Source: Epinephelus fuscoguttatus (lineage: Eukaryota > Chordata > Actinopteri > Perciformes > Serranidae). Taken from it: a DNA stretch of 64,000 nt. Position numbers and translations under genes: made by a program. Below the pieces are notes generated by a model. The model was given only the letters and a program-made list of their open reading frames with translations. It was not told the origin of the DNA and searched no databases. Each line of letters begins with the position of its first letter. Position 1 is the first letter of the stretch. Location of the stretch: positions 29,416,632-29,480,631 of the forward strand of contig NC_064765.1 of the NCBI RefSeq assembly GCF_011397635.1. The letters are read 5' to 3'. Positions 1-64,000 of this stretch are shown piece by piece.

Positions 1-525
1 TTACTCACCCTGTGTCATGTTGAATTCATGAAGAAAACTTTGCCTTTTTCACATGCTTTCAATGAACAAAGAATCCAAAAAATGTTGAAAATTCTTAATG
101 AATTGAAGTCATAGGGGTCCACGTTTAGCAACAGCAGAACATCCATTTTCAAACTCTCACACAACTCATGCAGTATAATTCAAGTCTCATTTACCTACTC
201 ATATGCTCAGTACTTCCTAAACAAAAGGATTTTCACTGAAACCTTAGTGTTTAAAACTGAACTGAATTTAAAATGATCTATGCTCTCTTCAGAGACTCCA
301 TTGACAAAATCAGTAATTTTACCTCGCTGAATACAGAAGCTACTGGTACTGGAGAGTTTGTAAACTGATATAGTTTTGCTTTTGCTAGACATGGAACCCT
401 GTGACTTTAATTCATGAAGAATGTTCTCAGTTTTTGGATTCTTTGTTCACCATGGAAGCATGCGAGAAACACAAAGTTTTCTTAATGAATTCAACGTAAC
501 ACATTTTGGGGGTGAAGTATTCCTC
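1..525. repeat. Palindromic MITE-like repeat, copy A
   Basis: Two imperfect inverted arms can be read. The left arm (about 25-120) contains AATTCATGAAGAAAACTTTG and the right arm (about 385-510) contains its complement. Both arms carry the motif built around 'aacaaagaatcc' or 'ggattctttgttc'. A related copy lies at about 8862-9592, a split copy at 2586-3265, and an internal piece at about 31640-31900. No coding capacity is seen. The family name is unknown to me. The left edge may be cut by the window. Confidence 0.6.
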
Positions 526-2585
526 TAAGAAAGTCAGTAACATCTTTTAAATCACTTCCTAAACCGAACTTGACTCTGATTTATCTGTGCTTCAGTTTTA
601 ATTTCACATTGCCCTTTATCTCATTGTTGTTTTTTTTATCTTGCCTTTCCAGACAGCACAAAAAAAAAAAAATCAATCTTCATGCAGCACAGAAAATCTG
701 ATCCCGAACTCTGGCTGCTGTACTCAGATGCCCACACCCTGCAATAGCGACAGTGTTTAATCATTTGAATATGTCAGAAGAGTGTAATCTGATTGTGCCC
801 TTCAGACATCGATAGCTGAAATCCTAGCACGGGCACTATTCTTGAAATCAGACACTGAGTTTCTGGGATCTGAGTCAAGGGGTTGGCGTGGAGACATCAT
901 GTAATTTAATTGCGACAAATGAATTTGCTTGCTTTGCAAAGACAGCTGTGACACCTGAGAGCATTTCATAGACTGTGTTGTTCACTTGTGCACTGTGTAA
1001 GTTTACCTAGTTTTCATTCATTATGTTGAGGACATATTCTATGACACGCAGCGACTGATGTAACCTGGATGTACATATTTCTCCATTATCTCTCTTTCCT
1101 GTCACTGCCACGTGTGCTTGGATTAAATCGATTTCCACCCTCAGATCTGATTACATCCTCACAGTGAATTTAAGACACCGAAGCATATTTGTGACCTTTG
1201 ATTCTTCTCTGCTCCTTTTCTTTTTCAGCCGATTCAGCCGTCAGAATGCAGGCTTTTTTTCCTCCACTGCAAAAGTTGCATTTCAAGAAAACGCCCTTCA
1301 TTTGAACACAACGTGTTGATTGTGAGTGAATGAGTATTTGCTGAGTAAGCACAGAAGCTGAGAACCCCACAAGGGTAATTAAAAAGAAATTGATTTCAGT
1401 CTTGGGAAGCCACTGTGAACGTAGCAAAGCAGTAAAAGGTTAACAACAAGGCTAATAATCATTAGGCATAGACGTATTGAGGCATGTGGCACATATCCTA
1501 TTGGATAGCCTGTAAACTGCTGTGCAGTCGATATTGTGGTGCTGGTGTAAGAATAGAAGTGTTCAAGATGACGCTGCAAAAAATATTCTTAGATGTGACA
1601 TTTGACTCATAGAAAACAAAACTCTAAAGTGGCTTTCAGTTATTTGATAGATGTTCTTTATGTGTTTTAAATTTTCATAAGAAAAGTAGTCTGAAGTACT
1701 ATTCGGATGGGATTAGTTTTACACAGGGATGTGGACTAATGTCAGTTAACCACAGGATGTCTGTAATATAAATGTCCGATTCGCACGGGACAAGAAATCT
1801 CTGTAATTCTACCAGAGATGGGAGTGGTAACTCAGTTTGCGCCCTGGCGCCACCTCCCTGTTGGCATGTGCGTGCTACGTTGCTTCCTGTAAGCAACAGC
1901 TGAAGGATAATAATAATTAATGATTAGCCCAATATGAAATATTGACCATGATCAGGATTGTGTGCACGCAACAATAAGCAATATGGATTTATATTAGGCT
2001 ATATTATATTATATTAGGCTATTAATAATTACTTTACCCCACGTCTCCACTTTAAACTAATCCGAACAGGGCTTAAGGCTGTTAAACACACTCATTTATA
2101 AACATTGCGTAGACACAAAACAAGCCCTGAAAGAAGCGCATGCCACTGCCCACGCAGAAGTTGTGATCTATAAAAACAGACTTGATGGGACAAACTTTGG
2201 CCTGAGCTTACAAGCATTTTGGAGAAGGGAAATGGTGACACAGACAGTAAGGTGGAGGCCTGATTGTAGAAATTGTCTAATATTTTTTGGTGCACACCAT
2301 TTTTGGCTTTTGTCCATACGTGCATCTTTAGTATGGATCCTACATATTGTTTTATAAATGACAACCCAGATCTCTGAGTGGAATAGCTTAATAAGGGTTC
2401 TGGGTTCGTGTTAGCGTGGGTTTTCTCTGGGTCTAGGGTTTCCTCCAACAGTACAAAGACATGTAGGTTAGGGTAACTGTTGACAGAAATGTTGTGTCTC
2501 TCTGTATGTGTCAGCCCTGTGATAGTTTGGCAACCTGTCCAGGGTGCACCCCACCACACATGCGTTTTCGCTAAAACCTTACCAT
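526..2585. other. Intergenic stretch without recognised gene
   Basis: No exon-like reading frame with recognisable protein similarity is seen here. It contains an A run near 661-672 and AT-rich low-complexity sequence near 1900-2030. At about 2386-2560 there is a degraded plus-strand fragment of the same tRNA-derived SINE that is intact at 2679-3027, recognisable from its 'caaagacatgtaggtta' and 'cctgtccagggtgcacccc' parts. The short open frames have no supporting motif. Confidence 0.55.
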
Positions 2586-3265
2586 TGGAGTGTGGCTTTG
2601 AAGAGAGCAGATACTTTCAAATCAGTTTCAAATAGGAAAAAATAGTGAAAATGCATGTGTTTGGGAAGTACTGAGCATCCATCCATTTTCTAACCGCTTA
2701 TCCTCTTTTAGCGTCATGGGGGGGCTGGAGCCTATCCCAGCTGGCATTGGGCAGGAGTCAGGGTACACCCTGGACAGGTCGCCAGACTATCGCAGGGCTG
2801 ACACATAGAGACAGACAACCATTCACACTCACGGACAATTTAGAGTCACCAATTAACCTGCATGTCTTTGGACTGTGGGAGGAAGCCCGAGTACCCAGAG
2901 AAAACCCATGCTGACACGGGGAGAACATGCAGACTCCACACAGAAGGGCTCCATCACCCGGGATTGAACCAGTAACCCTCTTGCTGTGAGGCGACAGTGC
3001 TAACCACCATACCACCGTGCCGCCCTTGTACTGAGCATGTAACTGGATAAATGAGACTTGGGTTATATTGCAGCAGTTTTGTGAGAGTTTGTAAAGTGAT
3101 GTTTCGATATAAATATGCTGTTGTTTAATGTGGTCTCCAGTCAATCAGGAAGTCAATATGTTCACTGTTTTCCAAGGAAAGCATGTGAAAAAGTTTTTGT
3201 CAGTAATTCAAGGTAACACGGTATGACCATAAATGGTCATTTTTGGGTGAAGTATTCACTTAAGG
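2586..3265. repeat. MITE copy C, split by a SINE
   Basis: Segments 2586-2678 and 3028-3265 resemble copies A and B (shared 'tggctttgaagagagcag', 'gggaagtactgagcat', 'tttttgggtgaagtattcac'). They are separated by the SINE at 2679-3027. The MITE was therefore in place before the SINE inserted. Confidence 0.6.
2679..3027 (-). repeat. tRNA-derived SINE with target-site duplication
   Basis: Read on the minus strand, the element begins with a GGCGGCACGGTGGT-type head. It continues through an A-box-like TGGTTAGCACTG and a B-box-like GGTTCAATCCC, and ends in the 'cgcttatcc...' tail common in teleost genomes. It is flanked on both sides by the identical 11-mer GTACTGAGCAT (2668-2678 and 3028-3038), which is a target-site duplication. 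No protein is encoded. The reading frame through it is a chance product of the repeat. Confidence 0.85.
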
Positions 3266-5215
3266 TAAGTCCCCAGTACCTCAGGTTTAGCTGCCACTCA
3301 GTTAAATACGCGTGTTTAAAAATGATTACACTGAATTTAAATAAAACCCAACCTCAGTTTAGCTATATACTGCAAATGCTAATCATCAGAGAAACATGAT
3401 TTTAGTTGAGTTTAGATGAGTCTTGATGTTGGTGGTTGTAATTGCTATTAGCAAGAGGAGGAAGTAGTGCATTATATATATGTCTTAAAACTTCAATTAG
3501 TAGACCGGGCTATTATTTGCTTATGTTTGGGACAGGCCTTTAATTCTCTTCATACAAAACTGTTGCTCAGCAAAAATGGGAAATACGATCAAACTGTTTA
3601 TGTAAACCAGTATGAATATTACTTGTGTAAATATTAGGCTTCAAATAACATATGAACTGTGAATCATTCATTTGATCTTGCCCCAAGCGTCAGCGCATCA
3701 GAGAGAGGGAGAGTTACAACAATCGTTTCACGGCAGAGCATTACAGCACCCTGCATTACAACACAACACCACTTTATCCTGTTAAAACAACACTCGCTTG
3801 GATCCATTTTTATGAAAAACACTTTTGATTCTTTTGCTCGGTGGAACCTTACGACGAAAGGAATATAAATAACAACCAGGTAATCAAGGACCAGACACAT
3901 ATTCTGAATTTATGGCAGCTTCAGAGGCAGGGAGTCATCACCTTCTTCCACCTTTTGCTCTCTCTTGTTTCCCATGCAGGGAAAACTGAAGGAATTATAG
4001 TTGTCTTTGGTGCAAATGGTTAAATCTGTATGTGTGATCGAAGCAGCTAGCCAACAACCTGTTTTTATACATCCGAGACCAAGAGTTTATTTAAGACAGG
4101 CGTTTATTTGTTAAAATAAATAATAACTCATTAAAATCTGGAAGACAGTAGTTTACCTCTCATCCATTAAAAGTTTCTGGGACCAAATAACAAAATGTCT
4201 GTCTGAAATTTTGGGTGCTAAGAATGACTGCTCTCGAGGATGTATGCTACTTACTGATGATTCAGAGCAGAACTTTAATCACTCTCTAAGGAAGCTATGG
4301 CTATCAGCATGCACTGCTGCTAAAAAGACGTTGGCGGTTAGGTGGAAGCCGCCACACAGTCTTTCCATTCAGCAGTGTAAATAATCTTCAATAGAGATTT
4401 TATCTGTGGAATTCTGAAGGGGGCAGGTTACATCATGCTTGAGGCTTGGAAGGAGGCACTCAACTTAGCTAGAAAAATGGTATGAATTTGACCCGTTGGG
4501 GACAGGGAAGGTCAGGGTTGAGGAATGATCAAAAGGTGCAGGTGTGTATGTGGTGCTACGTCTTTATGTTTGTTACTGTCTTTGTCATAACAGTAGAGCT
4601 GTGTTATATCATGTATGATGTAAATAAGAGAGGGTCAGACAGATTTTGTTTCAATTTTTTTTAAATTACGCTCTATATCACTTATTTTAAGGTCTCAATG
4701 TATCAAAAATAAAATTATGCAAATGTGATCAAATAAATGCTGAGTGGACCTTCAACAAACATATAAAACGCTATAGATCCCCATTAGCTAATGCTAGTGG
4801 CACCAGCTTGTCTTCCTGGGGTCTGGAGTCCAGTACATCACATTCATCACACACTATATACATTTCATTTGTGTTACGCTATATCCATCACATGCGCACC
4901 TCTATTGTTTTAATTAAGAAAGTGATAGATTGAATTTTCTCCGCATTCATTCCAATGTACATTTAATTTATTGTGTTTAATTACCCAGTCACAGAATCAG
5001 TCAATGAATTAGTCCCAGGGGCCATCATTGGGGAACAAAAAGACATTAAGTGACCAACACTGGAGTATTGATCAGCTGTTTAAGTAATGCATTCCTAAAT
5101 GGTATCTGAATGAGGATTTGTTATAAGACTGATGAATGAAAAGGGGGCAGCTACTCCAATGATTGTTAGCACAATAAATAACTCTTTTTTACGGCATTAA
5201 AAGTAACTAGTCCAT
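3266..5215. other. Intergenic stretch without recognised gene
   Basis: No recognisable exon, RNA gene or clear repeat boundary is seen. The sequence is AT-rich with scattered stop codons in all frames. Short open frames (for example 3659-3868 plus) show no domain or compositional sign of coding. Confidence 0.5.
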
Positions 5216-6235
5216 ACCCATTGGTAGCTTTGTCACCTTCTACCTATGCCAGTCCTCAATGCCTATGTGCAGTTTCACATAGATTGACCACGTCAGTGAG
5301 TAGAAAAACGTGGGACACACAGAATGACTGACTGACAGAATGACACACTGACAGTTTCCGTGACTATGTACAGCATACCATACCATGACTTAGTCATACC
5401 AAAAATTAGAAATAAAACGACAACATTGGGCCACAGAGGGAGCCACAGCGATCGGTCGCATTTTAGCCATTTTTAAGCATTTTTCTGTTGTTATAGCGCC
5501 ACCCAGTTGCCAATTAGAGTTAAATTTCTCCAGTCACCTTGAGGCGTCCTGTTCTACATATCTACCAAGTTTAGTAAAAATTAGTTAGGCCTAGATAAGA
5601 AATCAGCTCTCTAGCGCCCCCATTTTGTTTGATGGGGTCAATAATGGAGGGGTCCCCTCAGATTATGTGTGGTCATATGCCTACAAAGTTGCGTGGTGAT
5701 TGGTGAAACCCTTGAGATGTTAAACACCTTTATGTGATGAGCCATGCCCTCCGCAATATTCATTGTCTTATAGAAGCTCAGTTTTAGTAAGTTTTCCAAC
5801 TTTTGCCAAGAGGGAACTTTAGATATTGGTCCCTAGATTATGTTCACCGAGTTTCATGCAGATCGCTCAAACTTCCTAGGAAGAGATCGATTTGAAGTGT
5901 TTTTCAAAAAATTCAAAATGGTGGAAAATCTATATAACCAGAAGTTATGGGTTCTAGGGGCAAATTTGTTCCTCATGAGGAGAGGCATCTCTGTGCAAAG
6001 TTTCATGTCTCTACAACATACAGGGCATGAGATATGCCCATTCAAAGTTTGCAATTTAAATCTGTTGCTATAGCGCCCCCCTTTGGCCAATTGATGTAAT
6101 ATTGCTTCATTCGCATCCTCCCATGACCCTCTACCACTGTGCCAAATTTCACATGGATTGACCAAGTCAGTGAGGAGAAAAACATGGAACAGACACACCT
6201 ACAGACAGACTTATCATCATTATATAGTAAGATGA
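5216..6235. repeat. Dispersed teleost repeat, no ORF
   Basis: The stretch has the wording of a common teleost interspersed repeat, with motifs such as 'tatagcgcc', 'ccaaatttcacatggattgacc' and 'gtcagtgaggagaaaaac'. The 'gattgaccac/aagtcagtgag' module occurs twice, at about 5280-5310 and 6155-6180, so the element is internally repeated or present as two nested copies. It ends near 6228 in 'tatatagtaagatga'. No transposase or reverse transcriptase is seen. The family assignment is from general recognition, not a search. Confidence 0.55.
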
Positions 6236-7690
6236 CTGAGGGAATAGGGGGCAGTGAATTAAAAAGTGGACTTGATTGAACTTCAGGTAAAGAAAATCTA
6301 CTTGTATGTTTTTATAACAAGGTCTAAATGCTGGCGCAATTAACAAACAATAAATAAATAGTGTGAACAACAGCTCAGTTAAACAAACAATTGTATGTTT
6401 TTATATTTGCTGGAAAGTGCTTTCTGGTGCAGATCATCTCCACCGTATGTTAGTTGTTAACATCCTCTCAATATCATCAACCCCATATCAGCAGCCTCAT
6501 GGGGGTCACCGACAGGTTTCGACTTTTAGTGATTACCCCAACAGCACAGACACACTCTCTGTGCTCCTGTTCAGAAACCACCTGGCTGTCCTTCAGCACT
6601 GAGATGACTACAGATATTGCTGACGGTGACTTTCACATCAAAAGACCGAAGCAATGAACTAAATCAGAGTGCAATACTGTGTGACTTTGAGCATAAAGGA
6701 AGGACGCAGGAGGAGGGACCCAAGCGTAAAAAGGTGAGCCTACCCGAGTGCTGACGTAGATGTTTATTTAAGGGCCGGAGCCACAAGCTACTTAGTGATT
6801 CCCTGACAGCTGCAAAATACCTTATATGTTGTAATCATCAGCTGCTAATTAAAATAATTTGACGTAAGATCACGACCTCACCGCCCACAGTGTTGTAGAG
6901 GCAATGATTTTTTTTTTTAAATCAGTTGAATCGAGAGAGAAGGTTCTTCCACAGTATTGGCATCCGTTGGAGGGCATCTCGGATATTTGGTCTGTTTTCA
7001 TTGATCGGGCACATTCTTATCTGTTGAAGAGATGACACAGATAAAGCACACACACGTAGGTATTGCAGATGAAGGTATCTGCGGCAAGAAGGAGAGCATT
7101 AAACCACAGCACGACTGAACGTTTGCTCACATAGAGGTCGAACACAAATGTGAAATGAAACAGCTGCATGGAAGAAATACAGATCCTGTTATGTTAATGA
7201 GACAAATCCAGACAGAAAACTTTATTGTCTGGTTTATTCTTCTCTCTTTAAAGACTCTCAATACTCATTGTGGGATGAGTTGTGAATTCAGCACCTTGTA
7301 AGGATTTTTATTGACGTTAACTGTTGTTGTCCCAAACACATTGATGAAGAACTCATTACTCTGATGACCCAGCAAGCAGCAACAAGCCTCTTATTGGATT
7401 AGGCAATTAAAAGTCTTTTGACACCAAATACAACAGAGACATAAGAACAAGATGGATGGATCAATATCAGACAAGGACCACAACAGCATAGCAGAAATGG
7501 AGACGGGTTTGGACAAAGTACATTAACAGCCACACACAGAATGCTGTGTCATCTTTTCGGTGGGCTCAAATGTGAGGTTTTAAGAAGTTGCTCTAAATGC
7601 AAGAATGAATGTGACTTTGTCTTTTTCTGTCAAACCTTGGTATTCCACTTGGGCTGACTTGTCCATACTGTGAATGAAGTCAGTGAAGTT
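6236..7690. other. Intergenic stretch without recognised gene
   Basis: Nothing here supports a gene. There are short low-complexity runs (for example poly-T near 6909-6917) and scattered short open frames without motifs. Confidence 0.5.
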
Positions 7691-7699
7691 AAACAAGCA

Positions 7700-8860
7700 G
7701 TTTGACCTTTTGGGAAATTATTCACCTCTTTATGTTAGATGATACCAGATTAGATAAGATTGATACCAATTCTGTGTCTATACAATGATGTAGCTGCTTA
7801 CAGTAGCTGGTTAGCTTAGCTCAGCATTAAGACTGGAAAAAGGGGAAAACTAGCTAGTCAGCCAGGATCTTTCCGTAAGTAACAAAATCCAACTACCTCA
7901 CTAAACTTCACTAATACTCACTTTTGACCCAAATTATCGCCTGTACATGGGTTTTTTTAAACACAGGAAAACATGCTAAAAATAGGCAATAGATTATTTT
8001 CGCATAGCCAGTAGACTAGACCCAAATCCAAGTGTGAATGCCAATTGTAATCTTTCCTAATACATACATAGGCCAAATGTTAGTGAGTGGTAGTGGGTTT
8101 TTGTGCAGTGAGAAAGGAGCTTAATTAGCACGTTATGTCTGGCTTTCATTAATTCATTCATTTTACGTATAACCGCTCATCTTGTTAGGGGTTACGGGGG
8201 GACTGAGGTGACATTAGGCGAAAGGACATTGGACAGGTCACCAGACTATCACAGGACTGGCACAAAGAGACAACCATTCACGCTCACATTCACACCTACT
8301 GACAATTTAGAGTCACCAATTAACCTGCATGTCTTTGGACTGTGGGAGGAAGCAGGAGCACCCAGAGAAAAGTCATGCACATACATGGAGAACATGCAAA
8401 CTCTACATAGAGGGGCTCCCCCACCCCAGGGTTCTAACTCCCCATCCTGAGTTTGAACTAGGAACCCTTGTGCTGTGAGGCAACACTGCTGACATATACA
8501 ATGCCACCACTGTGATGCCATGATATGTCAGTCAGATTCTGGTAATCTGAACTACAATTTCCTTTTACTCTTCACTGTCCACTAATTTTTGGCTGGGACC
8601 AGTAACCCCCAGGAGTTGGCCAAGAAATAGTCTGTGCTGGTAGTTGGATTTTTTTTTTCTTTTAAACATTTGGACAGAGCCTGGTTAGCGGTGTCCCCCT
8701 TTTCCAGTTCTTTTTAAGCTTATTAAGCTTCAGCTAAGGTAACTGGCTGCTGGTGCTAACATTCATACTGCACAGACATGAGTGGCATCAATCTTTTTTA
8801 TCTGACTCATGTGACTCAAGTGATTAAGCTAATATCCCCAAATTCTAAACTGTTCCCTTA
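7700..8860. repeat. Palindromic MITE carrying a SINE insertion
   Basis: The left arm near 7795-7860 ('tagctggttagcttagctc', then 'aagactggaaaaagggg') pairs with the right arm near 8670-8755, whose complement reads 'ttagctgaagcttaataagc', 'gaactggaaaaggggg' and 'gctaaccagg'. The interior is occupied by a SINE-like segment at about 8146-8520. Related arms appear at 62565-62945. Outer ends are approximate. Confidence 0.6.
8146..8520 (-). repeat. tRNA-derived SINE, degraded copy
   Basis: This is the same family and orientation as 2679-3027. It shares 'tttagagtcaccaattaacc', 'catgtctttggactgtggg' and a tRNA-like head ending near 'ttgtgctgtgaggcaacactg'. The head is more diverged and boundaries are approximate. 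No flanking duplication was resolved. Confidence 0.7.
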
Positions 8861-8861
8861 G

Positions 8862-9592
8862 AGGAATACATATAGTTACTCACTCCTTGTTATGTTGAAT
8901 TTGGTAAGATAACTTTGTTGTTCTCACATGCCTCTACTGTGAACGCAGAATCTAAAATGGTGAAAATTCTTAGTGTGTAAAACTGAGCTGAAAATGAAAC
9001 TTTTCAATGCTCTCTTCAAAGCCAGACTCTATTGACAGTTATTTTCCTGCACAGAACACGGGAGTTCCTGGTCTACAGCTGCCTCAGTCAGTTGGTTCGT
9101 ATGTGTTACTGTGTGACCTTGGTGTTTTAAAGGGTTTGTTGGCATTCATTAAAGCCACACAATAACAAAGACAAACTACTGATTGAGGCAGTGGTAGACC
9201 AGCAGCTCCTGTGTTCAGTGAGGTAAATTACCATTTTTGTCAATGGAGTCTGGTTTTGAAGAGAGCATAGATAAGTTTCACTTTCCGTTCAGTTTTAAAT
9301 TTTTACTGAAAATGCATGTTTGGGAAGTACAGAGCATAAGACCAGATAAATGGGACTCAGGTTGTACTACACAAGTCATGTGACAGTATGTAAACAAATG
9401 TTTTGATGTAGTTTTGCTGTTGTTTAACACAGACTCCTATGACTTCAATTCATCAAGATTTTTCAACGTATTTGATTCCTGGTTCACTGGAGGCATGCAG
9501 GAAAAACAAGGTTTGCTTCACAATTTTAATGTAGCACAAGATAAGTAATTGCTAAACAAATGGTTACTTGGAAGGGCAAATACTCCTTTAAA
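8862..9592. repeat. Palindromic MITE-like repeat, copy B
   Basis: It is related to copy A at 1-525. The left arm contains 'gttactcactccttgttatg' and 'acgcagaatc'. The right arm near 9430-9500 contains 'cttcaattcatcaag' and 'gattcctggttcact'. The interior carries 'gtagaccagcagctcctgtg' (about 9189-9208), which recurs in the wdr35 intronic MITE at about 31799-31818. Confidence 0.6.
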
Positions 9593-9844
9593 CCATGAAC
9601 ATGCTTGTCACAAGAAAAAAGACTTGACCTTTGATGCCCATTTAGTCAAGTTCATTATAGTACAGTGTGCAGCTAACCCCATTTTCCTCCTTATTTTTCA
9701 TGGTCATAGCTTATTTTACAACTTCTCATGAGTTGTGATTTATAAGGAGTTTGCAGGGTTAAAAGTTTTGACATTGCATCCTGGAACTCCTTGGAACACT
9801 CCTGTGCCTTGCTGGAGATGGTTCAGCTATTGCTTCATCTGTGA

Positions 9845-11149
9845 CTATAGATGTTTTTGCCTTTGATAGAACTTGGAGAATTTATTGAAGATATTAGTAA
9901 TGGGCAGAGCCACAATCAGCAGCCCGCAGACGATGCACAGGGTTCCTATCAGCTTCCCAGCAAGCGTAACAGGGAAGGTGTCCCCGTAGCCCACCGTAGT
10001 CATGCTGATGGTGGCCCACCACCAGCCAATAGGCATAGTCTGCAGCTCTGACTCTCGAGAGTCTTTCTCTACAAAGTAAATGAGGGCTGAAAACATGGAA
10101 ATGCCCACAGACAAGAAAAGCACCAGCTGCCCTACTTCACTGGAGCTGTGTTGCAGTGTAGCACCAAGAGAGCGAAGACCTGCTGAGTGGCGAGCCAGTT
10201 TCAGGATGCGAAACACTCGCATCAACCTCAAGATCTGCACTACTTTGCCAACATTCTCCAAGTCTGTGTTTTCACCTTCATCCATTATATCACAGGCTAA
10301 AGTGACATAGAAGGGCATGATTGACATGAAGTCAATGATATTTAGAGGGCTGCACAAGAACTTCCTGGCTGATGGTGCAACAACCAGACGAAGAATAAAC
10401 TCTGCAGAGAAGAACAGAACACAGAGGCCCTCAAAGAAAGCCAGCACTGGGTTTTCAATCTCCTTCTCATTGAGATCCACTTGCTGGAAGTCCGGCATGC
10501 TGTGGATGCACATGGCCAGAATAGAGACGATGACCACACTTAGGGATGCTACAGCCATCACTTTGGCTGAAGTAGAGTAACCAGGATTCTCAAGACGAAT
10601 CCAGATGTTCCTGCGGATATCTGCACACCAGGAGCCTTCAAACATTTCTATGTCTTCCTCCAAGGCTGACAGCTCCTCCACAGATGAACCTGAGCTGTGC
10701 AGCTGCAGTTCATCGCTCCTCTGATCCCAGCACTTATCTTCAGCAAGCTGCATCAGTTCATGAAATTTGTTGCTGCAGCAGAAGTCCAAGTGACGTTCCT
10801 TGATGCCCCAATACTCAATCTCTTGAAAAAACGACATAATGCACAGCCCGTCCACCAGATGGATTTTGCCTGTGAGGTAGAAGTTGAGAACGTAACAGAA
10901 AAAACGTGGATTGCGGTCAAAGTAGTACTCCATCTCAGAGGGACTGAAGTCATCGCAGAGCTCCAGGATTGCTTCTTTGGAGCTGCAGCACAGGAGGCGA
11001 CCCAGACGTGTCTGCGGGAATCGTTTCAGAACGTTGTGCTCCATTCGTTGTTTGAAACCACCAACATTGACATTGATAAAGCAATCATCATCAGGGCTGT
11101 GCGGATGAAGGATCTGTCCATACATCATGATGAAGCTGTCAGAGGGCAT
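9845..11149 (-). CDS. kcns3: Kv9-type silent potassium channel subunit, kcns3-like
   Basis: Single coding exon, 434 residues. In order it shows an N-terminal T1 tetramerisation domain (about 23-135, with NVGGFKQ and the YYFDRNP block), six membrane segments, an S4 with spaced arginines (LRLMRVFRILKLARHS) and the pore signature TTVGYGDT (residues 384-391). S6 ends in ALPITNIF, so the PxP bend of opening Kv channels is replaced by PIT (416-418). That is typical of the electrically silent Kv5/6/8/9 subunits, which work by co-assembling with Kv2 at the plasma membrane. S1-S6 and T1 resemble Kv9.3 best, and synteny with wdr35 and matn3 agrees. The frame stops about 16 residues after S6, so the C-terminal tail is shorter than I recall for mammalian Kv9.3 (about 490 residues). 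The ATG at 11149 is the first in its exon. Met8 (11128) has a better -3 base and aligns with the usual family start. Confidence 0.9.
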   Translation of the reverse strand: MPSDSFIMMYGQILHPHSPDDDCFINVNVGGFKQRMEHNVLKRFPQTRLGRLLCCSSKEAILELCDDFSPSEMEYYFDRNPRFFCYVLNFYLTGKIHLVDGLCIMSFFQEIEYWGIKERHLDFCCSNKFHELMQLAEDKCWDQRSDELQLHSSGSSVEELSALEEDIEMFEGSWCADIRRNIWIRLENPGYSTSAKVMAVASLSVVIVSILAMCIHSMPDFQQVDLNEKEIENPVLAFFEGLCVLFFSAEFILRLVVAPSARKFLCSPLNIIDFMSIMPFYVTLACDIMDEGENTDLENVGKVVQILRLMRVFRILKLARHSAGLRSLGATLQHSSSEVGQLVLFLSVGISMFSALIYFVEKDSRESELQTMPIGWWWATISMTTVGYGDTFPVTLAGKLIGTLCIVCGLLIVALPITNIFNKFSKFYQRQKHL

Positions 11150-11189
11150 TCAGCAACTCTTGTTAAAATCTCAGAGGCTTCGTTGCCTG
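11150..11189 (-). other. 5' UTR piece and splice acceptor of kcns3-like exon
   Basis: On the minus strand a pyrimidine-rich tract ending TGTCTTTGTTTGCAG stops at 11187, and 37 nt of leader precede the first ATG. This fits the known kcns layout of one coding exon joined to untranslated upstream exons. The upstream exon was not located; it may lie within 11.2-12.6 kb or further away. Confidence 0.6.
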
Positions 11190-13262
11190 CAAACAAAGAC
11201 ACTGAAATTAGAACGCCTCACACTTTCTTGTATGTCATTTGATCACATTGAAGCGCGTTACATCAGAGCTGTCAAGTATCAAGTTGCATCTTGGTGTCTG
11301 TGGCACCTCTTGATGGAATGGTTTAGTGAGAGCATGACTCGCTATTAATTTACAGTCTAAAGATGAAATGTTTCCATCAGGCATAGTTACACCTGTCCAT
11401 TGAAGGTGTACTCAGATATACAGTGTATGCCAACCTCTTTCTCTAGCCATTTACAGCAAACTCACCTATCAGCCAAAAAGCCATTGGAATATATAGGAGA
11501 GTATACCCACTTCCTCCTTGATAATCTACCCACCCACCTAGTACCATCAATTTCCACTACACTAGCAAGTTACATATCGATTTATGTCACAAGCTACATA
11601 TCGTGACAGTGCTCTGCATGGTCATGACAATGATCAATAATGTCATAATTCAACTTTTAAGGTAAATGTGTAAGAGTGCAACAGAAATAGTCTCATAGCT
11701 TCAAGAAGTGAATCATTCAATTGAATGTATTGACTAATGGTTCAGGGCATAAAACTAGGGCTGACCAAATTATAGTATCGGTGCACCTTTAGTGTTTTAT
11801 TATAGACATATATATATTGTATTGTATTGTATTGCGTATTTGAATATGTTATATATATACCCCCACCCCAACCCCATATATTGATACAAATACAAATAAA
11901 CAAGTAAATTGCTATGCTACGACAGACACCCATGCACCACTGTCTAAAATAATCAAATGTAATCATAATCTTTTACATTCAACAAATGACCATCCTTATT
12001 ATTATACATTACAACATTAAAAACGTGTTGGGGGTGGGTAGGTGCCCCAGATGTTGACTCCATGACACGGCCCTGTTATGGACCTATGATACCTACATTT
12101 TCCATACAAACAATGACTTGGTACTCGCTATCAGTCCTGCTTGTAGGTCTAAAACGATCCGCACTGTCTGACATGTATTGTGTTACGCACTGTAATATAT
12201 AGCGTTTCAACATGCAGTGAAGCCAAGGTCAGATTTGACACGTTTCTGCAACAATAAAAGTTCAGACTTTACAAGAGAACCGCTGGAGAGGCATAAAAAG
12301 TAAACGATCAAAGTGAAATAAAACAGACTTTGCGCGCCAGTTGATTCCAATGACACTGGGAATCATGCACCAAATAATCCGAAAACTGTGCACAAAATAT
12401 TAATAAGGCAAACAGTGTCGCAGAAAAGCAGTCATATTTCCTGTCCAAGCAGCATCTCCACATAAAGTTAGAAAGTGGAGATGGTAATAGCAGCATACCT
12501 GTCCATGAGCGCAGATGTCCCGTGGCTGTGGCTCAGTCCGGACTGAGCAGTGTTCATTGCAGTGCTGTGGTCGTGTGTGTGCGTGTGTGTGTGTGTGTGT
12601 CTCCAGCAGCGCAGGGTGGAACGCAGCTAACAGGACAATTGATCACACACAGCTGGCACATTATTTATTCCCGCTAACAGTCTGTTTTATACAACTTTAA
12701 ACTTTAATGTGTAATGTGTTACCAGTGTCCGGGCTGCGCCAGCTCGTCTGAGGTGTGCCAAATTTATCACTGTAAATATTTTATGATTCTTTAGGCGAAG
12801 CGCTCAAATGATTCTTTAAGGGCTGCCTTCTGTTTCGCGTTTGTTGTCATCTCATTGTGAAGATTTTCTGGGTTGTTTGGGTTTGCTGCCGTGCCGACCT
12901 TTGCCTCAAATAATATTAAACTATATATAAACTGCAAAACTAATAAAACATAACCGAGAGGGATATACGGAATAAAAAAATATGAACATTGGTTGCAAGG
13001 AAATAAAGTATAATATATTAGGCCTGTGGTATATCACAGTTTGCCGGTGGATCATTCACCCACGCACTGTTATGCATACACACACAATTTTGATGCAGAT
13101 TTTTGATGAGCAGGCAGCAGAGGGAGGAGTAAAAGTGTGATTTAGTGTTTAAATATGGCAGTGTCAAACTGTGTGGTCAAACATGCCACATTACTGACTG
13201 CCACACACTGGGATAGCACCAACTCAAGTAATTAGCCATTATGGGCCCAGCCACTGTTAAAG
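11190..13262. other. Intergenic stretch upstream of kcns3-like exon
   Basis: No coding exon is recognised. It contains AT-rich short tandem runs (11805-11835, repeated 'attgt'; 11850-11865, 'atatatat') and a TG microsatellite at 12572-12600. The area around 12480-12620 is the least AT-rich part and could hold an untranslated first exon or promoter, but nothing in the sequence settles this. Confidence 0.45.
12572..12600. repeat. TG dinucleotide microsatellite
   Basis: An almost pure run of TG with one interrupting C. Confidence 0.9.
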
Positions 13263-13337
13263 TTTAAAGGTCCAGTGTGTAGGATTTGAAGGACATGGAT
13301 TGGCATAAATGTTATATGATAATCATAAATATGCTTC

Positions 13338-13531
13338 ATTAGGGGCAGCATGGTGGTCTTGCCTCACAGCAAGAGGGCTCCTGGGTTCCCAGGGTGGGGG
13401 AGCCCTTCTGTGCAGAGTTTGCATGTTCTCCCCGTGTCAGAGTGGGTTTTCGCCAGGTACTCCGGCTTCCTCTCACAGTCCAAAGACATGCAGGTTAACT
13501 GGTGACTCTAAATTAGCCGTAGGTGTGAATG
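13338..13531 (+). repeat. Truncated tRNA-derived SINE inside MITE
   Basis: It begins with a GGGGCAGCATGGTGGT head and runs through 'gcctcacagcaagagggctc' and 'catgcaggttaactggtgac', then breaks off where the 'aggcccgtttccactgcagg' element starts. It is the same family as 2679-3027 in opposite orientation. The break suggests that the second element inserted into or deleted its tail. Confidence 0.7.
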
Positions 13532-13794
13532 TAAAGGCCCGTTTCCACTGCAGGAACTTCCCCTGAAGGGCAGAGTTCCGGAACTTTTACGGGGGCTAAA
13601 CAAGTCCCTGCCTCTTAGTAGGTACTCAGAACGGCCCCGAAAGACTCCTGGCTGGGGCTTGGGATTTACTTGGTGCTGATCGGATATACTCAAGGAGGGA
13701 TGTGATGTCAACAGAAAGCAACAAAATAGCCGGCATTTTTAAAACTCAGCAGACGAGGGTTAGCTTGTTCATATAGCTTCCGCTGACATGTAAA

Positions 13795-14113
13795 AAAACC
13801 TCACTAAATGGCCCATGAAAAAAATATTTTTCCCAGCGGATGTCTTAGTTACAACATGATTGAGTTAGCAAAGCAGTTTTGTGTTGCTATGTGTTGTATG
13901 TATTCAGTTTTGGGAAATCACGATGTCTAGACAGCATCAGTGGCTGCCACTGACAGGGACAGCTAACAGCAGCAAAGCTAACATCAGGACGTCATCTGTT
14001 AAAAGCCTCTCGTTGTCGGATACGACATGAAACTACTCCAGTTAGCTCAATCATGTTGTAACTAAGACATCCGCTGGAAAAAATATTTTTTTCACAGGCC
14101 ATTTGGTGAGTTA
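13795..14113. repeat. Long inverted repeat inside MITE
   Basis: Arms of about 70-75 bp: 'gcggatgtcttagttacaac' at about 13838-13857 pairs with 'gttgtaactaagacatccgc' at about 14055-14074, and flanking bases also pair. The spacer is about 165 bp. The 'aggcccgtttccactgcagg' head at about 13534 probably belongs to the same inserted element. Confidence 0.75.
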
Positions 14114-14475
14114 TTACAGACACTGCTAAGGGCTAACAGCTAATGAAAATTCACCAGAATGCAGGAAATTAAGTGTTTGATGCTCAAAATTTGTTGGCAG
14201 AGGACCCATGAACCCGTTTCATGTGACCCCCACCCCCTCCCCCAAAACTAAGAATTGCTGGAGCTTAGAATGAGCTGTATATGTCAACATGTTTTGCCAT
14301 GTGCTATGCCATGTTGTTCTACAGTGGCCTAAAGCAAACACTGGCACTGGACTGGACGATTTGCATTTTTGTGTTGGCCACCGTAGTTCTCCTACACAAT
14401 CGGCACATGTTAAATGTTCCAGTTCTGCAACTTCACTACTAGATGCCACTAAATCCTACACACTGGACCTTTAAA

Positions 14476-15609
14476 TACCCAGTAATGATTTAAAATACCT
14501 CAGTAGTTGGTGGTGGGAACAGGCAGTCATGGTAAAACCAGCATGTATTGGCACTGTTTGGATGTGTACGTGGACATGGCATAATTTCGGAGGGGCTGGT
14601 GGGTGTGGGGGGTGTCAGACACCTCCCTCCAAATATTTAGAGTGTGTACATTTGGCCAATATACAATATACAGCGTTTATAATGTAAGGAAATTACAAAA
14701 GAACCCTACTGTGATGCTGTAATATCAGAATAACAGAGGATAAAACAACATTTACTTATTCAAGTGTCATTTAAAAATCATCAGGGCCCTGCCAAGATTA
14801 TAAGTCAAAGTTACAGTTAAGACAAATTAAGCTGCAGACACACCACAACTCTGCAGCACTACCAGTGTCAGCAATACGATCTTCGGCCAGGTTTACCAAA
14901 ATAAAGAGTCTTCAGAATATGCTCTGAGTCAGATGGAAGTTACTTTTATGCAACGACTGCTTATGATGCTGTGACCTATTCACTAATGCCATTTACTGAC
15001 AGTAGATGGCAGGAGAAGATTGTATCACTGATATGCAGTAACACTGCAAGAGGCACTTCAGTGGAGTGGTGGGGCCACAAGGATACTGTTTTACATTAAT
15101 GAATTATTTAAATGTTATGGTGGGGTCAAGATTTTTAAAACCACTTGAATTCAGGCAAATATTTTGGTCTCCACACAGCAAAATTAAAGGCTAAAAACTT
15201 GTACTTTTGCTAATTCCATTCTGTCATGTAACCAAAAATTAAAACCACAACAGAAGCAGCGTTTCCCTTTGAACCATGTCCTCATTATCTACCAAAACAT
15301 GGCGCATATTCCACTTGAAGCGGTATTTCATCTGGTTGGATGTACTCAAAAATTCCTTACAGATGGTCAGCAGCACTGATACTTGTTAAGCACTATTCCC
15401 AAGTGCAGTGGTGTTCCCAGTAAACACTACTGACAGTGTGGGTACTGTTTCCAAGCAGATTAGTTGGTGATAATGGTTTGAAAGCCATCTGTCCTCAACA
15501 GTATTTTCCACATGATATAAAGTGATCAAGAATGCAGTATGACATTACAAAGGTCAGCAAAATGAAGTCCAAGCAAAATACATTTTAAATTCTTGTACAA
15601 AGGTGACAG
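14476..15609. other. Intergenic stretch, 3' side of wdr35
   Basis: No gene is seen. Short open frames lack motifs. The stretch lies between the MITE cluster and the wdr35 polyadenylation signal. Confidence 0.5.
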
Positions 15610-15615
15610 TTTATT
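15610..15615 (-). other. Putative wdr35 polyadenylation signal
   Basis: AATAAA on the minus strand, about 310 nt past the wdr35 stop codon. It is the first canonical signal I see in the expected position. Confidence 0.5.
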
Positions 15616-15927
15616 TACTATTTACTTCCATATAAAAATAGTTAACAAAGCAGTTGTATTCATTTTAATATTTCACAACATTTAAAGTAAAGAAAAATAC
15701 AGAAGACATAAGTTAAATCCCACTAAATACATATTTTGCTCTGTTTCGACTGGATAAAACATATGACAGCTTGAGTTTAAGAACATTCATTAAGTTAAAA
15801 CCAAATGCACCTTTTCCATAAGTAAATATTTTCAGTTCATTTGCTCCACAAACACGTAAAAAAGAAACACAGATTCAAGCCAACACACATTACAATGCTT
15901 AGAAATGTGAAAATGTGGGACAGAGTT

Positions 15928-34367
<18,440 letters not shown>

Positions 34368-34750
34368 TGTGATGGTGATAACGTAACAGGCCTCTTTCAG
34401 TCACAAAATGAATTGTTTACGACGTATTACGATTTAACATAACCAAGACATTAATATTACGCCAATTCCCTCGAAAACTAGACAGCTAAAGTTTTAGCTT
34501 AGCTAGGCTACATCATACGGCCTGGATCTATGAAGTAACGTTACAACGTTAGCTTGTACACCGTTAGCTTTGCTAGTTACCTAGGAAACACGACACGGTT
34601 AACATCCCTAGAACCAAAGACGATAAATTAAAATGTCGACAACGTTTGTAGTTGATAACGTTAGCAAATGTATTGAAAACACTGCTCAAATTCGACGTTT
34701 CATTGCTTGTTTTAGCGGACGTCTGTAGTCTCAAGCTGTAGCTTCCCTCG

Positions 34751-34765
34751 GTCTCCCGTGGTAAC
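34751..34765. promoter_or_regulatory. Putative RFX X-box upstream of wdr35
   Basis: GTCTCC-CGT-GGTAAC matches the X-box pattern GTNRCC-N(0-3)-RGYAAC with one mismatch in the left half-site (T for purine). It lies about 385 nt upstream of the wdr35 ATG. RFX factors are established activators of intraflagellar transport genes, so position and gene identity both fit. No binding evidence can be read from sequence. Confidence 0.5.
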
Positions 34766-34771
34766 CGTAAA

Positions 34772-34778
34772 CCGGAAG
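34772..34778 (+). promoter_or_regulatory. Putative ETS site near wdr35 promoter
   Basis: CCGGAAG seven bases beyond the X-box-like site. ETS sites of this form are common in TATA-less housekeeping promoters. It marks the likely core promoter of wdr35 near 34.75 kb. Confidence 0.35.
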
Positions 34779-34789
34779 AGGGTTTAGAG

Positions 34790-36330
34790 TCTTTCTGGTA
34801 GTTGTAGTTTTTCTTCAGTTTTCTTCAGTCCCTTTGGCTACATCACAGTATTGAGCCGTTCATACGTTTTCCAGTTTTTCTTAGTATAAGCAAAGACGGT
34901 GGATAAACCAGTATCTTTGGTATAAGCTAACACTACTTTATTTTGCATTGCAGAGTCTTCTTGGACTTACTTAAGCCGACTTTAAAACAGTAATAGGCCC
35001 ACTACATAACTGGCCATCACTAGAAAAGCATAATAAACAAGGAATGTAATAAGAAGTAATTTAAATAGCCTACAATTTTTTAATGACGTTGTCCAATGCA
35101 TTTAAAAAAGTTATTCCAGCGAGTTATCACAGTCACTGAAGATGCCTCGATTTGTTCTGAGAGCCAAATCATAATTTTATTAATTTATTTATTAAATTAA
35201 TAAAGTGGCTCGGTAAGTAGCCTATAAGCATACAAAAAAACACAAAACATGAGATTTACAGGATCCATACTTTCAGAACATTTATTTTTCACGTGCAAAT
35301 ATACACCCAATAGAAAATATACAGACAAGGTCTTTTCTGTCACAAAAGCACCATAGTATGCACAAAACTGTCAGTTTTACACAAAGACACCATAATTACT
35401 CTATACTTATACTTAGTTTTGCACAATATGACAAAGTAGAAAATACAGTCCTTGTGTAGCTATTATATGAAGAAAATACCATGCAGGGAAACACTGTTTT
35501 AACTGGATGAAAAAACCGGGTGGATCTTGACTTAAAGTCTCTCAATTTTCAGAAGTTATTGCATTGAAAATGGTGTTTAATTCTGAGGGCTCCTACCAGA
35601 GACTTTAGTCCAAGACTCACCAAGTTAGCAAAGTACTATTGAACTCCCTGAACTATTTTCCCTCTCCCCCTAAAACAACTGTTCCTGTTTCTTACAAACA
35701 AAACAATATTTACGATTGATTTTGCACAATATAACTGTTATATAAGAATATTTCAGGTATCAAAGAAAAGGATTATAGTAGTCTAATTTACTGTGATGTA
35801 ACACTGCCTTGGGTTAATTGGATCAGGCTTTATTTTGGTATTTTCTCTGCATAATAATGCTGCAATCAGAGGGGTAACAACAAAGCTCTTGTTGTATCAG
35901 AGATTAGTTGTTGTGTTATGGTTATGTATGGAGGCTTTGTGTTCTACCAACAACACAAAAACACTGACCAAGAATGCTCTCAGAGCACTGAATACACAAC
36001 AAGGATGTGGTACAACATTTTATCCACCAAAGACATTCATTATGAAAGTAAACTTTTAACATGTTTAACACTGTTTATTTTTTTTTTTTAGAAGTTCTCA
36101 CCTCTCTCAATTCTATAATTTCCCTAATTGTCTTGAGTCTCAACTCAATGGCTTACACTGCCAGGAGGAAATGTAGATTTTCTTACAAATATACAGGTAT
36201 ATGTAAACATTTAGAAGTAATAACAGACAGTGTTGTGAATGCAAAATGCAGGTTTATAAAATAAAACAGTAATGCTACCAGTATACTGCATGAGAAATAC
36301 AATGCAGACCTCTACCAAATCTTAGACATT
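34790..36330. other. Spacer between wdr35 5' end and matn3 3' end
   Basis: No coding exon is recognised. Part may be matn3 3' UTR: minus-strand AATAAA occurs at 36331-36336, about 80 nt past the stop, and again near 35281-35286. Which is used cannot be told from sequence. Confidence 0.5.
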
Positions 36331-36336
36331 TTTATT
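36331..36336 (-). other. Putative matn3 polyadenylation signal
   Basis: AATAAA on the minus strand about 80 nt past the stop. A second candidate lies near 35281-35286. Confidence 0.4.
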
Positions 36337-36415
36337 GAAAATGTCTTCCTCTGGATAGAAGAATTGAATATATTTTTAGTCCTGAACATGTCTTCTGACA
36401 TCTTCATCGCTGTCC

Positions 36416-36468
36416 TTAATACTGCTGTTGGCCATCAATCATGTTCACTTTGTCTGAAAGCTCTTCAA
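36416..36468 (-). other. matn3 last exon, coiled-coil end
   Basis: It encodes [17 protein letters not shown] and a TAA stop (36416-36418). The first codon is split, C from the previous exon plus TT. It continues the heptads of the preceding exon without a break. It is preceded by an AC, not AG, intron end. Confidence 0.88.
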
Positions 36469-38721
36469 GTGAACAGGGCAGTCAAGGAAATAGACTTTTA
36501 AAAGTGTATTTGTAATGTTTACCATCATCACACTTTACATTTCTAAAAATGCACCACTACAAATCAACAGACTCAAACTCAAAATACAACAAAATGATTA
36601 AGCTTGTGCAAATGTCCAACATTTCCACAGGCACAAAATGCAAAGCAAACATGTCTTTTACATATTAATCACCATTTGAAAATCGTATATCAAATTCAAA
36701 CTGTGGATCCTTCAAAACCCTCCAAGCAAAAGGATATGTTTTCTGCTCAGCTCCTGAATGGTTGACTGTACTTTTTTCTGGAACACAATCTGAGCTTCAC
36801 ACATGCAGGCATCTTGAGTTATTTCACTTCTCATCTCCTCTGAAAGAACGAGACAAAAATATGGAGAAGGTCAAAGCATGTGTGTGCGGGTGTTCCATGG
36901 TGTTTAGTGCAGCCTCTTCCTAACACTCCATTTGCTGCTTAGGAGGAAAAAAAGCAACACATCCCCAAAAGGCCAATGTCAGTGTTCAATAGGAGAACAT
37001 TTTGGAGCTGATAAAATCAGAAAAAAGTAAGGTGTTGTTTTAAATTGAAACAAAAGCATAACTACATGTTGTTTAAACAATATAGCACAGATCAGATATA
37101 GTAGGATTTTTCTTTTGTGAGTGAGATTAGGAAATATGTAAAATCAATCACTCCAACTAGTTAATCACAACAGAGGAGTGCTCAGTTACAGTGGTCAGGC
37201 GTGGATGGTGTTAAAGAGGACACATGTTAATTGTTTGAGCAATACACTTACATATACATGCGAGACCAATTCACTGAAAAAGACACAATCACAACTGAAA
37301 ACAGGCAAATCAATTGAAACCAATTTCTTGGTTGGTCCTTGACTTGGACCAAGGTTTATGGTGGGCTCCCACCACAACTTCCTTTGCAGTCTCTCATTCA
37401 TTAAACCAGCAGCACAGCACACTTGTACGTTCTGTAAACTGTGCTGTTAATGACGGGATCAGAAGATGTATTGCTTGTTGTTGGACAGCAGCTTTGTTTG
37501 CAGTCAACTGCAGACTTCTCCATAGCTAAAAAATGCAAAAGGAAACAAATGAAAGGGATGATAACTATTAGAATCAAAGTTTATACATTGTATTCCTAAC
37601 TCTCATGATGATCATGGGCAGTGCTAAGCCCAGGATGCAACAACAGAAATGGAAAGAAAATGCCCAAAACATTAAAATTTGTTTTAGCGTGTAGCTTGCT
37701 AGCTTGGAAGAAGTTGTTGTTTCATGCACAGTGCCAAAACAAAGTGTGGTGATAGGTCTGGCTATATGGGATTTTGAAAACTGTAAAGCCTGATTTATGA
37801 TCCTGCGGCGTACCTACGTCGCACCTACGTCGTACCTACGTCGTACCCATAGACATATATACATAGACACCGCATCAAGTGCCTGAGCGCGTCCTCGCCG
37901 GCCGCCATCTTGGATGGGTCTCGCTTCGCCTCCACAGTGCATTCACTTCTATTGAGGAAGGATCTGTATGCACAAGTAAAATAGAATAACTCACTGAATT
38001 TTCAACTGATTTTCACGCAGTTTGGTTTGTTACAAAAGACACACATGTAGTTATGATACAGGATACTTTTGTACATTAAAAATGCGGGATTTCATGCTTT
38101 AATACTTTATGCATATTAGCAACAGCATATTATTTAGGTCACAACACAGTTATTTTATTCACCTCAACCAGAGTGGGATGGATATATATACATATACATA
38201 TATATAGATATATAGATATAGATATAGATATATACACACACATATATATACTGTATAAACACAAGATACACAATACAAAACTTAGTATAGCATATTAATA
38301 AACTTATTAATATATTTTAATAAAGAAAAAGCTTGATTGTTGATTGACTTTATTTCTCACACACATTCTCTTTTATACCCACAGCCATCAGACTTAATAA
38401 TTCTTTGTTAAATAGATGATCTTAAATTTTCTTTTCGGGGATTAATAAAGGTCTTCTTACTCTTATTATACTGACTGCTGTGATCCCTCAAAAGTAGTAA
38501 AAAACATTTTCAATATTTACATAAACACTGAAATTAATTTTGGTATTGGTATTATAACTATGAAAATGGGACTGTGGTCAAGATAATTTGAAAAAAAGAC
38601 AGAAGGATGAGTAGCAGGGGATATTTGCAGCACAGTTGGTGGAAAAGTGAATATGTGCTATACTGTGTCTTGTATTATGTATATGGTGTTTATTCAGTAT
38701 GTTTATACAGTATATAAATAC

Positions 38722-38758
<37 letters not shown>

Positions 38759-41700
38759 CCATCCCACTCTGGGGTTGAGGTGAATAAAATAACTGTGTTG
38801 TGACCTAAATAACATGCTGCTGCAATCTGCAGGATGTATTAAAGCATGAAATCCCGCATTTTTAATGTACGAAAGCATCCTGTATCATAACTACACGTGT
38901 GCCGTTTGTAGCAAACCAAACCGTGTGAAAATCAGTTGAAAATTCAGTGAGTTATTCTATTTTACTTGTGCATACAACTCCTTCCTCAGTAGAAGTGAAT
39001 GCACTGTGGAGGTGAAGCGAGACCCATCCAAGATGGCGGCCGACGAGGACGTCGGCTCCAATAGGCAGTGGTAGTCAATGCGGCACCTATGTATATATGT
39101 TTATGGTCGTACCTACGTCGTACCTACGTTGTTGCCGTGACACCGTTGTGAACCCTTTGAACTTCTCCGTCACTCCATTTCGTCACGGTGCAATTCACCG
39201 CCAGAGCAGTAGGAGGCTGCATTCCTTTCCTGAATGGTTATCATCGTCTCTAGTTGATTCTTTGTTTAGCTTCTGGCTTTTCCGGTCGCAGAGAAATGAA
39301 CGCGGAGCACAGACAGACGGCTCCGTAGGTATCCGTACCGGTATTGAACGTTGAGCATAAATGGGCCTTAATACTACAACATCTACATCGCAACAGAAGA
39401 TGTTTAAAGATGGCGGGGATGGCGCAATCTGGAAGTACGGAACCGGAAATGTGTTGCTACCAAGCAAACCAATCAGCCCTCTCGGTCTGCGCTGGGTCTG
39501 TGTCGCCTGGATGTGTAGTTACAATTTTGGGGAGGTGCACGTCAGGCTACGCCGGGGGCTACGGTGAGCCTTCTGCATAGCCACGTACCCTACGATGCAG
39601 CGACGTCGTTGATTTAACGTAGGACCATAAATCAGGCTTAACACAGGAAGTAAAAGGTAGGCATCAGGTGACAGGGTGTATACCTGTCTACATCCTGTGA
39701 GACAAACTAGGGATCCTAACGTCATTCTATTTCATATAAGCTACACCCCTGAGGTGAATTTGTGGTTCTCCATTGAGATGTTGCCTTCATATGGAAGCAC
39801 AGTTGCCACAGGAAAGGTCTAGCTGTAGCCATTGTGCACCTCCTCAAAATGTGAAATGTACTGATATGAGGCTTTACAACCACGAGATTGTCTACTTCGG
39901 CTACTTTGTGTTTCTTCTTTCCAAGTTCTCTTAAGTTTTTGGTTCTTGGAGATTTTTTTTGATAGGAAGTTGATTTTGGAACAACTAGGACTCTTCTAGA
40001 CTTCAGTGGCAAACCCTAAGCTAGTCAGGTATTGAGTCAACTGAGCAGTGTAAATCAGGGCACACTTTTGGGACCTAGCTATCACAATAAGGTTTTCTAG
40101 GAAGAAGAAGGTATCCATTCTATATTGCTACAATATTGACAGGCTTTAAAGGAAGGAGGACTTTTGCAAATTCTCTACTTGTGGGCTGTACAGCTAGTGG
40201 TGAAGCCTTATCACCATTTAAGGTCTGTGGCAAGATCTTGGGCAAGGTAATTTAGTTAACTGACCTGCTAAGTTACAAGCTCAATTCCTTGTGCCTAGTA
40301 TTGCCTTTTGAGCTAGAATACCAATAGAGCACATTGCATTGTCCAGATTGAGTTTTTCAGCATGGAAGAAGTACAACAATTGCTATAACATCCTACACTT
40401 TAGATTGACCTTGACTGCCTTGGCAGAGAGTGAGCTACCATGAGACCAGGGTAAGAATGGTACCGCTGAATAAATTAAAATTGTGTGTTCATATACAAAA
40501 CAAAAGTAGATGCATAGTGAAGTCACAGTGTCCTTGTTTACAGTCAGGCCAGATTCCACAAAAGACTGGGCAAATTTCGTTGCTACTTTGTATGGGGAAA
40601 TGGTCAAGCCTATATGACACAGAGGACATCTGTACTGGATTGTGTATTACTAGGAAGGCTAAACAGATAGCAATTGGAAAACAGTTTACTCTCACCTGAC
40701 CATCTCACCTTCAGTCGTCTTGCATAGTTTAGGATGGTTTGAGAATGTCTCTTGTTAAGTCAAGCACATGGTCCAACCCATCTTTGATAAAGCCTCTTCA
40801 AGTTTTATAGGCAAAGAGTATTCGAGCAGCCCCCGGGCAACTATTGAAACTTGGTTGCTTGCAGTTCCTTTGAGGACTCCAAACCATGTCCACATATTCC
40901 ACAGCTTTCAGTAAGTTAGTGCTACTCCGGCACACTTTCTTGGTCAGGCCGAGCTTAACACAAGCTGTACAAGACAGCTCACATGCAATAATATAAGAGG
41001 GTAGGGTGACAAATTACTGAGGCTAAAAATGATTCAAAATATGAAAAATGTCTTGAAAGGTTTCAGTACAAAAACATCATTATCTATGTTGAGAAAAAAA
41101 ATCCAGATCCTTACGTGAGCATGTTTTCTGGTCTGCATTTAAAACGTATCCCACTCGACACTTGCAGTTGTATGAGTCAGCGTTGTTGATACATATATGC
41201 TGGCAGTCATGTCCCTGAGCACATGCATTTGAACCTGGAGAGAGAAACATCTAACTGACTTGGACTGAGTAATTACAGGTCAATGAGCTCTTGTTTATCA
41301 TTACCTTAATATTCATGAATTTCCTTGACAAAACACTATATGTGTCTAGCACAATACAAGTGTTAACAGCTCTTGTTGTAGAATTCAAACTGTCTTGAAG
41401 TACTGTACCAATGTTTATTGAAAGGACGAAGTTTCTTACGTGAGCATGTTTTCTGATCCATGTTCAACATGTATCCCACTTGACACTTGCAGATGTAAGA
41501 GTTCCCATTGTTGACACAAATGTGCTGGCAGTCATTTCCTTGGGCACATGCATCTGAATCAGAGCCTGAAAAGAAAAACTCACACCTCAGTGACTTACTC
41601 TTATGACATCAAAAACAATCACTTAGCTTTTTTGCAGAACCTTTAGTCACAGTTCCCTTTAAATGAAGCAGACGCCTCAGCCATGTGACCAATACATTTC

Positions 41701-44700
41701 AACATTCCCAGTCTCTATATCCCCTGCTTATTCACAATGACCTGAAAAAATTGAAAGCAATATTCTCAAGAATCTTCACCGACAATATTCTCAAGAGTTG
41801 ATATGAGGTGTGTCCACAAGACCAACTACCCCAACAGCTTCTATTCTCCAGTTGAGCTGTTGTGCTTTGATTTGATCCAAATGTGCTGCTTTGTTGAACA
41901 TCTAAGATGCTGGATCACACCACAAAGTCATATAATTATTGAAACAAATTAAGTGCTTACGTGAGCATGTTTTCTGGTCTGCATTCAAAACGTATCCAAC
42001 ACGACACTTGCAGATAAACGAGTCATCACTGTTGACACAAATGTGTTGGCAATCGTGTCCCTGAGCACATGTAGCCGATCCTGAAAAGAAACACTTCCAC
42101 ATCTGACTTAACTTAACACCATCAGTCAAGAAGCTCTTGACTTGAGAAACCCCCGATTGGCCAAATTTCCTGTTAACGGTTCTTGAAATCTGCTGTCGTG
42201 TACTTTCTAAACTTGTTCACAATGAGCTAAATGTCATATCAAAACCGTAACCTAGCTCACAAGGAGTGATATGAACTGTGTCTGGCAAAGTACAAAGTGT
42301 TACAAGTGACAATTGGCAATTAGCCAGTCCCCCCCCCCCCCCCCCTTTTTTTTCCACTGCAGAAAATAACATAATAAAATTTTTGGGAAATCTATTACAC
42401 TTTATCAAAGAAGGAATTATATCTTTTAGAAAGGTTCAGGTCCTTACGTGAGCATGTTTTCTGGTCTGCATTCAACACATATCCCATTCGACACTTGCAG
42501 AAAAACGAGTCATCAGTGCTGACACAAATATGTTGGCAGTCATGTCCCTGGGAACAAGTATCTGAATCTGAAATGAAACATCTGATGGGCTCAATTTATA
42601 TCAGTCAACAAGCTTTCAGTAAGTAACTGAACCAATAGTTCGATCAGCTCTAAAAGAAAAATGTTCAGGTTCTTACGTGAACATGTTTTCTTGTCTGGAT
42701 TCAAAATATATCCCACTTGACATTTGCAGATGTACGAATCATTGCTATTTATACAAATGTGCTGGCAATTATGTCCATGGGCACATGGATCAGAGCCTGA
42801 AAAGAGACATGTCAGCATGCAACATGATATCTCATGACATCATTTAAAAAGGGCTTGGACTGTTGGAGTCTCTGCCTGGCCATTGTATCAATTAATGCTA
42901 CATTCTGTCTCCAAAGTGCCTGACATACAAATACCCTGGCAGTCATGTTCCTGGACATGGGTATCCAATTTTAAAAAAGAGACACTCCACAGGTAACTGA
43001 CATGAAATCTAATTGTGAGCGCTTGTGGAGCTTTTATTGAGCTGCTAATTCCTTAACAATTTATCTAAATGATAGCCACATACACCAAACCTCTAAGCGA
43101 ATTACCCTCAGGGTCTGGTAATGGGCCTCTGTCACACAAGTTATGTTAGTCAAGTCTTGACGCATTGTGTCCACCAGTAATGCATTACAGTAAAATTATT
43201 GCTTTTCCCAGTGACGAATAGTGTAACCAATTTGTAATAAAATTTCAGTAAAAAATTTACAAATAACTAATAACTAATTAAAACCTTACTTTTGTTGTCA
43301 ACCCACTAACATTACTAATTTGGAATTCAACAACCAATCAGTCCCTGGATTCATTTTCATAATCGTCATGAATGCATCTCACAAAGCAGCAAGTTAGCTT
43401 GGAATATATTTTGTCGGGAGGGAAGATGACAAGAACATTGTTCTTCAGGTAGTGGTGCTAAGACTCTTTCCACTGCAAAAAACACACCAAACCTCCAGTC
43501 TGAAGCATCTACTTCTACAATACAACAACATGAAGCTCCAGGAAGTACACCTCACCAAAGGTGGACAGCTGCAGGCTACAAGTAACAAAAAACTAATGAA
43601 GCTTTTGGCTGGATATGTGGTGGATAAAATGTTCCTATCTCCATGGCTGACTCTCCATCTGTCAGACAGTTCCTTGGGAAAATACTGGTCACAAGCAACA
43701 GGAGACCTCCAGGTAAAAAAATAATTTACAAGCTATCTAGCCTTAGCTGCGCTTACCAGAGATTACCCTGACATAATCTGAAAATCAGATTTTGAGGGAA
43801 ACTTAGACACAGCACCACAACATGCACATCAAATGTATAGGTAAAATTCAAGGTCTTACGTGAGCATGTTTTCTGGTCTGCATTCAATGCATATCCCTCA
43901 CGACATACGCAAACTTGAGAATCACCATTTTTGACACAAATATGTTGGCAGCCGTGTCCCTGGGTACATGTATCGGAACCTGGAAAGAGACACTTCCACA
44001 GCTAACATCTATAGCAAACTTCCTTTTTTCAATTTTCAAAAATTACAGGGACATAGCCAAATGCTTTATTCTTCTTTCTGCATTTAATCTAGTATATACA
44101 ATAATAACGATGAAGATTATAGTCAGCCACAAACACTGCACTACGACACACACATCAAGTCAAATGATTAAGTTCAAGTTCTTACGTGAGCATGTTTTCT
44201 GGTCTGCATTCAAAATATATCCCATTCGACATATGCAGGTGTATGAGTCATCATTGCTGACACAGATATGTTGGCAGTCATTTCCCTGGGTGCATGAATC
44301 TGAACCTGAAAAGAAACACTCACACTTGTAACTGACTGATTTGAGTTATAGCCATTAGGGAGCACGTCATGACCATGTGCTCCACACCTGTAGGTACATC
44401 AACACTCTACAAGAACTCCAAACACCAAACTTAAAGTATTTTTATGCTCAAGAGAATGCGTTCTCTGATGCACATTCAAGTACAAAACAGACTTAAAGGG
44501 AAAACCACTGCACAGTGACATGCATATAAAATATATGTAAATTCAGGTTCTCACGTGAGCATGTTTTTTGGTCTGCATTCAACACATATCCCTCACGACA
44601 CTTGCAATGGTATGAATCACCATTTTCGATACAAATATGTTGGCAGTCATGTCCCTGATCACATGTATCCAAACCTGAGAAGAAATACTTCCACAGCTAC

Positions 44701-47700
44701 AATTAGACCATCAGGATAGGCCAGTATTAATTTGAAAAAATACAAAGGCTTGGCAAATGCTCAAAGCGTTTTTCTGCCTTTCGCCAAGCACAGACCTCTT
44801 GTAAGAAAAATACAATAAGCCAGTGATGCTGCACTAAGACTTGCATATTATAAGGTTCAAGTTCTTACGTGAACATGTTTTTTGGTCTGCATTTAACTTA
44901 TATCCCACTTGACACTTGCAGATGTACGAGTCATCATTGTTTTCACAAATGTGCTGGCAATTATGTCCATGGGCACATGGATCAGAATCTGAAATGAGAC
45001 ACATCCACATGTAACTGACATGTAATGACATCAGTCAAGGAGAGCCTGGACTGTTGGAGCCCTTGTCTGGCCATTGTTCCTTTAACTGTTTATGTTAACT
45101 GTGGTGACATGCTCTTTTTTCTGTAGCAGTCAGTCACGGAGCTATTCAGAGTCCGACAACTGACTCTAAAAGTGCTAAGAGCAATCTGCAATATTAGTCA
45201 CAAGAGGCACGAAGAAAATCTGTCTGTACAGTACCTCTATTACCTCACAATTACAGTATGTTTTAATTCAGAAAAATCACAAGTCCAATTTGAATGTGCC
45301 ATAGGAAGACCTGGTAGTTTCTTTGTTTAATCAAGCACTAAAGTAATGCTTGTCATAAACTAGTGACACTGGTCTAAGGCATGCATATTAAATCTTGCAA
45401 AATATATTTTGGTGCAACCTGGTATCACCACCAGGGTGTCAAAAATCGTTGCTTGGTCAGTGGCCCTCTGCATCAGATATGGACACTCAATGCACCGTTT
45501 AGCATCTGAGATGCAACAGGCTTTCAACCAACTCCAATATTAACCCATCCATATCATGATTAGATGTTCAGAGCAACAGATGTAGTATAAAAAGGGAGAA
45601 ATTACACTAAGGGCAGATGGGATTGGAGGTGGAGGAGTCCAGCAAGCACATGACTTTGAAGTCGGTGTTTATGTCAGATGAATAAAAAGTCAGTGTTGAG
45701 TTAATTTAGTTGTTAGTCACTTGTTTGTTACGTGAGGCTCATGTGACTAAAGATCTTTCCCTAACAGTGACTAAGAAGTTTTGTTGCCCAGTGCTAACTA
45801 CTGATCCCCTATGTCATGATAAACTGCAAAAGACTGCCCTCTCCCCTGTACTTGCCCAAGCACCAAAATATGACAAGCACGGATGACATCACATTGTCTA
45901 GTTTGTCTTTACAACCCAGCTGATACTTGCAGATGTAGATACAAAAAAACCTTTCACATCACCTATAATGACAAAGGTGCTTACATGAGCACATTTTCTG
46001 ATCAGCATTCAATACATATCCCAAAGGTCACTTGCAAATATACAAATCATTAGCATTCTCAACTATGTTGGCAGTCATGTCTCTGGGCACATGTAGCTGA
46101 ATCTGAAAACTGACACTCCCTCATGTAACTCCTTGAAACAAGCTATATCAGTCAAGCACATCAAAGCTGAGACTAATGAACCATCAGTTGTTTTTTTTTA
46201 AAATGCAGCAGGCAGTGCGATTTGCTCAAACCCTCTGTGCATCAGTCCCAGTCTACTAATTGTATGCTTTTTCAAGTAATAAATAGATCTTCTGCTGCAC
46301 ACTCAGAACAGTCCAAAGTAAAGTGCCTAGGCAGCTCTGGCTGCTTCATCAGGAAGCATAAGAGGTTTTGTGGGAAATCTGTGCCAAGAAACAAATATAA
46401 AGTCTATACCTGAAAAGTCCAGGTCCTTACGTGAGCACGTTTTCTGGTCTGCATTCAAAACGTATCCCGTTCGACAATTGCAGATGTACGAACCATCAGT
46501 GCTGACACAAATATGCTGGCAGTCATGTCCCTGGGAACATGTAGCTGAACCTGAAAACAGACACTCCCTCATGTAACACACTCAATTAAATTACAGTCAA
46601 GCACATCATAAATGACAATTTAATGAGCAATCAAATCCTTTAAAATGTATAGTCATTTGCTCAAACTCTCTGTGCACCAATTCCAGTCTCCTGATTCTAT
46701 GCTTTTTAAAATCAATTTAGTGTAAACTGCTGCACACTCAGAACAGTCCAAAGTAAGGAGCCTTAGCAGCTCTTGCTGGTTCATCAAGAAACGTAAGTCT
46801 ATTTGTGGGAATTCTGAGCCAAGAAACAAAGAAAGTCTACCTGAAAAGTCCAGGTTCTTAAGTGAGCAGGTTTTTTGGTCTGCATTCAAAACATATCCCA
46901 TTCGACAACTGCAGATGTACGAATCATCGGTGCTGACACAAATATGCTGGCAGTCATGTCCCTGAGAACATGAATCCAAACCTGAAAAGAAAAAACTTCC
47001 ACATCTGGCACAAAGCCCTTATGGTAGAGTCTTTGATAGGCAAATATTATTTTTACAGTTCATATAAACTAACGCATTTCCTGTCAAGCTAAGAGATGCC
47101 CATCGTACAAACTGCCTCACTAGCTCTTGCTATACTATGGAGAATACAAAGAAACTGGCAGTCATGCAAAACACAGGAAACAATCGATGAAAATTTTGGT
47201 TCTTACTTGTGCATGTTTTCTGGTCTGCATTCAACACATATCCATCATGACACATGCAACGGTGTGAATCATCATTTTTTACACAAATATGTTGGCAGTC
47301 ATGTCCTTCGGCACATGTATCCGAACCTGGAAAAAAACACCTCTACAACTTACCAACTTAGTCTAAATACATTCAGCAATAAATCTTGGCTGAGATGTTA
47401 ATTAACCATCATTTCTTTCAAAATGGATTAGTCATGGACATTTGCTTGACCTCTGCGCATCCATCCCAGTTTTCTAATTCAAAGCTTTTTCAAATCAGTC
47501 CAATATAAACTGCTGCACACTCAGAACAGTCCAAAGTAAAGTGCCTTAGCAGCTCTTGCTGCTTCATCAAGTAACATAAGTAGATTTGTGGGAAATCTGA
47601 GCCAAGAAACAAAGAAAGTCTACCTGAAAAGTCCGGGTTCTTACGTGAGCATGTTTTCTGATCTGCGTTCAACACATATCCCATTCGACATTTGCAGATG

Positions 47701-50700
47701 TACGAATCATCAGTGCTGACACAAATATGTTGGCAGTCATGTCCTTCGCCACATTTATCCGAACCTGGGAAGAAACACTTCCACAACTTACCAACTTAGT
47801 CTAAAGACATTCAGCAAAGACGTTATAGCTGAGACCGTTAATTAACTATCAATTCTTTCAAAATAGATTAGTCATGGACATTTGCTTGACTTTTGTGCAT
47901 CAATTCCAGTTTTCTAAGTCAATGCTTTTTCAGCCCAATATAAACTGCTGCACACTCAGAACCTTCCAAAGTAAAGTGCATTAGCAGCTCTTGCTGCTTC
48001 GTCAAGTAACAAAGGTAGATTTGTGGGAAATCTGAGCCAAGAAACAAAATTAAATCTACCTGAAAAGTCCGGGTTCTTACGTGAGCATGTTTTCCTATCT
48101 GCGTTCAACACATATCCCATTCGACATTTGCAGATGTACGAATCGTCAGTGCTGACACAAATATGTTGGCAGTCATGTCCTTCGCCACATTTATCCGAAC
48201 CTGGGAAGAAACACTTCCACAACTTACCAACTTAGTCTAAAGACATTCAGCAAAGACGTTATAGCTGAGACCGTTAATTAACTATCAATTCTTTCAAAAT
48301 AGATTAGTCATGGACATTTGCTTGACTTTTGTGCATCAATTCCAGTTTTCTAAGTCAATGCTTTTTCAGCCCAATATAAACTACTGCACACTCAGAACCT
48401 TCCAAAGTAAAGTGCCTTAGCAGCTCTTGCTGCTTCATCAAGTAACAAAGGTAGATTTGTGGGAAATCTGAGCCAAGAAACAAAATTAAGTCTACCTGAA
48501 AAGTCCAGGTTCTTACGTGAACATGTTTTCTGATCTGCGTTCAACACATATCCCATTCGACATTTGCAGATGTACGAATCATCAGTGCTGACACAAATAT
48601 GCTGGCAGTCATGTCCTTCGCCACATTTATCCGAACCTGAAAACAGACACTCCCTCATGTAACACACTTAATGAGCAATCAAGTCCTTTAAAATGTACAG
48701 CCATTTGCTCAAACTCTCTGTGCAACAATCCCAGTCTCCCGATTCAATGCTTTTTCCAAGTCAATTCAATATAAACTACTGCACACTCAGAACAGTGCAA
48801 AGTAAGGAGCCTTAGCAGCTCTTGCTGGTTCATCAAAAAAACGAGCAAGATCTGTCAGAAATCTGTGTCAAAAAACAAAGAAAGTCTACCTGAAATGTCC
48901 AGGTTCTTACGCGAGCATGTTTTCTGGTCTGCATTCAACACATATCCCATTTGACATTTGCAGATATACGAATCATCAGTGCTGACACAAATATGTTGGC
49001 AGTCATGTCCCTGGGAACATGAATCCAAACCTGAAAAGAAAAAAAAAACTCCTACATCTGACGTGAAGCCTTTATTGTGGAACTTTGCAAACAAAACTGT
49101 AGGGATTCTTCAGAACTTCAACCAATGAACTCTACTTTTACTCAAGTACCAACAATAATTAACTTTTGGGAAAACCTTTAACACTGTGCTAAGAAATGGA
49201 AATGAAATCTCTTGGTAAGCATTCTTACGTGAGCATGTTTTCTTGTCTGCATTCAACACATATCCCTCGTGGCACACACATATGTTAGAATTGCCATTTT
49301 TGACACAAATATGCTGGCAGTTGTGTCCCTGGTCACATGTATCCAAATCTGAAAAGAAACATGTCTACATGTAACTGACTGTAGCTGAGTATAACAACCA
49401 TTTGCTGTGCACTACTCAAGGACACCACGCAGCAATAGTCACAAAAGCTGATCTGTTTGTGACCCTGTAGAAATTCAAGCTGAACTAATTAATCAATTCC
49501 CACTTTTAAGAACCCAAACCCAAGAAGTTACCACCTAAATTGAAGCAGAAGCCAGTGTGGAAGTGCCTTAAGGTGCAGCTCCCTTGATGGCCCCCAATGG
49601 TGGCTCCAAGAACAATTCAACAATATCAAAGGACTTGGAAAACCACAACCTTCCTGTTGTGACACTAAATGACCGCACCAACCTACATGTCAATGTATTT
49701 CTACAGCTTTTGTTTCGTCAAGTAACAAAACAAGACTTGTGGGAAATCTGTGCAAGGAAACAAGCATAAACTCTACCTGAAATTTCCAGGTCCTTATGTG
49801 AGCATGTTTTCTGGTCTGCATTCAAAACATATCCCATACGACATTTGCAGATGTACGAATCATCAGTGCTGACACAAATATGTTGGCAATCGTGTCCCTG
49901 GGAACATGAATCCGAACCTGGAAAGATAAAACTGCCACATCTGACACGAAGCCCTTATTGTGGAACTCATTGTAGAGCCTTCGATTGGCAGTAATTATTT
50001 TTATAGTTTAGATAAACTAAAGCCTATCCTGTTCAGTCAAGCTAAGTAATGCCCACAACTGCCTCGCTAGCTCTTGCTAAGTACAACAGAATACTTTTTG
50101 GTTATGCAAAATGCAGGAACTGGTCAAACAACAACAAATCTAAAAAAAAATATTGCGGTTCTTACGTGAGCATGTTTTCTGGTCTGCATTCAACACATAT
50201 CCCATTCGACACTTGCAGACAAACGAGTCATCAGTGCTGACACAAATATGTTGGCAGTCATGTCCCTGGGAACAAGTATCTGAACCTGAAAAGAAACATC
50301 TGATGGGCTCAATTTACATCAATCTAAAATGCCCTTACAATATGCTTGAACCTACGGTGGATCATTATAGTCAAGCACTTCATTGATGGACTCTGAAGCA
50401 AACTTCCATCAACTCTAAAAAAATATCCAGGTTCTTCCGTGAACATGTTTTCTTGTCTGGATTCAAAATATAGCCAACCCGACATCTGCAGATGTACGAA
50501 TCATCACTATTTATACAAATGTGCTGGCAATCATGTCCATGGGCACATGGATCAGAGCCTGAAAAGAGACATGTCCACATGTGATATGACATCTAATGAC
50601 ATAATACAAGCAGGACTTGGACTGTTGGAGCCTCTGTCTGGCCATTGGTACAATTGATTCCACTCTCTGTCTTCCAAGAGTCTGACTCATTCAGACTAAC

Positions 50701-53700
50701 ACAAATATCCTGGACACAGGTTTCCAATTTGAAAAGAGATGCCCCACAGGTAACTGACATCTAATTACACCTGTCAAGGGGCTCTTGTGTATCAGCTCCA
50801 GTGTCCCAACTTAATGGTTATTTTCAGGTCACTATTGACCAAACTATTACAATTACCTACAAGAGCTGATATGTATAGTGACATTTTGGGCTTGTACTGG
50901 CAAACACTAATACCACAGAAAGGCCATTGTCTTCATTGCCCTTGACATTTGCAGGTATAGCAGTCATCATTGCTGGCACAGATAAAGTATGTTGGCAGTC
51001 ATGTCCTTTGGAATAAGCCCTGAGTCAGCTCTATTTCATACACGTACCTATCACCCTTCGTTTGACTGCTCAACTTTGCAGATCTATGATGAGCTAATGG
51101 GGGTTGTTTCTATAAAGCCAGTGCCCTCCATAAGACCCTAATTAAGTCTTTACTGACCACTCTGTGTGTCAGAACAGATGGCTGTGAAATTGAAGTTTAG
51201 TTGTTGACTTTCCAGGATATGTGCTTTACACAATTGCATATAGCTTAATTTGGATTTTAGGGCTCTAAATTACATAACTGAAAGTTGGCAGCAAGCTACA
51301 AACCTCATTCGAGGTTCAAAACACCCAAGTGCAATTGTTGTGGCTGACCTACTGAACACTACTATTCACTCAAGCCTGTGACTTGGAGAGAGAATCTGTT
51401 TGTCCTTTTTGTAGAGCCACTAAGTGGCCATTACTACTTTTACAATTTGTGCCTCTCATCGGTCCAGGCCTTCTTCATGTTCTGCTCACTTCATTTGTGC
51501 TAAATAGTGTCTGTCCTAATCTATCTGGGGCAACCCAAAACATTGGTAACAAGAGATGGTATGCAGTGTGCCCACAGCACAACATGCCTAACTAAGTGAT
51601 GTCCAAAAGGAGCATTAAAGCTTACGTGTTTCAGTCCAAGGTTCCAAATATTTTAAGTTAGACATTTCTACTTAGAATACATAAAAGGTTTTTCCCATCC
51701 AATCCCAAATTGATGTTCAAAATATAACTTTTAGCCATGATCAACCTTTTTCAGCTTTAGTTTTAAGACCGTGAATCATGCAAAAACACAACAACATACT
51801 TGTGACACTGAGACATTGGACAAAAACATTAAGACAAAGATAAAGATTCTTACGTGAGCATGTTTTCTTGTCCGGATTCAAGACATAGCCATTGCGACAC
51901 TTGCAGTTGTATGAGTTGCCACTGTTGACACAAATGTGCTGGCAATTATGTCCCTGAGCACATGCATCCAAACCTGAAAAGAAACACTCCATTGTCTGAT
52001 TGGCTTACGCCTAGGGAAATCATTCATTTTGTATTATATTTCTGTGTTAGTAAATTGTAAGTATGTGTTGGTTAGTTGTGCAATTATGTTATTCTATGTA
52101 GCCACATGCAGATTAGTTTGCTTGATCTCTGTGCTTCAACTATAGTATGTTATAGTAAATTCATTTTGTTGATTCAAATCATGTTATTTGGGAAGAAAGG
52201 AAAAGATGATTGGCAACTTTCAGATGATGCACTGGCATTGAATTTAAGACACCTGAATAATGATCCATCTTAATTTTCCAACAGATTATTCCATGCAGTT
52301 CAGACCATGCAAACACAAAGTCTAAGGCAACACTCTGTTCTTATCATTGCATGTCTTTGGTTGTGACGTCACTGTTGTGGATGGACAGAAGTTGGTCACA
52401 GTGAAACACAGTGGTTGGTTGAAGTCACTCCAGAGGTTCAAGCTGTCAATCAAAAACAAGTTTCTGAGTTTGTGTTGGCTAGATGTCAGTCATAAAATAA
52501 GTTCAACACCTGGGAGAAGCTTGCATGAATAGCATGGATAACCTTGCAGTTATCTTGCTAGTTTGGGTGGTACCAAAGTTTGAAAGAGAAATTAAAATGT
52601 GACTTTTTTTAAATCCATTTTAAATTGTGGACAGTTATCCAAAAACACTGAGCCAGTCTCTCACAATAACCTTTGCGGTACCGTTCAATAATTTTTTTGC
52701 ATTCCCCCTGATGACCACAGCTGGTGCTGCATGCTTAGCAGAGCGTTGAGCTATAGCTGACATTGTAGCTGTGGATATGGTTATTTCTAGGGCTATGGTT
52801 ACAACTGTTTCAATGGTTATTGTCATGGTGTGTCTACAGAGGAGGCATTCTGGCCATGTTTTTCAGTCATCCAACTCAGGTGTGACTGGCAGAACAGATA
52901 CACCTCCTGTTTTAACAAATCCAGCTGTCTGCACAGTGTTATGGATATGGTTATGGCTGTAGCTGCACTGTAGCTACTCTTTACAGGTCCTAATATATTC
53001 ACATTAGCAGAGAAAGAATTGTAAAGCCAGACTCTCAGAATTTGGACACTGTGCTATTAGTTATGACAAATGTGTTACCAATATACAGTTCAAGAACATC
53101 TTCAGACAGCCTTTCTCTATGGATCAGAGGAAATGCACAATGTTTTGTGAGATAACACACCATATTGGGACTGCAAAAGTATTGTGAGGGAACACAAGAC
53201 TTATAGCAAGATAACACAATTATTGTGAGAGAATGCAGAAAAATGAGCCCATTTTGAAAACCTCCTAGTTCTTATTTTCCAAGTTCTGATATCACCCAAA
53301 TGTATCATAGCAATGAGCAGTTGAGCTGGCATTCCTGTAGCCAAAAAGTATTAAGTATTACATTAGAAATATTTTGTTTAACAGAGAATATGTAAACACT
53401 TTACATTTTTTTGTTTTGTTTGTTGGACATGTCTCTTTTGTTGATTTTCACTCTATCAATGTTTGTGCTTTGTTTTTAGGAACAGTTTGACATTTTTCTT
53501 CTTCTTGCGATCATGTCGTTGCTACGAGGTTGCCCGGCAACTGGCAGAGACACCAGAAAGTCATGCACCCAACCAAGTCTCATACGTAATCCCCTTTGAA
53601 ACTACAACCTGCTGTTTTTCCAATTATTCATTTTTAAACAAATTAAATAACTTCAATCACTTCAGAAAGAGCTAGGTTAATCGTTTCCCCCTGTTATCCC

Positions 53701-56700
53701 CCTGCTAAGCTAAGCTAACCGGATAATGACATCAGATTCATATTGAACAGCCGGGTATAAGATAGGTATCGAAGTTCTCATCGAACTTTGCAAGACAACA
53801 CTTATTTTTAAGCACATTTAAAGATAACGTAACATTTGAAATTAGTTTTTCTTAAAGCTCTCTTAATATGTAAAAGTTTTCACTCAAATAGATTTTAGCT
53901 AACTTTAGCGCAAGCTAATTTAGTTTTTGCCATGAAGGATGAGTGGCCGTTAATGTTCTGGCACAGACTGCAAATTGTGGAAACTGGGTAGCTTAGCACG
54001 CCTTCAGGTAATCGAGTGGGGCACGCGGCATGGGGAGCAAGATGCAATGCAGAATGCAAAAAGCAGCGCGGTCCATGTGAAACGTATAGGCAGCACCATG
54101 TTAGGTTTCTACCATTTTAAAGAGTTCAGGGTTGCAGAATTCGATCTGAATTGGCAGATCAACCAATGATCAGAGGTTTGTCCTTTCTTTAAGTTGGTTA
54201 GTACATGACTTTGTGTTCATGTTGACTCCATTAACTACACTTATTATCACCATCTGGCAACAGTAAGTGAACAACTTTTGTGGGAAATCCAAACACAACA
54301 AGCAACAGTAAATCCCTCCTTACCTTGCCCTTGTTGTTAAGACTAAAGAAGAGGACGAGTGACTTTAGAATGGAGATTCCCTTTATGGTGCTGCCCATAT
54401 GATCACAGATGAAATTTAAAGGACGGATCTGACATACCGTTGTTTCCTTTATCGTCATTTTCATTACTTATTCCATTAGGCCTACCGTCTTTTCTGCCCT
54501 CTGGGCCTAGTCCATAATCATCAATTCCTCCATCTAATGGAACATCCGCACTCCCATGATCATCATCCTTACCACACAAGGTTTCCCTAAATTTGGAAGT
54601 GAGCTTCTCTATGACACCATAGGTCTCCACATAGAAGACATGGTCATCATGTGGTTGGCTGGCCATGAGGCGGAGAGACATCATATCGGCTCTGTCAACT
54701 CCCACTGCGTAGATCTCGATCCCAGATGCCCGTGCTGTGGCTGATACATCCTCTACCTTGTCCTGGGGCCTCCCATCTGTCACTATGATGGCTACTTTGG
54801 CAATGTTCTTGGAACTACCTCGGGCCCCTGCCTCTGCTGTGAAGGCTTTCTCCATGGCAGTCTTGATGGCCATGCCCGTCATGGTGCCTGAAGCAAGGGG
54901 CTCAACACGGGCCAGTGCCTGCTTCAAGGCAGACTTGGCAAAATACGTCTTGAGGAGAAACTCAATCTGCACTGTGCTGGCATAATTGACAAGGCCGACT
55001 CGTGTGGCGTCTGAGCCAATTTCCAAGCTGTCCACCATATCTTGCAGGAACTCTTTGGCCTTTTCAAACTCAGCAGGGCGTACACTGCGGGAGCTGTCTA
55101 TGATGAAAACCAGGTCGATAGGACGATTCCTGCAGTTAGATCTTGTTGCTGTTAAAAACAGAAAAGGATGTTTTGATTGGATTATAAGTGTATTTCCAAT
55201 GTATTTAAAGTAACCCAGTCGGCAGGGAAAATGTTGGCATTGTACATTTCTGCAAAAAGATCATGTTATGGCTTAAAATATCTTGTCTGGGGAGCAAAAT
55301 CCCTGCTGAAAAAGCAGCAATGTCACTTACAAACAATAACTTTTTGTGGTATTATCCTGACAGGAAATGCAGTGATGTCTCGGTGAAAAAAACAATCGCT
55401 TTTCTTGGCCCAGAAAAACAGCGAAGGGTCCCTGAAAAACACCCAGGTTTGTTGGCTGAAAAGCCACTGAAAACAAAGCAATGACTTGCTAAAATAAAAC
55501 CAGGATTGTTGTTTGTTGGTCTCAAACAGCAGCCTGCAGTGGTCTGGAGTTTGGCAGGCATCTCGTGTATGTGACACACTCCACCTCCCAATGACAATGT
55601 CAGCCCATACCCTAAGTCATTATAGAAACATTGATATGATACGTAAAAAATGTACAAATGTAACATATTTGTGATTTGCAGAAACATACAATGACAACAT
55701 TTTCTTCTAGCGACTGGGCTGATCGAAGAAACAGTACAAGAGCGCTTCCATTTTGTGGTAGTAGAAATCTCAGTCTTCTCTCTGCATCTCTGCACACAAA
55801 TAGGCTACTGTACACACACTTGCCAAAGCACACAAAGTTTGAAACATAGTCTGTCTCTTTGGCTAATTGACTTAAAGATATTTTTAAATTAATTGAGAAA
55901 AAAGCTGTATCCTTCAAATTACATTTGATTGCTTCAATTTTAGGAGACCAGAGATAATTACTAGAATACCATGACAGCCAACATCTCACTTGTAAATACT
56001 TTATATTTTCCATCAGGTCATAGGCAAACAAGTGAACAGTCCTTTTGTTATTTGCATGGCCCTTCAAAAGGTATAATAATGTATCACATGGCAGCACACT
56101 AATCCACAGTGGTGAAGAAAGTATTCAGATCTTTTACTTGAGTCAAAGCAGCAGTACAACATTTCAAAATGACTGTTAAATGTTGAATGTTAAAAGTAAA
56201 AGTCCTGCATTCAAATCTGTATTTCAAGTATATACAAGTAGAAAACTATCAGCATCAAAACACTTACAGTACTAAAAGTAGATGTACTCACGATGCAGGA
56301 TAGCTCATTTTAGATTCATATTATATTACTGGATTATAATTATTGATGCATTCATATGTTCATCACTTTAATGTTGCAGGTGGTAAATGTGGAGCTCATT
56401 TTAATTACCTTACATACTACTGTACCTTAACCTATAATAAGAGGTCATAATTTATGAGTTGATTTATATTTTGTATTAATAATCCCAATCTGCAGTAATT
56501 TAAGTAATTTAAGTTACATAAATTTTGTGGAGTAAAAGTATAAAGTAGGATAAAATGGAAATACTTATATATAATTAATACAGTAACCAAATTTTGGCCA
56601 GGAACTTAAGATATTTGTGGCTGCTCCATGTGTTCCAAATGATTTCATTTTCAATATCAATGGACTTTTATCCTCTTCTGTGTAAAATATTATGTTTTTA

Positions 56701-58326
56701 GCTTAATAAATGACAGATAAACCTTATTAGACAAATATCTGGGAGGCATGTATGCCACAAAATCTTGCCAGTTATGCCTGTCCACAACTAAATATCTGTC
56801 ATTTGTGAAGTGAATAAGAACATGTTAGTTATGGCTAAAGCTAAGTACCTGCTTCAGCTCTGAAGGATGCAGGAGAGTTGCTCGAGTCTCGTGCAGGCTG
56901 CCAGGATGCAAACGGTGCAGCTTTGTCTTGCAGCTGTGAGAGCGGCTGGCTTTTCTTTGGCGGCTGCTGATGGGAGGACTGATAGCGATGAAACCTGGAA
57001 TTAGTGCCACCAGCTTTTCCAAGGGAGGGGAAAAGACAGAGGGGAGAACATTAGAGCAGTACTTTGGTTTGACTACAGCAAAATGAGATGCAACATGACG
57101 GGCGTGCGTAATGATTATTGGCTAAATAATAGCTTTTCAATGTGAATATCACAGAAGGGAAAAGAGTATGCATTACATACTTTTTGGGCTGTTACATTTG
57201 CTGTACACTTTTGGTACACTGACATCCTAATTATGACTGTGGAGAATAATAAGGTCATTTTAACACAGTGCCATGTGACTCTCATGTATTAACATTACAT
57301 TGGAGTCTCAAACTGCCTCAGTGTTAAACTGTTGCATCACCAAAATCCTCAAAGGTTCTAAACATCTGTGATTTTGTGCTTGACTTTCTTAATGAAATCA
57401 ATCTTTTAATTAATCTTTGCTCAGTTATAACATTAATTAAGTTTAACATTTCATTATCATTTATATTGGTGTGTTTATTGATGAATATTTTATATGTTTG
57501 TCAAAATGGCAACAAATCGTGAATATTTTTTTGTGTATTACAAAAAGGACAAGAACATTAAGCCATTTCTGGCTACTTGGATAGGAAAACTTGTACTAAT
57601 TTTGGAAATAGGATAGTAATTGGTTTAACATTTTTAAACCCATATGGCTAGAAGAGCATGTGTTGTTGAACAGCCCTCTGGGTTTTAAAGGGATTGCAAG
57701 TTATTTAAACTTAGTCCAGTGACTGGAATGTATTATACATGAGGGGTATACATAGGGCTACACTGTGCACACAAAATCATACAGGTTACTGGTATTATAA
57801 ATAGTAGAAGCAGAACATTTATCAATTATAACAGACATAGTCAGTTTCTTTTAAAGTTTTGTTCAAATAATAATAAAAAAATTTCAAACCATAACAAATG
57901 TATGGAAAACATTTGAGAGGGTTATTGCATGCGTGCAAAGCAGGTGGGTGGACATTGATATTGAACATTTCGGACACATAACATCAACCAACCTCTATTG
58001 CCAGCAATCCGCCTGTCCTGCACCAGGTTGTTGTTGGCACCTGGTTGGGCACCCTGCTGTTGCTGGTAGCCTTGGGATGTGTCACCACCCAGCTGGACCT
58101 CTTGAAAAGTTTCAGCACTTGGTACTTCATCAGAGGTGTGTTCAATAGATTTGATATCCTCAAAGCTCTGGTAAACCCTTGGAGGGACTTGCGAGGATAC
58201 TCGTGGGATCAAAGGACTAATTGAGTGGATCTGCCGGTTGCGTGACCCAAACTGTGGGAAAGTTCCCAGAGTTCCCGGTGCCAGGATGCCAATGAAACAG
58301 AGCAGTCCCCACGTTAATGAGGTCAT
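36416..58326 (-). CDS. matn3: Matrilin-3-like protein with expanded EGF array
   Basis: Matrilins are secreted, coiled-coil-linked adaptor proteins of cartilage matrix. Read 5' to 3': signal peptide ([21 protein letters not shown]); a low-complexity N-terminal region (to about residue 166); one VWA domain (about 178-365) with MIDAS residues DSSRS at 184-188 and the TDGRP strand; an acidic, Gly/Asp/Asn-rich linker; 21 EGF exons; then a coiled coil with the ACMCEA cysteine pair used for interchain bonds. If all 21 EGF exons are used at their homologous ends the coding length is 3891 nt, an open frame of 1296 residues, against about 486 residues and four EGFs in human matrilin-3. Three EGF exons lack a GT donor, so the mature mRNA may be shorter or altered. 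The matn3 call rests on the neighbouring wdr35 and the single VWA. A paralogue letter (a/b) cannot be assigned. Confidence 0.92.
36469..36737 (-). other. AT-AC (U12-type) intron in matn3 coiled coil
   Basis: The 5' splice site reads ATATCCTTTT right after ...AGCAGAAAAC, a perfect U12-type AT-AC donor. The 3' end has TTCCTTGAC (36481-36489) as branch site, then TGCCCTGTTCAC, with the branch A about 13 nt from the AC end. Splicing here joins the coiled coil in frame, while reading through stops within a few codons. The matrilin-1 (cartilage matrix protein) gene is a textbook case of an AT-AC intron at this place. Confidence 0.92.
36738..36839 (-). other. matn3 first coiled-coil exon
   Basis: 102 nt. 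It encodes the linker [10 protein letters not shown], the cysteine pair ACMCEA and heptads [17 protein letters not shown]. The acceptor is TTTCAG. It lies 4.3 kb from the last EGF exon. Confidence 0.9.
37786..39639. mobile_element. MITE with nested 350-bp palindrome in matn3 intron
   Basis: The outer ends 37786-37804 and 39621-39639 are inverted repeats (AAGCCTGATTTATGATCCT, one mismatch), followed by 'acctacgtcgtacctacg' repeats at both sides. Inside sits a second element with arms of about 350 bp (about 37848-38195 and 38742-39106). No transposase frame is seen. The interior (38196-38741) is AT-rich with TA and TG runs (38722-38758). Confidence 0.8.
39640..41114. other. matn3 intron between EGF array and coiled coil, unassigned
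   Basis: No exon with splice support is seen. Minus-strand open frames at 39722-40012 and 40383-40695 have an ordinary amino-acid mix but no motif I recognise. They could be remnants of a mobile-element gene; I do not assign them. Confidence 0.4.
42329..42353 (+). repeat. Homopolymer C run followed by T run
   Basis: Seventeen C then eight T, in a matn3 intron. It is a likely place for sequencing length errors. Confidence 0.9.
42925..42975 (-). pseudogene. Decayed EGF exon relic
   Basis: On the minus strand [13 protein letters not shown] can be read, matching the start of an EGF exon ([13 protein letters not shown]) with the first cysteine lost and three bases missing. The second half and the donor are gone. 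It lies upstream of EGF exon 42677-42796, the same place as the relic at 50692-50740 has relative to exon 50439-50558. Confidence 0.65.
45985..46102 (-). pseudogene. Frameshifted EGF exon (dead exon)
   Basis: It has an intact acceptor (GTTTTCAG) and donor (GTAAGC) and clear EGF similarity over its full length, but is 118 nt instead of 120. The two-base loss lies just after the third-cysteine region (CAACATAGTTGAG) and brings stop codons in frame. If it were spliced in, it would truncate the protein before the coiled coil. Confidence 0.8.
46862..46981 (-). other. EGF exon with TT instead of GT donor
   Basis: The exon ends ...ACCTGCTCAC and the intron starts TTAAGAAC where its sisters have GTAAGAAC (position 46861). 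A usable GTAGAC lies 21 nt downstream (intron start 46840) and keeps phase 1, adding seven residues (LKNLDFS) after the sixth cysteine. The EGF frame itself is intact. Confidence 0.8.
47645..48636 (-). repeat. Three-copy 436-bp tandem repeat of EGF exon plus intron
   Basis: EGF exons start at 47645, 48081 and 48517, exactly 436 bp apart. The introns between them are nearly identical (I count about seven differences in some 300 bp between the last two). All three read [13 protein letters not shown]. This is the youngest duplication in the array. Confidence 0.92.
49798..49917 (-). other. EGF exon with AT instead of GT donor
   Basis: The intron starts ATAAGG where sisters have GTAAG (position 49797). 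The change is the C-to-T type expected at a CpG on the plus strand. A GTAGAG donor 21 nt downstream (intron start 49776) keeps phase 1 and would add seven residues (HKDLEIS). Confidence 0.8.
50439..50558 (-). other. EGF exon with GG instead of GT donor
   Basis: The intron starts GGAAGAAC where sister exon 42677-42796 has GTAAGAAC (position 50437). No in-phase donor is seen in the next 40 nt, so this exon is probably skipped. Skipping is frame-neutral because both borders are phase 1. Confidence 0.75.
50692..50740 (-). pseudogene. Decayed EGF exon relic
   Basis: The minus strand has the acceptor-like CTCTTTTCAAATTGG followed by a shortened EGF-like stretch with loss of the QH core and early breaks. 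It resembles the relic at 42925-42975. Confidence 0.5.
50935..51012 (-). pseudogene. Decayed EGF exon relic
   Basis: Minus-strand GHDCQH is readable at the start ('ggacatgactgccaacata'). An insertion then shifts the frame, and the rest ('gccagcaatgatgactgcta', 'acctgcaaatgtcaagggc') is recognisable only at DNA level. No clear donor. Confidence 0.6.
51974..54437. other. matn3 intron between VWA exon and first EGF exon
   Basis: A 2.5-kb intron. It includes a simple purine/pyrimidine-patterned stretch (52750-52975) in which 'gtagctgtggatatggttat' and 'ggatatggttatggctgtag' resemble each other. At 53665-53760 is a fragment with the 'gctaagctaagctaacc' motif of the MITE family seen at 7700-8860. 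No further exon is recognised. Confidence 0.5.
54438..55148 (-). other. matn3 VWA-domain exon
   Basis: 711 nt. It encodes the whole VWA domain: [14 protein letters not shown] (MIDAS), the LASGTMTG loop threonine, [14 protein letters not shown] and the closing ETLCGK. About 42 residues of acidic/Gly-rich linker follow. Acceptor TTAACAG, donor GTATGT. Borders are phase 1. Confidence 0.93.
55149..56848. other. matn3 intron 2, no extra exon seen
   Basis: A 1.7-kb intron. Long minus-strand open frames at 55352-55795 and 55612-56097 read as hydrophobic and cysteine-scattered sequence without a domain or good splice sites. I treat them as chance. Confidence 0.5.
56849..57013 (-). other. matn3 exon 2, disordered Gln/Ser/Pro-rich segment
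   Basis: 165 nt, phase 1-1. It encodes 55 residues rich in Q, S, P and basic residues (for example [20 protein letters not shown]). Acceptor TGGAAAAG, donor GTACTT. No fold is recognised. Mammalian matrilin-3 has only a short basic stretch before the VWA. Proline/serine-rich additions have been described in some zebrafish matrilins. Confidence 0.7.
57014..57992. other. matn3 intron 1
   Basis: About 1 kb, AT-rich. No feature is seen beyond the splice ends. Confidence 0.6.
57993..58326 (-). other. matn3 exon 1, signal peptide and N-terminal region
   Basis: The start at 58326 is chosen because it opens a classical signal peptide and lies 78 nt past a TATA box. The in-frame ATG at 58494 is upstream of the TATA box. 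After the signal the exon encodes about 90 low-complexity residues, with a Q-rich run ([11 protein letters not shown]). The donor GAG|GTTGGT is weak but gives the phase needed for exon 2. Confidence 0.8.
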
Positions 58327-58403
58327 GTTGCCTGCGCACAGTTGTGTTCCACACGCCTCTGGTCTGGATACACTTGGGTTCACTTCCACAGCTGACTGTA
58401 GCC

Positions 58404-58411
58404 TATTTATA
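58404..58411 (-). promoter_or_regulatory. TATA box of matn3
   Basis: TATAAATA on the minus strand (in ATCATATAAATAGGC), 78 nt before the ATG, which predicts a transcription start near 58375. An ATTGG (inverted CCAAT) lies upstream at about 58455. Confidence 0.7.
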
Positions 58412-60820
58412 TGATTTCCTCCACTGCCCACAAGGCGTGGGGAATAGGAGGCCCAATCCAGAGACATTTGGGGGAAGTGAGAGAAGGAGTGCACAAGAGA
58501 GGGTGGTTACAGAGCAGCAGCAGTTACTGCTACTTCTCTGTAATTCTGCACAAGAATTTAACAAACTTTTCCTTGAGTTCTACATTCTGAAATACATTCA
58601 CACTCATTTTTATTAGTATATTATATATTATTGTTAAATTAACAAACAGTACAATGTGCCTTTTCATATGAGACTGCTACAAGTAGTAATAAAATTAGTT
58701 CCACCTCAAACAGAAAACAGACATTAAAATGCAGCTTATATATTATTATAATCCAATAATGATATATGTACATTTTTGAGTGACATAGTATTTTTATAGT
58801 GTGATATTATTTAAGTAAGAGATGCTCGTACTGCTTCTATCACTGGCTATAATCATTTTTCCTGAGAAGATGCTAATGTTGCATATGTTTAGTTTCTTTT
58901 CAGAAGCTGGAACAGTTACTAAAACTGTTTTAGTAGTTTGACTTAAATTCAGCATTGCAAACAAGTAACTCTAAATGTCCATGTACAGTATTCCATCACA
59001 TGTACTGCATTACGTTTTACAATTCTGACCTCTGCTGTCAAAATAAGCAATAAACATAGCAGAAATGGCCTTTGAGCTTAACAGTTCACCCTTAACCTGG
59101 GAAACATCAGCTGACAAAACAATCTCAATTTAAGGTCCACGTACACACTTCTTCTGGAACTGTAGATATTCAAATGTTGCTTTGTTCTGAGCACTTTTAG
59201 GACTTCTTGTGCAAAATACATATACATATATAGAATTAGCTCCATATTACTCTGATAACTGAACAAATTATGATGATGGTATGACTCATTATAAACTAAA
59301 ACACAAACCTTTTTAATTCAAGGTACAAGGTGCTCCGAGAGCATTTACTGCATGTGGCATGCCGCCCTCTTGTGGATTCTTCTGCAAACTGCACTACAGT
59401 CATACAGTTTCGTGGTCACTGACCTTAACAGAGCCATTGTACAATTCAAAATGTATTCCGATACAGACACCTGTCTTATTTAAACCAGTCTGTGATCTGA
59501 AGATAGGCAGTCATAGAGATTGCTCGTGGTTGCTTGATTGATTTTTATTTCATGTAATTACATGTAAAACAAACATAAACATAAAATAAAAACAAAACAA
59601 AATAACAACTGAGATGGATGATAATAAATACAACAAATTCAATAAACAGATTCTGGTTAACAGCAAAAATCAAATCTTACATTTTTGATGAGGAGTAGGA
59701 GGGAGTATACAGTTATTGTTTCGTTCCCCTTCTCTTCTACTAGTTAATTCATTCATTAACATCAAGTTGTATGTACAAAATGAATGTCATACTGTGTCAG
59801 TAAAACTTAACTGTCTTCACAGCCTTTCCTCGGTGTTATAATAACTCTGGAAAATAATATTTTTGTATCTCTTCTTGTACTGAGTTAGGTTTGTGTTTCT
59901 CTTGAATTCCTCATCCAAGTCATTCCACAGTTTCACCCCACAGATTGAAATATACATACTTTTGATATAGTCCAATCAGGAGAGACAGAGGAATGAAGTA
60001 AAGATAATATTTAATATGGATACTGATTAAGATTTAACAGAAGTCTTTGGTGTATGGACACCAGAGGGAGATATTTTGTGATTGGGGGACATCTAAGCGG
60101 CAGCAAGATAAATCCCCCCATGGAGTCCAGACCTTTATGGTGGTGGCTGCTAACTCTGAGGCTGCTGACTGCTGAGGCAGATGAGGCTGATGAATCTGTG
60201 AAGACTACTTAGTGATGGGGAGGTGGAGGGTGCGCACGACTGCAGCAAGAAAGAACTGCAGCAGAGAAAGAGCCATATTTAAAATGAGGAGCAGTCGGAT
60301 GATAGGCTGACAGAGAAAGGTGTGTCGCTGTGCTATTGGTTGATTGTGAATCAGCTGAAAAGCAGCCGATGATTCAACTGACAGACCCTCACAATGACAC
60401 CTAGTGATAGTGAGTAGCATGTGTGCGAGGAGTGAATGGCAGGGTGAGAAAGAAAACTGATAGCTTGAGCATGAAAAGTATTGTCTTCCTGACTGAACTT
60501 TCACGAGAGCTTCATTTGTATGAACACAAAGTTTCTATATAACTGTGAGTAAATCCTCCTGGATAAATGGTTCAAAGTAGTGGCTGTGTGTGATAATGTA
60601 GTAGTAGTTGTAGTTTGTTGCCAAAGGAGTGTTTTGAGGATGTATTAGTAAGAGGGGGGTGTTTTGCATTTAGTTACAGGCTCCATCTGATAATGCAAAT
60701 GATCCAGACTTTCTGTAAAGGGAAGTTACATGAGAGGCGTTATTCAGGAACCAGTTTATACTTAGGAGAGAAAAACAAATGCATACAGTACATGTAGTGT
60801 TTTACCCCTGCACATCCACC
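58412..60820. other. Divergent spacer between matn3 and class C GPCR
   Basis: The two genes point away from each other, so their promoters share this 2.4 kb. No exon is recognised. There is AT-rich sequence at 59540-59660. The open frame at 60205-60504 on the minus strand has no support. Confidence 0.5.
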
Positions 60821-63573
60821 ATGTCTTTGTCATGGTTATTTGTCAGTATCGTGGGTTTATTTTGCCCTTGTTCGGGAGAGAATGGTCTTCTGCATGCATA
60901 CTCTTCTGGGGACATCATCATTGGAGGACTTTTCCCTATTCATTCACGAACCAACAGGAGCACAATGCCTGGATCACTTGCCTGCCATGAGTAAGTATGC
61001 TCTCATTGAAATTAGTCACTGATATGAGTATGATTATTATTATATAAATATATTTTACTGTGGAAATTCCATCTTTCCTCTGTCAATCTTTGCAGCTATG
61101 CTGTCCAATCGTTCCTTCACAGTCAAGTGATGATATACGCCATAAGAGAAATAAACGAGCGCACACCAAGGGTTCTACCCAACATCACCATAGGATATGA
61201 CATCTATGACACCTGCGGAGATGTCAGCTTTGCCATCATTGCAACACTCCAGTTGCTGAAGAACCAGTCAGACCCTCAGAGCTGTTTAGTACCTGCAAGC
61301 TCTCAATCTGCTTTAACTGAACCCAAAACAAAGGCAGTGATAGGCGAACACTCCTCTGAAGTATCAATAGCTGTTGCACGAGTTGTTGCTCTGTCATCAG
61401 TTGCCCAGGTATGTCTTCTCTGTACTTGATAGTGTCCCATTAACTACATTTAAAAATGCAATATGTTTCTGACGCCTTTGCATAGTTTGAGTCTAATGAT
61501 GAGATTATAGCAGAATTCCTATCTAAATCTAAGAATCTGTAATATTTAATGCAAAAATTGTTATAAATGTAATATTTTGTGTTTAAATCTAGACTGGTCA
61601 CTGTTGCAAACAGAGCAGAACAATTTTAACATGATTTACTCCTGTTTGTTACAGATTAGCTATGCTTCAACTAGCGAGATTCTCAGCAGGAAGTTGAAGT
61701 TCCCCACTTTTTTGCGAACAATACCTAGTGATGAATTTCAGACAAGGGGCATTGCTGAAATGGTGAGGAGGTATAATTGGAAAACAGTGGCCATTGTAGG
61801 AAGTGATGATGAGTACGGGAGGTACGGCAGTGATAACCTCGAGAACATCTTTAGTGAAACAAATGATCCCTGCATTGACTTCATTAGCATCCTGCCTGAT
61901 TACTTCTCCCAGAACGATTTAAAAGCCCACAAGACACAGGCTGAGCTGATAAGCAATATCAATAAGTCCTCTGCCGAGGCCGTCATCCTGTTCACCAAGG
62001 AAGTCAATGTTGCTGTCATCATTGAAGCAGCTATTAAATACAACCTCAACAGAACTTGGATTGCAAGTGATACATGGTCCACCTCTACAGAGATCTCTGC
62101 ACTGCCAGGCATTAAGATGGCTGGGGAGGTGTTCGGATTCATCTCAAAGAGGAACGAGCTGTCTGGTTTTAAAGACTATGTCATCTCCATGTTCAACGGG
62201 TTCAACGGGACCATGAACGGCATTCTTGAAGATTACCTGACTCGCTATCCACTTTGTTCTTACCAGTCTGAGGAGAACAGAGAAAGTAACTGCTCGCTAA
62301 CAAACAGCCAACAGGGATCCAAGCAATGTCTGGACCCAAGCTGCTTAGCCACTTATATTGACCAGGATTTAGTATACAATGTCTACCTGGCTGTTCAAGT
62401 CATTGCTGAGGGTCTCAGGCGCTTGCTTAAGTGTGACAACCACAAGTGTGAACGTAATACCAAATTTACAGCCTTGGAGGTACAGTAAAGTTATATGTTA
62501 TTGTAATTTTTTTGGAAATATGCTTGATGATAAAAAGATTGATACCACTCTATCTGTCTGATAAATATAGGGGTACAGCCAGCATCTAGCTAACTTAGCC
62601 TAGCATAAAGACTGGAGGGAAAGACCAACCAGCACTTTCAAAGCTCACTTATGAACAAGTTATATTGTGTTTGTTTAATCCATTAACAAAGAAGTGTAAA
62701 GATTTCCTTAAGTCATGATGTCACCATGAGGTTGCTAGCAAAACAATGAAAAACTTAAGGAACTACTCCTGGAACTACGGCAGGAACCCCCATAAAACTG
62801 CAATTTACACATAACGGATAATACTAGTGAGATACAGGCCCATTATGTGAATTACTGAGTTTTAGAGGTGCTTGTAGCCCAGTGTAGCCTCCACCCCCCC
62901 ATATCCAGTCCTTATCCTAAGCTAAGCTACTGGTAGTGGGAACAAACAAACACATGAACAAACATGAAGATGACTTTTTTTGTTATTGAATAAATTTACC
63001 TATAATATCCTTACACTACAAATTTCCCAACATCTTTGGAAATCACCTGTGTGAAATATTTCCTGTTTAATGGTTTGTCATTTTGTTAGAACAGAGGCAA
63101 TACTAAGAACATTTCTTTCATTTTACATCATTGTATTTTTGTTTATGTTTATATTTACAGCTTCTTATGGAAATCAAGAGAGTCAACTTCACTGTACACA
63201 ACTCACATATAGTCTTTGACCACAATGGAGACCCCACAAGTTTAGGATATGATATTATATATTGGAACATGACTACAGAGCTCACACGCATAACAACCAT
63301 TGGAGAATACTGGCCCAGTGGAGAAATCAAAGTCCCAAATGATCTTGTTCAAAATATGACGGTAAGATCAAAATTTCATCATAGATTTATTTCCCCAAAT
63401 AATCTATATCTCTATCCAAATATCATGTTGTACCAATTCTGTTTTGTCTTTAAAGGTCACAGTGTACAACTGCTCTAAAACATGCCAACCAGGACAACAG
63501 TTGAAGAAGCATGGCAAAAAGTGCTGCTATGATTGTGTTCCTTGTGCAGATGGAGAGTTTTCTGTCGGAAATG
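60821..63573 (+). CDS. Class C GPCR ectodomain, GPRC6A-like, 5' part
   Basis: Five exons: 60821-60990, 61096-61408, 61655-62479, 63161-63361 and 63456-63573. They code for 542 residues and continue past the window. Exon 1 gives a signal peptide ([19 protein letters not shown]) and the [11 protein letters not shown] strand typical of the family. Exons 2-4 form the Venus-flytrap ligand-binding module ([51 protein letters not shown]). Exon 5 begins the cysteine-rich domain ([23 protein letters not shown]). The best fit is GPRC6A, a receptor for basic amino acids. Residues aligned with its amino-acid pocket (Ser in HSSEVS, Thr in YASTSEI, Asp in IASDTW) are present. The start at 60821 has a good Kozak context (ACCATGT); an upstream in-frame ATG at 60779 would spoil the signal peptide. 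The 7TM exon is expected right of 64000. Confidence 0.88.
62565..62945. repeat. MITE copy in GPCR intron 3
   Basis: The left arm 'ctagctaacttagcctagca' and 'taaagactgg' (about 62587-62612) pairs with the right-arm complement of 'ccttatcctaagctaagc' (about 62910-62927). It is the same family as 7700-8860. Confidence 0.55.
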
Positions 63574-64000
63574 GTGAGTGCTTTATTATGAATCTCAAGC
63601 AACAGTTTCTATCTATCTATCTATCTGTCTGTCTATCATGGTTGCATGACTTTAACGTCGCCACCAAAACCAGGTTGTGGAGTTATGTTCAGCGCGGTTT
63701 GATGTGATGATGCTCTGTAGTCTCATCTAGACACTTGTTAGCAAATGTCTCAAGACACGGAAAGGCTTCCAAATTCACAAGTAGCGTATTTACTGGTGTA
63801 CGTCTTGTAACAAAGTGTGAAAGTCTCTTAAACTGATGTTAACCACAGACCTTATTTCAGGCATCTAACCAAAAACCCATTCAAAAAACCCATTGACTTT
63901 AAGACAAGGGAACAGGAAGTGCTAAAATGCTAACTCATTTCCAGGTTTTAGGACTCATTACTGGGGCACTCTGTTTGGGACTCTTTGTACATATTTTGCA
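63574..64000 (+). other. Start of GPCR intron 5, no exon resolved
   Basis: It contains the tetranucleotide run and repeat-like sequence. The next exon (rest of the cysteine-rich domain plus seven helices) is not seen. Confidence 0.55.
63609..63637 (+). repeat. CTAT/CTGT tetranucleotide microsatellite
   Basis: Seven tandem units just after exon 5 of the class C GPCR. Confidence 0.9.

Follow-up and report, generated by a model that had tools for sequence, protein, structure and literature searches.

A gene that is well supported as one of two teleost-type matrilin-3 genes in the genome of Epinephelus fuscoguttatus contains 21 open EGF frames between a single VWA exon and a C-terminal coiled coil. 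The gene lies in a 64 kb stretch of NC_064765.1, referred to here as the window, to whose positions the coordinates below refer. We consider it probable that these frames represent a birth-and-death array of frame-neutral EGF exons, grown in this one matrilin-3, which would lengthen the spacer of a cartilage adaptor.

A scan of both strands of the whole 64 kb for the six-cysteine EGF pattern produced 21 matches, all of them on the minus strand (41,119-51,962). With the outer AG and the donor position taken as their ends, 20 of the frames are 120 nt long and one (EGF20) is 126 nt, over a span of 41,115-51,973, and each is preceded by a phase-1 acceptor AG with a pyrimidine tract, as judged by eye (21/21). 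These lengths and phase-1 boundaries confirm what had been claimed in an earlier note on this DNA, as does domain and exon mapping for the placement of the array: on the minus strand, one VWA exon is followed by the 21 EGF frames and then by the coiled-coil exons (Table 1). Collagen VI and integrins were chiefly found among the PDB matches listed for the VWA exon. A tblastn search with a VWA query yielded one significant match in the window and none between the EGFs and the coiled coil, and neither a second VWA nor further open EGF exons were seen elsewhere in the window with the EGF-pattern scan, nhmmer and tblastn. EGF1, the sole EGF exon scanned against Pfam, matched EGF-type families. The two coiled-coil exons, when joined, matched Matrilin_ccoil (6.8e–16), the first being above the cut-off by itself, and the coiled coil matched the cartilage matrix protein 1aq5 in PDB (3.6e–4). 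Matches to RNA families at the gathering score numbered zero in the window. Joining the 25 exons in order gives a single open frame of 1,196, 1,225 or 1,241 aa, the three lengths resulting from three alternative VWA donors. With all 21 EGFs included, the predicted precursor would have a mass of 132 kDa. The protein of approximately 1.3 thousand residues proposed earlier is thus borne out as a long open frame, albeit a slightly shorter one.

Table 1. Positions of the matrilin-3 exons, EGF exon remnants and neighbouring genes in the window
Feature	Position	Strand	Remarks
First coding exon	57993..58326	-	ATG, hydrophobic signal-like start (by eye), long N-terminal stretch; phase-1 donor GAG/gttggt, weak
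VWA exon, phase 1-1	54573..55148	-	Pfam VWA 6.8e–50
Extra in-frame phase-1 VWA donors	54486, 54438	-	Linker gains 29 or 45 residues
EGF exon 1, 120 nt	51854..51973	-	
EGF exon 2, 120 nt	50439..50558	-	Donor GG; stop reached before any in-frame phase-1 GT; in-frame splicing predicted to be impossible
EGF exon 3, 120 nt	50166..50285	-	114 nt with inner AG
EGF exon 4, 120 nt	49798..49917	-	Donor AT; in-frame GT 21 nt downstream
EGF exon 5, 120 nt	49229..49348	-	
EGF exon 6, 120 nt	48911..49030	-	
EGF exon 7, 120 nt	48517..48636	-	Within 436-nt tandem unit
EGF exon 8, 120 nt	48081..48200	-	Within 436-nt tandem unit
EGF exon 9, 120 nt	47645..47764	-	Within 436-nt tandem unit
EGF exon 10, 120 nt	47207..47326	-	
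EGF exon 11, 120 nt	46862..46981	-	Donor TT; in-frame GT 21 nt downstream
EGF exon 12, 120 nt	46431..46550	-	
EGF exon 13, 120 nt	44869..44988	-	
EGF exon 14, 120 nt	44555..44674	-	Donor GTGAGA
EGF exon 15, 120 nt	44186..44305	-	
EGF exon 16, 120 nt	43860..43979	-	
EGF exon 17, 120 nt	42677..42796	-	In block matching EGF exons 2-3
EGF exon 18, 120 nt	42448..42567	-	118/120 identical to EGF exon 3
EGF exon 19, 120 nt	41961..42080	-	
EGF exon 20, 126 nt	41440..41565	-	
EGF exon 21, 120 nt	41115..41234	-	
Dead EGF exon	45972..46120	-	nhmmer 106.2 bits, 4.5e–32; each half with stop, frameshift between (translation)
Dead partial EGF exon	50940..51017	-	nhmmer 44.5 bits, 4.1e–13; translation
Weak EGF exon remnant	42925..42987	-	nhmmer 23.7 bits, 1e–6
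Weak EGF trace	50,674-50,742	-	8 bits; may be chance
Coiled-coil exon 1	36738..36839	-	Ends at U12-type donor C/ATATCCTTTT
Coiled-coil exon 2	36416..36468	-	After TTCCTTGAC...AC; stop codon at end
WDR35 exons, two tested	30817-31275, 25808-26122	-	PDB WDR35 1.3e–44; Pfam Beta-prop_WDR35_2nd 1.1e–29
WDR35 gene extent, by eye	about 34.2 kb to below 18 kb	-	
KCNS3-like potassium channel subunit	9848..11149	-	Pfam Ion_trans, BTB_2

In matrilins, an AT-AC intron is situated within the coiled coil, and such an intron in matrilin genes is reportedly named in the title of a paper by Muratoglu et al. from 2000. The coiled coil examined here is interrupted by an AT-AC intron (C/ATATCCTTTT ... TTCCTTGAC ... 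AC/), both ends of which fit the U12-type consensus, and a ATATCCTT U12-type donor was observed at the same place in all five matrilin genes of the genome. The four features of the matrilin family that were examined were all found: a VWA domain, EGFs between it and the coiled coil, the C-terminal coiled coil itself and the AT-AC intron. The identification as matrilin-3 is well supported by the single VWA, the Matrilin_ccoil match, the AT-AC intron and the neighbouring WDR35 and KCNS3-like genes, which mark the matrilin-3 locus. The channel gene is, in view of its synteny, presumably KCNS3-like; a paralogue of it is situated about 40 kb from the second grouper matrilin-3, on C11. Zebrafish matrilin-3a and -3b were reportedly the subject of work by Ko et al. 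in 2005. In human, mouse and chicken, MATN3 shares a conserved neighbourhood with WDR35 and, at a greater distance, with KCNS3; zebrafish and Tetraodon also have two matrilin-3 genes each, and one of the two in Tetraodon adjoins WDR35 (PMC1464127, in excerpt).

Mammalian MATN3 resembles the grouper gene in its single VWA, EGF modules, C-terminal coiled coil and WDR35/KCNS3 neighbourhood. It differs in having four EGF modules (PMC4849044 and PMC2427018, both in excerpt; the same number was given in the earlier note), in contrast to the 21 open frames, 18 with a GT donor, observed here; four is descriptive of mammalian matrilin-3, and EGF number differs across the matrilin family. If the exons are used, the EGF stretch would be several times its usual length. 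Within the grouper genome, one EGF was counted in the second matrilin-3 and in the matn1-like gene, six in the matn4-like gene and seven in the matn2-like gene. The C11 matrilin-3 (C11:20954136-20957360) is similar in its VWA (77.7% identical), its coiled coil (above the Pfam cut-off), its U12-type donor and its KCNS3-like neighbour, but it has a single EGF exon, with no other match above noise within 30 kb. Matrilin-2, described as the largest matrilin, has ten EGF modules (PMC6271824, in excerpt). Like the grouper matrilin-3 it has many such modules, seven in the matn2-like gene of the same genome, but it contains two VWA domains and about half as many EGFs or fewer; approximately 20 modules would be roughly twice its ten. 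In the part of the matrilin literature that was searched, with the zebrafish matrilin paper outside its scope, ten was the highest EGF number seen in any matrilin.

It is apparent that blocks of exons are repeated within the array (EGF exons 6-9 with 7-10, 11-12 with 6-8, 2-3 with 17-18 and 13-14 with 15-16). EGF7-9 lie in tandem units of 436 nt that match at 92%, and EGF8 and EGF9 are each preceded by the same 120 nt; these units are so alike that the assembly could have their number wrong. That false tandem copies produced the entire array, as this repeat might suggest, is extremely unlikely, and this explanation was rejected. Most exon pairs are 71-93% identical, and block copies of at least 200 nt differ by about 14-32%, a divergence of which false joins cannot be the source. 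The assembly, moreover, comprises 26 contigs (1.05 Gb).

EGF3 and EGF18 are identical at 118 of 120 positions, with zero synonymous differences, whereas the preceding introns agree at 82 of 109 aligned bases, with 44 further gapped columns. Near-identity beside diverged introns would be as expected for short conversion tracts, and these two are probably converted exons. Two clearly dead EGF exons and weak traces, identified by nhmmer and translation, accompany the 21 open frames; they are additional to the earlier note. The block duplications and dead exons support its proposal that unequal crossing-over alters the number of copies. The 21 copies were separated from the EGF of the C11 gene in a phylogenetic tree (ultrafast bootstrap 90). 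In the explanation favoured here, the EGF region would have grown after the split from the one-EGF sister gene, as single phase 1-1 exons and blocks of exons were duplicated in tandem.

As judged from their sequences, the EGF copies have diverged, and purifying selection acts on them. The pooled dN/dS across 210 EGF pairs was 0.17, and dN was lower than dS in 208 of the 209 defined pairs, a signal that represents an average over the shared history and conversion of the copies. If substitution were random, at the observed numbers and in independent copies, the chance of six cysteines and no stop being kept in all 21 would be about 10^-26.5, which overstates the improbability because the copies share ancestry. 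In the favoured explanation, every retained module would be under selection to fold. A fold model of a single EGF was of moderate confidence (pLDDT 65.7), its best PDB match having an E value of 0.05 and none being at or below 0.001. The Asx-hydroxylation pattern fits 7 of the 21 EGFs and an N-glycosylation site is present in one; the acidic calcium-binding pattern before the first cysteine was not seen in the 20 EGF linkers listed.

A GT donor follows 18 of the 21 EGF exons, the exceptions being EGF2 (GG), EGF4 (AT) and EGF11 (TT). The earlier description, 21 EGF exons with intact frames, therefore holds for the open frames and is not confirmed, in view of these three, for all 21 as intact exons. 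An in-frame GT at +21 could serve EGF4 and EGF11, each of which would then gain 7 residues, and EGF2 has no such rescue, so that 18-20 would be the realistic maximum of usable EGFs; 21 is the count of open frames, not of spliceable exons. The three donor-less exons show no relaxation relative to their nearest copies (dN/dS 0.12, from only 22 changes, versus 0.25 for the other 18).

These signals also bear on whether the array serves as a splicing reservoir, each transcript using a handful of the 21 frame-neutral exons and the usual protein being near normal length. Since all of the EGF exons are phase 1-1, any subset stays in frame, and loss of the three donors leaves the joined frame unbroken. 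Alternative sites are present as well: a second in-frame GT at +21 in seven exons and a second AG inside the acceptor in five, 6 nt in (12 nt in EGF20). The low dN/dS and the lack of relaxation in the donor-less exons argue, however, that most copies have been translated, and the 18 GT donors score 2.5-3.8 in a simple weight matrix, except for EGF6 (0.6). A reservoir of this kind is accordingly considered unlikely.

Three non-GT donors and a weak first-exon donor (1.1 in the same weight matrix) could likewise indicate a decaying pseudogene. This is very improbable given the single open frame across 25 joined exons, the constraint on the VWA relative to the C11 gene (dN 0.15, dS 1.65) and the fit of both U12-type intron ends; the open frame and the constraint led to rejection of the pseudogene reading. 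Both kinds of donor defect, together with the moderate fold model and the near-identity of units 7-9, were counted against the birth-and-death explanation.

In matrilins, ligands are bound through the VWA, and oligomers form through the coiled coil (PMC6271824, in excerpt). In the birth-and-death explanation, the long EGF string would act as an extended spacer, keeping the VWA heads at a great distance from the hub formed by the coiled coil; the choice of exons that are spliced, the length of the rod, its expression and its effect on cartilage are inferred. Copy number would drift through unequal crossing-over and conversion, and exons losing a donor or gaining a stop would drop out without a frameshift, so that there is probably little constraint on the exact number. 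The same gene model is compatible with a different meaning of the length, namely near-neutral accumulation, in which extra modules are cheap and nothing adaptive depends on the length of the rod. The dead exons and missing donors attest to ongoing loss, the two matrilin-3 genes do not share a conserved length, as the sister has one EGF, and matrilin assembly is reported to be unaffected by EGF number (PMC2427018, in excerpt). The individual modules are nevertheless still constrained, and the comparison rests on one genome; we regard near-neutrality as having somewhat less than an even chance.

A matrilin with approximately 20 EGFs may also, although this is tentative, constitute an evolutionary length dial, in which exon gain and loss alter the reach of the adaptor between fish species or individuals. 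The frame-neutral exons would change by unequal crossing-over and conversion, leaving the binding head and oligomerising tail untouched. Within 11 kb of this locus, duplicated blocks stand next to exons that were probably converted, exons that have lost their donor and exons that are dead, which clearly illustrates birth and death at the level of exons. Human matrilin-3 has been linked to chondrodysplasia (PMC7013758, in excerpt), and the array is a candidate site of copy-number variation in a gene of the skeleton. Sister genes of otherwise similar plan have one and about twenty EGFs in one animal and, if the long form is made, they would provide a natural experiment on the purpose of the matrilin EGF spacer.

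A scan of both strands of the window (G000:C14:29416632-29480631, part of an assembly of 1.05 Gb in 26 contigs) for the six-cysteine EGF pattern returned 21 matches, all on the minus strand (41,119-51,962). With the outer AG taken as the start and the donor position as the end, 20 of the 21 exons are 120 nt long and EGF20 is 126 nt; the linkers between EGFs are five residues long, or seven ahead of EGF20. An acceptor AG was found at the expected place, in phase 1, in all 21 (the pyrimidine tract was judged by eye). The frames and lengths reported in the earlier note are therefore upheld, but its description of intact exons throughout is not, as GT occupies the donor position in only 18 of 21, the exceptions being EGF2 (GG), EGF4 (AT) and EGF11 (TT). 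For EGF4 and EGF11 the nearest remaining in-frame donor is a GT 21 nt downstream, scoring 1.2 and 1.0, respectively, against 2.8 for the usual donor on a simple weight matrix; in EGF2 no in-frame GT precedes a stop. With these losses, the maximum under canonical splicing is 20 EGFs, falling to 18 without use of the +21 sites. EGF4, 6, 7, 8, 9, 11 and 12 (46,400-49,800, minus strand) have in common an additional in-frame GT, placed exactly 21 nt past the usual donor position.

Exons outside the array, dead EGF exons and traces, and adjoining receptor exons
Feature	Position	Strand	Remark
First exon	58,326-57,993	-	Signal-like start; donor scores only 1.1
VWA exon	55,148-54,573	-	Pfam VWA, 6.8e-50
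Coiled-coil exons	36,839-36,738 and 36,468-36,416	-	Jointly match Matrilin_ccoil, 6.8e-16
Dead EGF exon, clear	46,120-45,972	-	
Dead EGF exon, clear	51,017-50,940	-	
EGF exon trace, weak	42,987-42,925	-	
EGF exon trace, marginal	50,742-50,674	-	
Family C receptor exons, adjoining matrilin-3	61,034-63,704	+	ANF_receptor, 8e-36

As noted earlier, the array lies between one VWA exon upstream and the coiled coil, in two exons, downstream. A tblastn search of the VWA across the window gave one significant match, and a second VWA is therefore absent. Three donors of the VWA exon are in frame and in phase 1 (the 54,573 end, 54,486 and 54,438), and their use would append an acidic linker of 0, 29 or 45 residues. 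When the 25 exons are joined in their order, one open frame of 1,196, 1,225 or 1,241 aa results if every EGF is included, somewhat short of the approximately 1.3 thousand residues first predicted; the frame is 1,076, 1,105 or 1,121 aa if EGF2, 4 and 11 are omitted. The intron between the coiled-coil exons opens with the U12-type donor ATATCCTTTT, contains a TTCCTTGAC element and ends in AC, as read against the U12-type consensus; the ATATCCTT donor is found at the same coiled-coil position in all five matrilin genes of the genome.

WDR35 exons (PDB WDR35 match, 1.3e-44) and a KCNS3-like gene lie downstream on the same strand. The adjoining family C receptor, with a nine-cysteine-domain match slightly below the cut-off, is probably of the olfactory V2R/OlfC type. 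PMC1464127 describes a neighbourhood of MATN3, WDR35 and, further off, KCNS3 that human, mouse and chicken share; it also reports that zebrafish and Tetraodon have two matrilin-3 genes. A sister matrilin-3 (L009) was found at C11:20954136-20957360; its VWA is 77.7% identical, its coiled coil scores 54.2 bits, and a KCNS3-like paralogue lies approximately 40 kb away; WDR35 matches in the genome are confined to C14, the window's contig.

Nine Matrilin_ccoil matches were obtained in the genome at E <=1, six of them over the cut-off and five in recognisable matrilin genes. The sixth, at C22:25701883-25701981 (L021), is interrupted by two TGA stops; 3 kb of sequence there gave no match to VWA or EGF, and it is possibly a matrilin relic. 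EGF counts, by tblastn in regions around each gene and lower bounds for the distant genes, were 21 for the window gene, at least one for the matn1-like gene on C17 (VWA-EGF-VWA), at least six for the matn4-like gene on C1 and at least seven for the matn2-like gene on C8; these three labels derive from domain plan rather than from a tree, and for C1 and C8 also from KCNS-like genes approximately 200 kb and 70 kb away, respectively. The C11 sister matrilin-3, in the same genome, has one EGF versus the 21 in the window. Described matrilin-3 has four EGFs (PMC4849044, PMC2427018), and matrilin-2, named the largest matrilin, has ten (PMC6271824). No long matrilin-3 EGF array was found in the literature among the matches listed, a scope outside which the zebrafish matrilin study (Ko et al. 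2005) falls. In the matn2-like gene (L010/L011; G000:C8:36032922-36036545), EGFs 2-6 (5/7) have F in place of the third EGF cysteine, and all five carry a new cysteine lying two residues ahead of the fourth (CEQEF...DSCVCKC); this is a relocated cysteine spread over five tandem copies.

Self-alignment of the window placed exons 6-9 on 7-10 with a 436-nt period, 11-12 on 6-8, 2-3 on 17-18 (79%) and 13-14 on 15-16 (72%); the 120-nt upstream flank is identical between EGF8 and EGF9. EGF3 and EGF18 match at 118/120 bases with zero synonymous differences, while their preceding introns match at 82/109 aligned bases, plus 44 gapped columns. We read this as short-tract conversion, constraint on synonymous sites being the alternative. 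A codon tree was built from 32 EGFs, leaving out the C17 EGF and three partial EGFs of C1/C8. The 21 window EGFs cluster together in it, separate from that of C11 (ultrafast bootstrap 90), and branches among the 21 are often weak (several at 28-70).

Among the 210 pairs of the 21 copies, dN is below dS in 208 of the 209 with defined dS (mean dN 0.148, mean dS 0.781); the pooled dN/dS is 0.174 over a 35-codon core. Relative to their nearest copies, EGF2, 4 and 11 are not enriched for amino-acid change: their ratio is 0.12, from 22 changes, and that of the remaining 18 exons is 0.25, so their donor losses would be recent, or the exons still in use. The 21 EGFs and that of C11 agree without exception at 17 residues, the six cysteines and 11 others. 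If substitutions fell at random in the numbers observed, the probability that 21/21 copies would retain every cysteine and stay free of stops is approximately 10^-26.5 assuming independence, which overstates the case given the shared history of the copies. An EGF structure model was of moderate confidence (pLDDT 65.7); none of its 201 PDB matches reached 0.001, the best being the C1r EGF module (E 0.05), though the highest-ranked matches are to proteins well known to contain EGF modules.

An EGF module is approximately 3 nm long, and at that length 18-20 modules would reach approximately 55-60 nm, versus approximately 12 nm for four. Published work assigns matrix ligand binding to the VWA domain and oligomerisation to the coiled coil (PMC6271824), reports assembly unaffected by EGF number (PMC2427018) and proposes BMP-2 binding by EGFs plus coiled coil (PMC4849044). 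Splicing, expression and effect of the long array are inferred here from DNA. The simplest reading is that the EGF string would act as a longer spacer separating the VWA binding head from the coiled-coil hub. EGF number in this gene may be under loose constraint, to judge from the lost donors, the dead exons and the single EGF of the sister gene.
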